Translations under genes and position numbers: made by a program
In this document: positions 1-64,000 of the stretch, in pieces
Layout: the number at the start of each line of letters is the position of its first letter
Numbering within the stretch: position 1 is the first letter of the stretch
Notes under the pieces: generated by a model
The model's input: the letters and a program-made list of their open reading frames with translations, nothing else
What the model was told of the DNA's origin: nothing
The model's database searches: none
NCBI RefSeq assembly: GCF_020618415.1
Contig: NZ_CP085345.1
Coordinates: 2,356,001 to 2,420,000, forward strand
From: Cupriavidus sp. MP-37
GTDB lineage: Bacteria > Pseudomonadota > Gammaproteobacteria > Burkholderiales > Burkholderiaceae
Length of the DNA stretch: 64,000 nt
Reading direction: 5' to 3'

Positions 1-18
1 TGCAGAGGAGACCTCACC

Positions 19-1677
19 GTGACCACCGCCCCCCGCGTCGACTACCAGACCGACCCCTCCCAATACAAGCACCTGAAGCTGGCATTCGACGGCCCAGTCG
101 CCACGCTGGCGGTGGATATCGACGAGAACGCCGGCCTGCGTCCCGGCTACAAGCTCAAGCTCAACAGCTACGACCTCGGCGTCGATATCGAGCTGAACGA
201 CGCGCTCAACCGTATCCGCTTCGAGCATCCGGAAGTGCGCACCGTGGTCATCACCAGCGGCAAGGACAAGGTGTTCTGCTCCGGCGCCAACATCTTCATG
301 CTCGGCGTCAGCAGCCATGCGTGGAAGGTCAACTTCTGCAAGTTCACCAACGAGACCCGCAACGGCATCGAGGATTCCTCGGCGCACAGCGGCCTGAAGT
401 TCCTCGCCGCGGTCAACGGCGCCTGCGCCGGCGGCGGCTATGAGCTGGCGCTGGCCTGCGACGAGATCCTGCTGGTCGACGACCGTTCGTCGGCCGTGAG
501 CCTGCCGGAAGTGCCGCTGCTGGGCGTGCTGCCTGGCACCGGCGGCCTGACCCGCGTCACCGACAAGCGCCATGTGCGCCATGACCTCGCCGATATTTTC
601 TGCACCACCACCGAAGGCGTGCGCGGCCAGCGCGCCAAGGACTGGCGCCTGGTCGACGATATCGCCAAGCCGGCGGTGTTTGCGCAGAAGGTGCGGGAAC
701 GCGCGCTGGCGCTGGCCGCGCAGAGCGACCGCCCGGCCGATGCGCAGGGTGTCGCGCTCGCGCCGATCGAGCGCGTGATCGAAGCGGATGCGCTGCGCTA
801 TACGCACGTCACGGTCGAGATCGACCGGGCCGGCCGCACCGCCACCTTTACGGTGAAGGCACCGACCGGCGCGCAGCCGCAGGACATCGACGCGATCGTG
901 CAGGCCGGCGCCGGCTGGTATCCGCTGCAGCTGGCGCGCGAGCTGGAAGACGCGATCCTGTCGATGCGCACCAATGAACTGGACATCGGCACCTGGCTGA
1001 TCAAGACCAGCGGCGACGCCGCCGCGGTGCTGGCCACCGATGCCACGCTGCTGGCGCACAAGCACCACTGGCTGGTGCGCGAAACCATCGGCCTGCTGCG
1101 CCGCACGCTAAGCCGTCTGGACGTGTCGTCGCGCAGCCTGTTCGCGCTGATCGAGCCGCAGTCGTGCTTTGCCGGCACCTTCCTGGAGCTGGCGCTGGCG
1201 TGCGACCGCAGTTACCACCTGGCGCTGCCCGACGACGAGGCGCGCGCGCCGAAGATCACCGTCGCCGACGTCAACTTCGGCCTGTACCCGATGGCCACCG
1301 GCCAGAGCCGCCTGGGCCGCCGCTTCTACGACGAGCAGCCCGCGCTCGATGCCGTGCGCGCCAGGGCAGGGCAGCCGCTCGATGCCGATGCCGCCCACGC
1401 ACTGGGCCTGGTCACCGCCAACCCCGACGACATCGACTGGGCCGACGAAGTGCGCATCGCGCTGGAAGAGCGCGTGGCGATGTCGCCCGACGCGCTCACC
1501 GGCATGGAAGCCAACCTGCGCTTCAACGGCCAGGAAAACATGTTCACCCGCATCTTCGGCCGCCTGACCGCATGGCAGAACTGGATCTTCCAGCGCCCCA
1601 ACGCGGTCGGCGACAAGGGTGCGCTCAAGGTCTACGGCAAGGGCGACAAGGCCGCCTTCGACTGGAACCGCGTCTGA
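19..1677 (+). CDS. boxC: BoxC, benzoyl-CoA-dihydrodiol lyase
   Basis: A 552-residue crotonase-superfamily protein matching BoxC, which opens the ring of 2,3-epoxy/dihydrodiol benzoyl-CoA by hydrolytic C-C cleavage in the aerobic benzoyl-CoA (box) pathway; cytoplasmic. Two crotonase-like halves are visible: an N-terminal one with FCSGANIFML and the GACAGGGYELALACDE oxyanion region (about residues 90-155) and a second with FAGTFLELALACDR (about residues 380-395). The length is usual for BoxC. The start is GTG, 8 bases after an AGAGGAG ribosome binding site at positions 4-10. boxB follows after 47 bases, so the two are probably co-transcribed. Any upstream partners (benzoate-CoA ligase, BoxR) lie outside the window. 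Identification is firm because BoxB and BoxA follow. Confidence 0.96.
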   Translation: MTTAPRVDYQTDPSQYKHLKLAFDGPVATLAVDIDENAGLRPGYKLKLNSYDLGVDIELNDALNRIRFEHPEVRTVVITSGKDKVFCSGANIFMLGVSSHAWKVNFCKFTNETRNGIEDSSAHSGLKFLAAVNGACAGGGYELALACDEILLVDDRSSAVSLPEVPLLGVLPGTGGLTRVTDKRHVRHDLADIFCTTTEGVRGQRAKDWRLVDDIAKPAVFAQKVRERALALAAQSDRPADAQGVALAPIERVIEADALRYTHVTVEIDRAGRTATFTVKAPTGAQPQDIDAIVQAGAGWYPLQLARELEDAILSMRTNELDIGTWLIKTSGDAAAVLATDATLLAHKHHWLVRETIGLLRRTLSRLDVSSRSLFALIEPQSCFAGTFLELALACDRSYHLALPDDEARAPKITVADVNFGLYPMATGQSRLGRRFYDEQPALDAVRARAGQPLDADAAHALGLVTANPDDIDWADEVRIALEERVAMSPDALTGMEANLRFNGQENMFTRIFGRLTAWQNWIFQRPNAVGDKGALKVYGKGDKAAFDWNRV

Positions 1678-1724
1678 CCTGCCCCCTGAACGCATACCGA
1701 ATCGCCCGCATAACGGAGACCACC

Positions 1725-3152
1725 ATGTCCGGCATCAACTACAGCGACAAGATCCCCAACAACGTCAACCTCAGCGAAGACCGCACCCTGCAGCGCGCGC
1801 TCGAGCAATGGCAGCCCAACTACCTGAGCTGGTGGCACGACATGGGCCCGGAAGGCTCGCACCAGCACGACATCTACCTGCGCACCGCGATCAGCGTCGA
1901 TCCGCAGGGCTGGGCCCACTTTGGCCACGTCAAGATGCCGGATTACCGCTGGGGCATCTTCCTGAACCCGGCCGAGGCCAACCGCAAGATCCACTTCGGC
2001 GACCACAAGGGCGAGGACGCGTGGCAGGACGTGCCCGGCGAATACCGCGCCAACCTGCGCCGCATCATCGTGACGCAGGGCGATACCGAGCCGGCGTCGG
2101 TCGAGCAGCAGCGCCACCTGGGCCTGACCGCGCCCAGCATGTACGACCTGCGCAACCTGTTCCAGGTGAATGTGGAAGAGGGCCGCCACCTGTGGGCCAT
2201 GGTCTACCTGCTGCACAAGTACTTCGGCCGCGACGGCCGCGAAGAGGGCGAGGCGCTGCTCGAGCGCCGCAGCGGCCAGCAGGACAATCCGCGCATCCTG
2301 CAGGCGTTCAACGAGCAGACGCCCGACTGGCTGTCGTTCTTCATGTTCACCTACTTCACCGACCGCGACGGCAAGTTCCAGCTGTGCGCGCTGGCCGAGA
2401 GCGCCTTCGACCCGCTCGCGCGCACGACAAAGTTCATGCTGACCGAGGAAGCGCACCATATGTTCGTCGGCGAGAGCGGCGTGTCGCGCGTGCTCCAGCG
2501 CACCTGCCAGGTGATGAACGAACTGAAGACCGACGATCCCGCAAAGCTGCGCGCCGCCGGCGTGATCGACCTGCCGACGCTGCAGCGCTACCTCAATTTC
2601 CACTACAGCGTGACCATCGACCTGTTCGGCGCCGACGAGTCCAGCAACGCCGCCACCTTCTACAGCACCGGCCTGAAGGGCCGCTACGAGGAAGGCAAGC
2701 GCATGGACGACCACGTGCTCAAGGGCCAGACCTACCGCGTGCTGCAGGCGCAGAACGGCCAGCTGACCGAGAAGGAAGTGCCGATGCTCAACGCGCTCAA
2801 CGAAGTGCTGCGCGACGACTACATCAAGGACAGCATGGCCGGCATCGAGCGCTGGAACAAGGTCATCGACAAGGCCGGCATCCCGTTCCGCCTGAAGGTG
2901 CCGCACAAGGCGTTCCACCGCAATATCGGCGCGCTCGCCGGCGTCAAGGTATCGCCCGACGGCCGCGTGATCTCCGATGCCGAATGGCGCGACTTCCGCG
3001 ACCAGTGGCTGCCCACCGACGGCGACCGCGCCTTCGTCGCCAGCCTGATGGGCCGCGTGGTCGAGCCCGGCAAGTTCGCCAACTGGATCGCGCCGCCGGT
3101 GATGGGCATCAACCGGCAGCCGGTGGATTTCGAGTACGTGCGGTTTAACTGA
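1725..3152 (+). CDS. boxB: BoxB, benzoyl-CoA 2,3-epoxidase oxygenase subunit
   Basis: A 475-residue diiron oxygenase component that with BoxA converts benzoyl-CoA to its 2,3-epoxide using O2 and NADPH-derived electrons. Two carboxylate/histidine metal motifs typical of class I diiron enzymes are visible: NVEEGRHLW (about residue 150) and TEEAHHMF (about residue 240). The length matches BoxB. The ATG start follows ACGGAG by 6 bases; an in-frame extension reaching back into boxC has no support. The gene order C-B-A and the short spacer after boxC indicate an operon, but about 200 bases holding two palindromes separate boxB from boxA. Confidence 0.96.
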
Positions 3153-3184
3153 GGCGCAGGCTTTCCGCCCGCCGCGGGTTTGCT

Positions 3185-3291
3185 CCCCTCTCCCGCATGC
3201 GGGAGAGGGGCGGGGGTGAGGGCGGGAGCATCAACGAAGCGCCGGTGCCTAAACCACCCCTCACCCTGCCCTCTCCCCTGAGGGGAGAGGG
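3185..3291. repeat. Paired REP-like palindromes between boxB and boxA
   Basis: Two palindromes face each other in the 203-base boxB-boxA spacer. The first (3185-3210) is a perfect 26-base palindrome, CCCCTCTCCCGC-AT-GCGGGAGAGGGG; the second (3269-3291) is CCCTCTCCCC-TGA-GGGGAGAGGG. The first is followed by GGGGGTGAGGGC and the second is preceded by the complement CCCTCACCC-type arm, so the two units are inverted relative to each other, the layout of a bacterial interspersed mosaic (REP/BIME) element. The same arrangement recurs at 4666-4783, and a single unit at 41847-41872. Transcribed, each would form a strong hairpin that could attenuate boxA or stabilise the boxCB message. Confidence 0.85.
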
Positions 3292-3355
3292 GAACACCGA
3301 AGGCAGGGATGTAGGCCCTATGCCCTGGAAGCACCTGATTCATCCGGAGACCGCC

Positions 3356-4636
3356 ATGGACATGGCAGAGATTCAAGTCATCAAGCAGCACCTGATCGAT
3401 CCCGAGATCTGCATCCGCTGCAATACCTGCGAAGCCACCTGCCCGGTGGGTGCGATCACGCACGACTCGCGCAACTACGTGGTCGATGCCGACAAGTGCA
3501 ACCTGTGCATGGCCTGCATTGCCCCGTGTCCGACGGGGTCGATCGACAACTGGCGCGAGGTGCCGAAGCTGCGCGCCTATAGCATCGAGGAGCAGCTTGG
3601 CTGGGATGCGCTGCCGGATGAACTGTCGCCCGAACAGCTGGCAGACCTCGCGCCCGGCGCCGAGCTGCAGACCGCCGCGCCCGAAATGGCCGCCGCATCG
3701 CCGCTAGCCGGCACCAGCGAGGAAGCCTTCAACAGCGCCCGCTATGGCGCCACCGTGCCGCCGTGGTCCGCCGCGCATGCCTACACCAACCTCTATGGCG
3801 CCAGGTCCGCGCACAAGACCATCACCGCTACCGTGACCGGCAACGTGCGCGTGACCGAGGTTGGCCGCGAATACGACACGCACCACATCGTGCTGGACTT
3901 CGGCACGACGCCGTTCCCGGTGCTCGAAGGCCAGTCCATCGGCATCGTGCCGCCCGGCACCGACGCCGGCGGCCGCCCGCACCACGCGCGCCAGTACTCC
4001 ATCGCCAGCGCTCGCAACGGCGAGCGGCCGGGCTACAACAACCTGTCGCTGACAATCAAGCGCGTGCTGCAGGATCACGACGGTAATCCCGTGCGTGGCG
4101 TTGGCTCGAACTACATGTGCGACCTGAAGGTGGGCGACAAGGTGGAAGTCATCGGCCCGTTCGGCGCCAGCTTCCTGATGCCCAACCATCCGCGCTCGAA
4201 CATCGTGATGATCTGCACGGGCACCGGCAGCGCGCCGATGCGGGCGATGACGGAATGGCGCCGGCGGCTGCGCAAGGCCGGCAAGTTCGATGGCGGCAAG
4301 CTGATGCTGTTCTTCGGCGCGCGCAGCAAGGAAGAGCTGCCGTACTTCGGGCCGCTGCAGAACCTGCCGAAGGATTTCATCGACATCAACCTGGCGTTCT
4401 CGCGCACGCCGGGACAGCCCAAGCGCTATGTACAGGACCTGATGCGCGAGCGCGCGGCGGACCTGGCGGCGCTGCTGGCTTCACCGGATACGTACTTCTA
4501 TGTCTGCGGGTTGAAGAGCATGGAAGAGGGCGTGGTGCTGGCGCTGCGCGAAGTCGCGCAGCAGGCGGGGCTGAACTGGGAGACGGTGGCGGAGAGGTTG
4601 AGGGGGGAGGGGAGGCTGCATCTGGAGACGTATTGA
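3356..4636 (+). CDS. boxA: BoxA, benzoyl-CoA 2,3-epoxidase reductase subunit
   Basis: A 426-residue flavin/iron-sulfur reductase that passes electrons from NADPH to BoxB. The N-terminus holds two 4Fe-4S ferredoxin motifs: C19-x2-C22-x2-C25-x3-C29-P and C48-x2-C51-x2-C54-x3-C58-P. A variable linker leads to a ferredoxin-NADP reductase module with the FAD motif RQYSIAS and the nucleotide motif [12 protein letters not shown], ending in ETY as many FNR proteins do. The start chosen is ATG 3356, 5 bases after GGAGA at 3346-3350; a 53-residue in-frame extension would translate the REP palindromes and is rejected. It completes the box set with boxC and boxB, but paired palindromes on both sides leave it more isolated than in a tight operon. 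Confidence 0.96.
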
Positions 4637-4665
4637 CGCTGTCCCCGGCTCACCGCTTGTGTGCT

Positions 4666-4783
4666 CCCCTCTCCCGCTTGCGGGAGAGGGGCAGGGGGTG
4701 AGGGCGGGCGCTGGCATACCGCAGGCCCTGCTTCGTAGAGACTCCGGCCCTCACCCCAACCCTCTCCCGCAAGCGGGAGAGGG
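4666..4783. repeat. Paired REP-like palindromes downstream of boxA
   Basis: A second inverted pair of the same element. Unit one, 4666-4691, is CCCCTCTCCCGC-TT-GCGGGAGAGGGG; unit two, 4760-4783, is CCCTCTCCCGC-AA-GCGGGAGAGGG. Unit one is followed by GGGGGTGAGGGCGGG and unit two is preceded by GGCCCTCACCCC, so they face one another as at 3185-3291. The element lies between convergent boxA and the FusA2-like gene and may act as a bidirectional terminator or message stabiliser. It is not coding. Confidence 0.85.
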
Positions 4784-4823
4784 AGTACACCATCGCGTGC
4801 GAGATGTCCTCGGCGCCATGCCC

Positions 4824-6887
4824 TCAATCCGTATCCACCTGCGCCTTGTGCCGCGCCGCCATCTTCTCCTGCTGCGCCGGGGGCACGTTGTCGTAGTGGC
4901 TGAACTGGATGGTGTAGCTGCCGTGGCCGCCGGTGATGCTGTTCAGCCGCGACTGGTAGTCGTTCAGCTCCGACAGCGGTACCTGCCCGGCGACGATCAC
5001 CGTGTTGCCGGCCGCGGTGCGCGTGCCATGGACCTGGCCGCGCTTGGTCGACAGGTCGCCGATGATGTCGCCCATGGCGCTGCCCGGCGCCGTGACCTCG
5101 ATATCGACGATCGGTTCGAGCACGCTGGGCCGGGCCTTCAGCACGGCATCGATAAACGCCTTGCGTCCCGCCGTGGCGAACGCGACTTCCTTGGAATCGA
5201 CCGGGTGGCTCTTGCCGTCGTACACGGTCACGCGCACGTCCTGCATCGGGAACCCCGCCAGCGGGCCGCTGTCCAGCGCCTGGCGGATGCCTTTCTCGAC
5301 CGCCGGAATGAACTGGCCGGGAATCGCACCGCCCTTGACCGCATCGACGAAGTCGAAGCCCGCGCCGCGCGCCAGCGGCTCGATGCGCAGCATCACCTCG
5401 CCGAACTGTCCGGCGCCGCCGGTCTGCTTCTTGTGCCGGTGATGGCCTTCTGCCTTCGCCCCGATGGTTTCGCGGTAGGCGATCTTGGGCGGGCGCGTCG
5501 CCACTTCCAGCTTGTACTGCTCGGTCAGCCGCTCCAGCGCGCAGCGCAGGTGGAACTCGCCCAGGCCGAACACCACGGTCTCGTTGGTGCCGGCCGGGTG
5601 CTCGACGCGCAGGCACGGGTCTTCGGCGCTGAGCTTGTGCAGCACCTCCGCCAGGCGCTGCTCGTTGCCGCGCCGCGCCGGCTCGATCGCCAGTCCATAG
5701 ATGGGAGTGGGGAATTCCAGCGGCGTCAGGTGGATGTTGCCGTCCTCGGTGGCGTCGTGCAGCACCGCGTCGAAGCCCAGTTCATCCACCTTGGCCACCG
5801 CGCAGATATCGCCCGGGCCGGCGCGCGGTACTTCCTGGGTCTCCTTGCCCTGCAGCCGCAGCAGGTGCGCCACCTTGAACGGCTGGCGCCCTTCGCCGAT
5901 ATAGAGCTGGCTGTCGCGCGTGACTGTGCCCTGGTGGATGCGGAATATCGCCAGCTTGCCGACATAGGGATCGATTACCACCTTGAACACATGGGCCAGC
6001 ACATGCTTGTCCGGGACCGGTTCGGCGCGCACCGCCTGGCGCTGCTCCTTGCCCTCGGCGTCCGCGCCGGTGGAGCGGTAGAACAGCGGCGGGTTGCCTT
6101 CGGTGGGGTTGGGCAGCAGCCGCACGAACACGTCCAGCAAGGCTTCGATGCCGGCGCCGGTGACGGCCGAGGTAAAGCAGATCGGCACCAGGTGGCCTTC
6201 GCGCAGCGCGCGCTCGAACGGCGCGTGCAGTTGTTCGGGGGTGATCGCCTCGCCTTGCTCCAGGTACAGCTCCATCAGCTCGGGGTCGATCTCGATCACC
6301 TGGTCGATCAGCGCGTCGTGCGCGGACGCCACCGATAAAAAATCCGACTCGCCGGCCGGATTGAAGAAGCAGTCGACCACCTTGCCGCCGTGGTCGGCCG
6401 GCAGGTTGATGGGCAGGCATTCCTTGCCGAAGGCCTCCTGGATTTCCGTCAGCAGCGCGGGCAGGTCGACCTTCTCGCCGTCGATGCCGTTGATGATGAT
6501 CATCCGGCACAACTGGCGCGCCTGCGCCCAGGCCATCGCCCGGCGCGTGGTCATTTCGATGCCGGTCTGCGCATTGATGACGATGGCCGCGGTTTCCACC
6601 GCGGCCAGCGCGCTGATGGCGTGCCCGGAGAAATCCGGGTAGCCGGGGGTGTCGATCAGGTAGATGCGGGTGTCGCGGTAGTGCAGGTGGGCGACCGCGG
6701 CGCTGAGCGAGCGCTTGTACTTGCGCTCCAGCGGATCGTTGTCGCACACGGTGGATCCGCGCTCGATGCTGCCCGGCGTGTGCACCGCACCGCCCTTGTG
6801 CAGCAGCGCCTCGGCGAGCGAGGTCTTGCCGCTGCCTGCGTGCCCAAGCAGGGCGACAGTGCGGATGGCATCGGGACTCTCGTGCAT
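4824..6887 (-). CDS. Elongation factor G-like GTPase (FusA2 type)
   Basis: A 687-residue translational GTPase with EF-G domain order: P-loop GHAGSGKT at 15-22, switch I ERGSTV at 42-47, switch II DTPGYPDF at 79-86, then EF-G domains II-V (for example GHHRHKKQTGGAGQFGEV in the domain IV region). Two family-defining positions differ from canonical FusA: the His that follows DTPG is Tyr83, and the NKxD guanine motif reads NGID (133-136). DTPGY is seen in the EF-G2/EF-G-like subfamily of uncertain function, so this is not the essential translocase. The likely start is ATG 6887, preceded by GAGGG; a TTG 24 bases upstream is less convincing. The gene converges on boxA and is transcribed alone. Confidence 0.9.
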   Translation of the reverse strand: MHESPDAIRTVALLGHAGSGKTSLAEALLHKGGAVHTPGSIERGSTVCDNDPLERKYKRSLSAAVAHLHYRDTRIYLIDTPGYPDFSGHAISALAAVETAAIVINAQTGIEMTTRRAMAWAQARQLCRMIIINGIDGEKVDLPALLTEIQEAFGKECLPINLPADHGGKVVDCFFNPAGESDFLSVASAHDALIDQVIEIDPELMELYLEQGEAITPEQLHAPFERALREGHLVPICFTSAVTGAGIEALLDVFVRLLPNPTEGNPPLFYRSTGADAEGKEQRQAVRAEPVPDKHVLAHVFKVVIDPYVGKLAIFRIHQGTVTRDSQLYIGEGRQPFKVAHLLRLQGKETQEVPRAGPGDICAVAKVDELGFDAVLHDATEDGNIHLTPLEFPTPIYGLAIEPARRGNEQRLAEVLHKLSAEDPCLRVEHPAGTNETVVFGLGEFHLRCALERLTEQYKLEVATRPPKIAYRETIGAKAEGHHRHKKQTGGAGQFGEVMLRIEPLARGAGFDFVDAVKGGAIPGQFIPAVEKGIRQALDSGPLAGFPMQDVRVTVYDGKSHPVDSKEVAFATAGRKAFIDAVLKARPSVLEPIVDIEVTAPGSAMGDIIGDLSTKRGQVHGTRTAAGNTVIVAGQVPLSELNDYQSRLNSITGGHGSYTIQFSHYDNVPPAQQEKMAARHKAQVDTD

Positions 6888-7084
6888 GGTGGCCCTCGGT
6901 TCGTCCGGCAATGACTCTCAGGGCATTATTGGCGAAATTCGGCGGAAGCGACATATGCGCGTGCCGATAGCGTGCAATGGCTGACGCAACGGCCCCTGCA
7001 AGTGGTGAGGCCGGCGCTCCGCCGGCCTACTGTGGAGACACGTCCGGCTTGACTGCAGTGCAGCAAACCGTGCGCGGCGCGGCG

Positions 7085-7981
7085 TCAGGCTCCGCCGCGC
7101 GCGCCGGCGTGGTCGGTCGATACCGCCAGCGCGTGCCACGCGGCCAGCTCGCTCTCCACCTTGCGGTGCTTGTCGGCGATGCGGGCGACCGTGTCGGAAC
7201 CCAGCGGCAGCCGCACCGGCGGCGTGTCGCTGTCGGCAAGCGCAAGCAGGGCCGCGGCCAGCCGGGCTGGGTCGCCGGGCTGCTGGTGGTTGGCCGAGGC
7301 CATGTGCGTGCGCATCGCGCCCACCGTCTCCGCGTATTCACTGATCTCCGTGCCGACGCGCACCAGCGAGCTGGCATCGAGGAAATCGGTGCGGAAGAAG
7401 CCCGGCTCGACCACCGTGGCATGGATCCCCAGCGGTGCCAGCTCGGCCGACAGCGCTTCGGTCAGTCCCTCGACCGCGAACTTGGTGGCGCCGTAGACGC
7501 CCCAGCCCGGATACGCCGCATAGCCGCCGATCGACGAGATATTGATGATATGGCCGCTGCGCTGGCGTCGCATCTGCGGCAGCACCGCGCGCGTCACCGC
7601 CAGCACGCCGAACACATTGGTGGCGAACTGCTGCTCGACTTCCCTGGCCGAGGCCTCTTCCACCGCGCCCAGCAGGCCGTAGCCCGCGTTGTTGACCAGC
7701 ACGTCGATGCGGCCGAAGCGCGCTACCGCGGCCTCGGCTGCGGCGACCGCCTGGGCTTCGCTGGTGACGTCCAGCGCCACGGCGAGCAGATTTTCATGCT
7801 CGCCCACGGCGCCGGTCACGGCCTGCGGGTTGCGCGCCGTAGCGACGACCCGGTCGCCGCGGGCCAGCGCGGCGCGGGTCAGCTCGAGGCCGAAGCCGCG
7901 CGAGGCGCCGGTGATGAACCAGACCTTGACGCTGGCTCTGGAGGGGTTGGCGGGGATGGCTTGGGCTTGGATAGCGGACAT
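7085..7981 (-). CDS. Short-chain dehydrogenase/reductase
   Basis: A 298-residue classical SDR. It shows the dinucleotide motif TGASRGFG near the N-terminus, NNAG (VLVNNAGYG), the catalytic Ser in NISSIGG and the YxxxK pair in YGATKFAVEG, followed by PGFFRTDF. NADP(H) is the probable cofactor because of the basic residue after TGAS. The ATG at 7981 has an excellent AAGGAGA ribosome site, so the eight-residue upstream extension is dropped. It is divergent from a LysR regulator 192 bases away, with a dyad operator between them, which suggests direct control. The substrate is unknown. Confidence 0.88.
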   Translation of the reverse strand: MSAIQAQAIPANPSRASVKVWFITGASRGFGLELTRAALARGDRVVATARNPQAVTGAVGEHENLLAVALDVTSEAQAVAAAEAAVARFGRIDVLVNNAGYGLLGAVEEASAREVEQQFATNVFGVLAVTRAVLPQMRRQRSGHIINISSIGGYAAYPGWGVYGATKFAVEGLTEALSAELAPLGIHATVVEPGFFRTDFLDASSLVRVGTEISEYAETVGAMRTHMASANHQQPGDPARLAAALLALADSDTPPVRLPLGSDTVARIADKHRKVESELAAWHALAVSTDHAGARGGA

Positions 7982-8137
7982 GGTGAATCTCCTTTGCGGA
8001 TGCATGGTGTTGGACTGCGATCTCGGATGGCGGGGGCCACGGAGACAAATTTAGGCGTGCGGAGACCGCAACACTAGCCGCCACAATGGCGTTTTAATAG
8101 CAACTGTGAGTTGCCAATGACCACGGGTCTGCCTCGA

Positions 8138-8152
8138 TTGAGCAAACCTCAA
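8138..8152. promoter_or_regulatory. Dyad TTGAG-N5-CTCAA in SDR/LysR divergent promoter
   Basis: A perfect inverted repeat, TTGAG-CAAAC-CTCAA, lies just upstream of the LysR start and in the space shared with the divergent SDR. LysR-family sites are commonly interrupted dyads of this size. The wider 23-base context (8135-8157) matches an element at 28095-28117 in 19 of 23 positions. Confidence 0.6.
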
Positions 8153-8173
8153 CCGTATGGCAGACTCGCCGGC

Positions 8174-9070
8174 ATGGACAAACTGCCCCCACTGAACGCG
8201 TTGCGCGCCTTCGAGGCGGCGGCGCGGCATCTCAGCATCACCGTCGCGGCCGAAGAGCTGCACGTCACGCCTGGCGCCGTCAGCCGGCAGATCCGCGCGC
8301 TCGAACAGGGACTGGGCGTGCAGTTGCTGCATCGCGGCCACCGGCAGATCTCGCTGACCCGCACCGGCGAGGACTACTACCGCGCCGTGACCCGGGCCAT
8401 GGACGATCTGCGCGAAGCCACGCGCCGCCTGAGCAAGCGCGCCCGGCGCAGGCAGCTCAAGGTGCGCGCCTATACCACTTTTGCCATGCGCTGGCTGATC
8501 CCGCGCCTGTCGAGCTTCCATGCCGCCAATCCCGGCATCGAGGTGCTGCTGACGGCCTCGCTCGATCCGGTCGACTTCCGCAGGGAAGATATCGATGGCG
8601 CCATCCGGCTGGGCGACGGCAAGTGGCACGGCGTCAACGCCTTCCGGCTGGTGTCGAACATCCTGTTGCCGGTGTGCAGCCCGGCGCTGCTGGACGCGGG
8701 GCCGAAGGTGAAGCGGGCCGCCGACCTGCAGCACCAGACCTTGCTGCATTCGATCGCGCGACCTGATGACTGGAGCCACTGGCTCAAGGCCGCGCGCGCC
8801 GACAAGGCGGTCGACGCGCGCAGCGGCATGACTTTCCAGAGCTCGGCCATGGCCTATGCGGCGGCGGTCGAAGGCCAGGGTTTCGCGATGGCGCAGCGCT
8901 TCCTGGTGGCGGCCGACCTCGATGCGGGCCGGCTGGTGGCGCCGTTCCGCCAGACCGTCGACATGGGCGATTTCACCTACTACCTGCTGACGCCGGCGGA
9001 GCGCAAGGAAAGCCCCAGCATGGCGGTGTTCCGGCAGTGGCTGCTGGCGCAGTTCGAAGCGCAGGGTTGA
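8174..9070 (+). CDS. LysR-family transcriptional regulator (GcvA-like)
   Basis: A 298-residue LysR regulator. The N-terminal winged helix is clear (PPLNALRAFEAAARH through LHVTPGAVSRQIRALE, about residues 5-60), followed by a periplasmic-binding-protein-like effector domain. The LPPLNALRAFEAAARH opening and HxTxxAVSxQ pattern are those of the GcvA/AmpR-like subgroup. Start ATG 8174 fits the family; a 21-residue extension upstream would run through the dyad operator. It is divergent from the SDR gene and likely regulates it and itself. Its stop codon falls inside a 13-base tandem repeat (see 9055-9100). Confidence 0.9.
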   Translation: MDKLPPLNALRAFEAAARHLSITVAAEELHVTPGAVSRQIRALEQGLGVQLLHRGHRQISLTRTGEDYYRAVTRAMDDLREATRRLSKRARRRQLKVRAYTTFAMRWLIPRLSSFHAANPGIEVLLTASLDPVDFRREDIDGAIRLGDGKWHGVNAFRLVSNILLPVCSPALLDAGPKVKRAADLQHQTLLHSIARPDDWSHWLKAARADKAVDARSGMTFQSSAMAYAAAVEGQGFAMAQRFLVAADLDAGRLVAPFRQTVDMGDFTYYLLTPAERKESPSMAVFRQWLLAQFEAQG

Positions 9071-9100
9071 AGCGCAGGGTCGAAGCGCAGGGTCGAAGCG
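9055..9100 (+). repeat. 13-bp tandem repeat across the LysR stop codon
   Basis: The unit CGAAGCGCAGGGT occurs at 9055-9067, with one change (first C to T) at 9068-9080, again exactly at 9081-9093, and partly at 9094-9100. The C-to-T change in the second copy creates the TGA that ends the upstream LysR gene. Confidence 0.85.
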
Positions 9101-9171
9101 GCACAGGCTTACGCGGTCGCGCCACCGGCAAGCTGGCACTCCGGCGGACACATTTGCCACGGCAGCCCGGT

Positions 9172-10473
9172 CTAATCGAGGGTTTTTCCCTTTGTTTCGG
9201 GCATCAAGGCATACACCAGGCAACCTGCTGCGCAGACGGCGGCAATATAGGTCCAGCTATAGTTTGCCCAGCCCGCATTCGACATCGATGTCATGATGTA
9301 CGGCAGCGATCCGCCGAACAACGTCACCGAAATGGCGTAGGGAAGCGCCACGCCGGTCGCGCGCACCTCCGCGGGAAACTGCTCCGCCATGACCGCCGCC
9401 GCCGTGGCGGAGAAACCGCACGACAGCAGCATCCCCACGCTGACGATCGCAGTCGCCAGCCAGAAGTCGTTGGCGAGGAAGTGCAAGCCGGGCCAGGCGA
9501 ACAGCGCGGAACCGCCGGCGAATGCCAGCAGCACAGGCTTGCGTCCGATCCTGTCGGCCAGTTTGCCAAGCAACGGGATCGCCACCAGCGAAAGGACGAT
9601 CGATATCACGCTGGCACTGAAGGCGTCCTGCAGGCTGAGCCCGGTCCGTACATGGGCGAGGGTCGGAAACAACACCAGCCAGAGGTAGAGCGAAAGGTTG
9701 CCCGCCATGGCGATGCCGATCACGCGCAACGACGCGCGCCAGTGCCTGGTGATGACCAGCAGCGAGGGATGCGCGGCAGCGCGGTGGGCGACCTTGCGCT
9801 GAAAGGCCCCGGTTTCCGCCACCGAGACCCGGATCCATAGCGCAACCACGCCCATCAGGCCGGCGAGAGCAAATCCGACCCGCCAGCCCCACGCCGCCAT
9901 TTGCTCGGTATCGAGCCAACGCGTCAGCATGTACCCGATCAGTGCTGCCACCAGGACGCCAGCATTGATGCCGAAGTACTGCCATGAGCCGGCGAAAGCC
10001 CGGCGCGATGGCGCCGCCGTCTCGACGAGGTAGGTCGAGGCTGAGCCGAATTCGCCGCCGGCAGCGAAACCCTGCACCAGGCGCGCCATCACCAGGATGA
10101 CGGGCGCGGTCAGGCCAATGGCGGAGTAGGTCGGGCAAACCGCTATCACCACGGTGCTGCCCGACATCAGCGCCACGGAAAGCGTCAGGCCCTTCTTGCG
10201 TCCATGGCGGTCGGCGTACGCGCCCAGCACGGCACCACCGACCGGCCGCATGATGAAGCCGACCGCGAACACGGCGAACGCGGACAGCAGCGACGCCATT
10301 TCATTATCGGCAGGAAAGAAGTGCCGCGAGAACAACGAGGCAAAAGTGGCGTAGATCACCCAGTCGGCGAACTCGACGATAGTGCCGAGTGTCGCTGCCG
10401 CAATTGCCTTCTTTTGCGCACGGGTGAGGGGAAGCGGGCGCTCGACTACATCTACTGGCAGGGTCGTTTCCAT
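9172..10473 (-). CDS. MFS transporter, metabolite:H+ symporter (MHS) family
   Basis: A 433-residue, 12-helix major facilitator with features of the MHS branch (ShiA/KgtP/ProP relatives): the loop 2-3 motif GAYADRHGRKKGL, a second-half copy GKLADRIGRKPVL, RLVQGFAAGGEFGSAS in helix 4-5 and the C-terminal PETKGKTLD. It acts in the inner membrane as a proton-coupled importer, probably of an organic acid. The ATG at 10473 follows AAGGAGA and is preferred to a start six codons earlier. It is divergent from a beta-hydroxyacid dehydrogenase/aldehyde dehydrogenase pair, which suggests that it brings in their substrate. Confidence 0.9.
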   Translation of the reverse strand: METTLPVDVVERPLPLTRAQKKAIAAATLGTIVEFADWVIYATFASLFSRHFFPADNEMASLLSAFAVFAVGFIMRPVGGAVLGAYADRHGRKKGLTLSVALMSGSTVVIAVCPTYSAIGLTAPVILVMARLVQGFAAGGEFGSASTYLVETAAPSRRAFAGSWQYFGINAGVLVAALIGYMLTRWLDTEQMAAWGWRVGFALAGLMGVVALWIRVSVAETGAFQRKVAHRAAAHPSLLVITRHWRASLRVIGIAMAGNLSLYLWLVLFPTLAHVRTGLSLQDAFSASVISIVLSLVAIPLLGKLADRIGRKPVLLAFAGGSALFAWPGLHFLANDFWLATAIVSVGMLLSCGFSATAAAVMAEQFPAEVRATGVALPYAISVTLFGGSLPYIMTSMSNAGWANYSWTYIAAVCAAGCLVYALMPETKGKTLD

Positions 10474-10675
10474 GCCGTCTCCTTGGATCATCTGTTGTGG
10501 TTCTCGCGCCGCCAGCGGCTTGGCGCATTCGCATGTCCGGGTCGACAGAGCCCGGCGCGTTGGGCATCGTAGGTGGCGGGGCTACACCGGCTCAAACGAC
10601 TTTTTTTGCGGGGACGCTTGAGTTTTCTGCAACCGGTGGAGCGCTCAAGCCCGGCAAATCCAGCTTGAGAAGAAC

Positions 10676-10705
10676 TCAATCGATCCGGTAGGAAATGTCG
10701 ATTGA
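10676..10705. promoter_or_regulatory. Inverted repeat TCAATCGA-N14-TCGATTGA, likely operator
   Basis: The 328-base space between the divergent MFS and dehydrogenase genes contains perfect 8-base arms, TCAATCGA at 10676-10683 and TCGATTGA at 10698-10705. The arm centres are 22 bases apart, about two helical turns, as expected for a dimeric regulator bound on one face. No regulator gene is adjacent. Apart from this repeat I see no gene in the space. Confidence 0.6.
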
Positions 10706-10801
10706 AGCGGCGCGGCAGGGCTCCTAGTATCCGTGGCACAGAGGTGGCGCATCACGCCATTTACCACGACAGGCCGCGCGACAGCGGTGAGGAGACTCGG
10801 C

Positions 10802-11719
10802 ATGACGACGTTCGGTTTTATCGGCCTTGGCGCCATGGGCAGGCACATGGCGCGGCACCTGGTGCAACACGGCCTGCCCGTGACGGTATTCGACAGCAAT
10901 GTCCAGGCGGTCGACGAGCTGGTACGTATCGGCGCCGCGCGCGGTGCCAGCGCCCGTGACGTTGGCGAGCATGCCCAGGTGGTGATGGTTTGCTTGCCGA
11001 CGCCCGATATTGTCGAACGGGTAGCCACCGGTGAAGATGGGGTCGCGGGCGCAAGTGCCGTGAAAGTGTTCGTCGACCATTCGACCACGGCACCGACCGT
11101 GACGCGCAGGCTCGCCGCCGCACTGGCGCAGCATGGCATCCAGGCATTGGACGCGCCGCTGGCCGGTGGCGTGGCGGGCGCTGAGTCGGGCGCGCTGAGC
11201 GTGATGGTCTCCGGCGATGCCAGCGCCTTCGCCACTGCGCGGCCGGCTTTCGAGGCCTTTGCGGGCGACATCGCATATCTCGGTGCGCAGCCGGGGCTGG
11301 GTCAGACTCTCAAGCTGGTCAACAACATGATTGCCGGTTCGGCGCTGGTGACGGCGGCCGAGGCTGTGCTGTTCGGTGTGAAGGCAGGCATCCCTGCTGG
11401 GACCATCCTCGACGTGCTCTGCAGAAGCGCCACGGCGCGTGGCTTTGCGGTCCAGACCTTGCTTGCTGACAAGGTGCTGTCGCGCAAGTTCGACTTCGGT
11501 TTCCGCATGGACCTGATGCGCAAAGACCTGCGGCTGGCGCTCGGGGAAGCCGAGGCGGTGGGCGCTCCGATGTTCGCGTCTGCCGTCGTCAAGCAATTCT
11601 TTGATACGGCCGTGGCCAACGGAGCCGGCAGCGACGACATGACGCGCGTCGTCCACCAGCTCGAGAAGCTGGCCGGCGCCACGATCGAACAGGTCCAAGG
11701 CAGCGATGAGCAGCGCTGA
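10802..11719 (+). CDS. 3-hydroxyisobutyrate dehydrogenase-family protein
   Basis: A 305-residue beta-hydroxyacid dehydrogenase. The N-terminal Rossmann motif GFIGLGAMG begins at residue 5, the substrate-binding segment DAPLAGGVAGAESGALSVMVSG is present, and the catalytic Lys lies in GLGQTLKLVNN. Such enzymes oxidise or reduce 3-hydroxyacids (3-hydroxyisobutyrate, tartronate semialdehyde) with NAD(P). Start ATG 10802 follows GAGGAGA; a 23-residue extension has no ribosome site. An aldehyde dehydrogenase follows 44 bases later and an MFS importer is divergent, so a small catabolic module (uptake, alcohol oxidation, semialdehyde oxidation) is inferred. The exact substrate is not evident. Confidence 0.88.
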   Translation: MTTFGFIGLGAMGRHMARHLVQHGLPVTVFDSNVQAVDELVRIGAARGASARDVGEHAQVVMVCLPTPDIVERVATGEDGVAGASAVKVFVDHSTTAPTVTRRLAAALAQHGIQALDAPLAGGVAGAESGALSVMVSGDASAFATARPAFEAFAGDIAYLGAQPGLGQTLKLVNNMIAGSALVTAAEAVLFGVKAGIPAGTILDVLCRSATARGFAVQTLLADKVLSRKFDFGFRMDLMRKDLRLALGEAEAVGAPMFASAVVKQFFDTAVANGAGSDDMTRVVHQLEKLAGATIEQVQGSDEQR

Positions 11720-11763
11720 TACGACCGTGACACCAACCGCCTGAATCTTTGTCGAGGAAGCGT

Positions 11764-13194
11764 ATGAACAGAGTGCTGAACTACATCAACGGAAACGACG
11801 TGCCGCCGTCGACTGGCCGGTATATCGAGAAGACAGACCCGCGCACTGGCATCGCGCTGTCCGAGGTGGGCGATAGCGCCAGGCCCGATGTCGACGCCGC
11901 CGTTGCCGCGGCGATGGCAGCGCTGCCGGGCTGGCGGGCAATGCGTCCCGCCGAGCGCGGCCGCATCCTGGTCGAGATCGGCCGTGCGGTGCGCAACAGC
12001 ATCGACACGCTGGGAGCCATCGAAAGCGCGGAGACTGGCAAGCCCGGGCGCGAAATGCCGCAACTGATGGCCCTGATTGCGCAGTACTTCGAGTACTACG
12101 GTGGCATCGTCAATACGATGGACGGTGAAGTGATCAACGCCGGACCGGACTATCATGTCTACACAAGACGCGATCCGTTCGGCGTGATCGGCGTGATCCT
12201 CCCCTGGAATGCACCCCTGCATCAGGCTGCCCGCGCCATCGCGCCCGCGCTTGCCACTGGCAACGTGGTCGTTGCCAAGCCATCGGAGTTCACCTCGGGT
12301 TCGCTGATTGCCCTGGCGAAGCTGGCGGAAGCGGCCGGATTGCCGCCAGGCGTCCTGAACGTCGTGGTCGGGACCGGGCCATCGCTCGGACCGGCGATGG
12401 CCGGACATCCCGACGTGCGCAAGATTTCATTCACTGGCAGCACGCGCGCGGGCCGCGAACTGGGCAGGATCGCTGCCGACCGCATCCTGCCGCTGACGCT
12501 CGAGCTGGGCGGGAAGTCGGCCAATATGGTGTTCGCGGACGCCGACCTGGATGCCGCGGCAAAAGGATGCACCGCGGCCTTCACCTGGAATGGCGGACAG
12601 TGGTGCGCGGCAGGCACGCGCTTGCTCGTCCAGTCGTCGATCCACGACACCTTTGTCGACAAGCTGCTGGCTGCGGTCGCCGGCGTGCGCGTCGGGGCTG
12701 ACTCCGAAGCATCCTACGGACCGATGACCACCCGCGCCCAGTTTGACAAGGTCCAGCAAAGCTTTGACCGGGCGCACAGCCTCGGGCTTGTACCGGCCGT
12801 TGGCGGCCGCATGGCGCAGGCGCCGAAAGAAGGGGACGGCTGGTTCATCGAGCCAACCGTCTACCTTGGCGTCACCAATGACATGGAGATTGCGCGTGAA
12901 GAAATCTTCGGACCCGTTCTCTGTGTCATCAGGTTCGAAGACGAGGCCGACGCCATCCGCATTGCAAACGATTCCGACTATGGGCTGGCAGCCGGTATCT
13001 GGAGCCGCGACATCGGCCGCGTCCATCGCGTCGCCGCCGCTCTCGACGCCGGCCGGATCGTCGTGAACGAGTACAGCGGCGGCTTTGTGCAGACGCCATG
13101 CGGTGGCTTCAAGCAGAGCGGCTATGGGCGCGAACAAGGCATGGAGGCGCTTGCGCACTATACCCAGTTGAAGTCCGTGATCGTGCGGCTGTAA
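11764..13194 (+). CDS. NAD(P)-dependent aldehyde dehydrogenase
   Basis: A 476-residue ALDH-superfamily enzyme. It shows the NAD-binding and active-site landmarks PWNAPLHQAARAIAPALA, FTGSTRAG, catalytic Glu in LELGGKSANMVF, and catalytic Cys in NGGQWCAAGTR, with EEIFGPVL near the C-terminus. Start ATG 11764 is 7 bases after GAGG; a TTG five codons upstream is unlikely. It lies 44 bases downstream of the beta-hydroxyacid dehydrogenase and probably oxidises that enzyme's semialdehyde product to the acid. The family is certain and the substrate is not. Confidence 0.9.
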   Translation: MNRVLNYINGNDVPPSTGRYIEKTDPRTGIALSEVGDSARPDVDAAVAAAMAALPGWRAMRPAERGRILVEIGRAVRNSIDTLGAIESAETGKPGREMPQLMALIAQYFEYYGGIVNTMDGEVINAGPDYHVYTRRDPFGVIGVILPWNAPLHQAARAIAPALATGNVVVAKPSEFTSGSLIALAKLAEAAGLPPGVLNVVVGTGPSLGPAMAGHPDVRKISFTGSTRAGRELGRIAADRILPLTLELGGKSANMVFADADLDAAAKGCTAAFTWNGGQWCAAGTRLLVQSSIHDTFVDKLLAAVAGVRVGADSEASYGPMTTRAQFDKVQQSFDRAHSLGLVPAVGGRMAQAPKEGDGWFIEPTVYLGVTNDMEIAREEIFGPVLCVIRFEDEADAIRIANDSDYGLAAGIWSRDIGRVHRVAAALDAGRIVVNEYSGGFVQTPCGGFKQSGYGREQGMEALAHYTQLKSVIVRL

Positions 13195-13207
13195 TGTCTT
13201 TGCGATT

Positions 13208-13236
13208 CCGTCGGCACGAGGCGTCGCTGCCGACGG
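13208..13236. terminator. Hairpin after the aldehyde dehydrogenase gene
   Basis: CCGTCGGCA (13208-13216) and TGCCGACGG (13228-13236) form a 9-base stem with an 11-base loop, 13 bases after the stop codon. No T-run follows, so intrinsic termination is uncertain; it could serve as an RNA 3' stabiliser. Confidence 0.45.
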
Positions 13237-13344
13237 CCTGCACGATGTCATCGCCGCAGCGACGGCGGCGCATGCGGCGTCACCCGCATCAAGCCCGGCC
13301 ATGGCGGGCCGGTCCAGGGCGCGGGCAGCGCTGCCGCCCATGGG

Positions 13345-13716
13345 TTAGCGGGACGTACCGTCGCCTGTTCTGGCCCCATCGGTGAATGCGTCGCGTGCGC
13401 CGGTTCGCGCGCCGTCGGTAAACGTGTCGCGCGCGCCGGTCCGGCTGCCATCCGTATAGGGATCGCGTGCGCCTTGCCTGGCGCCTTGCGTGTGCGGGTC
13501 CACCGCATTGTCGACCGGCACCAGGCTTGAACGCGTATCGATGTGGCTGCCCTGCGTATAGGCGTCGAATTTGTCCGACCGTGCACCTTGTGTGAAGGGA
13601 TCGCGCTTCTCGCCCGTCTGCGCATTGGCCGTAGCCGCCACGCCCATCGCCACGCTGGCGGCAGCGGCGACGCCAAGTACGCTCGCCTTGATGGAGATTC
13701 GTCTGTGTTTGCGCAT
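13345..13716 (-). CDS. Small exported protein with D-x-aromatic-T-Q/D-G-A-R repeats
   Basis: A 123-residue protein with a signal peptide: basic MRKHRRISIK, a hydrophobic stretch of Ala/Val/Gly, and a likely AxA cleavage at about residue 32 (ANA-QT). The mature part is almost wholly six degenerate repeats of about 8 residues spaced 12-19 apart: DPFTQGAR, DAYTQGSH, DPHTQGAR, DPYTDGSR, DTFTDGAR, DAFTDGAR. There is no cysteine. The start has a GAGGAG ribosome site. I recognise no characterised family. The Asp/Thr/Gly-rich short repeats suggest an unstructured periplasmic or surface protein, perhaps cation binding. Similarity of the last repeats suggests recent internal duplication. Confidence 0.75.
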   Translation of the reverse strand: MRKHRRISIKASVLGVAAAASVAMGVAATANAQTGEKRDPFTQGARSDKFDAYTQGSHIDTRSSLVPVDNAVDPHTQGARQGARDPYTDGSRTGARDTFTDGARTGARDAFTDGARTGDGTSR

Positions 13717-13833
13717 CGTCTAACTCCTCATAAAATGCGCGGCTTTCCGCGCAAGGGAACCAGGAACCGGAACGGTTCCGCGGGAAAAAACGCCGGACCA
13801 TGCCGCCGTGCGAACTCATGCAGGACGCCCTTG

Positions 13834-14733
13834 TCATTCATTGGCACCCAGTTGCGCACGCCATGCCGTCGCGAATTCACCGGCTTGCTGCAAGCGGTCT
13901 CCATGAATCCCGACTGCGTCGACTCGGCCGCTGCGAATCGCAGTTGCGGCCAGCTCCGCCGTCCACACGCCGGTGACAATGAGCGGACCGCGGTAATGCA
14001 GGCGGACACTCGCGGTAAAGGGCTTGCAGTACGTCGCGTGCCCGGATCCGGCCGAGTGCAGATGCAGATAGGCCAGCTTTCCGGCGGCCACGGGCGGCAG
14101 CAGTGCTTGTTGCCGATGCAGTTCGGCAGCGGTCTTCGGAAGTGTCATGCAGGCACCCACCCGGTCCGGCGGCCAGGCGGCCAGCAGTGTCCGCAACGCA
14201 TCACAGAGGAACTCCGTGGCCGCCGGACATTCGGTCAGTGCGGCCGGCGCAGCACCGGGCACATCGGCCCATTGTCGATACAACTGATCCGGCAACGTGC
14301 CGACCGTCGCGGCAAGCTCGACGCCATCGAACCCGGCATCAAAGGCGTTCTCTGCCGCGGACCGGTACGCATCCAGCGCCGAGTCAACCTGATCGGCATT
14401 GAGCGCTATTCCGGAGGGCACGCGGCAACCGCCGATTCGCGCCACCACCATGCCGCCCCGGTCGTGGACCGCCTGCGTTGCGCGCAACCAGCCGTTGACT
14501 TCGGTGGCGCTTGCGATGCCATGGGTGATCCGGTTGAGGTCTTCAGCACAGTGGGCATCCGCGACGGCATAGACGACCAGGCCGCCCTCCAGGGATTGCG
14601 CCGGCGTCTCCCCGACATTTGCTGTCGCACCTTGCCAGAGCGCTTGCGGGCTATTCAAGACGATCCGGTGTTGCAGCCGCAGGGCGCCGAGTTGCAACGG
14701 CGCGAACAGGTCTTGGGGAACGGTCTGGCTCAT
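13834..14733 (-). CDS. Degenerate old-yellow-enzyme-like protein
   Basis: A 299-residue TIM-barrel protein resembling NADH:flavin oxidoreductases (old yellow enzyme). It retains LFAPLQLGALRLQHRIVLN at the N-terminus, the segment HGIASATEVNGWLRATQAVHDRGGMVV, and FDGVEL. The usual catalytic pair following FDGVELH (His-x-x-Asn) reads AATV here, and the typical APMTR segment is replaced by NSPQALW. FMN binding and catalysis are therefore doubtful; it may be a pseudoenzyme or have a changed reaction. The start is uncertain: ATG 14733, 14745 and 14787 are all in frame and none has a good ribosome site. It is divergent from the large winged-helix/ATPase regulator. Confidence 0.7.
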   Translation of the reverse strand: MSQTVPQDLFAPLQLGALRLQHRIVLNSPQALWQGATANVGETPAQSLEGGLVVYAVADAHCAEDLNRITHGIASATEVNGWLRATQAVHDRGGMVVARIGGCRVPSGIALNADQVDSALDAYRSAAENAFDAGFDGVELAATVGTLPDQLYRQWADVPGAAPAALTECPAATEFLCDALRTLLAAWPPDRVGACMTLPKTAAELHRQQALLPPVAAGKLAYLHLHSAGSGHATYCKPFTASVRLHYRGPLIVTGVWTAELAATAIRSGRVDAVGIHGDRLQQAGEFATAWRAQLGANE

Positions 14734-14936
14734 CGCTACGGGCATATCGGGCTGGTGCCAAAAGTCTGGTCCGGCCGTACCCCGCATGCGAGTTATGCGT
14801 TGCTAAGTCGTGTCACGCCCCACGCCGCAATGGCCGCAGATGTTTCATACAATGCAGCGCGCTGGACCGCTCGCAGCTTCATTTCGAGCCTCGGATTCAT
14901 GCGCATTGCGCCAGTCGGCCGGGCCGCGCATGGGTA

Positions 14937-14958
14937 ATAACGATAGTGCAACCGTTAT
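14937..14958. promoter_or_regulatory. Inverted repeat ATAACG-N10-CGTTAT, likely operator/promoter
   Basis: The roughly 330-380-base space between the OYE-like gene and the divergent regulator holds perfect arms ATAACG (14937-14942) and CGTTAT (14953-14958). TATGCTAAAT overlapping the right arm resembles a -10 element reading toward the regulator. Nothing else in this space looks like a gene. Confidence 0.5.
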
Positions 14959-15114
14959 GCTAAATTCGCCGCTTCGGGATCTCGATCAAGCTAGGCGCGC
15001 CATGTCGGAACGACGTCAATTCCTGGTTGCGATAGGGCATCGTGGGTGGGCGGCATGCGCAACGGACCCCAGCGCCGACGCCGGCGTCGAGCGCGCACGG
15101 ACCTGCGGCGACCC

Positions 15115-17976
15115 ATGAGCATGACAACTGAAGCCGCCCTCCATTTCGGCCCGTTCTGTCTGCTGCCTCGCAAGCGGATCCTGCTGAAAAGCGGTGTTCC
15201 GGTCCGGCTGGGCAGCCGCGCCTTCGATTTGTTGGTTGCGCTGGCTGAACGGCCCGGTGAGGTTGTCTCCAATGCCGAACTGATCGCCCGGGTGTGGCCG
15301 AAGGTGGTTATCGAATCGGGCGCGCTCCGGGTCCACCTGACCGAGCTGCGCAAGGTACTTGGCGATCGGCGCGAGTCGGAACGCTACATCGTGAACGTGC
15401 CCACCCAAGGGTACTGTTTCGTTGCAGAAGTTACGCACGCGATCTCTACGGCGAATGCGGATTTGCCGGCGACCCTTGCCGCAATCGCGCAGCCTGCGGT
15501 GGCTGGGAATTCCACCGATGCGCTGGCGGCCGGACCCACCAGTGTCACGCCCGACCTCCCGGTAGCCTTGCCGCTGCCAGCGCAGTTGGCGCGCGTGATT
15601 GGTCGCGACGACGTGGTGGCCGACCTTGCCCGCGTACTGTCCTCACGACGCTGTGTAACCGTTACCGGCCCGGCCGGGATGGGCAAGACCACCGTGGCGC
15701 TCGCGGCCGCACGCCGTTTGTCGGTGTCTTTTGGCCAGCAGGCCGTCTTCGTCAACCTGGCCCCGCTGAACGACCCCGCGCTCGTGACAAATGCCGTGAC
15801 GGCCGCGCTCGGCGCACCCGCGCTCGACGCCGTGTCAATGCGCAGCCTGATCGCCTATCTTCGCACCCGCCGCGTGCTGATCGTGCTCGACAACTGCGAG
15901 CATGTGATCGATGCCGCGGCGGAACTGGCGGAGTCCTTGCTGACCGGCGCACCGGAGGTCCACCTGCTGGCCACCAGCCGGGAGCCCCTGCGTATCCAGG
16001 GGGAATGGGTGCAACGCCTCGGTGCCTTGGCGGTGCCGCCTTCGCTTGACACGCTGGACGTTCAGCAGGCCTTGCGCTATCCCTCCGCGGAACTGTTCGT
16101 CGAACGTGTCCGCGCCAGCCAGGGCTCGTTCGCGCTGTGCCAGGCAGACGTCCCGGCGCTGGTCGGCATCTGCCGCGCGCTCGACGGGATCCCGCTTGCG
16201 CTGGAACTGGCTGCGGCGGGGGTGGAGCGGCTCGGCATGCGCGGCCTGTACGCCCAGCTTGGCAACCGCCTGGCGGTGCTGACGCGGGGCCGCCGCACGG
16301 CGCTGCCGCGCCACCGCACGCTACGTGCGGCACTGGACTGGAGCTACGCGCTGTTGCCTGAAGACGAGCGGCGGCTGCTGCGCAGCCTGGCGGTGTTCCG
16401 TGGCCGCTTTACAGCGGACGGCGCGCGGGCCGTGGCACAGGAGGGGCTCGTGGGCGATACCGACGAGCATCTCTATAACCTGGTCAGCAAGTCGCTGTTG
16501 ATGTCGGACATTTCCTCGGAATCCGTGCAGTACTGGCTGCTCGAGACGACACGCGAGTATGGCCTCGCGCAACTGTCGGCCTGCCCCGAGCGCGGTGAAG
16601 TGTCCCGTCTGCATGCCATGCATATGCTTGTGATGGCCGACGAGATGGAGCGCGCCAGGCCGCGCCAGTTACGGGCCGACTGGCTGGCGCGCCACGCCTA
16701 TCTTCTGGACGATATTCGCCTGGCCCTGCACTGGTGCCTGTCGGATGGCGGTGATGCCACGTTAGGTGCGGCGCTGGCCGCCGCTTCTGCACCGCTCTGG
16801 TATGCGCTGTCGCACATGGCCGAGTATCTCGGCATGGTGGAGCAGTTGCTCGAGCGGATGCCGGACACGGGCGGGATCGAACCGGCACGGGAAATCGCCT
16901 TGCGCGAAGCGCATGGGCATGCATTGTGGAATATCCGCGGCGCGGGACCCGCCGCCATCGCGGCATTCGAACGCAGCCTCGAGGTAGCGCGCCAGGCAAG
17001 CTCGGTTGCGGATCAGCTCCACGCATTGTGGGGGCTGTGGCTCATCAGCAATTCCATTGGCGACTACGGCTCGACCGTCCGCAGGGCGCAGGAATTCGGG
17101 GCGCTCGTGGCCCACACCGGCGATCCGGCGCATGCCGTCATTCACGATCGGATGATGACATGGAGCATGCACTTCACCGGCCATCACGAGCAGGCGCTCC
17201 GTCACGCCTGGCGCGTCCTCGGCAAGCCGGTGGCCATCCGTCTGAGCGCGCGCCGCAGCGGCTTTCAGTTCGATCAAGGGGTGGCGGCGCTGACGGCACT
17301 GGCGCGGATCCTCTGGATCAAGGGCATGCCCGAACAGGCGCTAGAACATGCCGAGGCCGCGGTGGAGCGGGCCCAGGCAATCGATCATTCACTCTCGCTG
17401 TGCTTCGCCATCTCCGTGGGTTGCGCCCCGGTCGCGTTCTGGACCGGCGACCTCGATCGCGCTGCACGCTATACCGCCGCGCTTCGCCATTGCACGACCG
17501 AATACTCGCTCACATTCTGGGGCTGTTACGGCGACGGCTATTTCATGGTGCTCAGCCGCTCGCGCGGTGGCGGCGGCGTGGTGGAGCTGCCGGCGGCATG
17601 GCCACTTCCTTTGCGCGACATGCTTTGCACCTTCGACGCCACGCTGGCTTGCGCGGACGATTTCGCACGCGCCCATCGCGGCCTGGTTCCCTGGAGCTCG
17701 CCGGAACTGCTCAGGATCGAGGGGGAACGGCTGCGCGACGCCGGCAATCTCGCCGCTGCAGCGGAAAGGATGCGCAGCGGCCTCGACCAGGCCGAAGAGC
17801 AAGGTGCGCTGTCGCTGTCTCTGAGGTGTGCCATGAGCCTGGCAGCGCTGACCGCGGAAACCGGATCGATTGCGCAGGCGCACGGTATCCTGGGCGCGGT
17901 GTACGACCGGTTTCGCGAAGGGTTCGAAACCGCCGATTTGCGTGCGGCAGCTGCGCTGCTCTGCCGGCTCGGCTGA
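15115..17976 (+). CDS. Winged-helix / STAND-type ATPase transcriptional regulator
   Basis: A 953-residue multidomain regulator. Residues about 10-105 are an OmpR/PhoB-type winged helix (Trans_reg_C), with RAFDLLVALAERPGEVVS and VHLTELRKVLGD, ending in the usual GYCFVA. An NB-ARC/STAND-like ATPase follows, with Walker A GPAGMGKTT near residue 185 and Walker B VLIVLDNCEH near 253, then RYPSAELFVERV and GIPLALELAAA. The C-terminal 400 residues are helical and TPR-like. Such proteins are signal-sensing activators in which the ATPase/TPR part gates DNA binding; this one lacks a membrane segment, unlike CadC. ATG 15115 or 15121 are both possible. The gene is divergent from the degenerate OYE-like gene, its possible target. 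Confidence 0.85.
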   Translation: MSMTTEAALHFGPFCLLPRKRILLKSGVPVRLGSRAFDLLVALAERPGEVVSNAELIARVWPKVVIESGALRVHLTELRKVLGDRRESERYIVNVPTQGYCFVAEVTHAISTANADLPATLAAIAQPAVAGNSTDALAAGPTSVTPDLPVALPLPAQLARVIGRDDVVADLARVLSSRRCVTVTGPAGMGKTTVALAAARRLSVSFGQQAVFVNLAPLNDPALVTNAVTAALGAPALDAVSMRSLIAYLRTRRVLIVLDNCEHVIDAAAELAESLLTGAPEVHLLATSREPLRIQGEWVQRLGALAVPPSLDTLDVQQALRYPSAELFVERVRASQGSFALCQADVPALVGICRALDGIPLALELAAAGVERLGMRGLYAQLGNRLAVLTRGRRTALPRHRTLRAALDWSYALLPEDERRLLRSLAVFRGRFTADGARAVAQEGLVGDTDEHLYNLVSKSLLMSDISSESVQYWLLETTREYGLAQLSACPERGEVSRLHAMHMLVMADEMERARPRQLRADWLARHAYLLDDIRLALHWCLSDGGDATLGAALAAASAPLWYALSHMAEYLGMVEQLLERMPDTGGIEPAREIALREAHGHALWNIRGAGPAAIAAFERSLEVARQASSVADQLHALWGLWLISNSIGDYGSTVRRAQEFGALVAHTGDPAHAVIHDRMMTWSMHFTGHHEQALRHAWRVLGKPVAIRLSARRSGFQFDQGVAALTALARILWIKGMPEQALEHAEAAVERAQAIDHSLSLCFAISVGCAPVAFWTGDLDRAARYTAALRHCTTEYSLTFWGCYGDGYFMVLSRSRGGGGVVELPAAWPLPLRDMLCTFDATLACADDFARAHRGLVPWSSPELLRIEGERLRDAGNLAAAAERMRSGLDQAEEQGALSLSLRCAMSLAALTAETGSIAQAHGILGAVYDRFREGFETADLRAAAALLCRLG

Positions 17977-18055
17977 CCAATCGCGCCGTCGTACGCGGCT
18001 TCGCGCCTGGCACGCGCTGGCGCAAGGCGCCAGGCGTCGCCAAGGGCGCGGGCCC

Positions 18056-20266
18056 TCAGGCCATCAGCTTCTCCTTGGTGATAGGCAGTTCCCGAATGCG
18101 CTTGCCCGTGGCGTGATACACGGCGTTTGCCACCGCCGCGGCAAGCCCGGTAATACCGATTTCACCGATCCCGCGCGCGCCAAATTCATTGAAGCGGAGA
18201 TCCGGATAGTCGAGCAGGATCACGTCGATCTCCGGCTGGTCTGCGTGTACGGGCACGGCATACTCGGCGTAGTTGTTGTTGCCGGGCATACCGTTGCGCT
18301 CGTCGTACTCGGTGGCCTCGAACAAGGCCATGCCGACGCCCATCACGATGGCCCCTTCCACCTGGTTGCGGGCAGTGACCGGATTGATCACCCGACCGAC
18401 GTCGATGGCACTGACGACGCGCGCCACACGCAGGCGGGAAATGCCGGGATCCCAGCGCACCTCGACGAAGTGGGCGCCAAAGGACATGAACGACAGCTTG
18501 TCCGCCGGCGCCGCGCCGGTGCGGGCAAAGCCCTCGGCGCTGGCGAAGCGCTGGGCCGTCAGGACCGATGCATAGTCGACGCTGCGCCGGCCGTCGGTCA
18601 GGCGGCCCTGCTGCATCTTCAGCGACTCGGGCTTGGCGCCGGCAAAGGCGCCGCCTTCCTGGGTCGCATACGTGCCCAGCTGGGCGATGGCGTTGCGGGT
18701 GGCTTCGGCTACCGCGGGTAGCACGCTGGCCGTCGCCCAGGACCCGCCTGCGACCGGTGCAGAGGGAAACGAGGAATCGCCGAGCTTGACCTCAATCCTT
18801 TCAAATGGGAGTCCAGTCAACTCGCTGACGGTCTGCGCCACGATGGTGTACATCCCGGTGCCGATGTCCTGTACCGCGCAGGTCACCGACGCGCTGCCGT
18901 CGCTGCGCAGGTGGACGCGTGCCTCGGCGGGTGTACGCCAGGCATCCCAGTTGCAGACGGCGACGCCATAGCCGGCGATCTCACTGCCGACCGTCATCGA
19001 TCCCGGTCGCGGATCGCGCCGGTCCCAGCCGAACTTTCGGCTCGCCTGGTCGATGGCCTCGCGCAGGTGGTTGCTGGACCATGGCAAGTTCAGGCTTTCG
19101 TCGCGCGTCGACAGGTTGGCGAGCCGGAATCGCACCGGATCCATGCGACAGGCCAGGGCCAGCTCATCGATGGCGGACTCCAGTGCAAACAGTCCCGGGG
19201 CAGCGCCCGGCGCGCGCATCGAAGTCGGCGCACCGCGATGCACGTTGGTGGTGTGGTGGCTGACCATGAGGTTGGGACAGGCGTACAGGCTCTGCGTCAT
19301 GCCCCCGCAATTCTCGACGTACTGCTCGATGAATGAGGTGGTGTTGACGGATTCATGCCGGATCGACGTGATCTTGCCATCCGCCCCGGCCGACAAGCGC
19401 ACGCGCTGGCGCGTCTCGGGACGCTGCCCGGTGGTGGTAAACATATAGGCCCGCGGCACCACCAGCTTGACGGGCCGGCCGGTCATGCGCGCCGCCGCGC
19501 TCGCGGCAACGGAATGCGGCCACAGGAACAGCTTCGAGCCAAAGCCTGAGCCAATGAACGGCGCATCGACGGTGACGCGCTCGGGAGTCAGGCCGAAAAT
19601 CTGCGCGATGGTATTGCGGTGGACGGTTGCCCCCTGGGTGGCCTCATACAGACGCAGGTCGCCGTTCTCCCACCACGCCAGCGTGGCATGCATCTCCATC
19701 GGGTTATGCGTCTCGACCGGGGTGCGGTAGGTAACGTCGACCTTGACCGCGGCGCGGTCGTAGGCCGGCGCCGGTGCGCCGCGCGCATGCCCCCTGCCGC
19801 CATCGCGCAGGCCGTTTGCCTTGATGCCGTGCTCCAGGTCGACGACGGGCCGTTCGCCGGCATAGGAAGCCTTGACGCGGTAGGCCGCCTCGCGCGCATG
19901 CTCGAAGGTGTCTGCCACCACCAGCGCCACCATCTGGCCGCCGTAGTAGATCGTATTGTCTTCGAACGGCAGCCGGTGCTCGTCCGTGATCGATGCAGTC
20001 AGGATGTTTGCGCCGGAAATCGGGCTTTTCGGCGTACGGTAGAGGCGCGGAAAATGGCCGTTGTGCAGGATGTCAACCACTCCCGGTACGCGGCGGGCGT
20101 CGGCCATGTCAAGGCCGGTAATGCGCCCGCTCGCCACGGTGCTGTATACGCCGTACGCGTACAGCATGCCGGGCAGGGCGCGGTCGGCTGTATACAGGGC
20201 GGCGCCGGTAACCTTGAGGCGGCCGTCGATGCGGCGCGGTGACGCGCCGATAGCAGTGTTGTTCAC
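18056..20266 (-). CDS. Aldehyde oxidoreductase molybdenum-binding subunit (PaoC-like)
   Basis: A 736-residue xanthine-dehydrogenase-family large subunit that carries the molybdopterin-cytosine-dinucleotide cofactor and oxidises aldehydes or N-heterocycles with water as oxygen source. Landmarks are RRIDGRLKVTGAALYTAD at the N-terminus, PFIGSGFGSK, and the catalytic Glu in GARGIGEIG near the C-terminus. The start is GTG 20266, 7 bases after GGGAG; the longer frame upstream overlaps the FAD subunit gene and is rejected. It is the last gene of a three-gene operon with the FAD and 2Fe-2S subunits. The set resembles E. coli PaoABC (YagTSR), which is periplasmic. No PaoD/XdhC cofactor chaperone is present here. 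Confidence 0.92.
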   Translation of the reverse strand: MNNTAIGASPRRIDGRLKVTGAALYTADRALPGMLYAYGVYSTVASGRITGLDMADARRVPGVVDILHNGHFPRLYRTPKSPISGANILTASITDEHRLPFEDNTIYYGGQMVALVVADTFEHAREAAYRVKASYAGERPVVDLEHGIKANGLRDGGRGHARGAPAPAYDRAAVKVDVTYRTPVETHNPMEMHATLAWWENGDLRLYEATQGATVHRNTIAQIFGLTPERVTVDAPFIGSGFGSKLFLWPHSVAASAAARMTGRPVKLVVPRAYMFTTTGQRPETRQRVRLSAGADGKITSIRHESVNTTSFIEQYVENCGGMTQSLYACPNLMVSHHTTNVHRGAPTSMRAPGAAPGLFALESAIDELALACRMDPVRFRLANLSTRDESLNLPWSSNHLREAIDQASRKFGWDRRDPRPGSMTVGSEIAGYGVAVCNWDAWRTPAEARVHLRSDGSASVTCAVQDIGTGMYTIVAQTVSELTGLPFERIEVKLGDSSFPSAPVAGGSWATASVLPAVAEATRNAIAQLGTYATQEGGAFAGAKPESLKMQQGRLTDGRRSVDYASVLTAQRFASAEGFARTGAAPADKLSFMSFGAHFVEVRWDPGISRLRVARVVSAIDVGRVINPVTARNQVEGAIVMGVGMALFEATEYDERNGMPGNNNYAEYAVPVHADQPEIDVILLDYPDLRFNEFGARGIGEIGITGLAAAVANAVYHATGKRIRELPITKEKLMA

Positions 20267-20279
20267 GCGTGCACTCCCT

Positions 20280-21263
20280 TCAGGCGGTGAGAAGCGACAG
20301 GTTCCGTACCACGGCCTGCTGGCCGAGCTTGAGCTTGAAGCCGTTCTGTCCATATGAGCGCGCACCAGCCATCGCCGCTTCGCCGGTCTGGCGGAGCAGC
20401 GCTTCGGAGACCGGCTTGCCACGCAGCACGGCCTCCGCATCGGCGGCACGCCAGGGCTTGGTTGCCACGCCGCCAAGCGCAATGCGGATATCGCGCACGG
20501 TGTTGCCGTCGAGCGCGACGATCACTGCGCTCGACGCCAGGGCAAACTGGTATGAGCCGCGATCGCGCAGCTTGAGATAGGCCGAGCGGCTGCCGGGCAT
20601 CGGTGCGTCCAGCGTGATGTGGGTGATCATCTCGCCGGCTTCGAGCGCATGTTCCTTCCAGGGCGTGTCGCCGGGCACCAGGTGGAAATCCGCGAAGGCA
20701 ATGTCGCGCCTGCCCTTCGGCCCCTGCACATGCACCGTTGCGCCGATCGCCACCATGGCGACGCACATGTCGGAAGGATGCGCCGCGATGCACTGGGGAC
20801 TGCCGCCCAGCACCGCATGGACGTTGCGGTTGAGACCTTCCACTGCGGCACATCCGGACCCCGGCGTGCGCTTGTTGCACGGCGAGACGCCGTCGCGGAA
20901 GTAGCCGCAGCGCACCCGCTGCATCACGTTGCCAGCGGTGGTGGCCTTGTTGCGCAACTGCGTGCTGGCGCCGGACAGCAGCGCCTGCGACAGCACGGGA
21001 TAGTGCTGGCGGATATGCTCGTGCCGGGCCAGGTTGGTGTTGCTGACCATCGCACCGACGCGGGTGCGGCCGTCGCCCAGCGGTTCGATCTGGTCCAGCT
21101 TGAGCTTGTGGATGTCCACCACGCGCGCCGGCTGCGTGATATCGAGTTTCATCAGGTCCAGCAGGGTCGTGCCGCCCGCCAGGTAGACGGTGTCGCTGCC
21201 GCGCGCGTGCAGCGCGACAGCCTGTTCGACGTCGACGGCGCGCGCATATTCAAAGTTCCGCAT
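20280..21263 (-). CDS. Aldehyde oxidoreductase FAD/4Fe-4S subunit (PaoB-like)
   Basis: A 327-residue FAD-binding subunit of the xanthine dehydrogenase family. FAD contacts are suggested by YLAGGTTLLDLMK and TTAGNVMQRVRCGYF. The insertion CGYFRDGVSPCNKRTPGSGC carries extra cysteines as in PaoB/YagS, where they bind a 4Fe-4S cluster. The ATG at 21261-21263 overlaps the stop of the upstream 2Fe-2S gene (TGATG), showing translational coupling. It relays electrons from the molybdenum subunit to the external acceptor. The second paralogue is at 31353-32330. Confidence 0.92.
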   Translation of the reverse strand: MRNFEYARAVDVEQAVALHARGSDTVYLAGGTTLLDLMKLDITQPARVVDIHKLKLDQIEPLGDGRTRVGAMVSNTNLARHEHIRQHYPVLSQALLSGASTQLRNKATTAGNVMQRVRCGYFRDGVSPCNKRTPGSGCAAVEGLNRNVHAVLGGSPQCIAAHPSDMCVAMVAIGATVHVQGPKGRRDIAFADFHLVPGDTPWKEHALEAGEMITHITLDAPMPGSRSAYLKLRDRGSYQFALASSAVIVALDGNTVRDIRIALGGVATKPWRAADAEAVLRGKPVSEALLRQTGEAAMAGARSYGQNGFKLKLGQQAVVRNLSLLTA

Positions 21264-21949
21264 CAGACGTTCCCCCGTACCTTGCCGCGCGCGTCCTGGA
21301 TGGCGGACACGATGTTCTTGTAGGCTCCGCAGCGGCAAATATTGCCGCTCATGGCTTCCTGCACCGAGGCGTTGTCGGACGGGATGCGCCGGTCTTGCAA
21401 GATGCCCACCGCGCTCATCATCTGGCCGGCGGTGCAATAGCCGCACTGGTAGGCATCGTGGTCCCAGAACGCCTGCTGTACCGGATGCAGCTTGCCGTCA
21501 CGCGACAGGCCCTCGACCGTAGTGATGTCGTCGCGGTCATGCATGATGGAAAGCGACAGGCATGCGTTGACCGAGACGCCATTGACGAGGATCGTGCAAG
21601 CCCCGCATTGGCCGTGATCGCAGCCCTTCTTGGTGCCGGTCAGGTGGACCTTTTCACGCAGGGTATCGAGCAGAATCTCATTGGCCTGCACCACGAGTTG
21701 CTGCGTGGTGCCGTTGATAGTCAGTGTCAACGGATAACCTGCGTTGCCTGAGCGCGAAGCGGCCGGTTCCCGTGTCGCCGGCGCCGCGGTTTCCGCAGAC
21801 ACCGTGCCTGACAGCGCGCCGCTTGCTATGCTCACCCCTGAAACGCCGACGCCCTGCATGAATCGGCGACGGGAAAGAACCGTCGGACCACCATCCTGCC
21901 CATCGCCGTGAACCGGCACATCGACGGGCACATTCTTTGGGGACGCCAT
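21263..21949 (-). CDS. Aldehyde oxidoreductase 2Fe-2S subunit with Tat signal (PaoA-like)
   Basis: A 228-residue small subunit with two 2Fe-2S clusters: a plant-type one (CDHGQCGACTIL, then NAC) and the family-specific one (CGYCTAGQMM and NICRCGAY). The N-terminus holds a twin-arginine signal, SRRRFMQG at residues 26-33, followed by a hydrophobic stretch and an Ala-rich exit region. The whole complex is therefore probably folded in the cytoplasm and exported to the periplasm, as for E. coli PaoABC. It is the first gene of the operon 21949-18056. The paralogue at 32327-32860 lacks this signal. Confidence 0.93.
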   Translation of the reverse strand: MASPKNVPVDVPVHGDGQDGGPTVLSRRRFMQGVGVSGVSIASGALSGTVSAETAAPATREPAASRSGNAGYPLTLTINGTTQQLVVQANEILLDTLREKVHLTGTKKGCDHGQCGACTILVNGVSVNACLSLSIMHDRDDITTVEGLSRDGKLHPVQQAFWDHDAYQCGYCTAGQMMSAVGILQDRRIPSDNASVQEAMSGNICRCGAYKNIVSAIQDARGKVRGNV

Positions 21950-22241
21950 TTACTGTTCTCCTGTGCATGCTGAACCTGCTCAAGGTTGCGCCACGAAGCC
22001 CGGTATCGTAAGGACGAGGCTAGCCCCGGGCCCTGCTGTACCATCGCGCTCGTTGGCGATGGCGTGCGTCGATGACGGCCCGGCAGGCCTGGTGCAATCG
22101 GAACCCGCACGATTGGGCGCGGCCCTATCACTCTATTCAGATATCAAGCGGATACAAGGGGCTTAACAAGACTTAACAGGCCCGTGTCTTCGCGTGGAAT
22201 GCCGGGTAGGCAGTGCAGCGCGGCGATGATGTGTGAGCAGT

Positions 22242-23474
22242 TCATGGTCCCGCAGCCGCCAGGCGCCGCTCGCTGGCATCGGCGCACTGAATGGCGCCTT
22301 GCTTTTCCAATGCGTCGATCTGCGACGGGCCGTAGCCCAGTTCGGCCAGTACAGCCTTGGTATGCTGCCCGCACGCCGGTGCCGGTTGCGCTGGCAGCGC
22401 GTTTTCCTGTGCGCTGTTGATCGGGAATCCCGGCATCCGGATTTCGCCGAGCGTGTCATGCCGGACGCGCTGCAGCATGTGATTGGCAGCCACCTGTGGA
22501 TGCGCCATGACATCCTCGTAGGTCGCGACGCGCGCGCAAAGGATGTCGGCGTCCTTAAGAACGGCGAGCCAGGCATCGGTCGGCCGCTTGACGAACTCGC
22601 TGGTCAGCGCCTCCACCATCGCCGCCCGGTTAGCCACGCGCAGCGGCGAGGTGGCAAAGCGCGGGTCGTCGGCCAGCTCGCGCCGGCCCAACACCTCGCA
22701 CAACCGGCGCCAGCGCTCCGGCATGTAGGCGGCCACCATGACCCAGCCGTCGGCAGTGCGGAAGGCCTGGTTGGGCGCGGAATAGGGCGCCGCGCTGCCT
22801 ACGCGTTCCGGCAGTTTGCCGTCGGCGCAATAGCTGGTAATGGACGACTGCTGCAGCGCCAGCGCCGCATTGAGCAGGTTGACATCGAGATGGCCGCCCA
22901 GGCCGTCGCGCGCGCGCTGCGCCAGCTTGGCCAGCACGCCCATGCAAGCCACATAGCCGGTCATCACGTCGACCACCGGTGCCTGCACCTTGCACGGCTC
23001 GCTATCGGGCAGGCCGATCAGGCTCATCAGGCCGGAATCCGCCTGCATGATGCCATCGACGCCAGCGCGATGCGCATACGGCCCCTGCTGCCCGTAGGCG
23101 GAGATAGAACAGTAGATCAGCGCGGGGTGGGCCTGGGTCAGTCGGGCGTGGCCGAGGCCGAGGCGTTCCATCACGCCCGGGCGCATGCTTTCCACCACGA
23201 TGTCGGCGCTCGCGATCATGCGACGTGCCACCGCGACGCCGTCGGCCGACTTGAGGTCGAGCGCCACGCCTAGCTTGTTGCGGTTGAAGCCGTGGAACAG
23301 CGCGCTGTCGACGCCGAGCCAGCCTGGGCCGAGCCCGCGGCCTAGCTCGCCGCCGGGCGGCTCCACCTTGATGACCCTGGCGCCCATATCGGCCAGCAGC
23401 ATGGTGCAGGTAGGCCCGGCGCCGATCTGAGTAAAGTCGATGACGGTCAGGCCGTCCAGTGCGTCGCGCAACAT
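22242..23474 (-). CDS. Family III CoA-transferase (CaiB/BaiF type)
   Basis: A 410-residue class III CoA-transferase that moves CoA between carboxylic acids. The N-terminus DALDGLTVIDFTQIGAGP and DMGARVIKVEPPGG are family signatures, and the catalytic Asp is expected in YAHRAGVDGIMQA. The ATG at 23474 sits one base from the thioesterase stop. It is the last gene of a run transcribed from 28016 that also encodes a Bug protein, enoyl-CoA hydratase, SDR and thiolase, and so probably activates the imported acid as its CoA ester. Which acid is unknown. Confidence 0.9.
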   Translation of the reverse strand: MLRDALDGLTVIDFTQIGAGPTCTMLLADMGARVIKVEPPGGELGRGLGPGWLGVDSALFHGFNRNKLGVALDLKSADGVAVARRMIASADIVVESMRPGVMERLGLGHARLTQAHPALIYCSISAYGQQGPYAHRAGVDGIMQADSGLMSLIGLPDSEPCKVQAPVVDVMTGYVACMGVLAKLAQRARDGLGGHLDVNLLNAALALQQSSITSYCADGKLPERVGSAAPYSAPNQAFRTADGWVMVAAYMPERWRRLCEVLGRRELADDPRFATSPLRVANRAAMVEALTSEFVKRPTDAWLAVLKDADILCARVATYEDVMAHPQVAANHMLQRVRHDTLGEIRMPGFPINSAQENALPAQPAPACGQHTKAVLAELGYGPSQIDALEKQGAIQCADASERRLAAAGP

Positions 23475-23475
23475 T

Positions 23476-23895
23476 TCATGCCTCCGGAAGGGTGCGGGAT
23501 CGTTTGAACGTGCCTTGCGCGGTGGCTACCAGCACGCCGGCATCGGTGGTCAGCTCCGCCGCGGCGAAGTACAGGCTCTTGCCGGCGCGTGTGAGCTGCG
23601 CCGTCGCGCGCAGCCGCCCGGCGCTGGCCTTGCTGAGATAGCTGATCGTCAGCATCACCGTGACCGCGTGGCCTAGTGCGCCGTCAGGGCCGACGGGCAG
23701 CCCGGCGTAACCGCAGGCGGCGTCGAGCAGGGTGGCCGTCACGCCGCCCTGCACGCTGCCCTGGCGGTTCAGGTGGCGCGGCTCGAGCTCGAGCTCGAAG
23801 GTGCAGCGGCCGTCGCCGACACTGGCCAGGCGAATGCCCAGGTAGTCCAGCAGCGGGTTGTCCGTTGGCGGTACCGTGGCGGGATGCGCGTTCAT
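23476..23895 (-). CDS. PaaI-type hotdog thioesterase
   Basis: A 139-residue single hotdog-fold acyl-CoA thioesterase. NRQGSVQGGVTATLLDAACGYA corresponds to the PaaI/YbgC active-site loop, here with Gln-Gly-Gly rather than the common His-Gly-Gly. It hydrolyses CoA thioesters to free acid and CoA. Its ATG overlaps the stop of the upstream Bug-protein gene by 4 bases (ATGA), and the CoA-transferase follows after one base, so all three are translated from one message. It may release stalled CoA intermediates. Confidence 0.87.
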   Translation of the reverse strand: MNAHPATVPPTDNPLLDYLGIRLASVGDGRCTFELELEPRHLNRQGSVQGGVTATLLDAACGYAGLPVGPDGALGHAVTVMLTISYLSKASAGRLRATAQLTRAGKSLYFAAAELTTDAGVLVATAQGTFKRSRTLPEA

Positions 23896-24875
23896 AGCGC
23901 CACCTTGATGCCGTTGTCCTGGATCAGGCGCTGCCAGCGCGCCAGCTCTTTGCCGATATACGCCTTCAGTTCGGCCGGCGATGAAGCCTGCGGCTCGAAG
24001 CCCTGCTTGCCCATCTGCTCCGCCACGTCAGGCGATTTCAGCGCGGTCACAAGCGCTGCATTGATCCTGTCGACCACCGGCTTAGGCGTGTGCGCCGGTG
24101 CCAGCAGGCTGTACCAGAGTTCGGCGTCATAGCCGGCCACGCCGGCTTCCGCAAATGTCGGCAGGTCCGGCATCAGCGCGGTGCGTTTCTTGCCGGCGAT
24201 GCCGAGTGCGCGCAGCTTGCCGGCGCGCACATACTGGATTGCCGAGGCAAAGGTGGCGAAGGAAATCTGCACCTGTCCGCCCATCAGGTCGGTGATCGAT
24301 GGCCCGGTGCCACGATAGGGTACGTGCAGCAGTTCGGTCTTATTGAGCTTGGCAAAGACTTCACCCGCCAGGTGCTGCGGCGTGCCGTTGCCCGGGCTGC
24401 TGTAGCTGAGCTTGCCGGGATTGGCGCGGGTGTACTGGATAAAGTCCTGCAGCGTGCGGAACGGCTGGTCGGAGTTGGCGACCAGCATGATTGGCACAGA
24501 CGCGATCCGCCCTACCGGCTCGAAGTCCCGTTCGATGCTGAATGGAATCTTTGTGCCGAGAAACGGGTTCATCGTCACTTGGCTGGATGCGATCACCAGC
24601 GTGTAGCCGTCCGGCGCCGCATGAGCGACATAGTCGGCGCCAAGGTTGCCGCCGGCGCCGGGCTTGTTCTCGATCACGATGGTCTGGCCCAGCAGCTTGC
24701 CCATTTTGGGCCCGATCAGCCGGGCCAGGGTGTCGTTGCCACCGCCGGGGGCGAACGGCACCACCAGCGTGATCGGCTTCTGCGCGGGGAAGGGCACTTG
24801 CGCCGCCGCGCCCAGCGCAGTGGCCGACAGCATGGCAGCCAGCGCCATGCGTGCGTATCGGGTCATGCCAGTCAT
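23892..24875 (-). CDS. Bug/TctC-family periplasmic solute-binding protein
   Basis: A 327-residue tripartite tricarboxylate receptor-like protein. It has a signal peptide (MTGMTRYARMALAAML...LGAAAQ, cleavage near residue 25) and the family pattern PITLVVPFAPGGGNDTLARLIGPKM, ENKPGAGGNLGADYVA and LPTFAEAGV. Bug proteins bind carboxylates in the periplasm; they are very numerous in Burkholderiales and often lack cognate TctAB membrane partners, as here. The start ATG 24875 follows AAAGGAGA. Its position inside the CoA-ester gene run suggests that it captures or senses that pathway's acid substrate. Confidence 0.92.
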   Translation of the reverse strand: MTGMTRYARMALAAMLSATALGAAAQVPFPAQKPITLVVPFAPGGGNDTLARLIGPKMGKLLGQTIVIENKPGAGGNLGADYVAHAAPDGYTLVIASSQVTMNPFLGTKIPFSIERDFEPVGRIASVPIMLVANSDQPFRTLQDFIQYTRANPGKLSYSSPGNGTPQHLAGEVFAKLNKTELLHVPYRGTGPSITDLMGGQVQISFATFASAIQYVRAGKLRALGIAGKKRTALMPDLPTFAEAGVAGYDAELWYSLLAPAHTPKPVVDRINAALVTALKSPDVAEQMGKQGFEPQASSPAELKAYIGKELARWQRLIQDNGIKVAL

Positions 24876-24907
24876 GGTCTGTCTCCTTTCGATGGGTTTT
24901 CGAACGC

Positions 24908-25711
24908 TCAACGCCCGGTGAAACGCGGCTGGCGCTTCTCGGCGAAAGCCTGTCGGCCCTCGATACGGTCGGCGGTATCGCGCAGCACGCCCCAGTAGAG
25001 TTCGGTGAGCTGCTGCGCGTCGGCTTCGCCAAGGTGGCTGGTCTGGCGCGACAGCCGCTTGACCGCCTGCACCGCCAGCGGCGCATTGGCCGCGATCCGC
25101 GCGGCGAGCGCCAGCGCGCGGTCGAGCAATACCTGGGGCGCCACCGTCTCGCTGACCAGCCCGATGCGGGCCGCCTGTTCCGCATCGATCCGCTCGCCGG
25201 TCAGCACCATCTGCATCGCGTGCGCCGCGGGCACGGCCTTCAGCAGCCGGTGCAGGCCCGAGACCGCGGGGATCGAGCCGACCGCCGCTTCGGGCAGGCC
25301 GAAGCTCGCCTGTGCCGATGCGATCCGCACATCGCATTGCAGCGCCAGCTCCAGGCCCGCGCCGAGGCAGTGGCCGTTGACGGCGGCGATCAGCGGCTTG
25401 CACAGGTCCAGGCCGGCCAGGTCCATCAGGCGGATATAGAGCCCGAGGTCGGCGGCCGGCTCCGTGGCGCGGAACAGCGCCTGCGCGTAGCTGGCTGGCG
25501 ACTGGCGCGTGCCTTTCAGGTCCGCGCCCGCGCAGAAGGCGCGCGTGCCGGCGCCGGTCAGCACCGCCACACGGAGGTCGTCGCGGTCGCGCACTTCGGC
25601 CAGGTGGTCGCGCAGTTCACGCAGGGTGGGCACGTCCAGCGCATTGAGCGCGTCGGGCCGGTCGATGGTCAGCACCGCGACCGCGCCTTCGAGATGGCGT
25701 CGTACAGTCAT
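24908..25711 (-). CDS. Enoyl-CoA hydratase/isomerase family protein
   Basis: A 267-residue crotonase. It has RPDALNALDVPTL, the oxyanion segment FCAGADLKG and the second oxyanion motif NGHCLGAGLELALQCD. The catalytic Glu region GLPEAAVGSIPAVSGLHRL contains one acidic residue at the expected place. It hydrates or isomerises an enoyl-CoA in a beta-oxidation-like pathway together with the following SDR (dehydrogenase step) and thiolase. The upstream SDR stop is 9 bases away. Confidence 0.9.
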   Translation of the reverse strand: MTVRRHLEGAVAVLTIDRPDALNALDVPTLRELRDHLAEVRDRDDLRVAVLTGAGTRAFCAGADLKGTRQSPASYAQALFRATEPAADLGLYIRLMDLAGLDLCKPLIAAVNGHCLGAGLELALQCDVRIASAQASFGLPEAAVGSIPAVSGLHRLLKAVPAAHAMQMVLTGERIDAEQAARIGLVSETVAPQVLLDRALALAARIAANAPLAVQAVKRLSRQTSHLGEADAQQLTELYWGVLRDTADRIEGRQAFAEKRQPRFTGR

Positions 25712-25720
25712 GGCGCCTCC

Positions 25721-26485
25721 TTATACGCTGGGCGACGACAGGCTGCGCCCGCCGCAGACATAGAGCACCTGCCCGGTCACATACGATGCGCGCGGGTCGA
25801 GGAAGAAGCTGACCGCATTGGCGATATCGTCGGCGGTGCCGATGCGCTGCACCGGCACCGATTTCTGCAAGCGCGCCTGCACGTCCGGCGCAAAGCCGCG
25901 GAACAGCGGGGTATCGACGATGCCGGGCGCCACCGCGTTGACGGTGATGCCCTTGGCCGCAAACTCGATCGCCAGCGAGCGCGTCAGGCTGACCACGCCG
26001 CCCTTGGCCGCGGCATAGTTGGCCTGCCCGAACCCGCCCAGCCACGCGCGCGACGAGATATTGACCACGCGGCCGTAGCCGCGCTCGACCATGCCCGGCA
26101 GTGCCGCGCGACAGCACAGGAATTGCGAGCGCAGGTTGGTATCGACGACCAGGTCCCAGTCTTCGTCGCTCATCTTCAGGAAGCGCATGTCGCGCACTGC
26201 GCCGGCGTTGTTGACCAGGTAGTCGATGCGGCCAGTGCGTGCGAGCACCTGCGCGAAGGCGTCGTTGACCGCCGCCGAGTCGGTCAGGTCGGCGCTGGCG
26301 CCGAAGGCATTGAAGCCCTCGGCAACCAGCGCGCCGACGGCGGCATCGAGCGCGGCCGCGTCGCGGTCGAGCAGGGCCACTGCCAGGCCCTGGCGCGCCA
26401 GCTGCGTGGCGATGCCCAGGCCGATGCCGCGCGCGGCACCGGTCACCACTGCCACATGCGCGGAATCGAAGTTTTGTGTGCGCAT
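25721..26485 (-). CDS. SDR oxidoreductase, probable 3-hydroxyacyl-CoA dehydrogenase
   Basis: A 254-residue classical SDR: TGAARGIGLG near residue 16, NNAG (LVNNAGAV), the active-site Ser in NISSRAW, and YxxxK in NYAAAKGGVVSL, then PGIVDTP. The acidic residue after the second strand (LLDRD) suggests NAD preference. It lies between a thiolase (one base upstream) and an enoyl-CoA hydratase (9 bases downstream), so oxidation of a 3-hydroxyacyl-CoA is the likely role; this is inferred from context. Confidence 0.88.
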   Translation of the reverse strand: MRTQNFDSAHVAVVTGAARGIGLGIATQLARQGLAVALLDRDAAALDAAVGALVAEGFNAFGASADLTDSAAVNDAFAQVLARTGRIDYLVNNAGAVRDMRFLKMSDEDWDLVVDTNLRSQFLCCRAALPGMVERGYGRVVNISSRAWLGGFGQANYAAAKGGVVSLTRSLAIEFAAKGITVNAVAPGIVDTPLFRGFAPDVQARLQKSVPVQRIGTADDIANAVSFFLDPRASYVTGQVLYVCGGRSLSSPSV

Positions 26486-26486
26486 C

Positions 26487-27632
26487 TCAGACTCCCAGCA
26501 GGTGGACGGAAGAGGCGGCGTGGTCCACGCCCGCGATGCCGCCGCCGGTGCATTGCGTCAGGCCGATGCGGGCCTGCGCCACCTGGCGGGCGCCGGCGCG
26601 GCCCTGCAGCTGCCACAGGATCTCGACCATCTGCGCCACGCCGGTGGCGCCCAGCGGATGCCCCTTGGCCAGCAGCCCGCCGCTGGGGTTGACCGGCACG
26701 CGCCCGCCCAGGCGCGTGGCGCCGGACTTGAGCAGGGCCACGGCATCGCCGCGCGGCGCCAGGCCGAGGGCTTCGTAGTAGAGCAGCTCGGCGATGGTGA
26801 AGGCGTCGTGCAGCTCGACCACGTCGACGTCCTGGGGCCCGAGGCCCGCCTGCGCATAGGCCTGGCGCGCGGCGCGCGCGGTGATCTCGGCATCGAGGAT
26901 GTCGTCGTCGGCCTCCTCGCGCATGCCCGACACCACCACCGACGACAGCACCTTGACCGGCCGCGCCTGCGCCGGCCGCTGCGTGCCGAGCACCAGCGCG
27001 GCGGCGCCATCGACCTGCGACGGGCAGCATTGCAGCAGCGTCAGCGGGTCGGCGATCATGCGCGAGGCCAGCACTTCTTCCACCGTGGTGGTGTTGCGCT
27101 GCTGCGCGTACGGGTTGAGCGAACCGTGGTGGCGGTTCTTGACCGCAACCTCGGCCAGGTCGGCCGGCCTGGCGTCGCGCTCGTACAGGAAGCGCGTGCC
27201 GCGCATCGCATAGACCGCGGGCAGCACCATGCCGGACCTGGCGTAGAGCTCGGTCTTGTGGTCGTTGCGCTGCAGCGGGATGGTGCCGCCGCCGAGCGCG
27301 GTGAGCTGCTCGATGCCGAACACCAGCACCGTGTCGTATTGCCCGGCCAGCAGCGCGTGCCGCGCCAGGTGCACGCCGGTGGCGCCGCTGGCGCAGGCGT
27401 TCTCGACGTTGTAGACCGGGATGCCCTTGAGCCCGAGGTCGCGCACGATCAGCTGGCCAAGGATCATGCCACCCAGCACGTTGGCGCAGTAGACCGCCTG
27501 GATGCGGCCGGCCGGCACGTCGGCGTCGGCCAGCGCCTTCAGGATGGCCTGCTGCGCCAGTTCCGGTGCCAGCACGCCCGGATGGCGGCCGAACGGCGTC
27601 ATCGCGCCGCCATGGATGTAGATGTCCTGCAT
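26487..27632 (-). CDS. Thiolase-family protein (SCP-x/acetyl-CoA acyltransferase type)
   Basis: A 381-residue thiolase-fold protein of the SCP-x-like branch. The nucleophile is Cys80 in VENACASGA, with ELHDAFTIAE and GGLLAKGHPLGATG, and the second Cys in TQCTGGG, so the catalytic residues are retained. It probably cleaves a 3-ketoacyl-CoA. The DUF35 OB-fold protein encoded just upstream is a frequent partner of SCP-x thiolases and can form a complex with them. It is the second gene of the run that starts at 28016. Confidence 0.9.
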   Translation of the reverse strand: MQDIYIHGGAMTPFGRHPGVLAPELAQQAILKALADADVPAGRIQAVYCANVLGGMILGQLIVRDLGLKGIPVYNVENACASGATGVHLARHALLAGQYDTVLVFGIEQLTALGGGTIPLQRNDHKTELYARSGMVLPAVYAMRGTRFLYERDARPADLAEVAVKNRHHGSLNPYAQQRNTTTVEEVLASRMIADPLTLLQCCPSQVDGAAALVLGTQRPAQARPVKVLSSVVVSGMREEADDDILDAEITARAARQAYAQAGLGPQDVDVVELHDAFTIAELLYYEALGLAPRGDAVALLKSGATRLGGRVPVNPSGGLLAKGHPLGATGVAQMVEILWQLQGRAGARQVAQARIGLTQCTGGGIAGVDHAASSVHLLGV

Positions 27633-27662
27633 GGTGCTTACCTTTTCCCTTTTCTCGATCGT

Positions 27663-28016
27663 TCAGGCCGTGACGGCTTCGAACACATAGCCAAGTTCGG
27701 CGTCGTGCCGCGGCGTGTAGCGCGCGCCGATGAGCGGGCGCGCCGTGCCCAGCAGGCGGCCGAAGATGCGCACCGGCCCGACGAAATCGACATAGCCGAG
27801 CGCGTAGGGCGGCTGGCCGGTCTTGGGCGCGGGGTGGATCACGGTGTAGCTGTAGAGCGTGCCCGTGCCGGTGATGGCGGCGACCTCATGGCCGTCGGCC
27901 AGCGGCGAGTCGGCCGGCAGCGCCGGGAAGATCCATGCGCCGGTGGCGCGCTCGCGCGAGGCAAGCAGATGGGGGACGGGTTCCGCGCTCCAGAGCGGAT
28001 AGGGCTGGTCTGACAT
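27663..28016 (-). CDS. DUF35 OB-fold thiolase partner without zinc ribbon
   Basis: A 117-residue protein with the DUF35 OB-fold pattern (GTGTLYSYTVIHPAP, PYALGYVDFVGPVRIFGRL). The N-terminal rubredoxin-like zinc ribbon of most DUF35 proteins should carry four Cys; this protein has none, so the zinc site is missing. DUF35 proteins associate with SCP-x-type thiolases, encoded immediately downstream. The ATG at 28016 follows a GGAGAC ribosome site; the longer upstream frame would run through the presumed LysR operator. It is the first gene of the CoA-ester run. Confidence 0.8.
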   Translation of the reverse strand: MSDQPYPLWSAEPVPHLLASRERATGAWIFPALPADSPLADGHEVAAITGTGTLYSYTVIHPAPKTGQPPYALGYVDFVGPVRIFGRLLGTARPLIGARYTPRHDAELGYVFEAVTA

Positions 28017-28094
28017 GGCTGTCTCCTGCGGGTTGTGCCTGGTGTAATGGTTGTCGCAGGCGGGCCGCCCGACAAACGATATTTCGGGCGCTTT

Positions 28095-28117
28095 CGATTG
28101 AGTAAAAGTCAACCGAA
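28095..28117. promoter_or_regulatory. LysR-type dyad TTGA-N7-TCAA upstream of the CoA-ester run
   Basis: TTGA-GTAAAAG-TCAA lies about 80 bases upstream of the first gene of the 28016-22242 run. The 23-base segment agrees with 8135-8157, upstream of another LysR gene, at 19 positions: both read CGATTGAG, then a variable centre, then TCAACCG. It is a plausible binding site for the LysR encoded at 28247-29176. Confidence 0.55.
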
Positions 28118-28246
28118 CGGCGCGGGGGGAAAGGGAAGGAGACAGGAAGGGGTATCAAGCCCTGCGCGGGCCGCTGCCGGGCGCCAGCGCATGCGGGGAT
28201 AACGGCGCCCGCAGCGTGCGCCGTGGCACGGCCGGTGACGGACCGC

Positions 28247-29176
28247 TCAGTCGGCCACGCCTGCCAGCCGCGATAACGAATGCTCGGCGCCGCGCGCGGC
28301 CGCCACCACGAAGTCGATGAAGCGCCGCACCCGCACCGGTATCTGGCTGCGATGCGGGTAGTACATGTACAGCCCGACCTGGCTGCTGCCGTATCCGGTC
28401 AGGATTGCCTTGAGCCGGCCGCTGACCAGGTCGGCATGGACCATGTAGGCGGGCAGCTGGCCGATGCCGATGCCGGCGCGCACTGCCTCGACCTCGGTTT
28501 CCACATCGTTGAAGCTGGCCACCGCCGGCAATTCCTGGTACACGAGGTTGCCGTCCACCTGCAGCTCCCACGGCACCATGCGGCCGGTGGCGGGGCGGCG
28601 GAAGCCGGTGCACTGGTGCCGCATCAGGTCGTCGGGCGTGGCCGGCTCGCCGTGCCGCGCCAGGTACCCCGGCGCGGCGCAGATCACCAGCGGCAGATCG
28701 CACAGGCGCCGTGCCACCAGGTTCTGGCCGGGGCTGGTGCCGACGCGGAAGCCGACGTCGATCCTGGCTTCGACCAGGTCGGTGAAGTGGTCGCTCAGCA
28801 CCACGTCGAAGGCGATGCCGGGATGCTGTTCGCGGAAGCCCTTGAGCAGCGGCACCAGCACGCGGCTGCCTAGCGACGGCGGTGCGGTCAGGCGGATCAG
28901 GCCGTCGTCGTCGCCGCGGCTGGCTCGGACCTGCTCGAGCGCCTCGTCGAGCTGGCGCATGCCGGGGGCGGTCAGTTCGAACAGGCGCGCGCCTTCCTCG
29001 GTCAGGCTCAACTTGCGCGTGGTCCGGTGCAGCAGGCGCACGCCCAGATGGGCCTCGAGCGTGCGCACCGCCTTGCTCGCTGCCTGCGGCGTGACCCCGG
29101 CCTCGACCGCGGCGCGCCGGAAGCTGCCGGCGCGCACCACGCCGAGGAAGAGGGTGAGGACCCGGGTCTTGTCCAT
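28247..29176 (-). CDS. LysR-family transcriptional regulator
   Basis: A 309-residue LysR protein: winged helix at residues about 1-60 (TLFLGVVRAGSFRRAAVEAGVTPQAASKAVRTLE) and an effector-binding domain after. The opening TLFLGVVRAGSF and the Gln-Ala-Ala-Ser-Lys recognition helix fit the LysR subgroup around DsdC/AaeR-like proteins. ATG 29176 is preferred over a TTG three codons earlier. It is upstream of, and in line with, the CoA-ester run, with the LysR-type dyad at 28095-28117 between them, so it probably controls that run. Confidence 0.88.
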   Translation of the reverse strand: MDKTRVLTLFLGVVRAGSFRRAAVEAGVTPQAASKAVRTLEAHLGVRLLHRTTRKLSLTEEGARLFELTAPGMRQLDEALEQVRASRGDDDGLIRLTAPPSLGSRVLVPLLKGFREQHPGIAFDVVLSDHFTDLVEARIDVGFRVGTSPGQNLVARRLCDLPLVICAAPGYLARHGEPATPDDLMRHQCTGFRRPATGRMVPWELQVDGNLVYQELPAVASFNDVETEVEAVRAGIGIGQLPAYMVHADLVSGRLKAILTGYGSSQVGLYMYYPHRSQIPVRVRRFIDFVVAAARGAEHSLSRLAGVAD

Positions 29177-29244
29177 GACTGGCAACCAATGGTTGGGAAT
29201 GCGGCCATCATAGCGCCAGTCCTGGCCACGCCGGCGGCGCGGCG

Positions 29245-31356
29245 TTAGTGTTCCACCAGGTGCTCGATGCGGATCGGCAGTTCCCGCACGCGCTTTCCGG
29301 TGGCATGGAACACGGCGTTGGCCACGGCGGGCGCCACCCCCACCAGCGCGATTTCACCGAGTCCCTTGACGCCCAGCGCATTGACATGGGGATCGACCTC
29401 GTCGACGAAATGCGCCTCGAGCCCCTGGATATCCAGGTTGACGGGCACCAGGTAGTCCGCCATGTGCGCATTCACCGGGCGGCCGTCGCGCGGATCCAGC
29501 GCGGTTCGCTCCATCAGCGCCATGCCGATGCCGCCGACCATGCCGCCGGTGCACTGGCTGGCGGCCAGTCGCGGATTGACGATGCGGCCCGCGCCATAGG
29601 CGCCGACCACGCGCCGGATCCGGATGGTGCCCACGTCGGGGTCGATCGCGACTTCGACAAACACCGCGCCGAAGGCGTGCATGGAGAACCGGCCGCGCAC
29701 CGCCGCATCCGGCCCTGCGGTGGCGCTGGCCTCGATGATGCCGCCGCCGTGTCCTGCGTCGCGGCGCTGGTCCAGCGCCGCGATGCAGGCGGCGCGCACC
29801 GCCGAGCCCACCGATGCCAGCGTCATCGAGCCCCCATGCGGCGGGGTGGGCGGGAAGTCAGAGTTGCCCAGGCTGAAGCGCACGCGCTCCAGCGGCAGCG
29901 CCAGCGTTTGCGCGGCGATCTGCGTGATCGAGGTATAGGTGCCCGGCCCCATGTCGCTGGCGGCGGCCTCGACTTCGGCCGTGCCGTCGGCAAGCAGCCG
30001 CACCCGCGCGCTGGCCTGGCCATGGAACACCGGGTAGCTGGCGCATGCCATGCCCCAGCCGATGCGCAGGCGGCCGTCGCGCATGGAGCCGGGCGCGAGC
30101 GTGCGGCGCGACCAGCCGAACGCATCGGCGCCGCGTTCGTAGCAGGCCAGCATGGAGCGGCTCGAGAACGGCAGCTGCATCCCTTCGTCGAGCCCGGGCT
30201 CATTGCGCCGGCGCAGCTCGAGCGGATCCATCCCGAGCGCGTGCGCCAGCTCGTCCATCGCGCATTCCAGCGCAAAGATGCCGGTGGCCTCGCCCGGCCC
30301 GCGCATATAGGTGGGGGTGCTGATGTCCAGCGGCACCAGCCGGTAGCGGGTGCGCACGTTGGGGCAGCTATAGAGGAAGGGCGTGACCGAAGTCAGCGCC
30401 TCGGCGAACTGCTCGTACCGGCTGGTCTCCCCAGTGCCTTCATGGACGATGGCGGTCAGCCGTCCGTCGCGCGTCGACGACAGCGCCACGCGCTGGGTCG
30501 TGCGCGGCCGATGCCCCGCCAGATGAAAGGTCTGCCGCCGCGACAGCGCAAGCTTGACCGGCCTGCCGACCACGCGCGCGGCCACGGCCGCGAGCGTGAC
30601 GTGGGGCCAGGTGCGCAGGCTGGTGCCGAACGCGCCGCCGATGAACGGACAGATGACACGGATGTTGGCGGCCGGGATGCCCAGGACCGCTGCAATCTCG
30701 GCCTGCTCGTTGACCACGAACTGGCTCTTGCTCCACAGCGTCAGCTGTTCGCCTTCCCAGGCGGCAACCGTCGCGTTCGGTTCGATCGGCACGTGGTTCT
30801 CGCGGGCGGCATCGTAGTGCGCGTCGATGCTGACCGGCGCGGCGGCGAGCGCGGCGTCGGGGTCGCCGCGGACCCGGTCCGCCGCGTGTGGACCCGGCTC
30901 GCGTCCGGCCTCGGGCACCACGGCTTCGGCGCGCGGGTCGAGCGGATCGCACACCGGTGTTTCGGCGGTATAGCGGATCTGCAGCAGGCTGGCTGCGTGT
31001 TCGGCCTGGTCCAGGGTCTGTGCCACGACCACGGCAACCGGCTGGCCGTAGAAGCGCACGCGATCGTCCTGCAGCACGTGCAGGCGCTCGCCATGCTGCG
31101 GGTCGATAAAGCCCTTGTGCGGCGCGTAGGCCAGTGTTGGCATGTTCTCGTGGGTCAGGACCGCCAGCACGCCGTGAACGCGCTGCGCGGCCGTGGTGTC
31201 GAGCGCCACCAGGCGCCCCAGTCCGATCGATGCCCCGACGATCACCGCGTAGGCCTGTCCGGGCTGGTTGAAGTCGGCGGCATAGCGCGCGCCGCCGGTC
31301 ACTTTGGCGCGGCCATCGACGCGGGCGTGCGGCTGGCCGATATGGTTGGTGTTCAT
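29245..31356 (-). CDS. Aldehyde oxidoreductase molybdenum subunit, second paralogue
   Basis: A 703-residue xanthine-dehydrogenase-family large subunit: HARVDGRAKVTGGARYAADF at the N-terminus, PFIGGAFGTS, MRGPGEATGIFALE, and the catalytic Glu in GVKGLGEIALVG. The ATG at 31356 overlaps the FAD gene stop by 4 bases, with GGAG 7 bases upstream. It ends the operon 32860-29245. It parallels the subunit at 18056-20266 but differs clearly in sequence, so the two loci look like old paralogues with different substrates. Confidence 0.92.
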   Translation of the reverse strand: MNTNHIGQPHARVDGRAKVTGGARYAADFNQPGQAYAVIVGASIGLGRLVALDTTAAQRVHGVLAVLTHENMPTLAYAPHKGFIDPQHGERLHVLQDDRVRFYGQPVAVVVAQTLDQAEHAASLLQIRYTAETPVCDPLDPRAEAVVPEAGREPGPHAADRVRGDPDAALAAAPVSIDAHYDAARENHVPIEPNATVAAWEGEQLTLWSKSQFVVNEQAEIAAVLGIPAANIRVICPFIGGAFGTSLRTWPHVTLAAVAARVVGRPVKLALSRRQTFHLAGHRPRTTQRVALSSTRDGRLTAIVHEGTGETSRYEQFAEALTSVTPFLYSCPNVRTRYRLVPLDISTPTYMRGPGEATGIFALECAMDELAHALGMDPLELRRRNEPGLDEGMQLPFSSRSMLACYERGADAFGWSRRTLAPGSMRDGRLRIGWGMACASYPVFHGQASARVRLLADGTAEVEAAASDMGPGTYTSITQIAAQTLALPLERVRFSLGNSDFPPTPPHGGSMTLASVGSAVRAACIAALDQRRDAGHGGGIIEASATAGPDAAVRGRFSMHAFGAVFVEVAIDPDVGTIRIRRVVGAYGAGRIVNPRLAASQCTGGMVGGIGMALMERTALDPRDGRPVNAHMADYLVPVNLDIQGLEAHFVDEVDPHVNALGVKGLGEIALVGVAPAVANAVFHATGKRVRELPIRIEHLVEH

Positions 31357-32330
31357 TCGCATTCTCCTGCCAGTTCGAGGGCCCGTACCACCGTGCGTTG
31401 CAGCAGCGCCACCTTGTACCGGTTGCCGGGCAGCGCCGTGGCGTCGGCCACGGTGGTCAAGGCCGCCGCCGCGAAGCTCGCGCGCGTCGGCGGCTTGCCC
31501 TGCAGCGCCAGCTCTGCCGCGCGCATGCGCCATGGCCGCGTGCCGACGCCGCCGCAGGCAAGACGGGCGGCGCGGACCACGCCGTCACTGACGTCGAGGG
31601 CCGCCGCGGCCGATACCAGCGCAAACTCATATGAGGCCCGGTCGCGCACCTTCAGGTAGCGCGCCGAGCGTGCATAAGCCAGCGCGGGCACCCTGACCTC
31701 GACGATAAGTTCGCCGGGCGCAAGGGTGTGCTCCAGATGCGGCGTGGTTCCGGGAAGCCGGTACAGGTCTTCCACGGGAAAGGCGCGCGAGCCGTTCGGG
31801 CCCCGCACATGGACCACCGCGTCCAGTGCCACCAGCGCGACCGCAAGGTCGGAAGGGTGCGTGGCGCTGCAATGCGCGCTCGTGCCCAGGATGGCGTGGC
31901 CGGCGTGCAGGCCATCGACGGCCGCGCAGCCACTGGCCGGGGCGCGCTTGTTGCAGGCCGCGTCAAGCATGCGGAAGTATGGACAGCGCACGCGCTGGAG
32001 CAGGTTGCCGCCAATGCTGGCCATGTTGCGCAGTTGCGGCGAGGCGCCTTCGATCAGTGATTCGGCGATGACCGGGTGGAGCCGTCGTACGTCTGCATGC
32101 GCGGCCACGTCGGCCATGCGCGCAAGCGCGCCGATGACCAGCGCGTCGCCTTCCGCGCGGATGTGGTTCAGCGGCAGCGCGTTGATGTCCACCAGCCGCT
32201 GGGGTTGTTCGACGTGCTCGCGCATCAGGTCCACCAGCGTGGTGCCGCCGGCGACGAAACGCGCGCCGGCAGCGGCCGCGGCCAGCGCTTCGGCTTCCGA
32301 GCCGGCCTTTTGCAGGGTGAAGGGCATCAT
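31353..32330 (-). CDS. Aldehyde oxidoreductase FAD/4Fe-4S subunit, second paralogue
   Basis: A 325-residue FAD subunit: FVAGGTTLVDLMRE, and SIGGNLLQRVRCPYFRM followed by ACNKRAPASGC, the cysteine-bearing PaoB-type insertion that should hold a 4Fe-4S cluster. Its ATG (32328-32330) overlaps the 2Fe-2S gene stop (ATGA), and its own stop overlaps the large-subunit start in the same way. The three subunits are therefore produced together. Confidence 0.92.
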   Translation of the reverse strand: MMPFTLQKAGSEAEALAAAAAGARFVAGGTTLVDLMREHVEQPQRLVDINALPLNHIRAEGDALVIGALARMADVAAHADVRRLHPVIAESLIEGASPQLRNMASIGGNLLQRVRCPYFRMLDAACNKRAPASGCAAVDGLHAGHAILGTSAHCSATHPSDLAVALVALDAVVHVRGPNGSRAFPVEDLYRLPGTTPHLEHTLAPGELIVEVRVPALAYARSARYLKVRDRASYEFALVSAAAALDVSDGVVRAARLACGGVGTRPWRMRAAELALQGKPPTRASFAAAALTTVADATALPGNRYKVALLQRTVVRALELAGECE

Positions 32331-32860
32331 GGCAGCTTCCTTTCGCCGAGTTCGGCAATCGCGGCAACGATTCCCGCATACGCCCCGCAACGGCAGATAT
32401 TGCCGCTCATCCAGAAGCGCACCTCGTCGGCGCAGCCTGCATGGCCTTCGTCAAGGCAAGCGATACCGGACATGATCTGTCCCGCAGTGCAGAACCCGCA
32501 CTGGAAGCCGTCGTGTGCGATGAACGCGGCCTGCAGCGGGTGCAACGTGCCGTCGGGCGCCGACAGGCCTTCGATCGTTCGCACCTGCGCGTCGTCGCAC
32601 AAGGCGGCCAGGGTCAGGCAACTGTTGATCCGGCGCCCGTCCACCAGCACCGTGCAGGCGCCGCATGCGCCCTGGTTGCAGCCCTTCTTCGTACCCGTCA
32701 GGTCCAGGCGCTCGCGCAGGACGTCCAGCAGGGATTCGCGTGGATCGATGTCGAGCCGATGTGGCGTGCCGTTGATGGTGATGCGCAGCGGCATGCGGGG
32801 CAAGCCGCCGGCATCGCCGGACTGTGCCTGGCTGGCATTGGGACGAACAGGAGTTGACAT
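32327..32860 (-). CDS. Aldehyde oxidoreductase 2Fe-2S subunit, no Tat signal
   Basis: A 177-residue small subunit with the two expected clusters: CNQGACGACTVLV plus SCLTLAAL, and CGFCTAGQIM plus NICRCGAY. Unlike the paralogue at 21263-21949, the N-terminus (MSTPVRPNASQAQSG) has no twin arginine and no hydrophobic stretch, so this enzyme should stay in the cytoplasm. ATG 32860 is chosen because AGAGGA is 9 bases upstream; an ATG three codons earlier abuts that site. It is the first gene of the operon, divergent from an AraC regulator. Confidence 0.9.
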   Translation of the reverse strand: MSTPVRPNASQAQSGDAGGLPRMPLRITINGTPHRLDIDPRESLLDVLRERLDLTGTKKGCNQGACGACTVLVDGRRINSCLTLAALCDDAQVRTIEGLSAPDGTLHPLQAAFIAHDGFQCGFCTAGQIMSGIACLDEGHAGCADEVRFWMSGNICRCGAYAGIVAAIAELGERKLP

Positions 32861-33226
32861 GGTTGACATTCCTCTTTGCAGGGCTCAGCGAATCTGAGCG
32901 GTTGGGGACGGAGGGCTCTGCAGGCTTGCACCCGGTTCGCTACGCCGCCGCGGCAGGCGCGGGCGCATTCGGCAAGTTGCCGCGGGCCGGCGCGCCTTGG
33001 CGCCGCTGCGTGCGAAGGGTACGTGGCGACGGACCGGGGAGCCGTCGTCGACACGCTACCGCCACGGACCGCGCCGAAATAGAACGCCGTTGCGCTGCGG
33101 TGGACGATTCTTGCGCCGCCGCGCGGTGAGCGGGCATGGCCGTGTCCGCGTGTGCGGGCCGGTTTACTTCGCGCCGATAACTTCTTATGCTTCCATGCGC
33201 GCGGGCACTTGGCCCTGGCCGCGACG
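32861..33226. other. Intergenic space between second oxidoreductase and AraC gene
   Basis: The divergent space of about 420 bases shows no convincing gene. Short frames in it lack ribosome sites and look like GC-rich chance. Promoters for both flanking units must lie here or in the tandem repeat at 33227-33262. Confidence 0.5.
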
Positions 33227-33262
33227 CTGCTATTTCCGCTGCTATTTCCGTTGCTATCCCGG
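33227..33262 (+). repeat. 12-bp tandem repeats just upstream of the AraC gene
   Basis: CTGCTATTTCCG occurs twice in direct succession (33227-33238, 33239-33250), followed by the variant TTGCTATCCCGG (33251-33262). The array ends about 20 bases before the AraC start. AraC/XylS regulators often bind direct repeats of this kind, so it may be an autoregulatory operator; a 12-base period is longer than one helical turn. Confidence 0.6.
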
Positions 33263-33281
33263 GCCTTGCGGGTAGGTGCCT

Positions 33282-34238
33282 ATGCGATCGTCGACCAGAC
33301 ATGGCGTTATCGAGGCGGAGCTGCCGGTTCGTCCCGATGTCAGCAGCAGCGGGCGGCCGTGGGCTGGCATCACCGTGCAAATCCATCACTGGCGCTCGGG
33401 CGGATCGGTGTCGTCGCCGGAGCTGGACCATGACATGCTGGCGATGCGGCTTGCCGGACACGCCAAGCTCGAGCAGCGGCGGCTGGGCCAGGTGCATCGC
33501 AGCAACGTCTTTCCCGGCAACCTCAGCCTGCATCCGCGGCAGGTCGAGTCTTGCTGGAGCTGGGACCGGCCGGGCTCGATCGCCATTGCGAGGGTTCCGC
33601 AAACCTTGCTGGCCGAAGCCGCCGACGCCACCATCCGCCTGCCGCGCGCCGCGCAGCGGCTGCGCAATTGCTTCGGTGTGCGTGACACCTTTGCCGAGAC
33701 TCTGATCTTCACGCTGGCGCGCGAACTCCAGACAGTCGCGCATCCGGCGCAGTTGCTGATTGCCGAATCCCTGTCCTGCGCGCTGTCCGCGCATCTCGTG
33801 CATCGTTTCAATGTCGGCGACCCGGGGGCAGCGCCGATGACCGGCGGGCTGCAGGCGCATGCCCTCGGCCGGGTCCTGGACTATATCCACGGGACTCCGG
33901 AAGTGGTGACGCTGCAAGCCCTGGCGGATCTGGCCAACGTCAGCCGCTTTCATTTCGCGCGCATGTTCAAGCGCAGCGTGGGCGAGACGCCGATGGCGTA
34001 TGTCGAGCGCGTGCGCCTGTTGCGCGCCCGCGAAATGATCCGCTCGGGGGACTATCCGCTGGCGCTGGTGGCCACGCTGGTGGGGTTTGCCGACCAGTCC
34101 CACTTCGGACGGCGCTTCAAGCGGCATTTCGGCTATACGCCGGGCGAGTTGCTCAGGCGTGGCGCCACGCCGCTCGCCGAGGCATCGCCACAGCTTGCGC
34201 CCATGCCGCAGGGTTCCATGTCATGCGTTTGTAATTAA
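33282..34238 (+). CDS. AraC-family transcriptional regulator
   Basis: A 318-residue regulator whose C-terminal 100 residues form the double helix-turn-helix of AraC proteins: VVTLQALADLANVSRFHFARMFKRSVGETPMAYVERVRLLRAREMI and LALVATLVGFADQSHFGRRFKRHFGYTPGELLRR. The N-terminal part is a poorly conserved sensor domain. ATG 33282 has AGG 5 bases upstream; GTG 33276 is an alternative. It is divergent from the second molybdenum oxidoreductase operon and probably controls it. Confidence 0.88.
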   Translation: MRSSTRHGVIEAELPVRPDVSSSGRPWAGITVQIHHWRSGGSVSSPELDHDMLAMRLAGHAKLEQRRLGQVHRSNVFPGNLSLHPRQVESCWSWDRPGSIAIARVPQTLLAEAADATIRLPRAAQRLRNCFGVRDTFAETLIFTLARELQTVAHPAQLLIAESLSCALSAHLVHRFNVGDPGAAPMTGGLQAHALGRVLDYIHGTPEVVTLQALADLANVSRFHFARMFKRSVGETPMAYVERVRLLRAREMIRSGDYPLALVATLVGFADQSHFGRRFKRHFGYTPGELLRRGATPLAEASPQLAPMPQGSMSCVCN

Positions 34239-34482
34239 GACCCTGGCTGTCTTTGTAATCCGTGGATTCGTGCCGGGTACAGCCGGTGCCGAGGCGAGGA
34301 GCGGCCACCGATACGCCGCCCAAGGCACTGGCATCCGAAGGCACGAATGTTGCGGGAGCTCCTTGCGGCGATGGGTATATCGCTGGCCCGAAAGTCATGT
34401 GACCGGGTCGACCATCCACCCGCCACGAGGCGACGGTTCGGTTTGCGGCCGCGCCGGGATCTTTCGGACAAGGAGAGCTGTC

Positions 34483-34554
34483 ATGAACATCGTCTGGCTT
34501 GTTGGGGCCGTCGTCATCATCCTTGCGGTACTCAGCTTCTTCGGCTTGCGCTGA
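34483..34554 (+). CDS. 23-residue single-pass membrane peptide
   Basis: A 23-codon gene, MNIVWLVGAVVIILAVLSFF then GLR. A strong AAGGAGAG ribosome site (34470-34477) sits 5 bases before the ATG. The product is one uninterrupted hydrophobic helix with a short basic tail, in the manner of tiny stress-related inner-membrane proteins (lmo0937-like or DUF3309-like proteins), but I cannot assign it to a family with certainty. It stands alone between the AraC and SDR genes, with about 240 bases of upstream non-coding sequence. Confidence 0.7.
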   Translation: MNIVWLVGAVVIILAVLSFFGLR

Positions 34555-34733
34555 CCCCCCTCGCGCAGCGAGCCGGCGCAAAGCACTTGCTGCAGTGCGG
34601 CGTGGCAACGCCACGCCCGCTTCTCTGTTTCCTTCCCGCCGAGCAATTTCATCTGATCCGACGACGAGCTTTTGCGCCTGTCATGCCGACAATGTCTGGC
34701 CAAGACAGCGACAAACCATCCGAGGAGACAGAC

Positions 34734-35507
34734 ATGAGCAAGCATCCGTTCGACCTGACCGGCAAGGTGGCACTGGTGACCGGCGGTAATGGCGGGATCG
34801 GCCTGGGCATGGCCGAAGGGCTGGCCGCCGCCGGTGCCGATATCGCGATCTGGGGCACCAACGCGGACAAGAACGCCGCCGCCGCGGACCGGCTTGCCGG
34901 GCATGGGCGCAAGGTACATACCGAGCTTTGCGATGTGGGCGACGAGCAGGCGGTCGATGCCGCGATGGCGCGCACGGTGGCGGCGCTCGGCCGCATCGAT
35001 GGCTGCTTTGCCAACGCCGGCGTCGGCAGCGGCAGCAAGGCACCGTTTGACCAGCTCGAGACCGAAGCCTGGCGCCGGATCCTGCGCGTCAACCTGGACG
35101 GGGCGTTCTTCACGCTGCGCGCGGCGGTGCGGCAAATGCTGGCGCAGGGCGAGGGCGGCGTGCTGTGCAGCACGGCGTCGGTCGCCGCCATCGAAGGGGC
35201 GCCGCGCGCCGAACACTACGCCGCCACCAAGGGCGGCGTGATTTCGATGATGCGGGGGCTTGCCGTCGAATACGCGCGCAAGGGCATCCGCGCGCATTCG
35301 ATCCTGCCGGGCTGGATCAAGACCGAGATGACCAGCGCGGCGCAAGGCAACGATGCCTTCCAGGAGATGGTGCACAAGCGCGTGCCGATGCGCCGCTGGG
35401 GCGAGGGCAGCGACTTCGCCGGCATCGCGGTCTACCTGATGAGCCCGGTCTCGGCCTACCACACCGGCGATACCTTCGTCATCGACGGCGGCTATACGCT
35501 GTTCTGA
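34734..35507 (+). CDS. SDR-family oxidoreductase
   Basis: A 257-residue classical SDR: TGGNGGIGLG near residue 15, the active-site Ser in CSTASVAAIEG and YxxxK in HYAATKGGVISM, then PGWIKTEMT and the C-terminal DGGYTLF. The ATG follows CGAGGAGA. It resembles gluconate/2-deoxygluconate dehydrogenase-type SDRs, but the substrate is not determinable. Its 3' end overlaps the convergent pdeM gene by 16 bases. Confidence 0.88.
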   Translation: MSKHPFDLTGKVALVTGGNGGIGLGMAEGLAAAGADIAIWGTNADKNAAAADRLAGHGRKVHTELCDVGDEQAVDAAMARTVAALGRIDGCFANAGVGSGSKAPFDQLETEAWRRILRVNLDGAFFTLRAAVRQMLAQGEGGVLCSTASVAAIEGAPRAEHYAATKGGVISMMRGLAVEYARKGIRAHSILPGWIKTEMTSAAQGNDAFQEMVHKRVPMRRWGEGSDFAGIAVYLMSPVSAYHTGDTFVIDGGYTLF

Positions 35508-36199
35508 CGCGCCGGGCCCACCGGCCAGACCCTGCCGCCGCCGACCACATAGGCGCGCTCGTCGGCCTGCGGCCGCACCGTGGCATGGCCGGTGAAGGCG
35601 CCGAACGCCGGCAGGATGGCACCGCGCGGCCCGAACAGGAAGCAGGGCAGGCGCAGGCTGTCGGCGCCGCTGCCGCGCAGGCGGCAGGCCGGGTGCAGAT
35701 GGCCCGCCAGCACATAGCCCAGCGGCGAGGTGCCAGGCATATGGCAGAGCGCGAACGGGCCCGCCACCGCGGGCTCGGACACGACGGCGATCTCCATTGA
35801 CGCGGGCGGGTCGCCGGCGCGCGCGTCATGGTTGCCGCGTACCAGCGTGCAGCGTAGAGCTGCAGGCAATGCGTGGCGCCAGTCGTACAGCGCCTGCAGC
35901 ACCGATGGCGTGCGCGACGCGCGCGCGTGCAGGAAGTCGCCCAGGAACACCAGTTCATCGACCGGCAGCTGCCGCACCAGCCGGGTCAGCAGCGCCAGGT
36001 TGTCGCCGGTGGTGCCGTGCGGCACCGGCTGCCCCAGCGCGCGGAAGGCCGCGGCCTTGCCGAAGTGGACGTCCGCCACCATCAGCATGCCGGCCGCCGG
36101 CCACCACAGCGCATGCTCGGGCAGCAGCCACAGGGTTTCGCCGGCTGCGGACACGGCTAGCGCGCCGCCGTCCTGCAAGGTGCGGGCATCGACGTTCAT
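35492..36199 (-). CDS. pdeM: Ligase-associated DNA damage response endonuclease PdeM
   Basis: A 235-residue calcineurin-type metallophosphoesterase with the complete metal-binding series: D43-x-H45 (VADVHFGK), GDFLH near 87-91, GNHD, and GHLHP. This matches PdeM, encoded next to the ligase-associated helicase and exonuclease in many proteobacteria and implicated in DNA repair. It is the last gene of the operon 41683-35492; its ATG overlaps the helicase stop by 4 bases. Its 3' end overlaps the convergent SDR gene by 16 bases. Confidence 0.92.
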
Positions 36200-38910
36200 A
36201 GCAGCGGCAACGGCCTCGACGGCTTGCGTTGGCGCCGCGGGCGGCGCGCGCTGCGGCCGGGCGGGCCGGCATGGTCGGCCATGCCAAAGCGCGCGGCCTC
36301 GGCCACTGCCTCGGCCGGCATGCCCGCGGCTTCGCCGGGCTCCGGCCCGGCCGCCAGCTCCAGGTCGGCCAGCATTCGCGCGATGCGGTCGGCCAGTTTC
36401 TCGGTGCTGAGCTTCTCGCGCAGGAACTCCACCACCAGCGGGAACGACAGCGGCGTGGGCCGCTTCAGCGCGTGCAGGTCCAGCTTCAGCGCGGACAGCC
36501 GCTCCAGCGTCGCGGCGAGCCGGTGCGCGTCCAGCTCCTGCATCAGCACTTCGCGTTCGGCCTGGCCCAGCAGCAGGTTGCCGGGATCGTGCTTGCGGAA
36601 GACCTCATAGAACAGGCTGGACGACGCCTGCAGCTGGCGCGCGCTCTTGGGCGCGCCGGGGTAGCCCTGGAAGATCAGCCCGGCGACGCGGGCAATCTCG
36701 CGAAAGCGCCGCAACGACAGTTCGCCAGCGTTCAGGCTGCCCAGCACGTCGGCGGCAAGGTCGCGCCGGCGCTCGTCGGCCAACACCTGCGGTAGCCAGC
36801 GGGCCCAGTCCACCGGAGCCGAGGCCAGCAGTTCCAGTCCGTAGTCATTGACCGCCACCGAGAACGTGGCCGGCACCTGCTGCCCCAGCCGCCATGCCAA
36901 CAGGCTGCCGAGGCCGAGATGGACCGAGCGCCCGGCGAACGGATAGAGGAACAGGTGCCAGCCCTCGCGCGAGTGCAGCGACTCGGCCAGCAGGGTATGG
37001 CGCGAGGGCAGGGCCGACCACTGCGCCTGCAGGTCCACCAGCGGCTGGATCAGCGGCAGCTCGGGCGTGCTGCGCGGATCCAGCTGCCCCGCCGCCGCGG
37101 CGGCGAGCGTGTCGATCACGGCCTCGGCCAACTCGGTCGACATCGGCATCTTGCCGCCGTTCCAGCGCGGCACCACCGGGCGCCTTCCGCTGGCGCGGCG
37201 CACGAAGGCGGTCATCTCCTGCACGCGTACCAGCTCCAGCAGCCGGCCGCCGAACAGGAAGCAGTCGCCGGGCGCGAGCCGCGCGATAAAGCCCTCTTCC
37301 ACCGAGCCCAGCGAGGCGCCGCCGGTGCCCGCGCGGCTCCAGTAGCGCACCTGCATGGTGGCGTCGCTGACGATGGTGCCCACGCTCATGCGGTGGCGCC
37401 GTGCCAGCCCCGCGTCCGGCACGCGCCAGACGCCGTCGTCGTCGGGCACGGCGCGGCGGAAATCCGGGTAGGCCGACAGCGTGGCGCCGCCCTGGCGCAC
37501 GAAATCCAGGCACCACTGCCATTCGTCGTCGGTCAGGCCGCGGTAGGCCCACGCTGAGCGCACCTCGGCCAGCAGCGCTTCCGCCCGGAAGCCGCCGCCC
37601 AGCGCCACCGTCACCAGGTGCTGCACCAGCACGTCGAGCGGCTTGTCGGGCGACTCGCGCGCCTCGATCCGCCCGGCCTGCACCGCGTGCCGCGCGGCCA
37701 CGGCTTCGACCAGTTCCAGGCTGTGCGTGGGCACCACCGTCACGCGCGAGGCACGTCCAGGTGCATGGCCGGAGCGCCCGGCGCGCTGCAGCAGGCGCGC
37801 CACGCCCTTGGGCGAGCCCACCTGCAGCACGCGCTCCACCGGCAGGAAGTCGACGCCAAGATCCAGGCTGGAGGTGCAGACCACCGCCCGCAGCGCGCCG
37901 TTCTTCAGGTTCAGCTCGACCCATTCGCGCACCGCGCGGTCGAGCGAGCCGTGGTGCAGGGCGATCTCGCCCGCCCATTCCGGCCGCGCATCCAGCAGCG
38001 CCTGGTACCACAGCTCGGCCTGCGAGCGGGTATTGAGGAACACCAGCGTGGTGCCGCCGTGCGCCAGTTCTTCCACCACGTGCGGCAGCATCGACAGGCC
38101 CAGGTGGCCGGCAAACGGGAAGCGGCTGGCATTGTCGGGCAGCAGGGTGTCGATCACCAGCTGTTTCGGGGTATGGCCGTGCACCAGCACGCGGCGCTCG
38201 CCGGGGACGCCGCTCAGCAGCACCTCGGCCGCGTGCGCCAGGTTGCCGAGCGTGGCCGACAGCCCCCACACCATCAGCGCGGGCTGCCATTGGCGCAGCC
38301 GTGCCAGCGCCAGCTGCACCTGCACGCCGCGCTTGTTGCCGAGCAGTTCATGCCATTCGTCGACCACCACCATGCGCACGCGCCGCAGGGTCTCGTGCGC
38401 ATCGGCGCGCGTCAGCATCAGCGTCAGGCTTTCGGGGGTGGTCACCAGTGCGGTCGGCAAGCGCCGCTGTTGCGCGGCGCGCTCGGCGCTGCCGGTGTCG
38501 CCGGTGCGCAGGGCGACGGTCCAGTCGAGCTCGAGCTCGGCCAGCGGCGCCTGCAGCGCGCGCGTGGTGTCGGCCGCCAGCGCCCGCATCGGCGTCAGCC
38601 ACAGCACGGTCAGCGGCGGCGCCGGCTTGTCGTGCGCAGGGGCCGCGCGCGGTGTGGCAAATGCCATCAACGCGCCGAGCCACGCCGCATAAGTCTTGCC
38701 GGTGCCGGTGGTGGCATGCAGCAGTCCGCTCTGGCCGCGCGCGATCGCGGTCCAGGCTTCGCGCTGGAAGGCGAAGGGCTGCCAGCCGCGCGCGTCGAAC
38801 AGCGCCTGCATGCCCTGGGCCACGGTCAGCGGATGCGGGGCGGGCGTGGGGGGCGTGGCCGGATCGACGGCGGCAGCCGCCGGCACGCGCGCAGCGCGCG
38901 GCGGGGTCAT
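36196..38910 (-). CDS. Ligase-associated Lhr-like DEXH-box helicase
   Basis: A 904-residue superfamily 2 helicase: Q-motif region, motif I ATTGTGKT, motif [17 protein letters not shown] (DEWH), motif [11 protein letters not shown], and motif [14 protein letters not shown], with a long C-terminal domain of the Lhr type. Bacterial Lhr-core helicases of this kind unwind DNA:RNA or DNA duplexes and are encoded with an ATP-dependent ligase, an MBL-fold exonuclease and PdeM. The ATG overlaps the ligase stop (ATGA). Confidence 0.93.
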
Positions 38911-40580
38911 GCCGCATCCTCCCGCGGCGTGCCCGCAGCCGGCAGCATGGCTTCGAGCGTGGCCAGCGTGTCGGCCTCGTCGATCGGCTTGTCGGTGCGC
39001 CAGCGCAGCATGCGCGGAAAGCGCACCGCGATGCCGCTCTTGTGGCGGCCGCTGCGGGCAATGCCTTCGAAGCCCAGCTCGAATACCTGGGTCGGTTCCA
39101 CGCTGCGCACGGGGCCGAACTTCTCCACCGTGGTGCGGCGGATGATGGCGTCGACCGCGCGCATCTCGGCGTCGGTCAGGCCCGAATACGCCTTGGCGAA
39201 CGGCACCAGCGCGCGGCCTGGCGTACCCGCAGGCGCGTTCCAGACCGCAAAGGTGAAATCGGTATAGAGGCTGGCACGGCGGCCGTGCCCGCGCTGCGCG
39301 TAGACCAGCACGGCATCGACCGAGTACGGGTCGATCTTCCACTTCCACCAGACCCCGACGTCCTTGGTGCGGCCCGCGCCGTAGGCCGCGCCGGCCGCCT
39401 TCAGCATGAAGCCCTCGACCCCGAGTTCGCGCGAGGCGTCGCGCAGGCGGGCATAGTGCGGCCAGTCGTCGGCTGCCACCAGCGGGCTCAGTTCCAGGGC
39501 CGGGTGGACGTGCGCGGCGACCACCTGTTCCAGCCGCGCGCGGCGCTCGGCCTGCGGGCGGGTACGCCAGTCCTCGCCCTGCCACTCGAGCACGTCATAG
39601 GCCATCAGGATCGCCGGCGCGTCGCGCAGCAGCCTCGCGCTCAGCGTCTTGCGGCCGATGCGCTGCTGCAGCAGCGCGAACGGCTGCACGCGGCCCTGCT
39701 GCCAGATCACGATCTCGCCATCGAGCACGGTACCGTCCGGCAGCGGCGCGGCGGCCTGCTGCAGTTCCGGGAAGCGCTCGGTGATCAGTTCCTCGCCGCG
39801 CGACCACAGCCAGGTCTGGCCGCCGCGCCGCACCAGCTGCGCGCGGATGCCGTCCCATTTCCACTCGACCAGCCACGCGCCGGGTGCGCCCAGCACGGTG
39901 TCGAATTGTTCTACCGGTGCCTGCAGCGGGTGGGCCAGGAAGAACGGATACGGCTGGCCGCCGGCGCGCAGGGCGCGGTCGTCTTCGTCCTCGGGCGCCA
40001 GCAGGGCCAGGAAGCGCGCCGCGTCGGGCCGCGCCGACAGGTCGGTGTAGCCGACCATGCGCTCGGCCACGCGCTTGGGATCGATGCCGGCCACCTCGCC
40101 CAGCGCGCGCGTGACCAGCAGGCGCGACACGCCCACGCGGAAGGCGCCGGTGATCAGCTTGAACAGCACCAGCCGGCCGTGCGCGTCGAGCGGGCGCCAC
40201 AGCGCGTCGAGGCGCGGCAGCAGCGTTTCCGGCGCCAGACCGCGCAGCGGCAGCAGGCGCTGCTCGACCCATTCGGCCAGGCCGGCGTGGTCGGCGTCCT
40301 GCGGGTCCGGCAGCAGCAGCGCGATGGTTTCGGCGAGATCGCCGACGGCCTGGTAGCTCTCTTCGAACAGCCAGTCGGGCAGGTCCGCGGCCTGCCGCGC
40401 AAGGTCGCGCAGCAGCGACACCGGCACGATCTGGCGCGGCTTGCCGCCCGCCAGGAAATAGACGGCCCAGGCGGCATCCCCGGGCGGCGCGGCACGCAGG
40501 TAATCGACCAGCGCGGCCAGCCGGGCCTTGGTCGACGTGGTGCCGTCCAGCGCGGCGTAGAGGTCGGCGAAGGCCTTCAT
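38907..40580 (-). CDS. ATP-dependent DNA ligase
   Basis: A 557-residue ATP-dependent ligase: N-terminal DNA-binding domain, adenylation domain with nucleophile Lys241 in [25 protein letters not shown] and the motif V-type [19 protein letters not shown], and a C-terminal OB fold. It corresponds to the LigC/LigB-like ligase of the ligase-associated DNA repair operon, not the NAD-dependent replicative enzyme. There is no LigD-type polymerase or phosphoesterase domain and no Ku gene nearby. The ATG overlaps the exonuclease stop by 4 bases. Confidence 0.93.
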
Positions 40581-41683
40581 GTCGCGCCCTGTTCCTCGCC
40601 CGCATCGGCGGACGCCGGCGCGTCCGGACGCGCGGCTTCGTCGTCGTCGCCGTATTCGGTGTCGAAGGCCTGTGCCTGCCAGCCGCGTTCGTTCAGATAG
40701 CGCACCATCACCGGCACGTTGCCGTGGGTCACGATGATGCGGCCCGCGCCGGTGGCGCCGACTGCCTGCAGCAGCCCCGGCCAGTCGGCATGGTCGGACA
40801 GCGCAAAGCCGCGGTCGACGCCGCGCCGGCGGCGCGTGCCGCGCAGCTGCATCCAGCCGCTGGCGAAGGCGTCCGAGGCATCGCCGAAACGCCGCAGCCA
40901 CGGCGAACGCTGCGCCGACGGCGGCGCCACCACCAGCGCCTGGCGCAGCAGCGGGCTGCGCGCGGGCAGCTCGGAGACCAGCGCCATCGGCGGCAGCGCC
41001 ACGCCGGCCTCGGCGTAGGCGGCGTTGAGCTGCGTCAGCGCGCCGTGCACGATCACCGGCCCCGGCATGCCATCGGCGCCGGCATGCCGCAGCACGCCGT
41101 GCAGGATGCGCTGGGCCTTGCCGAAGGTATAGGCGTAGACGACGCTGGCGCGCCCGGCGCGGGCATTGGCCTGCCACCAGTCGAAGATCTCGGCCATCAG
41201 CGTTGCCTGCGGCGGCCAGCGGTAGACCGGCAGGCCGAACGTGCTTTCGGTGATGAAGGTGTCGCAGCGCACCGGCTCGAACGGGTCGCAAGTGCCGTCG
41301 GCTTCCAGCTTGTAGTCGCCCGAGGCCACCCAGACTTGCCCGCCGTGCTCCAGCCTTACCTGCGCGGAACCGAGCACGTGTCCGGCCGGATGCAGGCTCA
41401 GCGTGACGCCATGGTGCGTGATGCGTTCGCCGTAGCGCAGCGTGTTCAGGTGGATCCCGGGCAGCCGCGCCAGCAGCACGCCGCGGCCGGGCGCGGCGCA
41501 CAGGTAGTGCGCATGCCCGAAGCGCGCGTGATCGGAATGGGCGTGGGTGATGACGGCGCGTTCGACCGGGCGCCACGGATCGATGTAGAAGTCGCCGGAC
41601 GGGCAATAGAGGCCTTCCGGCCGGGCGACGATCAGGTCGCCGGGGCGGGCGGGTTCGGATGGGAGCGGCCGGATCGGGTCCAA
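40577..41683 (-). CDS. Ligase-associated DNA damage response exonuclease
   Basis: A protein of about 368 residues with a metallo-beta-lactamase fold of the SNM1/CPSF type: HAHSDHARFG, GHVLGSAQV, SGDYK, and a late ALSDHADW region. These exonucleases are the first gene of the ligase-associated cassette. The start assigned is TTG 41683 because a perfect AGGAGG lies 5 bases upstream; the alternative GTG 41701, six codons earlier, has no ribosome site. All four genes of the cassette are coupled by 4-base ATGA overlaps. Confidence 0.92.
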   Translation of the reverse strand: MDPIRPLPSEPARPGDLIVARPEGLYCPSGDFYIDPWRPVERAVITHAHSDHARFGHAHYLCAAPGRGVLLARLPGIHLNTLRYGERITHHGVTLSLHPAGHVLGSAQVRLEHGGQVWVASGDYKLEADGTCDPFEPVRCDTFITESTFGLPVYRWPPQATLMAEIFDWWQANARAGRASVVYAYTFGKAQRILHGVLRHAGADGMPGPVIVHGALTQLNAAYAEAGVALPPMALVSELPARSPLLRQALVVAPPSAQRSPWLRRFGDASDAFASGWMQLRGTRRRRGVDRGFALSDHADWPGLLQAVGATGAGRIIVTHGNVPVMVRYLNERGWQAQAFDTEYGDDDEAARPDAPASADAGEEQGAT

Positions 41684-41688
41684 GCGTG

Positions 41689-41694
41689 CCTCCT
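41689..41694 (-). promoter_or_regulatory. Perfect AGGAGG ribosome site deciding a TTG start
   Basis: On the minus strand AGGAGG-CACGC-TTG places the consensus Shine-Dalgarno sequence 5 bases before a TTG codon of the exonuclease gene. This argues for the TTG rather than the GTG 18 bases further upstream. Confidence 0.6.
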
Positions 41695-41846
41695 GATGCA
41701 CTGCGGCCGGGGCATGGCCGCGATGCTCCCGCGGAGGGAGACCTGGGCATCATACTGCGGCGCTGCGCAGGACGTGGAGGCGGTGAGGGCTGGTTCGGGT
41801 GTCGGTGAGGGTCCGACAAGCGGATTGAGCAGGCTGCGGGTTTGCT

Positions 41847-41872
41847 CCCCTCTCCCGCCTGCGGGAGAGGGG
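41847..41872. repeat. Single REP-like palindrome
   Basis: CCCCTCTCCCGC-CT-GCGGGAGAGGGG is the same unit as at 3185 and 4666, here without an inverted partner. It is followed by GGAACACAGGCGGGCG, a mixture of the flanks of the left and right units seen around boxA. It lies between the start of the DNA repair operon and the end of the FAD oxidase gene, so it may end the oxidase transcript less efficiently or insulate the repair operon. Confidence 0.85.
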
Positions 41873-41930
41873 GAACACAGGCGGGCGTTGGTGAGCTCAA
41901 GCATGGCCGGAAAGCAGTACCGCGCCACCC

Positions 41931-43376
41931 TTAAAACACATCATCCTTCCAGTGATACCAGTGGTACAGCACCCGCTGCCCCATCCGGCGGAACGGCGCG
42001 AACATCTGCGATTCCACCATCTCGCGCACGTTCGGGAACGGCAGCGGCGAGCGGAAGATCGGCAGTTCCGGCAGCGCCGACGACTTGCCGGCGATCAGCG
42101 CCGCCAGGCGCTTGCCGGCCTGGGCGGAATACATCACGCCGTTGCCGCCGTAGCCCATGGCGTAGTAGATCGACTGCGCCGGGTCGGGCTGGGTGATGCG
42201 CGGCATCATGTCGTGGCTGACGTCGACCCAGCCCCACCAGGAGTAGTCGATCTGGATGCCCTGCAGCGCGGGGAATTTGCGGTGCATGTCGGCGATCAGC
42301 TTCTGCTTGTACTGGTCCTGCGGCGCGTCGTTGCCGGTGATGGCGCTGCGGCTGCCGATCTGCAGGCGGCCGTCGGGCATCAGCCGGTAGTAGTGGCGCA
42401 GGATGCGGGTGTCGGTGATGACCTGGGTGGTGCGGAAGTTGCACGCGGCCAGTTCATCGGCGGTGAGCGGGCGCGTGACGATGGAGTTCGACAGGATCGG
42501 GAACAGCCGGTTCTTCAGTTCGCGGTGCAGCGACTGCGAGGTATAGCCGCCGGTGGCCACGCCCACGGCGCGGGCGCGCACGATGCCGCCGGGGGTGCGC
42601 AGGTAATGCACGCCGTTGCGGGTTTCCCAGCCGGTCACGGGGCTGGACGGATGTACCTTGGCGCCCAGCTCGCGCGCGCGGCGCAGGTAGCCGAAGGCGA
42701 GCTTGCCGGCATGGATGCCGATGCCCTCGGGTTCATGCATGGCGCCGGCGGCTTCCTTGTCGTCGACGTATTCGCGCCGCACGGTGGCGGCGTCGAGGAT
42801 GCGCGCGTCGTAGTTGAAGACCTCGCGCAGGATCTTCGCTTCCTTCTCCAGCCCGGGCATGACCTTGTCGCGGTGCGCGATATACAGGTGGCCGCCCGGC
42901 TGCGGATCGCAGTCGATGTTTTTGATCAGCCCCTTGAAGGTCTCCATGCCGTCGCAGACTTCTTCATGCAGGCGCAGCGCGGTATCGAGCCCGTAGCGCT
43001 GGATCCACTGCGAGCGCTTGAGCCGGCCCGACGCGCATTGCGCCTGGCCGCCGTTGCGCGTGCTGCAGCCCCAGCTGACGCGGTTGGCTTCGAGCACGGT
43101 GGCCTTGATGCCGTATTCCTGCGCCAGGAAGATGGCGCAGGTCAGGCCGGTAAAGCCCGAGCCGATGATGGCCACGTCGACGTCGATATCGTGCGTGATC
43201 GGGCCGTCGTCGGCGGGCGGCTCGCCCGCGGTGCCGATCCAGTAGGTCGGGGCGTACTCCCGGCCGTGGCCGGGCGTGGGCGTGTGCAGCGGGTCGTAGG
43301 CGGGGTCGTACGGCCGGGTCGGGGCGGTCGACTGCTCGCCGGCCAGGAGGCTGCTGCGGGGAGCTACGGCTTGCAT
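41931..43376 (-). CDS. FAD-dependent amine/amino-acid oxidase (DAO family)
   Basis: A 481-residue FAD oxidoreductase. A 65-residue leader precedes the Rossmann motif VAIIGSGFTGLTCA, followed by VLEANRVSWGCSTRNGGQ and the C-terminal GYGGNGVMYSAQAGKRLAALIAG. This is the pattern of gamma-glutamylputrescine oxidase (PuuB/OrdL) relatives, which release an aldehyde, ammonia and H2O2 from an amine. The SnoaL-like gene is 16 bases upstream, and a MocR regulator and an amino-acid permease follow on the same strand, supporting amine or amino-acid catabolism. Confidence 0.88.
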   Translation of the reverse strand: MQAVAPRSSLLAGEQSTAPTRPYDPAYDPLHTPTPGHGREYAPTYWIGTAGEPPADDGPITHDIDVDVAIIGSGFTGLTCAIFLAQEYGIKATVLEANRVSWGCSTRNGGQAQCASGRLKRSQWIQRYGLDTALRLHEEVCDGMETFKGLIKNIDCDPQPGGHLYIAHRDKVMPGLEKEAKILREVFNYDARILDAATVRREYVDDKEAAGAMHEPEGIGIHAGKLAFGYLRRARELGAKVHPSSPVTGWETRNGVHYLRTPGGIVRARAVGVATGGYTSQSLHRELKNRLFPILSNSIVTRPLTADELAACNFRTTQVITDTRILRHYYRLMPDGRLQIGSRSAITGNDAPQDQYKQKLIADMHRKFPALQGIQIDYSWWGWVDVSHDMMPRITQPDPAQSIYYAMGYGGNGVMYSAQAGKRLAALIAGKSSALPELPIFRSPLPFPNVREMVESQMFAPFRRMGQRVLYHWYHWKDDVF

Positions 43377-43392
43377 GGCGCGTCTCCTCGCT

Positions 43393-43794
43393 TCAGGCTG
43401 CGGCCACCACCGGCGGGCGGTCCTTGCGGTAGGCGTTCTTCACCGCGATCTTGCCGCCGCGGAAGGTGAACACGTCGACCATGCGCGCCTCGATGCGGGC
43501 GCCGTCGGCGCGGGTGCCGCGGAAGGTCGATTCGCTGACGCCGCGGTCGCCCACCACGAAATGGTCGCCATCGACCCACTGCGCATCGGGGAAGGTCTGC
43601 CAGGCCAGCTGGAAGCCTTCGCGCACGGCTTCGCGGCCGACAAAGCTGCGGCCCAGCAGGTCGGGGCCGGCCACGCCGTGGAACACGCAGTCGTCGGCCA
43701 TGCAGGCCATCAGCGCGTCGATATCGTGGCGGTTCCAGGCGTCGTTGAAGGCTTGCAGCAGTTCGATGCCGGCGGCGGTGTTGTCCTTGGACAT
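43393..43794 (-). CDS. SnoaL-like/NTF2-fold protein
   Basis: A 133-residue NTF2-like protein: FNDAWNRHDIDALMACMADDCVFHG and a C-terminal FTFRGGKIAVKNAYRKDRPP are the typical nuclear-transport-factor-2/SnoaL-like signature. These small cone-shaped proteins can be enzymes or ligand binders; no catalytic assignment is possible. The ATG 43794 follows GGAGA. It is 16 bases upstream of the FAD oxidase and likely shares its transcript. Confidence 0.82.
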   Translation of the reverse strand: MSKDNTAAGIELLQAFNDAWNRHDIDALMACMADDCVFHGVAGPDLLGRSFVGREAVREGFQLAWQTFPDAQWVDGDHFVVGDRGVSESTFRGTRADGARIEARMVDVFTFRGGKIAVKNAYRKDRPPVVAAA

Positions 43795-43934
43795 GGCTTG
43801 GTCTCCGTGAGTGTTGTGTGCCGGTCCGTGCGGAACCGGCCATGACTCGAGCATAGGGAAACCGGCCGCGGCGCTGTAGCGCCAGTTCGGGACTATCGCT
43901 TGGGCCAGTGGCGCAGGCGCGGCCGCGGCCCCGC

Positions 43935-45497
43935 TCAGGCAGCGGGGCGGGCCCGGGAAGTGACGGCGGCGGGGGCCGCTGCGCTGCCGGCGGTGGCCTG
44001 CAGTTCACGCACGACGCCGGCCAGCACGCGGATGCCGGGCTCGATGCGGTCCAGCGAGATCGACGAGTAGCCCAGCCGGAAGCCGTTGCGCGGCGCGGGC
44101 TCGGCCATGAAGAAGACGCTGCCGGGCTCGATCAGCACGCCCTGCAGCTCCGCCAGCCGTGCCAGCGCATCGGCATCGAGCCACGACGGCCCTTCGATCC
44201 AGCACGAGGCGCCGCCGGCGATCGGCACCGCGTGGAAATCTGGCATATGCGTGGCCAGCGCCGCCAGCACCGCTTCGGCGCGTTCGCGGTGCGCGGCGGC
44301 CAGCCGGCGCAGGTGCGCGTCATAGTGGCCCAGCGACAGGAACAGCGAGAACGCGCGCTGGATATACGCCGACGGATGCCGCAGCATCAGCCGGCGCGCG
44401 CCGCGCAGTTCCGCGATCAGCGCGGCGGGGCCGACGATATAGCCGATGCGCAGCCCCGGCGCCAGGCTCTTGGACAGGCTGCCGACGTAGATCACGCGGT
44501 TGCTGCGGTCCAGGCTCTTGAGCGTGGGCGTGGGATCGCCCTCGAAGCGGCTCTCGGCCTCGTAGTCGTCCTCGATCAGCACGAAATCCGCTTCCTCGGC
44601 CTGCCGCAGCAGCGCCTGGCGGCGCGCCAGCGGCATGGTGACGGTGGTCGGGCACTGGTGGCCGGGGGTCACGTAGACGTAGTCGCAGGCGCGCTGCGCG
44701 TCGGACAGCGTCAGGCCGTGGTCATCGACCGGCAGCGGCACCAGGTTCGACGTGTGCGAGCCGAAGATATTGCGCGCGTCCGGATAGCCGGGGTCCTCGA
44801 TGCCCACCGGCGTGTCGGGGCTGACCAGCAGGTCGGCCAGCAGGTACAGCGCCTGCTGCGCGCCCACGGTGATCACGATCTCGTCGGTGCCGGCCCAGAC
44901 CCCGCGGCGCGGCAGCACGCGGGTGCGGATCTGCTGCACCAGCGACTCGTCGTCGCGCAGGATCATGTCCTGGGCCCAGTCGTGGATGTCGAGCACGCTC
45001 AGCGCCTTCAGGCAGCATTCGCGCCAGTCCGCGGTGGGGAACAGCGCCGGGTCGTACTGGCCGTAGATAAAGGGGTAGGGATAGTCGCGCCAGTTGGCGC
45101 GCTTGACGATATTGCGCTGCTGCGTGGGGCGGAACACGAAGCGCCGCTCCCAGTCGGGCTCGCCCGCGCGCGCCGGCACCGGCTCGCCGCGCAGCGAGGC
45201 GACGCCGCTGACGCGGGTGCCGAGGATTTCGGGGTTGACGAAGTAGCCGCTGCGCTCGCGCGCGACCAGGTAGCCTTCGTCGACCAGCTGCTGGTAGGCC
45301 AGCACCACGGTGTTGCGCGCCACCCGCAGCTGCGCCGACAGCTCGCGGCTGCTGGGCAGCGGCTCGCCTTGCGGCAGCTGCTCGTCGAGGATGGCCGAGA
45401 CCAGCATCTGCCGGATCTTGCCCTGCAGGCTCAGGCCCGAATGCACATGCTGCTGGAACAGTTGCGACCAGAGGGTGGTGGGAGACTTCAGGCTCAT
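43935..45497 (-). CDS. MocR-family regulator (GntR helix-turn-helix fused to aminotransferase)
   Basis: A 520-residue fusion: a GntR winged helix at about residues 25-90 (LPSSRELSAQLRVARNTVVLAYQQL) and a class I aminotransferase-like domain with the PLP Lys in GSLSKSLAPGLRIGY. MocR proteins such as GabR and PdxR bind PLP and an amine or amino-acid derivative to control transcription. ATG 45497 is the family-typical start. Placed among an oxidase and an amino-acid permease, it probably regulates them. Confidence 0.9.
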   Translation of the reverse strand: MSLKSPTTLWSQLFQQHVHSGLSLQGKIRQMLVSAILDEQLPQGEPLPSSRELSAQLRVARNTVVLAYQQLVDEGYLVARERSGYFVNPEILGTRVSGVASLRGEPVPARAGEPDWERRFVFRPTQQRNIVKRANWRDYPYPFIYGQYDPALFPTADWRECCLKALSVLDIHDWAQDMILRDDESLVQQIRTRVLPRRGVWAGTDEIVITVGAQQALYLLADLLVSPDTPVGIEDPGYPDARNIFGSHTSNLVPLPVDDHGLTLSDAQRACDYVYVTPGHQCPTTVTMPLARRQALLRQAEEADFVLIEDDYEAESRFEGDPTPTLKSLDRSNRVIYVGSLSKSLAPGLRIGYIVGPAALIAELRGARRLMLRHPSAYIQRAFSLFLSLGHYDAHLRRLAAAHRERAEAVLAALATHMPDFHAVPIAGGASCWIEGPSWLDADALARLAELQGVLIEPGSVFFMAEPAPRNGFRLGYSSISLDRIEPGIRVLAGVVRELQATAGSAAAPAAVTSRARPAA

Positions 45498-45615
45498 GGG
45501 GCAGGGGGCGTTTCCTGAACGGCGAAGCGCGCCAGCATACCGCACCGGCGCGCCCCGTCAGTCATGGTTCAGTGGCTTCTGGCATCTCGACGCCGGTCAT
45601 GCGCGCTTGCGCGCT

Positions 45616-47052
45616 TCAATACTCGTGCAGGTCGCGGCGCGGCAGTTCCGCCAGCGGCACTACAGGCTCCACGCCACGCCGAAACAGCTGGCGCGCCGCG
45701 TAGGCCAGCAGCAGGATCGCCAGGCTCACCACACCCAGCGCCAGGGGCGTGCGCTGGTCGGGAATGAAGGCCATCGCCACCACGATGCCGAGCATGCCGA
45801 GGATCGCCACATAGGTGAGATACGGATAGCACCACATGCGCACGCGCAGCTGGCCCGGCGCCTCGCGCTCCAGCCGCGAACGCAGGCGCAGCTGCGAGAT
45901 CGCGATCAGGATGTAGACGAAGATCGCCACCGTGCCGTACGAGTTCACCAGGAAGGCGAACACCGTATCGGGCGAGACATAGGACATCACCACCGCGCCG
46001 TAGCCGAACAGCGTCGCCACCAGGATCGCGCGCACCGGCACGCCGTTGCGGCTGACGCGGGCCAGCGATTGCGGCGCGTCGCCGCGGCGGGTCAGCGCAA
46101 ACAGCATGCGCGACGACGCGTACAGGCCCGAGTTGAGCGCCGACAGCACCGCGGTCAGCACGATCGCGTTCATGATCTGCGCGGCCGCCGGCACGCCCAT
46201 CACGTTCAGCGCGCTGACGTACGGGGTGGCGATGCTGGTAGAGTTCCACGGCACCAGGCACACCACCAGCAGGATCGAGCCGACATAGAACACCAGCACG
46301 CGCGTGATCACCGAGCTGGTGGCCTTGGCCACGGCCTTCTGCGGTTCGGCGGTCTCGGCGGCGGCGATGGTGACGATCTCGGCGCCGAAGTAGAAGCCGG
46401 TGGCCGCCACCGCGCCGGTCAGCACCGGCACGATGCCGTTGGGCATGAAGCCGCCGTTGGCGGTCAGGTTGGCCACTTCCATGCCGTGCGACCCGGGGGC
46501 CAGGCCCAGCACATAGACGCCGGCGACGAACAGGAACACCATGATCGCCGCCACCTTGATCGAGGCGAACCAGAATTCGAACTCGCCGAATGACTTGACC
46601 GATACCAGGTTGGTCAGGGTCAGCATCACCAGCAGCACCAGGCTGATGATCCAGTTGGGCACGTCCGGCAGCCAGTAGCGCACCAGGTCCGCGCCCGCCA
46701 CCGCTTCCAGCGCCACCACGATGACCCAGAAGTACCAGTACATCCAGCCGGTCAGGAAGCCGGCCAGGTTGCCGACCGCGGGCCGATCGCGCCAGGCTTC
46801 GCGTGCATACTCGTAGAAACCGCCGCCGCCGGGCATGGCGCAGGCCATCTCGCCCAGCATGCGCATCACCAGCACCACCAGCAGGCCGGTAATCAGGAAG
46901 GAAACGACCGCGGCCGGGCCGGCCGATTTGATGACGACGCCGCTGCCGACAAAGAGCCCCGCGCCGATCACGCCGCCGAGCGCGATCATGGTCATGTGGC
47001 GTTGCTTGAGGCCGTGGGATAGTCCGTTGCCGGACGGTGATTGTTGGATCAT
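45616..47052 (-). CDS. Amino-acid/polyamine/GABA permease (APC superfamily)
   Basis: A 478-residue 12-helix permease of the amino-acid transporter family. It opens with GLKQRHMTMIALGGVIGAGLFVGSG, the substrate-binding unwound region of helix 1, then PGGGGFYEYAREAW and a conserved FYFGAEIVTIAAAETAEP in helix 6. GabP/CycA/AnsP-like relatives carry GABA or small neutral amino acids. The ATG 47052 follows AGGAGA; a longer frame upstream is unsupported. It is divergent from an IclR regulator, with an IclR-type operator between them. Confidence 0.9.
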   Translation of the reverse strand: MIQQSPSGNGLSHGLKQRHMTMIALGGVIGAGLFVGSGVVIKSAGPAAVVSFLITGLLVVLVMRMLGEMACAMPGGGGFYEYAREAWRDRPAVGNLAGFLTGWMYWYFWVIVVALEAVAGADLVRYWLPDVPNWIISLVLLVMLTLTNLVSVKSFGEFEFWFASIKVAAIMVFLFVAGVYVLGLAPGSHGMEVANLTANGGFMPNGIVPVLTGAVAATGFYFGAEIVTIAAAETAEPQKAVAKATSSVITRVLVFYVGSILLVVCLVPWNSTSIATPYVSALNVMGVPAAAQIMNAIVLTAVLSALNSGLYASSRMLFALTRRGDAPQSLARVSRNGVPVRAILVATLFGYGAVVMSYVSPDTVFAFLVNSYGTVAIFVYILIAISQLRLRSRLEREAPGQLRVRMWCYPYLTYVAILGMLGIVVAMAFIPDQRTPLALGVVSLAILLLAYAARQLFRRGVEPVVPLAELPRRDLHEY

Positions 47053-47255
47053 GTTGTGTCTCCTGTGCTGCGCTTGCTGTCGGTCCTGCGTTGCAAGCAG
47101 TCCAGCGTTTAAGGCAGGCGCCACGGCTTCTCTTCGGTATAGGCGGCAGGGCAGTAAATGCCAGCCTGGGCCGTGGTCGTTCAGTGTTTGCAATCCCCCG
47201 GGAGAGGATGGCTTATCCGTACATGTCGACTTGTCTCCGGTGTTCGCTTAAAAAA

Positions 47256-47272
47256 TGGAACCAGAAGTTCCA
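47256..47272. promoter_or_regulatory. IclR-type operator TGGAAC-N5-GTTCCA
   Basis: A perfect palindrome, TGGAAC-CAGAA-GTTCCA, lies in the 335-base divergent space between the permease and the IclR gene. It matches the TGGAA...TTCCA form of IclR-family operators. It is about 120 bases upstream of the IclR start and 200 bases upstream of the permease start, on AT-rich sequence unlike the rest of the window. Confidence 0.7.
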
Positions 47273-47319
47273 AAAAATTATTGTTTAACCGGAATGTAGG
47301 CCGTTCGGGCGGGAAGGTC

Positions 47320-47330
47320 AACCAGAAGTT
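47320..47330. promoter_or_regulatory. Second partial copy of the IclR-type site
   Basis: AACCAGAAGTT recurs exactly 60 bases after its first copy inside 47256-47272. The outer bases have diverged, so this is a weaker half-site version that would overlap the promoter of the IclR gene. Two sites on one helix face would permit looping or cooperative binding. Confidence 0.5.
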
Positions 47331-47387
47331 TCGATAATTGATATGATTTGACTCTGAAAATGAAACTTACCTATGATGGAGCCAGGC

Positions 47388-48236
47388 ATGAACGATATGC
47401 GCCTCGCCAAAAGTGAAGCCAGGCCGGACGGAGACACGCCGGCGCTGCGCTTGTTCGGCCTGCTCGAGGTCATCGCGGAGAAGGACCAGTCCTTCAACCT
47501 GCAGGCGCTGGTGGAAGAGACCGGCCTGCCCAAGCCCACGCTGCATCGCATGCTGCAGCAGCTGGAGGCGGCAGGACTGATCCAGCGCAACGGCGACGGG
47601 CGGCAATACGGCACCGGCCTGCGGCTGCGCCGGCTGGCGGAGAACCTGTTGCTCAACAGCACCTCGCATGGCGCGCGCCACATGGTGCTGCGCCGGCTGG
47701 TGGAAGAGGTGGGCGAGAGCTGCAACCTGACCGCGTTCTCCGGCGGCGAGGTGCTGTACCTGGATCGCGTCGAGACCGCGGCGCCGCTGCGCTTCTACCT
47801 GCATCCGGGTTCGCGCGTGCCGGCGCACTGCTCGGCCACCGGCAAGCTGTTCCTGGCGCAGCTGGCGCCGGCGCAGCGGCAGCGGCTGCTGGCCAACGTG
47901 GAGCTGGAACGCTACACGCAGAACACGCTGACCGACCATGCGCAGCTGGAGTCGGAGCTGGAGCGCGTCAAGCGCGACGGCTACGCCATGGACGATGAAG
48001 AGTTCCTGCCGGGACTGGTCTGCATCGGCGTGCTGGTGCCGGCGGCCGATGGCGGCAAGTCCAACCTGGGGCTGGCGCTGCAGGCCCCGGTGATGCGGGT
48101 GTCGCGCGACAAGGCGGTGCAGCTGCTGCCCGCGCTGCAGCGCGCGGCGGCGGCGCTGGCGGCGATCGAGGCCGACAGCGCGGGCGGCTGGCAGGGCGGC
48201 GCCGAGGCCACGGACGCCGCGGAAGAGGACGAATAG
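47388..48236 (+). CDS. IclR-family transcriptional regulator
   Basis: A 282-residue IclR protein: N-terminal winged helix (ALRLFGLLEVIAEKDQSFNLQALVEETGLPKPTLHRMLQQLE) and the GAF-like effector domain with the characteristic segment PAHCSATGKLFLAQL and a C-terminal Asp/Glu-rich tail. The ATG 47388 has GGAG 6 bases upstream; ATG 47373 is in frame. It is divergent from the permease and upstream of the CobS/CobT-like pair, 76 bases away, so either could be its target. Confidence 0.9.
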   Translation: MNDMRLAKSEARPDGDTPALRLFGLLEVIAEKDQSFNLQALVEETGLPKPTLHRMLQQLEAAGLIQRNGDGRQYGTGLRLRRLAENLLLNSTSHGARHMVLRRLVEEVGESCNLTAFSGGEVLYLDRVETAAPLRFYLHPGSRVPAHCSATGKLFLAQLAPAQRQRLLANVELERYTQNTLTDHAQLESELERVKRDGYAMDDEEFLPGLVCIGVLVPAADGGKSNLGLALQAPVMRVSRDKAVQLLPALQRAAAALAAIEADSAGGWQGGAEATDAAEEDE

Positions 48237-48312
48237 CACGCACGGCGTTACGCGGAACCGCTCCGCTTGCCGCCGTGCCGATGGCAACGCGGCAAGCAAC
48301 AAGGAGCATGAG

Positions 48313-49302
48313 GTGACGCAAGAGCAGTTTGGCAAGCCGGACCGGATGATTCCGGTGCGCAGCGTGTTTGGCATCGATTCGGGCCTGATGGTGCCGGCCT
48401 TCAGCCAGCGCGACGACCACGTGCCGGAGATCGACCCGGCCTACCGCTTCCAGCCCGAGGTGACGCTGGCGATCCTGTCCGGCTTCATGCGCGACCGGCG
48501 CGTGATGGTGCAGGGCCTGCACGGCAGCGGCAAGTCGACCCATATCGAGCAGGTGGCCGCGCGGCTGAACTGGCCCTGCGTGCGCGTCAACCTGGACGGC
48601 CACATCAGCCGGCTCGACCTGGTCGGCAAGGATGCCATCGTGGTGCGCGACGGCCGCCAGGTCACCGAGTTCCAGGAAGGCATCGTGCCCTGGGCGCTGC
48701 AGCGCCCGGTGGCGCTGATCTTCGACGAATACGACGCGGGCCGGCCCGACGTGATGTTCGTGATCCAGCGCATCCTGGAGCGCGACGGCACGTTCACGCT
48801 GCTGGACCAGAACCGCGTGATCCGCCCCCATCCGTCCTTCCGTCTCTTTGCCACCTCCAACACCGTGGGCCTCGGCAACGTCAACGGGCTCTATCACGGC
48901 ACGCAGCTGCTCAACCACGCGCAGATCGATCGCTGGAACGTGGTGGCGACGCTGGACTACCTGCCGCACGACGAAGAGGCGGGCATCGTGCTGGCACGCG
49001 TGCCCGAGCTGGATCACGCGGACGGGCGCGCGCTGGTCGATGCCATGGTGGCGCTGGCCGGGCTGACCCGGCGCGGCTTTGCCGCCGGCGATGTGTCGGC
49101 GCTGATGTCGCCGCGCACCGTGATCAGCTGGGCCGAGAACTGCCAGATCTTCCGCGATCCCGCGCTCGCGTTCCGGCTGACCTTCCTGAACAAGTGCGAC
49201 GAGGCCGAGCGGCCGGTGGTGGCGGAGTACTACCAGCGCTGCTTCGGCCACCTGCCGGGCGAGGCCGCCGGCGTCAGCGCCGCGACGGAGCCGGCGCGAT
49301 GA
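48313..49302 (+). CDS. CobS-like AAA+ ATPase
   Basis: A 329-residue MoxR/CobS-type AAA+ ATPase. Walker A GLHGSGKST is at 68-76, Walker B VALIFDEYDAG near 133-143, and VNLDGHISRLDLVGKDA and FATSNTVGLGN are CobS signatures. CobS with CobT drives CobN in aerobic cobalt insertion into hydrogenobyrinate diamide. No CobN or other cobalamin gene is in the window, so a chelatase or other metal-cofactor assembly role is inferred only by family. GTG start, 6 bases after AAGGAG. The CobT-like start overlaps its stop by 4 bases. Confidence 0.87.
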   Translation: MTQEQFGKPDRMIPVRSVFGIDSGLMVPAFSQRDDHVPEIDPAYRFQPEVTLAILSGFMRDRRVMVQGLHGSGKSTHIEQVAARLNWPCVRVNLDGHISRLDLVGKDAIVVRDGRQVTEFQEGIVPWALQRPVALIFDEYDAGRPDVMFVIQRILERDGTFTLLDQNRVIRPHPSFRLFATSNTVGLGNVNGLYHGTQLLNHAQIDRWNVVATLDYLPHDEEAGIVLARVPELDHADGRALVDAMVALAGLTRRGFAAGDVSALMSPRTVISWAENCQIFRDPALAFRLTFLNKCDEAERPVVAEYYQRCFGHLPGEAAGVSAATEPAR

Positions 49303-51020
49303 ATGCCGCGGCGCTCGCCCGCCAGCTGCGCCGGCGCCAGCGGCAGGACGAGCTGTCCGGCGCCGCGGTGCGCGCGTTGACCGGCGATGCCGCGCTGCAT
49401 TTCCGCGACGGCCAGCTCTGGCGCGCGCTGCGCCCGGTGCCGCAGCATGCGCCGCACCTGCGCACCGACCCGGACACCGACACCGCCACCTGCCTGCGCG
49501 GCGCCGCCGATGGCGCCGCGCTGCGCCAGGCGCATTCCGACGCGGCGCTGCACCGCAGCCTCTGTCCCGCCGACCCGGTCGAGCGCCTGGTGTTCGAGCT
49601 GCTCGAGCAGCTGCGCTGCGAGACCCGGCTGCCGCGCGGCATGGCCGGCGTCGCGGCTAACCTGCGCCACCGCTTCCTGGCGTGGTCGCGCGCGTTCCAT
49701 CGCTCGGGACTGACCGAGGGCCATCTCGGCATCCTGCTCTATACCGTGGCGCAGGTGGCATGGTCGCGCCTGACCGGCGAGCCGGTGCTGGAAGACACCG
49801 AGGACCTGATCGAGGCCACGCGCGCCGCCATCGTGCCGATGCTGGGCACCCAGCTGGCGGGGCTGCGTGCGAGCCGCCACGACCAGGCTGCCTACGCAAC
49901 GCATGCCCTGGCGCTGGCGCGCGCGGTGGCGCAGATGATCCGCACCGAAGCGCCCGGCGCCGGTGAAGACGACGACAACGCCGCCTCCGCCGCGCGCGCC
50001 GGCTTTGCGCTGTGGCTCGACTTCGACGAAGCGCCCGCCGAGGACTTCGCCCTGGCCGACAGCGGCCACAGCCGCGTGCTCGCCGACGCCACCGATGGCT
50101 ACCGCATCTACACCACCCGCTACGACCGCGAAGTGCGCGCCGCCACGCTGGTGCGCCGCGCCTTGCTGGACGAGTACCGCACGCGGCTGGACGCACGCAT
50201 TGCGCGCGGGGGCGTGAACATCGCCCGGCTGGCGCGCCGGTTGCGCGCCGCGCTGTCGCAGCCGCGCGTGGACGGCTGGTCGTTCGGCGAGGAAAGCGGC
50301 CGCATCGACGGCCGCCGCCTGGCGCAGCTGGTCAGTTCGCCCGCCGAGCGCCGGCTGTTCCGACAGGAAGCGCACAAGGCCCATGCCGACTGCGTGGTCG
50401 GCTTCCTGATCGACTGCTCCGGCTCGATGAAGGCGCAGGCCGAGCCGCTGACCCTGCTGGTCGACCTGCTCACCCGCGCGCTGGACCAGGCCGGCGTCGC
50501 CACCGAGGTGCTGGGCTTTACCACCAACGCATGGAACGGCGGACGCGCGCGCAGCGACTGGCTCGCGCGCGGCCGCCCGCAGCATCCGGGCCGGCTCAAC
50601 GAAACCTGCCACATGGTGTTCAAGGACGCGCAGCGCAGCTGGCGCCGCGCGCGCACCGACATCACGGCGTTGCTGAAGGCCGACCTGTTCCGCGAAGGCG
50701 TCGACGGCGAGGCGGTCGAATGGGCCTGCGCGCGCCTGCATGCCAGCGGCAAGGCGCGCCGCATCCTGGTGGTGGTGTCCGACGGCAGCCCGATGGATAC
50801 CGCGACGGGGCAGGCCAACGACGCCTGCTACCTTGACAACCACCTCAAGGCCGTGGTGGCGCGGCACGAAGCGCTGCGCGATGTGGAGGTGCTGGGGCTG
50901 GGGGTCGGGCTGGACCTGAGCCCGTATTACCGGCATACGCTCGCGCTGGACCTGTCGCAGCCGGTGGATATGGCGATGCTGGACGAGGTGGCGGGGCTGG
51001 TGGGGGCGAGGCGGCGCTAG
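49299..51020 (+). CDS. CobT-like protein with von Willebrand factor A domain
   Basis: A 573-residue protein whose C-terminal half is a VWA domain with MIDAS motif D372-x-S374-x-S376 (LIDCSGSMK), and whose N-terminal half is a long helical region of the CobT type with an acidic patch (GEDDDN). With the CobS-like ATPase it resembles the AAA-VWA part of aerobic cobaltochelatase. The ATG overlaps the CobS stop. The pair is convergent, 41 bases apart, with the ferredoxin operon. Whether it acts on cobalamin or on another metalloenzyme cannot be decided here. Confidence 0.85.
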   Translation: MNAAALARQLRRRQRQDELSGAAVRALTGDAALHFRDGQLWRALRPVPQHAPHLRTDPDTDTATCLRGAADGAALRQAHSDAALHRSLCPADPVERLVFELLEQLRCETRLPRGMAGVAANLRHRFLAWSRAFHRSGLTEGHLGILLYTVAQVAWSRLTGEPVLEDTEDLIEATRAAIVPMLGTQLAGLRASRHDQAAYATHALALARAVAQMIRTEAPGAGEDDDNAASAARAGFALWLDFDEAPAEDFALADSGHSRVLADATDGYRIYTTRYDREVRAATLVRRALLDEYRTRLDARIARGGVNIARLARRLRAALSQPRVDGWSFGEESGRIDGRRLAQLVSSPAERRLFRQEAHKAHADCVVGFLIDCSGSMKAQAEPLTLLVDLLTRALDQAGVATEVLGFTTNAWNGGRARSDWLARGRPQHPGRLNETCHMVFKDAQRSWRRARTDITALLKADLFREGVDGEAVEWACARLHASGKARRILVVVSDGSPMDTATGQANDACYLDNHLKAVVARHEALRDVEVLGLGVGLDLSPYYRHTLALDLSQPVDMAMLDEVAGLVGARRR

Positions 51021-51061
51021 CGGCGGCGCCATCGGGCGCGGTCGTCGCGCGCAGCGCCCGC

Positions 51062-51391
51062 TTAGTCGCCGCTGGCGGCGGCGGGCTGGGGACGCGCGGC
51101 CATGGTCTTCGGTTGCCACGAGACCGCGACATCGCCGGCCATGAAGGTCTGGCATGCCAGCCGGAAGCCATCGGCCAGTTCCGCTTCCGTCAGCAATTTC
51201 CTTTCCTTCGGCTTGACCGCATCGGTATGCTCGCGGCCTTGCTCGATGCGGCACTTGCAGGTGCCGCACAGGCCGCCGCCGCATTTGAACGGGATGCCGC
51301 CCTGTTCGCGCAGCGATACGCGCAGCAGGTTGCTGTTGGCCGGGGCACTGACGGTCTTGCCGTGGTTGGTGAGGAAGGTGATCTGGATCAT
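51062..51391 (-). CDS. 2Fe-2S ferredoxin
   Basis: A 109-residue plant-type ferredoxin with ligands C37-x4-C42-x2-C45 and C80. It is the last gene of a minus-strand run (permease, ferredoxin, small unknown protein, ferredoxin) transcribed from 53678. Two soluble ferredoxins in one run, next to a cluster with a diiron oxygenase and a reductase, suggest an electron-transfer role for that cluster; this is inference. Its stop lies 41 bases from the convergent CobT-like gene. Confidence 0.87.
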   Translation of the reverse strand: MIQITFLTNHGKTVSAPANSNLLRVSLREQGGIPFKCGGGLCGTCKCRIEQGREHTDAVKPKERKLLTEAELADGFRLACQTFMAGDVAVSWQPKTMAARPQPAAASGD

Positions 51392-51423
51392 GGCGATAAA
51401 GGCCTGGCGTCAGGTGTTGAGCT

Positions 51424-51741
51424 TCAGGAGCGCTCGTCCGCGGCGAGCGGTGCGGGCACGAGGGCGATCTCCATGCTGCCGAAGCTGGCCAGCTGGCGCA
51501 GCGCGTCGCGGGCGGCTTCGAGCGTGGCGTACTTGTCGAGGAAACGGGTCGAGACCAGGTTGACGATGCCGGGCGGCGTTTCCTCGCGCACCCGGACCTT
51601 GGTATCGGCGGCCAGTTCGGCAATGACGAAGCGTGCGGTGCGCTTGCCGTAGAAGACGTAGTCGTAAGCCTCGACGGCGGTCATGCCGTCGGTGGGTTCG
51701 GTGCGGAACTGGCCGGGGCGGCTGGTCAGCAGCACGAACAT
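51424..51741 (-). CDS. Conserved small protein between two ferredoxins, function unknown
   Basis: A 105-residue soluble protein beginning MFVLLTSRPGQFRTEPTDGM, with no cysteine, no signal peptide and no membrane segment. I do not recognise the family. It lies one base from the upstream ferredoxin gene and 32 bases from the next, so it is clearly part of that unit. A hidden role such as an assembly factor or electron-partner docking protein is possible. The alternative longer frame overlaps the ferredoxin gene and is rejected. Confidence 0.75.
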   Translation of the reverse strand: MFVLLTSRPGQFRTEPTDGMTAVEAYDYVFYGKRTARFVIAELAADTKVRVREETPPGIVNLVSTRFLDKYATLEAARDALRQLASFGSMEIALVPAPLAADERS

Positions 51742-51742
51742 G

Positions 51743-52078
51743 TCAGGCTCCCGCGCTGGCCCCGGCCAGCGCGGCCGGTGCCGGCACATCGTCCTGCGCC
51801 AGTTCGATGTCATGCTCGATCCACAACTGGCACGCCAGCCGGTAGCCTTGTTCGAGCCGTTCGCCGAGCTGCTTCTTTTCCTTCCAGTTGGGCGGGGGCA
51901 GGTGCTCGGCGCCGGCGATTACGCGGCACGCGCACTTCGAGCATTTGCCCATGCCGCATTCGTAGCGCAGGTTGGGGTAGGGGAACTGGCGGATGCCGGC
52001 GCGGACCACCAGGTTGGTGCGGGGACCGACCTCGTCGGTAAAGGTCTGGCCGAACTTGTGCAGGATGACTTTTGGCAT
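51743..52078 (-). CDS. 2Fe-2S ferredoxin
   Basis: A 111-residue plant-type ferredoxin with ligands C41-x4-C46-x2-C49 and C83 (ECGMGKCSKCACRV). It differs from the ferredoxin at 51062-51391 in sequence, so the two are not a recent duplicate. ATG 52078 lies 61 bases downstream of the permease gene stop. The gene run probably serves one electron-transfer chain. Confidence 0.87.
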   Translation of the reverse strand: MPKVILHKFGQTFTDEVGPRTNLVVRAGIRQFPYPNLRYECGMGKCSKCACRVIAGAEHLPPPNWKEKKQLGERLEQGYRLACQLWIEHDIELAQDDVPAPAALAGASAGA

Positions 52079-52139
52079 CGTTGGTCTGGGCAAGGTCACG
52101 AAAAAGGTCAGGGAAAAACCGTCGCGGTGCTGCGTCCAC

Positions 52140-53678
52140 CTACGACCACAACACCATCGCCGCCACGGTGGAGCAGCCCAGCCCGATCAGCACCGGGATC
52201 AGCAGCGCGCGCACCGCTTCCAGCACCGGCACGCGCGCAAAGCCGGCCACCGCGATCAGCGACGACCACGCCACCAGCGTGCCGCCGCCGGTCCAGACCG
52301 CGCCCATCTGGCCGACCGCCGCCAGTGTCGCGGGGTCGAAGCCGACCACCGGTCCCAGTGCGCCGGCCAGCGTGCCGGTCAGCGGCAGGCCGGCAAAGCC
52401 GGAACCGTCGATGCCGGTGATCATGCCGACCAGCAGCACGCCGAAGGCGACCAGCATGTGGTTGTCGGGGATCAGGTGCTGGTAGGCCTGGATCAGCTCG
52501 AACAGCAGGCTGGGCGCCTTGCCCGGCGGCAGGCCGAGGATATGCGCCGCGGTCTCGCCGGCGCCGACGAAGAAGAAGCCCGCGATCGGCAGCACCGAAC
52601 CCATGGCCTTGAAGGCAAAGACGAAGCCGTCGGTGATGTGCTCCGGGCACACATCCAGCATGCGGCGCGGGCCTTCCGCGGCCAGCGTCGCCAGCATCAT
52701 CAGCACCGCGGCAACCCCGCCCACCAGCGCGGCGGCCTCGCCGCCCTTCAGGTCGTGCACGCCGGCGCCGAGCTTGGGCAGCACCATCACCGCGACCACG
52801 GCGAGGAAGGCCAGCGGTGTCACGATGGCAAAGCACTTGGACCACTTCACCCGCCGCCGCGCCACCATCGACAGGCTGGCTTCGATATTGCTGTCGGTGG
52901 CGAGCGGTTCGGCGTGGGCGGTGCCCTTCGCGATCTCGGCCTTGTCGAAGGTGATGCCGCCATCGATGGCTTCGGCGCTGCCGCCGGCGCGCGCCTGCCA
53001 GCGGTCGAGCAGCGTGCCGCAGGCCGGCACGATGTGCTTGCGCATCGACAGGTAGGCCAGGCACAGCGCGATGCCGCCGGTGATCAGCGACAGCGCCAGC
53101 GCGCGGTCGGCCACCACCGCCGCGCTGACGGCCGCGCCGGCGGCCTTGGCGCTGATGCCGGGCGCGACGCCGATGACGTAGTCCGACGACAGCGCCATGC
53201 CTTGCCCGGCGATGGCAATCGCCATCGCGCCCGCCAGCGGCGGCAGCCCGGCGGCGATCGCGGCCGGCAGCAGGATGGCCGATACCAGCGGCACCGCCGG
53301 CGTCGGCCAGAAGAACAGCGAGATCAGGTAGGTGATGCCCGCCAGGATAAAGAACGCCGAATGCCCGTTCTTCATCACCACGCGGAAGGGCTCGACCATG
53401 CGGATGTCCGAGCGCAGCGTCTTGAGCGCGTTGAGCAGCGCCGTCATGAAGGCGATCACCAGGAAGATGTTGAACAGCTCCCGCGCGGCGACCAGGCTCG
53501 CCGAGAACACTCCCGCCAGCGCCGACACCGGGCTGCCGGTCAGCGCAAACACGACCAGGGCGGTGCCGACGATCGACGGGACGACGACATTGGCGCGCAG
53601 GATCATCGTCAGCACGATGACTGCTACCCCTGACAGATAGATCCAGTGCGCGGCACCGATCACGACTTGTTGTGACAT
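52140..53678 (-). CDS. Multi-spanning permease, ion-transporter-like
   Basis: A 512-residue protein with about 12 hydrophobic segments and a large cytoplasmic loop (residues about 225-285, rich in Asp/Glu/Lys). Repeated Pro/Gly motifs such as GITYLISLFFWPTPAVPLVSA and GMITGIDGSGFAGLPLTG resemble ion-transporter superfamily proteins (citrate/GntP/TRAP-large-like). I cannot name the substrate. It is divergent from the TauE/SafE gene, with GTATAC sites at 53741 and 53925 in between, so it probably belongs to the same regulon. Confidence 0.7.
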   Translation of the reverse strand: MSQQVVIGAAHWIYLSGVAVIVLTMILRANVVVPSIVGTALVVFALTGSPVSALAGVFSASLVAARELFNIFLVIAFMTALLNALKTLRSDIRMVEPFRVVMKNGHSAFFILAGITYLISLFFWPTPAVPLVSAILLPAAIAAGLPPLAGAMAIAIAGQGMALSSDYVIGVAPGISAKAAGAAVSAAVVADRALALSLITGGIALCLAYLSMRKHIVPACGTLLDRWQARAGGSAEAIDGGITFDKAEIAKGTAHAEPLATDSNIEASLSMVARRRVKWSKCFAIVTPLAFLAVVAVMVLPKLGAGVHDLKGGEAAALVGGVAAVLMMLATLAAEGPRRMLDVCPEHITDGFVFAFKAMGSVLPIAGFFFVGAGETAAHILGLPPGKAPSLLFELIQAYQHLIPDNHMLVAFGVLLVGMITGIDGSGFAGLPLTGTLAGALGPVVGFDPATLAAVGQMGAVWTGGGTLVAWSSLIAVAGFARVPVLEAVRALLIPVLIGLGCSTVAAMVLWS

Positions 53679-53740
53679 GGGGACTCCCTGGGGGCGGAGG
53701 GGTTGGGGGCAGGTTCCTTCGGACTGCGTTGGTCCGTGGC

Positions 53741-53755
53741 GGTATACTATATTCC
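53741..53755. promoter_or_regulatory. GTATAC element 1 of the GntR cluster
   Basis: GGTATACTATATTCC here is the exact reverse complement of the element at 60895-60909. The layout is two 6-base arms (GGTATA, TATTCC) around CTA, with one mismatch. The TATACT also resembles a -10 box. It lies 63 bases upstream of the permease start and about 200 bases upstream of the TauE/SafE start. Confidence 0.65.
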
Positions 53756-53924
53756 AGATATGCTGCTCGCCAAGCGATTTCTGATCGGGACTTACGCGGA
53801 TGCCGGATCAGGTGCAGTATCCCTGAAAGCCGCACATTTATTGGGATTCTTGGTTGTCGCGTGCCATGTGATGGTGCATCCGTCTGCTCATGTGAGTTGC
53901 CGGCAATTACATCGATATGTAGAC

Positions 53925-53938
53925 GGTATACTGACAAC
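53925..53938. promoter_or_regulatory. GTATAC element 2 of the GntR cluster
   Basis: GGTATACTGACAAC lies just before the TauE/SafE ATG at 53949. TATACT would serve as a -10 box with a leader of about 10 bases. The right half of the palindrome is poorly matched, so this is a weaker copy. Confidence 0.45.
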
Positions 53939-53948
53939 TATCGACGCC

Positions 53949-54704
53949 ATGCCCTCCACCTTGCTGACCTTGCTGCCTCCAGGCGTTTCTGCTCCGGACT
54001 ACCTGTGGATGGGCGTGCTCATCCTGACCGGCGCGTGCCTGCAAGGCGTGGGCGGGATCGGCTTTGCGATGCTGTGCGCGCCGCTCGGCGCGATCTTTTT
54101 CCCCGAGCTGGTGCCGGGGCCGCTGCTGGCGATGGGTTGCTGCCTGTCGTTGATGGGCGCGTTGCGCGAGCGCGAAGCCATCGTCTGGCCTGTCGCCGGC
54201 TTTGCCCTGGTCGGGCGGGCACTTGGCGGCGCGGCGGCGGTGCTGACCATCGCCTGGCTGGCGCCGGGCCCGCTGGCGGTGCTGTTTTCGCTGTCGATCC
54301 TGGCCGCGGTGGCGCTGAGCCTGCTCGGCTGGCGCCTGTTGCCGGATCCCCGCAACGTGGTGATTGCCGGCACGCTGTCCGGCTTTATGGGAACCATCAC
54401 CTCGGCCGGCGCGCCGCCGTTCGCGCTGGTCATGCAGCACATGGCGCCCGCGCCGATGCGCGCGACCATGGGCTGCATCTTGTCGGGCGGCGCCGTGCTG
54501 TCGCTGGCCATGCTGACGCTGGCCGGGCGCTTCGGCATGCCAGAGCTGTTATTGGCGCTGGCGCTCGCGCCGTTCCTGCTGGCCGGGTTTGCGCTGTCGA
54601 ACCGGCTGCGGGGGCGCGTTTCCGCCGACACCGTGCGGCGCTTGCTGCTGGGCCTGTGCGCGGCCGGCGCGCTGGGCGTGCTAGGCCGCGCGGCCTTTGC
54701 CTGA
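53949..54704 (+). CDS. TauE/SafE-family (TSUP) membrane permease
   Basis: A 251-residue protein with about 8 hydrophobic segments and the duplicated TSUP pattern (GACLQGVGGIGFAMLCAP, then LSGFMGTITSAGAPPFAL). These permeases export or import small organic anions such as sulfite, sulfoacetate or formate-like acids. ATG 53949 is preferred over an 82-residue extension that crosses the regulatory elements. The OCD-like gene follows after 60 bases, so the permease may move the substrate or an end product of the cluster. Confidence 0.82.
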   Translation: MPSTLLTLLPPGVSAPDYLWMGVLILTGACLQGVGGIGFAMLCAPLGAIFFPELVPGPLLAMGCCLSLMGALREREAIVWPVAGFALVGRALGGAAAVLTIAWLAPGPLAVLFSLSILAAVALSLLGWRLLPDPRNVVIAGTLSGFMGTITSAGAPPFALVMQHMAPAPMRATMGCILSGGAVLSLAMLTLAGRFGMPELLLALALAPFLLAGFALSNRLRGRVSADTVRRLLLGLCAAGALGVLGRAAFA

Positions 54705-54764
54705 GGCGGCGCCGCCTGCCTGAGTTCCCGGCTTTCCAGATCCAACCCAACCAGCGGAGTTGCC

Positions 54765-55697
54765 ATGCAGCACATCACAGACGCCATGATCGATGCCCAC
54801 GTCACCCCCGAAGCGGCCCTGCAGGTCATGGCGTCCGCGTTTTCCAGCTTCGGGCGCGGCGATGCCGCGATGCAGGCGCGCATCCGCACCGAGGCGGGCG
54901 GCGTCAAGCTGTCCACGCTGGGGGCAGTCATCCCGCAGCAGGGCGTGGCCGGCGCCAAGGTCTACACCACCATCAATGGACAGTTTTCCTTCGTCATCCT
55001 GATTTTCTCGAGCGACGACGGCCGTCCGCTGGCTTCGCTCGACGCCGGCGCGATCACGCGGCTGCGCACCGCGGCCTGCACCACGCTGGCGGCGCAGCGG
55101 CTGGCCCGCGCCGGCGCGCGCACGCTGGCCTTGTTCGGTGCCGGCACGCAGGGCGCACAGCACGCGCGCCAGCTCAGCGCCACCCTCGGGCTCGAGCGCA
55201 TCCTGGTGTCCGATCCGCATGCCGATGCCGGCATGCCGGCACGGCTGTCGGCGCAGTGCGGCATCCCGGTGGCGCTGGCCGAGCCCGATGCCGCGGTGGC
55301 CGAGGCCGACCTCATCGTCACCGCCTCGCGCGCGACCACGCCGCTGTTCTCGGGTGCGGCAATCCGGCCAGGCGCCTTTGTCGCCGCCATTGGCTCCAGC
55401 CTGCCGCACACGCGCGAACTGGACGACACCGCGCTGCGCCGCGCCGCCGCGGTGGTGGTCGAGTGGCGGCCGCAATCGACCCGCGAGGCGGGCGATATCG
55501 TGCTGGCCGATCCCGGCGCGCTGCCGCCGGAAAAGATCGTCGAACTGGCCGACGTCGTGCTCGGCAAGGTGTCGCCGCGGCAGCGCGACGACGACATCGT
55601 GATCTACAAGTCGGTCGGCGTCGGCCTTGAAGACGTCGCGCTGGCGGGATACGCGTGGTCGCGTATCGCGGGCGAGGCCGAGCGCCGCGCCGGCTGA
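54765..55697 (+). CDS. Ornithine cyclodeaminase/mu-crystallin family protein
   Basis: A 310-residue OCD-family protein: VAGAKVYTTINGQ, a Rossmann motif LALFGAGTQGAQHARQL, TRAACTTLAAQRLARAG and IGSSLPHTRELDDTALRRA. Members are NAD(P)-dependent deaminating cyclases, ketimine reductases or alanine dehydrogenase-like enzymes. The catalytic Asp of true ornithine cyclodeaminases is not obvious, so ketimine or imine reduction is at least as likely. The ATG follows CGGAG. It precedes element 3 and the diiron oxygenase gene by about 180 bases. Confidence 0.85.
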   Translation: MQHITDAMIDAHVTPEAALQVMASAFSSFGRGDAAMQARIRTEAGGVKLSTLGAVIPQQGVAGAKVYTTINGQFSFVILIFSSDDGRPLASLDAGAITRLRTAACTTLAAQRLARAGARTLALFGAGTQGAQHARQLSATLGLERILVSDPHADAGMPARLSAQCGIPVALAEPDAAVAEADLIVTASRATTPLFSGAAIRPGAFVAAIGSSLPHTRELDDTALRRAAAVVVEWRPQSTREAGDIVLADPGALPPEKIVELADVVLGKVSPRQRDDDIVIYKSVGVGLEDVALAGYAWSRIAGEAERRAG

Positions 55698-55772
55698 CCT
55701 CCGCCGCCTGAAGCTTTCCCGGGTAAACACTGACGTGACGAGTCAACAGAGCCCTTGTCGTCGCCGTTTGGC

Positions 55773-55787
55773 TGTATATAGTATACA
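55773..55787. promoter_or_regulatory. GTATAC element 3 of the GntR cluster
   Basis: TGTATA-TAG-TATACA is a perfect inverted repeat with a 3-base centre, 88 bases before the diiron oxygenase start. It shares the 11-mer ATATAGTATAC with the elements at 60898 and, in reverse, at 53742. The GT...AC half-sites agree with the general GntR consensus. Confidence 0.65.
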
Positions 55788-55874
55788 AACATGCCGAGAC
55801 CCATTCCGAATCGAACTGGATTCCGGCATTCCAACCCATCGCATCGCCCCACACCGACCACCAGGAGTCCCGTT

Positions 55875-56606
55875 ATGGCCGAACTGATGAACCGTGAAGA
55901 TTTCCGTGCCGCCCTTGAACAAGCGATCAAGGGCAAGAGTGCCAACCAGGCGCCGTTCAGCGTGGCCTGGGCCAGCGGCAAGCTGACCCGCGCTCATCTC
56001 GCGCGCTGGGCCGAAAACCACTACCACTACGTCGGGCCGTTCGCCGACTACCTGGGCTACATCTATGCGCGCACGCCGGACCGCTACACCGAGGCCAAGG
56101 ACTTCCTGCTGGCCAACATGTATGAGGAAGAGATCGGCGGCGACCGCCACACCGACCTGCTGATCCGTTTTGCCGAAGCCTGCGGCACCACGCGCGAGCG
56201 CGTGATCGACCCGGACAATATGTCGCCCACCACGCGCGGCCTGCAGAGCTGGTGCTACGCCGTGGCGATGCGCGAGGACCCGATCGTCGCCGTGGCCGGC
56301 CTGGTGGTGGGCCTGGAATCGCAGGTGCCGTCGATCTACCGCAAGCAGACGCCGACGCTGCGCGACAAGTACCAGTTCACCGACGAAGAGGTCGAGTTCT
56401 TCGACCTGCATATCGTCTCGGACGAGATCCACGGCGAGCGCGGCTACCAGATCGTGCTCGAGCACGCCAATACGCCGGAGCTGCAGCAGCGCTGCCTGAA
56501 GATCTGCGAGATCGGCGCGCAGATGCGGCTGCTGTACACCACCGCGCTCTATCACGACTACGTCGAAAACGAGTTGCCGCTGCCGGATCTGGAGATGGCG
56601 GCCTGA
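55875..56606 (+). CDS. Haem-oxygenase-like diiron oxygenase (HDO) family enzyme
   Basis: A 243-residue all-helical protein in the PqqC/TenA/CADD superfamily. All six expected diiron ligands are present with the HDO spacing: E85-x6-H92, E148, H179-x3-D183-x2-H186. This is the pattern of CADD, UndA and BesC, which use O2 to oxidise or cleave substrates such as amino acids or fatty acids, not that of the thiaminase TenA. ATG 55875 is preceded by GGAG; element 3 lies upstream. It leads a five-gene run (HDO, aldehyde dehydrogenase, HbpS, reductase, GntR). The reaction is unknown, but a ferredoxin-type reductase in the run could supply electrons and the aldehyde dehydrogenase could take the product. 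Confidence 0.9.
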   Translation: MAELMNREDFRAALEQAIKGKSANQAPFSVAWASGKLTRAHLARWAENHYHYVGPFADYLGYIYARTPDRYTEAKDFLLANMYEEEIGGDRHTDLLIRFAEACGTTRERVIDPDNMSPTTRGLQSWCYAVAMREDPIVAVAGLVVGLESQVPSIYRKQTPTLRDKYQFTDEEVEFFDLHIVSDEIHGERGYQIVLEHANTPELQQRCLKICEIGAQMRLLYTTALYHDYVENELPLPDLEMAA

Positions 56607-56631
56607 GCGGCGCCACGCAACGGGATCGACG

Positions 56632-58077
56632 ATGACTGTGTTCCTCAACCATATCGACGGCGAATGGACGGCCTGCCAGTCGGGCCGGACCTTCGACAAC
56701 GTCAACCCGGCCGACACCGCCGACATCGTGGGCCGCTTCCAGGCCTCGTCCGCGGTCGACGCGCAGGCGGCCGTCGCGGCCGCGACGGCGGCCTTTGCCG
56801 GCTGGAAGAAGACGCCGGTCGGCAAGCGCGCCGCCATGCTCAACCGCGCCGCCGACCACCTGGAAGCGAATGCCGACAGCATCGCCGCCGAGCTGACCCG
56901 CGAGGAAGGCAAGGCCCTGGCGCTGGCGCGCGATGAAGTGCTGCGCTCCGCCCAGACGCTGCGCTTCTATGCCGTGGAAGGGCAGACCTTCACCGGCGAG
57001 GTGTATCCCAACGACGACCCTGACCAGCTGGTCTACAGCCAGCGCGAGCCGCTTGGCGTGGTGACGGTGATTGCGCCGTGGAATTTCCCGATATCGATCC
57101 CCGCGCGCAAGATCGCACCGGCGCTGGTCACGGGCAACACGGTGGTGTTCAAGCCGTCGTCCGAGGCGCCGCTTTCGGGGTACCGGCTGGCCGAGGCGCT
57201 GGTGCAGGCCGGGCTGCCCAAGGGCGTGCTCAACTTCATCACCGGCAGCGCCGTCGAGATCGGCGCCGCCATCACCGAGGCGCCGGCGGTGCGGGCGATT
57301 TCGTTCACCGGTTCGTCGCGCGCGGGGGAGCAGATCCACCGGGCGGTACCGCTTACCACGCGCACGCAAATGGAACTGGGCGGCAAGAACCCGCTGATCG
57401 TGATGGAGGATGCCGACCTGGACCGCGCGGTCGACCTGACCATCAAGGGCGGCTTCTCGCTGTCGGGGCAGGCGTGCACCGGCACCAGCCGCGTGCTGGT
57501 CGCCCAATCCGTCAAAGCGGCATACACCGAACGCCTGCTCGCGAAGGTTGCCACGCTCAAGGTCGGCGGCGGCATGACGCCGGGCATGGATCTTGGGCCG
57601 CTCGCCTCGCATAAGCAGCTGGAAACGGTGCTGCGCTACCTCGACATCGGCAAGGCCGAGGCGACGCTGCTGTGCGGCGGTACGCGCCTGGCCGGCGGCG
57701 ATTACGACAAGGGCTACTACGTCGCGCCGACGGTATTTACCGACGTGACGCCGCAGATGCGGATCGCGTGCGAGGAGATCTTCGGCCCGGTGATCGCCAT
57801 CCTCGGCTTCACGGACTATGCCGACGCCATCGCCAGGGCCAACGATACCGAGTACGGCCTGGCCGCGGCCATCGTCACCCGCAACCCGCGCTACATCCAC
57901 GACTTCGCCAACGACATCGAGGCGGGCACGGTCAAGATCAACCGTACCACCACCGGCAACCTGGTGAACGCACCGTTCGGCGGGCTGAAGCGGTCGAGCA
58001 CATCGACCTTCCGCGAATCGGGCCGCACCGGGCTGGAGTTCTATACGCAGGTCAAGACGGTCTACCGGGGCGTCTGA
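56632..58077 (+). CDS. NAD(P)-dependent aldehyde dehydrogenase
   Basis: A 481-residue ALDH: PWNFPISIPARKIAPALVTGN, FTGSSRAG, the catalytic Glu in MELGGKNPLIVMEDADLD, and the catalytic Cys in LSGQACTGTSR. EEIFGPVIAI and PFGGLKRS are C-terminal landmarks. The architecture is that of succinate-semialdehyde/2,5-dioxovalerate-type enzymes. It starts 26 bases after the HDO gene and probably oxidises an aldehyde made there. The substrate is not identifiable from sequence. Confidence 0.9.
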   Translation: MTVFLNHIDGEWTACQSGRTFDNVNPADTADIVGRFQASSAVDAQAAVAAATAAFAGWKKTPVGKRAAMLNRAADHLEANADSIAAELTREEGKALALARDEVLRSAQTLRFYAVEGQTFTGEVYPNDDPDQLVYSQREPLGVVTVIAPWNFPISIPARKIAPALVTGNTVVFKPSSEAPLSGYRLAEALVQAGLPKGVLNFITGSAVEIGAAITEAPAVRAISFTGSSRAGEQIHRAVPLTTRTQMELGGKNPLIVMEDADLDRAVDLTIKGGFSLSGQACTGTSRVLVAQSVKAAYTERLLAKVATLKVGGGMTPGMDLGPLASHKQLETVLRYLDIGKAEATLLCGGTRLAGGDYDKGYYVAPTVFTDVTPQMRIACEEIFGPVIAILGFTDYADAIARANDTEYGLAAAIVTRNPRYIHDFANDIEAGTVKINRTTTGNLVNAPFGGLKRSSTSTFRESGRTGLEFYTQVKTVYRGV

Positions 58078-58104
58078 GCCCGGCCGTCGCAAGGAGCCAT
58101 ACCA

Positions 58105-58584
58105 ATGAAGAAAGCCATCAAGCTGGAACTGCGCGAGGCGCGCCACATGGTTGCCGCGGCGATCCGGCGCTCGCAAGAAATCGGCGTGCTCGAGTCGATC
58201 TGCGTGGTCGACGAGGGCGGCTACCCGCTCGCGCTGGAGCGCATGGACGGCGCCCGCATCACCGGACCGCAGATCGCGTGGAACAAGGCGTTTACCGCCG
58301 CGGGCCACAAGCGCTCGACGCATTTGTTCACCACGCCGCCGAACGGGCCGGCACTGCCGGGCAACGAGGCCTTCGGCATCCAGTGGAGCTTCGAGGGCAA
58401 GTTCGCCGCGTTTGTCGGCGGCTTCCCGATCGTCGTTAACGACGAGGTCATCGGCGGCATCGGCCTGTCCGGCGGCAACGGCGAGCAGGACACGCAGGCC
58501 GGCCTGGCCGCCTTGCAGGCCCTGGCCGAACTGCTGGCGCCGCAGGACCTGAAGGTGCTGGTACAGGCCGACATCAAGAAGTAA
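58105..58584 (+). CDS. GlcG/HbpS family protein
   Basis: A 159-residue GlcG/HbpS-like protein: GVLESICVVDEGGYPLALERMDGA, WNKAFTAAGHKRST, and GGIGLSGGNGEQD. Its relatives bind haem or cobalamin-like cofactors, or are of unknown function in oxidase operons such as glcDEF. It is 28 bases after the aldehyde dehydrogenase. A haem or metal delivery role would suit a metalloenzyme cluster, but that is inference. Confidence 0.85.
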   Translation: MKKAIKLELREARHMVAAAIRRSQEIGVLESICVVDEGGYPLALERMDGARITGPQIAWNKAFTAAGHKRSTHLFTTPPNGPALPGNEAFGIQWSFEGKFAAFVGGFPIVVNDEVIGGIGLSGGNGEQDTQAGLAALQALAELLAPQDLKVLVQADIKK

Positions 58585-58605
58585 GCACGCTTGCCGGGAG
58601 GTCCC

Positions 58606-59607
58606 ATGTCGTACCGAATCCAGGTCGCCGAAACGGAAGAGGTCTTCTTTGTCGAGCGCGGCGAGACGCTGCTGCAGGCCGCACAGCGTGCCGGCATTGC
58701 CTTGCGCCACGACTGCCAGCTGGGCGGCTGCGGCACCTGCCGCATCTGCCTGCTCGACGGACAGGTGCGCTACGACGAGGAACCGTTCGGCCTGGCCCCG
58801 GACGAGGCCGCGGCCGGTTTCGCGCTGGCGTGCCAGGCGCAGCCACAGGCCGACCTGGTCATCAGCACGGCGCGCGACGACGAGGCCTGCGCCGAACCGG
58901 CGCGCCATCGCGCGCTGGTGCGGGCATTGCGGCCGCTGTCGGCCGATGTCATGCACGTCGAGCTGGAGGTGCCGGGCGCGGTTTCGCTGGACTACCGGCC
59001 CGGGCAATACCTGAAGCTGCTGAGCGGCGACGGGCTCGCGCGCAGCTTCTCGATGGCTTCGGTGCCGCGCGACGGGCGCATCGACCTGCACGTGCGGCGC
59101 ATTCCCGGCGGCGCCTTTACCGATGGCATCCTGCCGCGCATGCGCGCCGGCGACGCCATCGAGGTCGAGCTGCCGCTGGGCAGCTTCTTCTACCGCGCAC
59201 GCGACTACCGGCCGCTGCTGATGGTGGCCACCGGCACCGGACTGGCGCCGATCAAGGCGATCCTGGAATCGCTGATGGATGATCCCGACTGCCCGCCGGT
59301 GTCGTTGTACTGGGGCATGCGGCAGGCGCAGGACCTGTACCTGCATGGCGAGATCCCGGCCTGGGGCGAACGGCTCTGCGACTTCCGCTACGCGCCGGTG
59401 CTGTCGCGCGCCGGCGCTGACTGGCAGGGCCGGCGCGGCTATGTGCATGACGCGGCGCTGGCCGATCTGGGTGACCTGAGCGAATACGCCATCTACCTGT
59501 GCGGCTCGCCCGACATGATCCGTGACGCGCGCGCCGCCTTTACCGCGCATGGGGCCAGTCCCGACCACCTCTACGCCGACAGCTTCACGTTCCAGCACCC
59601 TTGTTAA
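58606..59607 (+). CDS. NAD(P)H-dependent ferredoxin-type oxidoreductase
   Basis: A 333-residue electron-transfer protein with three parts: an N-terminal plant-type 2Fe-2S domain (C37-x4-C42-x2-C45, C76), an FAD domain (YRPGQYLKLL, RSFSMASVP) and an NAD(P) domain (GTGLAPIKAI). This is the one-component reductase type found with Rieske and diiron oxygenases. ATG 58606 has GGGAGG in front. It lies in the HDO run and is a good candidate to reduce the HDO cofactor; the ferredoxins at 51-52 kb could be alternative mediators. Confidence 0.9.
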   Translation: MSYRIQVAETEEVFFVERGETLLQAAQRAGIALRHDCQLGGCGTCRICLLDGQVRYDEEPFGLAPDEAAAGFALACQAQPQADLVISTARDDEACAEPARHRALVRALRPLSADVMHVELEVPGAVSLDYRPGQYLKLLSGDGLARSFSMASVPRDGRIDLHVRRIPGGAFTDGILPRMRAGDAIEVELPLGSFFYRARDYRPLLMVATGTGLAPIKAILESLMDDPDCPPVSLYWGMRQAQDLYLHGEIPAWGERLCDFRYAPVLSRAGADWQGRRGYVHDAALADLGDLSEYAIYLCGSPDMIRDARAAFTAHGASPDHLYADSFTFQHPC

Positions 59608-59632
59608 GACATGGCGGTATGGCATAAATGGC

Positions 59633-59642
59633 TGGTATACAA
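59633..59642. promoter_or_regulatory. GTATAC element 4 of the GntR cluster
   Basis: TGGTATACAA is a near-palindrome 36 bases before the GntR ATG and 26 bases after the reductase stop. If bound by its own product, GntR is autoregulated. AT-rich sequence (GGCATAAATGG) lies just upstream. Confidence 0.55.
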
Positions 59643-59678
59643 TGACGCCAGCCTCTCCGCTTACGCCTCTGCCAACCC

Positions 59679-60389
59679 ATGTCCCTTACTCCGTCTCCTG
59701 CCGCGCCCGCCGAGCCGCTGAGCCTCGGTGCCAGCCACTCGCCGCTGTTCGCCCTTGTCACCGACAAGCTGCGCGAAGGCATCCTGAACGGCAAATACGC
59801 CCCGGGCGAGCGGCTGGTGGAGAACAAGCTTTCGGCGGAACTGGGCGTGTCGCGCATCCCGGTGCGCGAGGCGCTGCGCGCGCTCGCCAGCGAAGGGCTG
59901 GTGCTGATCGAGCCGCGCCGCGGCGCGACCGTGGCCAGCCTGTCGCCGGTGATCGCGCGCGAGATGGTCGAGGTGCGCGCCACGCTGGAAGGCCTCAACG
60001 CCAAGCTCGCCGCGCAGCGGCGCGACCCGGCGCTGGTGGCGGAGCTGGAAAACGTGTTGCGGCAGGGCATGGAGGCCGCCGCGCAGGGCCGCGCGGACGA
60101 GCTGCTGGCGCTCAATACGCGCTTCCACGAGGTGCTCGGCACCATCGCGGCCAACAGCGTGCTGCAGGAAATGATGCGTTCGCTGCGCGAGCGCACCGCG
60201 GTGCTGTTCGGCCCCGCCAACGTGGTGCGCGCGCGCCAGAACTGGGACGAGCACGCCCAGATCCTGCAGGCCGTGATCGCCGGCGACGCCGACCTCGCGG
60301 CGTTGCTGGCCGCGCGCCATGTCTACAGCGCCGCCAAGGCAGCCGACCTTCCGGTGGGCGGGCAGGGCAGCGCGGTGCAGGCGGCCTGA
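59679..60389 (+). CDS. GntR-family regulator (FCD/FadR subfamily)
   Basis: A 236-residue regulator: winged helix at about 25-85 (LVTDKLREGILNGKYAPGERLVENKLSAELGVSRIPVREALRALASEGL) and an FCD effector domain with metal-type residues (ARERTAVLFGPANVV, NTRFHEVL). FCD proteins bind short palindromes of the GT...AC type and respond to organic acids. It sits between the HDO run and the amidase unit and is the obvious candidate reader of the GTATAC elements at 53741, 53925, 55773, 59633, 60515 and 60895. Mostly a repressor in this subfamily. Confidence 0.88.
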   Translation: MSLTPSPAAPAEPLSLGASHSPLFALVTDKLREGILNGKYAPGERLVENKLSAELGVSRIPVREALRALASEGLVLIEPRRGATVASLSPVIAREMVEVRATLEGLNAKLAAQRRDPALVAELENVLRQGMEAAAQGRADELLALNTRFHEVLGTIAANSVLQEMMRSLRERTAVLFGPANVVRARQNWDEHAQILQAVIAGDADLAALLAARHVYSAAKAADLPVGGQGSAVQAA

Positions 60390-60514
60390 ACCCGGCGGCT
60401 GGTTTCTCTCGGCTATCCCGTCGTAGTCCTGACGTCCGGCAGTGTCCCGGATCCCGATGCATGGATGCCCGCCTGCGGGGCATAGCGTGCCCTGATATGA
60501 CGCACTGCACCAAT

Positions 60515-60530
60515 CTAGTGTATACTGTAG
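60515..60530. promoter_or_regulatory. GTATAC element 5 of the GntR cluster
   Basis: CTAGTGTATACTGTAG is an imperfect palindrome (12 of 16 positions) in the 597-base space between the GntR gene and the amidase. TATACT resembles a -10 box pointing to the short frame at 60543. Confidence 0.5.
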
Positions 60531-60542
60531 TCATTCAAGGTC

Positions 60543-60731
60543 ATGAGATTTGCCATGCAGTCGTCCGAACAACGCTATCTTTCCCAACCCGTCGGGCAGC
60601 AACTGCTCGGCCACTTCGCCGCACGCGACGCGGTGCGCCATGCCACGCCGCTGGTACCGCTGCGGCTGCGGGATATCGGCCGCTTTTTCCTTGCTCTGGG
60701 CGGCCGAACGCCGCGCCGCAGCCACTGCTGA
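60543..60731 (+). CDS. Possible 62-residue protein, or small RNA, in the GntR-amidase gap
   Basis: A 62-codon frame starts 18 bases after element 5. Its product (62 residues) has no cysteine pair, signal or clear family; the C-terminal part is basic, with LRLRDIGRFFLALGG, and ends in an Arg-rich tail. Ribosome site AAGG is only 2 bases from the ATG, so translation is doubtful; ATG 60555 is an alternative. A hairpin at 60747 follows the stop. The unit could equally be a non-coding RNA. Confidence 0.35.
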   Translation: MRFAMQSSEQRYLSQPVGQQLLGHFAARDAVRHATPLVPLRLRDIGRFFLALGGRTPRRSHC

Positions 60732-60746
60732 ACCTGGCTGAATAAA

Positions 60747-60768
60747 GCGCGGCGGCGCTCCGCCGCGC
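60747..60768 (+). terminator. GC-rich hairpin after the short frame
   Basis: GCGCGGCGG (60747-60755) and CCGCCGCGC (60760-60768) form a 9-base stem with the 4-base loop CGCT, 15 bases after the stop of the 60543 frame. No T-run follows, so it is not a classical intrinsic terminator. With element 5 it would bound a transcript of about 240 bases. Confidence 0.5.
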
Positions 60769-60894
60769 CGCCTGACTGTCCCTCCTCCGTTCCTGGCACG
60801 CGTCCTGCGAGCCATCGTCCCCTGATCACAAAGCCCCCCGCACGCCGTTGACGGTGCGTCCGCGCGCGCATTGTCCTTGCACTGCGCACGATAC

Positions 60895-60909
60895 GGAATA
60901 TAGTATACC
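60895..60909. promoter_or_regulatory. GTATAC element 6 of the GntR cluster
   Basis: GGAATATAGTATACC is the exact reverse complement of element 1 (53741-53755), 7 kb away, and shares ATATAGTATAC with element 3. It lies 78 bases before the amidase start. TATAGT resembles a -10 box. An exact 15-mer in opposite orientation in AT-rich intergenic sequence is unlikely by chance in a GC-rich genome. Confidence 0.65.
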
Positions 60910-60986
60910 AACGCATTTGCGGTACGCCCGAGCCCCTCATACGCCCCCACCGCGCCGAACGGCGCGGATAACGACAAGGAGCCGAT

Positions 60987-62459
60987 GTGAACCTGCCGGA
61001 CTGGACGACTGGCGGCTTTCCGCCGCTATGGGAAGTGGCGCAGCGGCTTGCCGGCGGCACGGTGTCGTCGGAGGAACTGGTGGATGCCTGCGAGGCGGCG
61101 CAGAGGCAATGGCACGGCATCATCAATGCGCTGGTGCTGTCGGATTTCGGCGCGGCCCGCGCGGCGGCGCGCGACAGCGACCGGCGCCGCCGTGCCGGCC
61201 AGGCGCGCGGCGCGCTCGACGGCGTGCCGTTTTCGGTCAAGGAGTCGTTCGACGTCGCCGGCTGGCCCACCACCTGCGGCAATCCGGCGCTGCGCGGGCA
61301 CGTGGCCGCGCGCGACGCGGTGGTGGTGCAGCGGCTGCGCGACGCCGGCGCGATCCTGCTCGGCAAGACCAATGTTCCGCTCGGCCTGCGCGACTGGCAG
61401 AGCTACAACGCGATCTACGGCACCACCCGCAATCCGCACGATCCGACGCGCACGCCGGGCGGCTCGTCCGGCGGCAGCGCCGCGGCGGTCTGCGCCGGCG
61501 TGTCGTTCTTCGATGTGGGTTCCGACATCGGTTCCTCGCTGCGCAATCCGGCGCACTACTGCGGCATCTTCTCGCTCAAGCCCAGCCACGGGCTGGTGCC
61601 GCTGGCCGGCCACGGCAGCGGTGCCGCGCGCTTCGGCGAGCAGGACATCAACGTCGCCGGCCCGCTGGCGCGCAGCGCGCGCGACCTGGAACTGGTATTG
61701 CGCACCATCGCGGGCCCGGCCGGCGACGACGCGCTGCCATACCGCTTGCAGTGGCCCGAATGCCCGCACCGCCGGCTCGCCGACTTCCGCATCGCGGTGC
61801 TGCCCACCCATGCCCAGGCGCAAGCAGACAGTGAGGTCGCCGCGCAGATCGAGCAGCTGGGCCACTGGCTGGCGGGGCAGGGTGCCCACGTCGGCTGGCA
61901 CGCCCGGCCCGACTTCGACGCCGGCGAGCTATGGCATGCCTACGTAACGCTGCTGCGCGCCACCACCTCGGTGCACATGGATGACGCTGCCTTCGCCGAT
62001 GCGCAGGCCCGCAGCGCCAACGCCGACGCGGGCGACCACGACTACGCGACCCTGCAGTACACCGGCGCGACGCTGAGCCACCGCGACTGGCTGCGCCTGC
62101 AGGTCACGCGTGAACGCTTTGCCGCCGCATGGCGCCGCTTCTTCAGCCGCTACGACGTGCTGCTATGCCCGGCCGCCACCACCACGGCGTTCGCGCTCGA
62201 CGAGGCAGGCGAGCCATGGCAGCGCACGCTCACCGTCAACGGCCGGCCGCAGCCGATGACCACGCAGTTGTTCTGGGCCGGCCATTCCGGGCTGTGCGGC
62301 CTGCCCTCTGCGGTGGCGCCGATCGGCCCCGGTGCCGGCGGACTGCCGGTCGGCGTGCAGATCGTCGCCGGCCGCTACCAGGATCTCACCGCCTTGCGTT
62401 TTGCCAGCCTGCTGGAGGAAGCAGGCTATGCCTACCGGCCGCCGAAGCTGACCGCCTAG
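60987..62459 (+). CDS. Amidase signature family amidase
   Basis: A 490-residue amidase with the Ser-cisSer-Lys triad region: Lys in GVPFSVKESFDVAGWPTT, the Gly/Ser-rich PGGSSGGSAAAVCAG, and the nucleophilic Ser in GSDIGSSLRNPA. The enzyme hydrolyses an amide, or a related C-N bond, to an acid and ammonia or amine. The start is GTG 60987, 5 bases after AAGGAG; an overlapping ATG two bases earlier is out of frame. It follows element 6 and precedes an MFS transporter by 63 bases, so import and hydrolysis are probably linked. Confidence 0.9.
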   Translation: MNLPDWTTGGFPPLWEVAQRLAGGTVSSEELVDACEAAQRQWHGIINALVLSDFGAARAAARDSDRRRRAGQARGALDGVPFSVKESFDVAGWPTTCGNPALRGHVAARDAVVVQRLRDAGAILLGKTNVPLGLRDWQSYNAIYGTTRNPHDPTRTPGGSSGGSAAAVCAGVSFFDVGSDIGSSLRNPAHYCGIFSLKPSHGLVPLAGHGSGAARFGEQDINVAGPLARSARDLELVLRTIAGPAGDDALPYRLQWPECPHRRLADFRIAVLPTHAQAQADSEVAAQIEQLGHWLAGQGAHVGWHARPDFDAGELWHAYVTLLRATTSVHMDDAAFADAQARSANADAGDHDYATLQYTGATLSHRDWLRLQVTRERFAAAWRRFFSRYDVLLCPAATTTAFALDEAGEPWQRTLTVNGRPQPMTTQLFWAGHSGLCGLPSAVAPIGPGAGGLPVGVQIVAGRYQDLTALRFASLLEEAGYAYRPPKLTA

Positions 62460-62522
62460 TCGGCGGCACCACCACTGACCACAACCGACCACAACACATC
62501 ACACACCACTGGGGAGGGGATC

Positions 62523-63827
62523 ATGTTCGATTGGTTCCGTGATTTGTCGCGCATGGAGCGCAAGGGATTCTATGGCGCGTTCCTGGGGCATGCCGTCGAC
62601 GTGTTCGACTTCATGATCTATTCCTTCCTCATCTCCACGCTGCTGGGGCAGTGGGGCATGAGCAAGTCGACGGCGGGGGCGATCGTCACCTGGACGCTGG
62701 TGTCGTCGCTGGTCGGGGCGATCGGGGCCGGCATCCTGGCCGACCGCTACGGCCGCGTGCGCGTGCTGCGCTGGACCATCATCGTATTCGCGGGCGCGTG
62801 CTTCCTGTGCGGGCTGGCGCAGTCGCCGGAGCAACTGATGGTTTTCCGCATGATCCAGGGCCTCGGGTTCGGCGGCGAGTCGTCGCTGTGCATGGTGCTG
62901 GTGACCGAGATGATCCGCAACCCGGCCCACCGCGGCAAATACTCGGGCTTTACCGCGAGCAGCTATTCCTTCGGCTGGGGCGCGGCGGCGATCGTGTATG
63001 CGATCACGTTCAGCGTGCTGCCGGCGGAGACGGCATGGCGCGTCTGCTTCTTCCTCGGCATCCTGCCGGCGCTGGTGGTGATCTACCTGCGCCGCAACCT
63101 GGAGGAGCCCGAGATCTTCCTGAAGAGCCGCGCCGCCGGCCACCATGGCTCGGCGCTGGCCGGGCTGGGCCGGCTGTTCCGCGGGCCGCTGCTGGCCAAG
63201 ACGCTGCTGTGCAGCCTGCTGTCCGGCGGCATGCTGGGGGCGTATTACGCCATTGCCACGTGGCTGCCCACCTTCCTCAAGACCGAGCGCGGCCTGTCGG
63301 TGTTCGGCACCAGCTCCTACCTGGCGGTCACGATCATCGGCTCACTGGCCGGCTACGTGGCGGGCGCCTATGCCACCGATCGCTGGGGCCGGCGGCTCAC
63401 GTACATCGTATTTGCCGCGGGAGCCTTCATCGCCGCGCTGGTCTACATGGTGATCCCGGTGTCCAACACGTCCATGCTGTTCCTCGGCTTCCCGCTGGGC
63501 GTGCTGATGCAGGGCGTGTTTGCCGGCATCGGCGCGACCATCGCCGAGTCCTATCCCAACGATGTCCGCGCCACGGGTTATGGCGTCTCGTACAACGCAG
63601 GCCGCGTGATCGGCTCGCTGTTCCCGCTGTCGGTCGGGTGGCTCAGTTCCGGGCACACCTCGCTGCCGGTTGCGATCGCCATTGTCGCTGGGGTTGGCTA
63701 TGCGATGGTCGTGGTCGCCGCGGCGCTGCTGCCCGAAACCACCGGCATGGACCTGGAACAGGCCGGCGGCAGTGGCGGCAAGGAAGACCCCACGCCGCTG
63801 GCGCGGCCGGCGGGGACGGTGGCCTGA
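62523..63827 (+). CDS. MFS transporter, MHS/sialate-type symporter
   Basis: A 434-residue, 12-helix MFS transporter: GHAVDVFDFMIYSFLISTLL, the loop 2-3 motif GILADRYGRVRVL, QGLGFGGESSLCMVLVTE, and a second-half AYATDRWGRRLTYIVF. This is the pattern of MHS/SHS proton symporters for acids and zwitterions. ATG 62523 follows GGGGAGGGG. It is downstream of the amidase and probably imports the cluster's substrate. A second transporter family (52140) acts in the same cluster. Confidence 0.88.
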   Translation: MFDWFRDLSRMERKGFYGAFLGHAVDVFDFMIYSFLISTLLGQWGMSKSTAGAIVTWTLVSSLVGAIGAGILADRYGRVRVLRWTIIVFAGACFLCGLAQSPEQLMVFRMIQGLGFGGESSLCMVLVTEMIRNPAHRGKYSGFTASSYSFGWGAAAIVYAITFSVLPAETAWRVCFFLGILPALVVIYLRRNLEEPEIFLKSRAAGHHGSALAGLGRLFRGPLLAKTLLCSLLSGGMLGAYYAIATWLPTFLKTERGLSVFGTSSYLAVTIIGSLAGYVAGAYATDRWGRRLTYIVFAAGAFIAALVYMVIPVSNTSMLFLGFPLGVLMQGVFAGIGATIAESYPNDVRATGYGVSYNAGRVIGSLFPLSVGWLSSGHTSLPVAIAIVAGVGYAMVVVAAALLPETTGMDLEQAGGSGGKEDPTPLARPAGTVA

Positions 63828-63854
63828 AGCTGCTGGCAGGTGCTGTCGGTGCCG

Positions 63855-64000
63855 TCAGCGCACCCATGCCGAAATCGCCGGCAGCATCAAACAGACCCCG
63901 ATCCCGATCAGCACCCCGAACGCGACACGCCGCGTCGTGGTGGGCGAGAACGGCGGCGGAAAGCGGCGTCCGGACAGCATCGGACCCGCGGCCAGGTATG
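63855..64000 (-). CDS. C-terminal end of a membrane protein, truncated by the window
   Basis: The last 47 codons of a minus-strand gene running out of the window: YLAAGPMLSGRRF, a Pro/Thr-rich turn, then one hydrophobic segment GVLIGIGVCLMLPAISAWVR and stop. This looks like the end of an integral membrane protein or transporter. The rest is outside the window, so no family is claimed. It converges on the MFS gene, 27 bases away. Confidence 0.55.
   Translation of the reverse strand, partial: YLAAGPMLSGRRFPPPFSPTTTRRVAFGVLIGIGVCLMLPAISAWVR

Follow-up and report, generated by a model that had tools for sequence, protein, structure and literature searches.

A conserved gene cluster points to a multicomponent oxygenase system around a heme-oxygenase-like dimetal oxygenase in Cupriavidus and other proteobacteria

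Around a heme-oxygenase-like dimetal oxygenase (HDO) gene in a 64,000-nucleotide stretch of the Cupriavidus sp. MP-37 genome (the window), we found a gene cluster that is moderately likely to encode a multicomponent HDO system of a catabolic operon, with electron donors of its own, an accessory protein and, in the usual case, an aldehyde product. The hdo gene (55875–56606, plus strand) encodes a 243-aa protein that, judged by its sequence, is a 3H/3C heme-oxygenase-like dimetal oxygenase serving as the oxygenase component, and it matched PF14518 with 127 bits against a Pfam cut-off of 28.9. Its start at MAELMN (55875) is kept in relatives, the longest open reading frame beginning at 55791. The six metal ligands named in a first-pass annotation, E85, H92, E148, H179, D183 and H186, were borne out, being invariant in 94/94 rows of an alignment that includes the window sequence and a few genomes present twice, and in 59/59 rows of a smaller alignment.

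Directly downstream of hdo, on the same strand and with small gaps, lie the genes of an aldehyde dehydrogenase (ALDH; 56632–58077; PF00171), an HbpS/GlcG (DUF336) protein (58105–58584; PF03928) and a Fer2-FAD-NAD(P) reductase (58606–59607; PF00111, PF00970 and PF00175), all three as first annotated, followed by a GntR-type regulator (59679–60389, plus strand). The same annotation had overlooked a set of genes on the opposite strand, spanning 53678–51062, which is the part of the neighbourhood most tightly tied to HDO. It comprises a membrane transporter-like protein (52140–53678), whose role is read from its hydrophobic sequence and which had no Pfam family and no meaningful NCBIfam match; the plant-type [2Fe-2S] ferredoxin Fdx2 (51743–52099); o129, an orphan protein of ~105 aa (51424–51741, open reading frame up to 51813); and a second plant-type [2Fe-2S] ferredoxin, Fdx1 (51062–51391).

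Relatives are encoded in 464 stretches of the genome_contigs collection, and the neighbourhood is conserved far outside this strain; named loci were the best 80 of the 464 and are therefore biased towards close relatives. Linkage was counted over 92 loci, 91 of them in 19 lineages and one a paralogue locus, with the 3.8-kb L041 left out. The lineages are our own grouping, those named being alpha- and betaproteobacteria, and a lineage was scored positive when one or more of its loci carried the gene (tblastn, at least 40% identity and at least 50% coverage, a rule that may miss diverged copies). At least three genomes were counted twice (L031/L067, L033/L082 and L034/L106), and the Pseudolabrys locus L117 stops at a contig edge past fdx2. 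On this basis HDO, HbpS and Fdx2 occurred in all 19 lineages, Fdx1 in 18, o129, ALDH and GntR in 17 each, with GntR near HDO, and the reductase and the transporter in 14 each. Gene content was kept across the lineages and order shuffled, the variable features being gene order, transporters, hydrolases, the OCD-family protein and the reductase. Two loci depart from the common content: a full-length Paraburkholderia locus of 20.7 kb (L100) carries HDO, ALDH, HbpS and reductase with Fdx2, o129 and Fdx1 absent from the stretch, and in L036 both ferredoxins occur but o129 does not. In a paralogue group of ~45% identity, HbpS, GntR and a Rieske protein stood beside HDO in 14/14 loci, and none of Fdx1, Fdx2, o129, ALDH or reductase was found nearby in the 14.

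Both ferredoxins carry the C-x4-C-x2-C...C cluster motif, with all four cysteines kept in 89/89 rows for Fdx1 (Cys 37, 42, 45 and 80) and in 90/90 rows for Fdx2 (Cys 48, 53, 56 and 90). The corresponding Fer2 cysteines of the reductase are 37, 42, 45 and 76; its best NCBIfam model was BenC, at 193.9 bits under the cut-off of 430, and the gene was absent in 10/10 Bradyrhizobium loci. The earlier proposal that this HDO has its own reductase therefore stands only in part: a reductase is present, but because the two ferredoxins and o129 are more widely linked to HDO, it is not the sole redox partner.

The o129 protein matched nothing in Pfam or NCBIfam and nothing meaningful in the PDB, and its alignment contains no conserved Cys or His, so the name ferredoxin given to it in some records is ruled out by the lack of conserved cysteines. 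Kinship to MmoB/DmpM (PF02406) was likewise rejected, as an hhalign comparison with 21 of 22 MmoB_DmpM matches from 15 of 16 genomes (a partial match containing a stop was omitted) returned a probability of 0.5% over 13 columns between shallow profiles, and the Pfam scan was empty. The gene was found in 6 of 300 Burkholderiales genomes, all six HDO-positive. In five Pandoraea loci o129 and Fdx1 form a single open reading frame, as do Fdx1 and a BD-FAE hydrolase in L034.

The ALDH, in which C282 is invariant, had alpha-ketoglutaric semialdehyde dehydrogenase as its best NCBIfam model (555.6 bits, under the cut-off of 770). Arg159, whose equivalent we take to bind the substrate carboxylate, was found in 15/15 cluster ALDHs compared and in the three own-genome SSADHs that score above cut-off. 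The gene is missing in 2/19 lineages, and none was found in another three group A loci (L188–L190), one of which is cut by a contig end; an aldehyde product therefore need not be universal. HbpS was present in 91/92 loci, the exception being a 6.9-kb contig, and since only three HbpS genes were found in the 6.1-Mb genome, its steady presence beside HDO is not due to chance. Its K61 (92/92 rows), S122 and D129 (91/92 each, with one gap each) align with K57, S114 and D121 of the EfgA formaldehyde site, in a numbering that assumes the PDB chain to be shifted by an inferred tag of 20 residues. As these residues are reported to be largely conserved across DUF336 (PMC8153426), they are not specific to EfgA and give weak evidence for aldehyde binding.

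Taking these observations together, we propose that HDO assembles a dimetal site, Fe/Fe or possibly Mn/Fe, and activates O2, with electrons from NAD(P)H probably reaching it through the Fer2-FAD-NAD reductase, the two dedicated [2Fe-2S] ferredoxins or both. Adjoining or fused to Fdx1, o129 may act as a non-redox accessory in docking, coupling or assembly. Rieske and P450 dealkylases hydroxylate next to a heteroatom, after which an aldehyde and a leaving group are released. Such a hydroxylation and collapse would be the likeliest chemistry here, and oxidative cleavage to an aldehyde by HDO is plausible. The bond broken could be C–S, C–N or C–C. Most lineages would form a reactive aldehyde, probably carboxylated. 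HbpS/DUF336 may bind or sense it, and the semialdehyde-type ALDH would turn it into an acid of central metabolism. Lineage-specific hydrolases would free the substrate from amide or ester linkage, and its import would fall to interchangeable transporters.

The first-pass annotation had suggested a pathway of import, amide hydrolysis, oxidative cleavage and aldehyde oxidation. The genes were found nearby: an accessory amidase (60987–62459, plus strand; PRK06170 model, 723.7 bits, above the cut-off of 503), a likewise accessory MFS importer of the organic-acid/H+ symporter type (62523–63827, plus strand) and, upstream of hdo, an OCD/mu-crystallin family protein of the imine reductase or amino-acid dehydrogenase type (54765–55697, plus strand; solved close relative 3hdj). 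The catabolic look of the scheme holds, but its generality does not, with the amidase, and the importer in the same lineages, confined to 5/19 and ALDH found in 17/19; other loci carry unrelated hydrolases or none that we noticed, the lineage-specific types being amidase, GGT-type, BD-FAE or carboxylesterase, and isochorismatase-type. Several neighbours were rejected as cluster parts or substrate clues. The genes cobS, cobT and iclR occurred in 11, 11 and 10 of 83 long loci, all Cupriavidus. Hints at aromatics recur too rarely: benzoate-dioxygenase-like genes read by eye beside L083, annotated ring-hydroxylating dioxygenase genes beside L123, and in Bradyrhizobium VanB-like genes in six loci and a VanA-like gene in two. 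Searches of the literature, mostly open-access papers, for the gene set or for expression data turned up nothing naming the substrate.

A special case of the proposed mechanism, which we regard as unlikely, is an organosulfonate oxygenase, in which HDO would hydroxylate the carbon adjacent to a sulfonate or another such sulfur group to give an aldehyde and sulfite, the latter exported by a TauE/SafE (TSUP) family membrane protein. A TSUP gene, also overlooked earlier, lies upstream of the OCD gene and hdo on the hdo strand (53955–54704). TSUP is near HDO in 7/19 lineages, a different TSUP occurs in L195, and a TauE-type protein stands beside HDO in 10/14 paralogue-group loci, against nine TSUP genes in the 6.1-Mb genome, the window copy included; however, TSUP was not found in the other 12 lineages, and sulfite export is a putative substrate assignment here. 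A SorA sulfite dehydrogenase gene is divergent from hdo in 16/27 Achromobacter loci (two from the same genome), the L070 copy scoring 694 bits against a cut-off of 600, but it was seen in this genus only, is absent in several Achromobacter loci with full upstream sequence and is possibly a fixed neighbour. Similarly, the SsuA-like binding protein adjoining L117 matched weakly (38.3 bits, cut-off 163.5).

HDO might instead fragment C–C bonds in the manner of BesC and UndA, taking a hydrogen atom off an amino- or carboxylic-acid substrate, whose chain would then break to release a small aldehyde or CO2. The shared 3H/3C ligand class, the closeness of HDO to CADD-type proteins, and OCD, aspartate dehydrogenase (L084) and saccharopine-dehydrogenase-like (L119) genes beside some clusters, which suggest amino or imino acids, speak for this possibility, yet OCD occurs in 8/19 lineages only. 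The two nearly universal ferredoxins contrast with HDOs studied so far, which need no protein effector according to a 2026 review (PMC13108848), and with other HDOs that run on chemical reductants or mediators according to the MboAB paper (PMC13185094), so we hold C–C fragmentation to be improbable. Rather more doubtful is an N-oxygenase of an amino compound, acting in catabolism or in making a small N-oxidised metabolite: N-oxygenation is one main HDO reaction type (PMC13108848), and further carboxylates, E84, E86, E172 and E188 among several Glu, are invariant in the HDO alignment and might include a seventh carboxylate ligand as in 3H/4C N-oxygenases of the SznF type, but a catabolic role is suggested by the transporters, the GntR regulator, the hydrolases and ALDH. 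An oxidase that consumes O2 or peroxide for protection, as with the Acinetobacter stress protein DtpC, where a paper ties an HDO-like domain to oxidative-stress protection (PMC13232832), is very improbable given the metabolic company of GntR, transporter and ALDH, and no recurrent stress genes were noticed among the flanks listed and read by eye.

We give hardly any credence to HDO being PqqC, TenA or a CADD-type self-sacrificing p-aminobenzoate synthase, as automatic database names (pyrroloquinoline-quinone synthase, TenA family regulator) would have it. HDO matched the broad PF03070 (TENA_THI-4/PQQC) at 49.3 bits, above the cut-off of 22, and is thus truly, if remotely, akin to TenA/PqqC, but PF14518 fits far better. 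PqqC is not suggested by TIGR02111 (53.8 bits against an equivalog cut-off of 240) or by the full metal ligand set, PqqC being metal-independent; no TenA model appeared among the NCBIfam matches; and the CADD-type TIGR04305 reached 94.8 bits against a cut-off of 200. At the places of the sacrificial Tyr and catalytic Lys of CADD, presumably Tyr27 and Lys152, HDO has Ser29, invariant in 59/59 rows, and Gln158, with a Lys one place earlier and Thr at the Gln158 place in the paralogue rows displayed.

The multicomponent catabolic HDO system that we favour resembles several known systems in part. Among solved proteins, the CADD and NePabS p-aminobenzoate synthases come closest in sequence (9pj4, 66.7 bits; 1rcw, 62.5 bits), with the six ligands aligned and, in 1rcw, the same E-x6-H and H-x3-D-x2-H spacing, whereas the window HDO differs at the two catalytic places and sits in an operon with electron carriers, ALDH and transporters. 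Soluble diiron systems such as sMMO and the toluene/phenol hydroxylases combine an oxygenase, a ferredoxin or Fer2 reductase and a small non-redox protein, the same component layout as in the window, but their oxygenase fold is unrelated and o129 is not homologous to MmoB/DmpM. Carnitine, glycine betaine and methanesulfonate oxygenases, which are Rieske or P450 dealkylases accompanied by ALDH, share the electron chain, the oxygenase and the aldehyde outcome proposed here, with an oxygenase of another type. MboAB, the mangotoxin acetylenase, pairs an HDO with a dedicated reductase of the NAD(P)H-flavin-[2Fe-2S] type (PMC13185094); it is biosynthetic with one redox partner, whereas the window cluster adds two ferredoxins and o129 and looks catabolic. 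Compared with EfgA and other DUF336 proteins (GlcG, PduO-C, NahX and HbpS), the window HbpS belongs to the same family and conserves the pocket K/S/D, a likeness at the sequence level, and differs in that its gene sits by HDO. As the first-pass annotation had supposed, no described HDO pathway of such make-up was found in the literature, mostly open-access papers. We tentatively speculate that this could be the first HDO-based soluble multicomponent oxygenase, with HDO in place of a ferritin-like hydroxylase and ferredoxins, reductase and the effector-like, new-family o129 as partners. On this view it would have evolved separately from the methane and toluene monooxygenases and passed from one proteobacterial class to another, serving to degrade a substrate that is common but unrecognised.

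About a dozen HDOs have been functionally validated, mainly in natural-product biosynthesis, according to the same review (PMC13108848). If the proposed reading is true, a widespread HDO that works with ferredoxins of its own, an orphan accessory and, in many cases, a reductase would extend the roles of the fold to catabolic oxygenation, possibly with gating by partner proteins. The cluster gives context to a DUF336 protein and an unclassified transporter, and it makes the HDO–DUF336 link directly testable.

The 243-residue heme-oxygenase-like dimetal oxygenase (HDO), encoded at 55875–56606 on the forward strand, matched PF14518 at 127 bits, and the broad TENA_THI-4/PQQC family PF03070 was also matched above its cut-off at 49.3 bits. 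The six ligands named in the first-pass annotation, E85, H92, E148, H179, D183 and H186, proved invariant in all 59 aligned homologues and in 94 of the 94 rows of the locus alignment. The nearest solved structures by sequence were the p-aminobenzoate synthase 9pj4 and CADD 1rcw, followed by PqqC. The protein fell far below the NCBIfam cut-offs of both CADD and PqqC, which rules out either identity, and in the alignment it has Ser29 and Gln158 where CADD carries its sacrificial Tyr and its catalytic Lys. Because the ligands are invariant, the cut-offs are missed and the Tyr and Lys places differ, the protein is, as judged from its sequence, an HDO of the 3H/3C class outside the CADD and PqqC families.

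The four genes originally claimed, encoding the HDO, an aldehyde dehydrogenase (ALDH), HbpS (DUF336) and a reductase, were borne out at 55875–59607, with GntR, amidase and then MFS genes downstream, and genes for a TauE/SafE family membrane protein (TSUP, TauE) and an OCD/mu-crystallin family protein (OCD) upstream of HDO on the same strand. A further TSUP gene lies after the MFS gene, ~2 kb past the window end (G000:C2:2422103–2422795, on replicon C2 of the window's own, Cupriavidus-type genome G000). On the opposite strand, the stretch running from 53678 to 51062 encodes a transporter-like protein, the plant-type [2Fe-2S] ferredoxin Fdx2, the orphan protein o129 and a second such ferredoxin, Fdx1. 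The transporter-like membrane protein (52140–53678, minus strand; 512 aa) matched no Pfam family and gave no meaningful NCBIfam match, and perhaps represents an unclassified transporter family; o129 occupies a minus-strand ORF at 51424–51813 with a likely start at 51741, giving ~105 aa. Genes for an IclR regulator and a CobS/CobT-like cobaltochelatase adjoin fdx1 (47373–51020); iclR, cobS and cobT keep this place in 10, 11 and 11 of 83 long loci, respectively, in Cupriavidus loci only.

Gene content was counted in 92 loci, which we grouped into 19 lineages and one paralogue locus, a lineage being scored positive for a gene when at least one of its loci contained it. HDO, HbpS and Fdx2 were present in all 19 lineages, Fdx1 in 18, o129, GntR and ALDH in 17 each, the reductase and the unclassified transporter in 14 each, OCD in eight, TauE in seven and the amidase in five. 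Between lineages the order of the genes was shuffled while their content was kept, which argues for a functional unit rather than mere inheritance of a block. Individual loci lacked members: G238 (L036) was without o129, ALDH, reductase, GntR and transporter, the MAG204/G233 loci without ALDH, reductase and transporter, and all ten Bradyrhizobium loci without the reductase, while the full-length Paraburkholderia locus L100 contained neither ferredoxin nor o129 within its 20.7 kb; the Pseudolabrys locus L117 is cut. Six further loci of the window's own HDO group (group A), one of which (L188) ends early, all contained Fdx2, o129, Fdx1, transporter and GntR, with HbpS in five, ALDH in three and the reductase in one. 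Two loci, L040 and L066, carry two HDO copies inside one cluster, one per half.

HDO was found in 55 of 60 Cupriavidus genomes and was patchy beyond the genus, occurring in 10 of 399 Burkholderiales genomes (three of them Cupriavidus) and in five of 398 genomes sampled from the whole phylum (three Cupriavidus, one of the paralogue group). The best 80 of 464 matching stretches in the genome collection, which were kept, came from Cupriavidus, Achromobacter, Bordetella, Paraburkholderia, Pandoraea, Azospirillum, Bradyrhizobium and others, and HDO also occurred on a Caballeronia plasmid. Median identity to the window, over rows mostly from Cupriavidus and Achromobacter, was 90% for HDO, 84% for HbpS, 77% for Fdx2, 75% for Fdx1, 74% for ALDH, 57% for the reductase and 51% for o129. 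The neighbourhood is conserved beyond this strain, and the unit extends past the one in the first-pass annotation.

A second HDO group, ~45% identical, has seven extra residues between the alignment columns of E85 and H92. A search matched 32 genomes, three of the window's own group, and 16 regions were taken besides G590; for the second group, 14 loci from a single order were analysed. HbpS, GntR and a Rieske-domain protein were present in all 14, an alpha/beta hydrolase in 12 and TSUP in 10, with Pfam assignments based on one gene set (L179) and the L038 Rieske protein; none of Fdx1, Fdx2, o129, ALDH or reductase occurred in these stretches. We infer an older core of HDO, DUF336, GntR and some [2Fe-2S] protein, in which DUF336 follows HDO, not ALDH. 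The links of HbpS and TSUP to HDO exceed chance, because HbpS is rare (three genes in 6.1 Mb) and TSUP uncommon (nine genes) in the window's own genome.

No family and no meaningful PDB entry matched the orphan o129. Among 50 candidates, 30 were homologues at E ≤ 0.001, and the six of 300 Burkholderiales genomes with o129 were all HDO-positive. An alignment of 54 showed G10, Y28, N61, A77, L84 and G88 to be invariant. The name ferredoxin given in some records is ruled out, since the o129 alignments contain no conserved Cys or His and o129 is therefore no iron-sulfur protein. It is fused to Fdx1 in five Pandoraea loci, and one match (G233:C12:81961–82266) has an in-frame TAG inside the aligned stretch. 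Because a profile comparison with the MmoB/DmpM effectors was negative, an effector role for o129 would be analogy, not homology; the HDOs studied so far need no protein effector, according to a 2026 review (PMC13108848).

The dedicated ferredoxins and the BenC-like reductase make electron-consuming monooxygenation the simplest reading. For its product, some DUF336 genes sit in aldehyde-producing pathways and the DUF336 protein EfgA binds formaldehyde (PMC8153426); its three formaldehyde-site residues are present in the cluster HbpS, as in most DUF336 proteins compared (PMC8153426). ALDH scored closest to models of 2-oxoglutarate-semialdehyde dehydrogenase without reaching their cut-offs, and an Arg that it shares with the succinate-semialdehyde dehydrogenases of its own genome hints at a carboxylated aldehyde. 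Hydrolases vary by lineage, being an amidase, GGT-type, BD-FAE or carboxylesterase (in L034 Fdx1 and a BD-FAE-type hydrolase share one ORF), or isochorismatase-type with an SsuA-kind binding protein, the latter pair (NMT1/SsuA-like) recurring near the cluster in L096, L112, L117 and L194; they look like interchangeable routes freeing one substrate from amides or esters.

Two proposals can be made for the HDO substrate. Sulfonate cleavage is a candidate in view of the TSUP genes near HDO and of SorA sulfite dehydrogenase in 16 of 27 Achromobacter loci (L031 and L067 among the 16 being the same genome), its gene divergent from hdo (L067:8123–9355, L070:8127–9362 and 14 more). Amino or imino acids are candidates in view of neighbouring OCD, aspartate dehydrogenase and saccharopine-dehydrogenase-like genes. 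In Paraburkholderia a TerC-family membrane protein adjoins the transporter (L098:15709–16476, PF03741 confirmed in this locus only; similar ORFs in L095, L101 and L116 by eye); TerC proteins are associated with the export of manganese, and this neighbour may bear on a possible Mn/Fe cofactor of the HDO.

The review counts about a dozen validated HDOs and its main text holds no match for ferredoxin (PMC13108848). The paper on MboAB describes it as perhaps the first dedicated HDO–redox partner pair to be characterised (PMC13185094). No earlier description of the cluster was found in the literature searched, which was mostly open-access, so absence is not proven. We infer part of the mechanism; the HDO cluster itself is genuine and conserved, and it takes in more than the first-pass annotation described.
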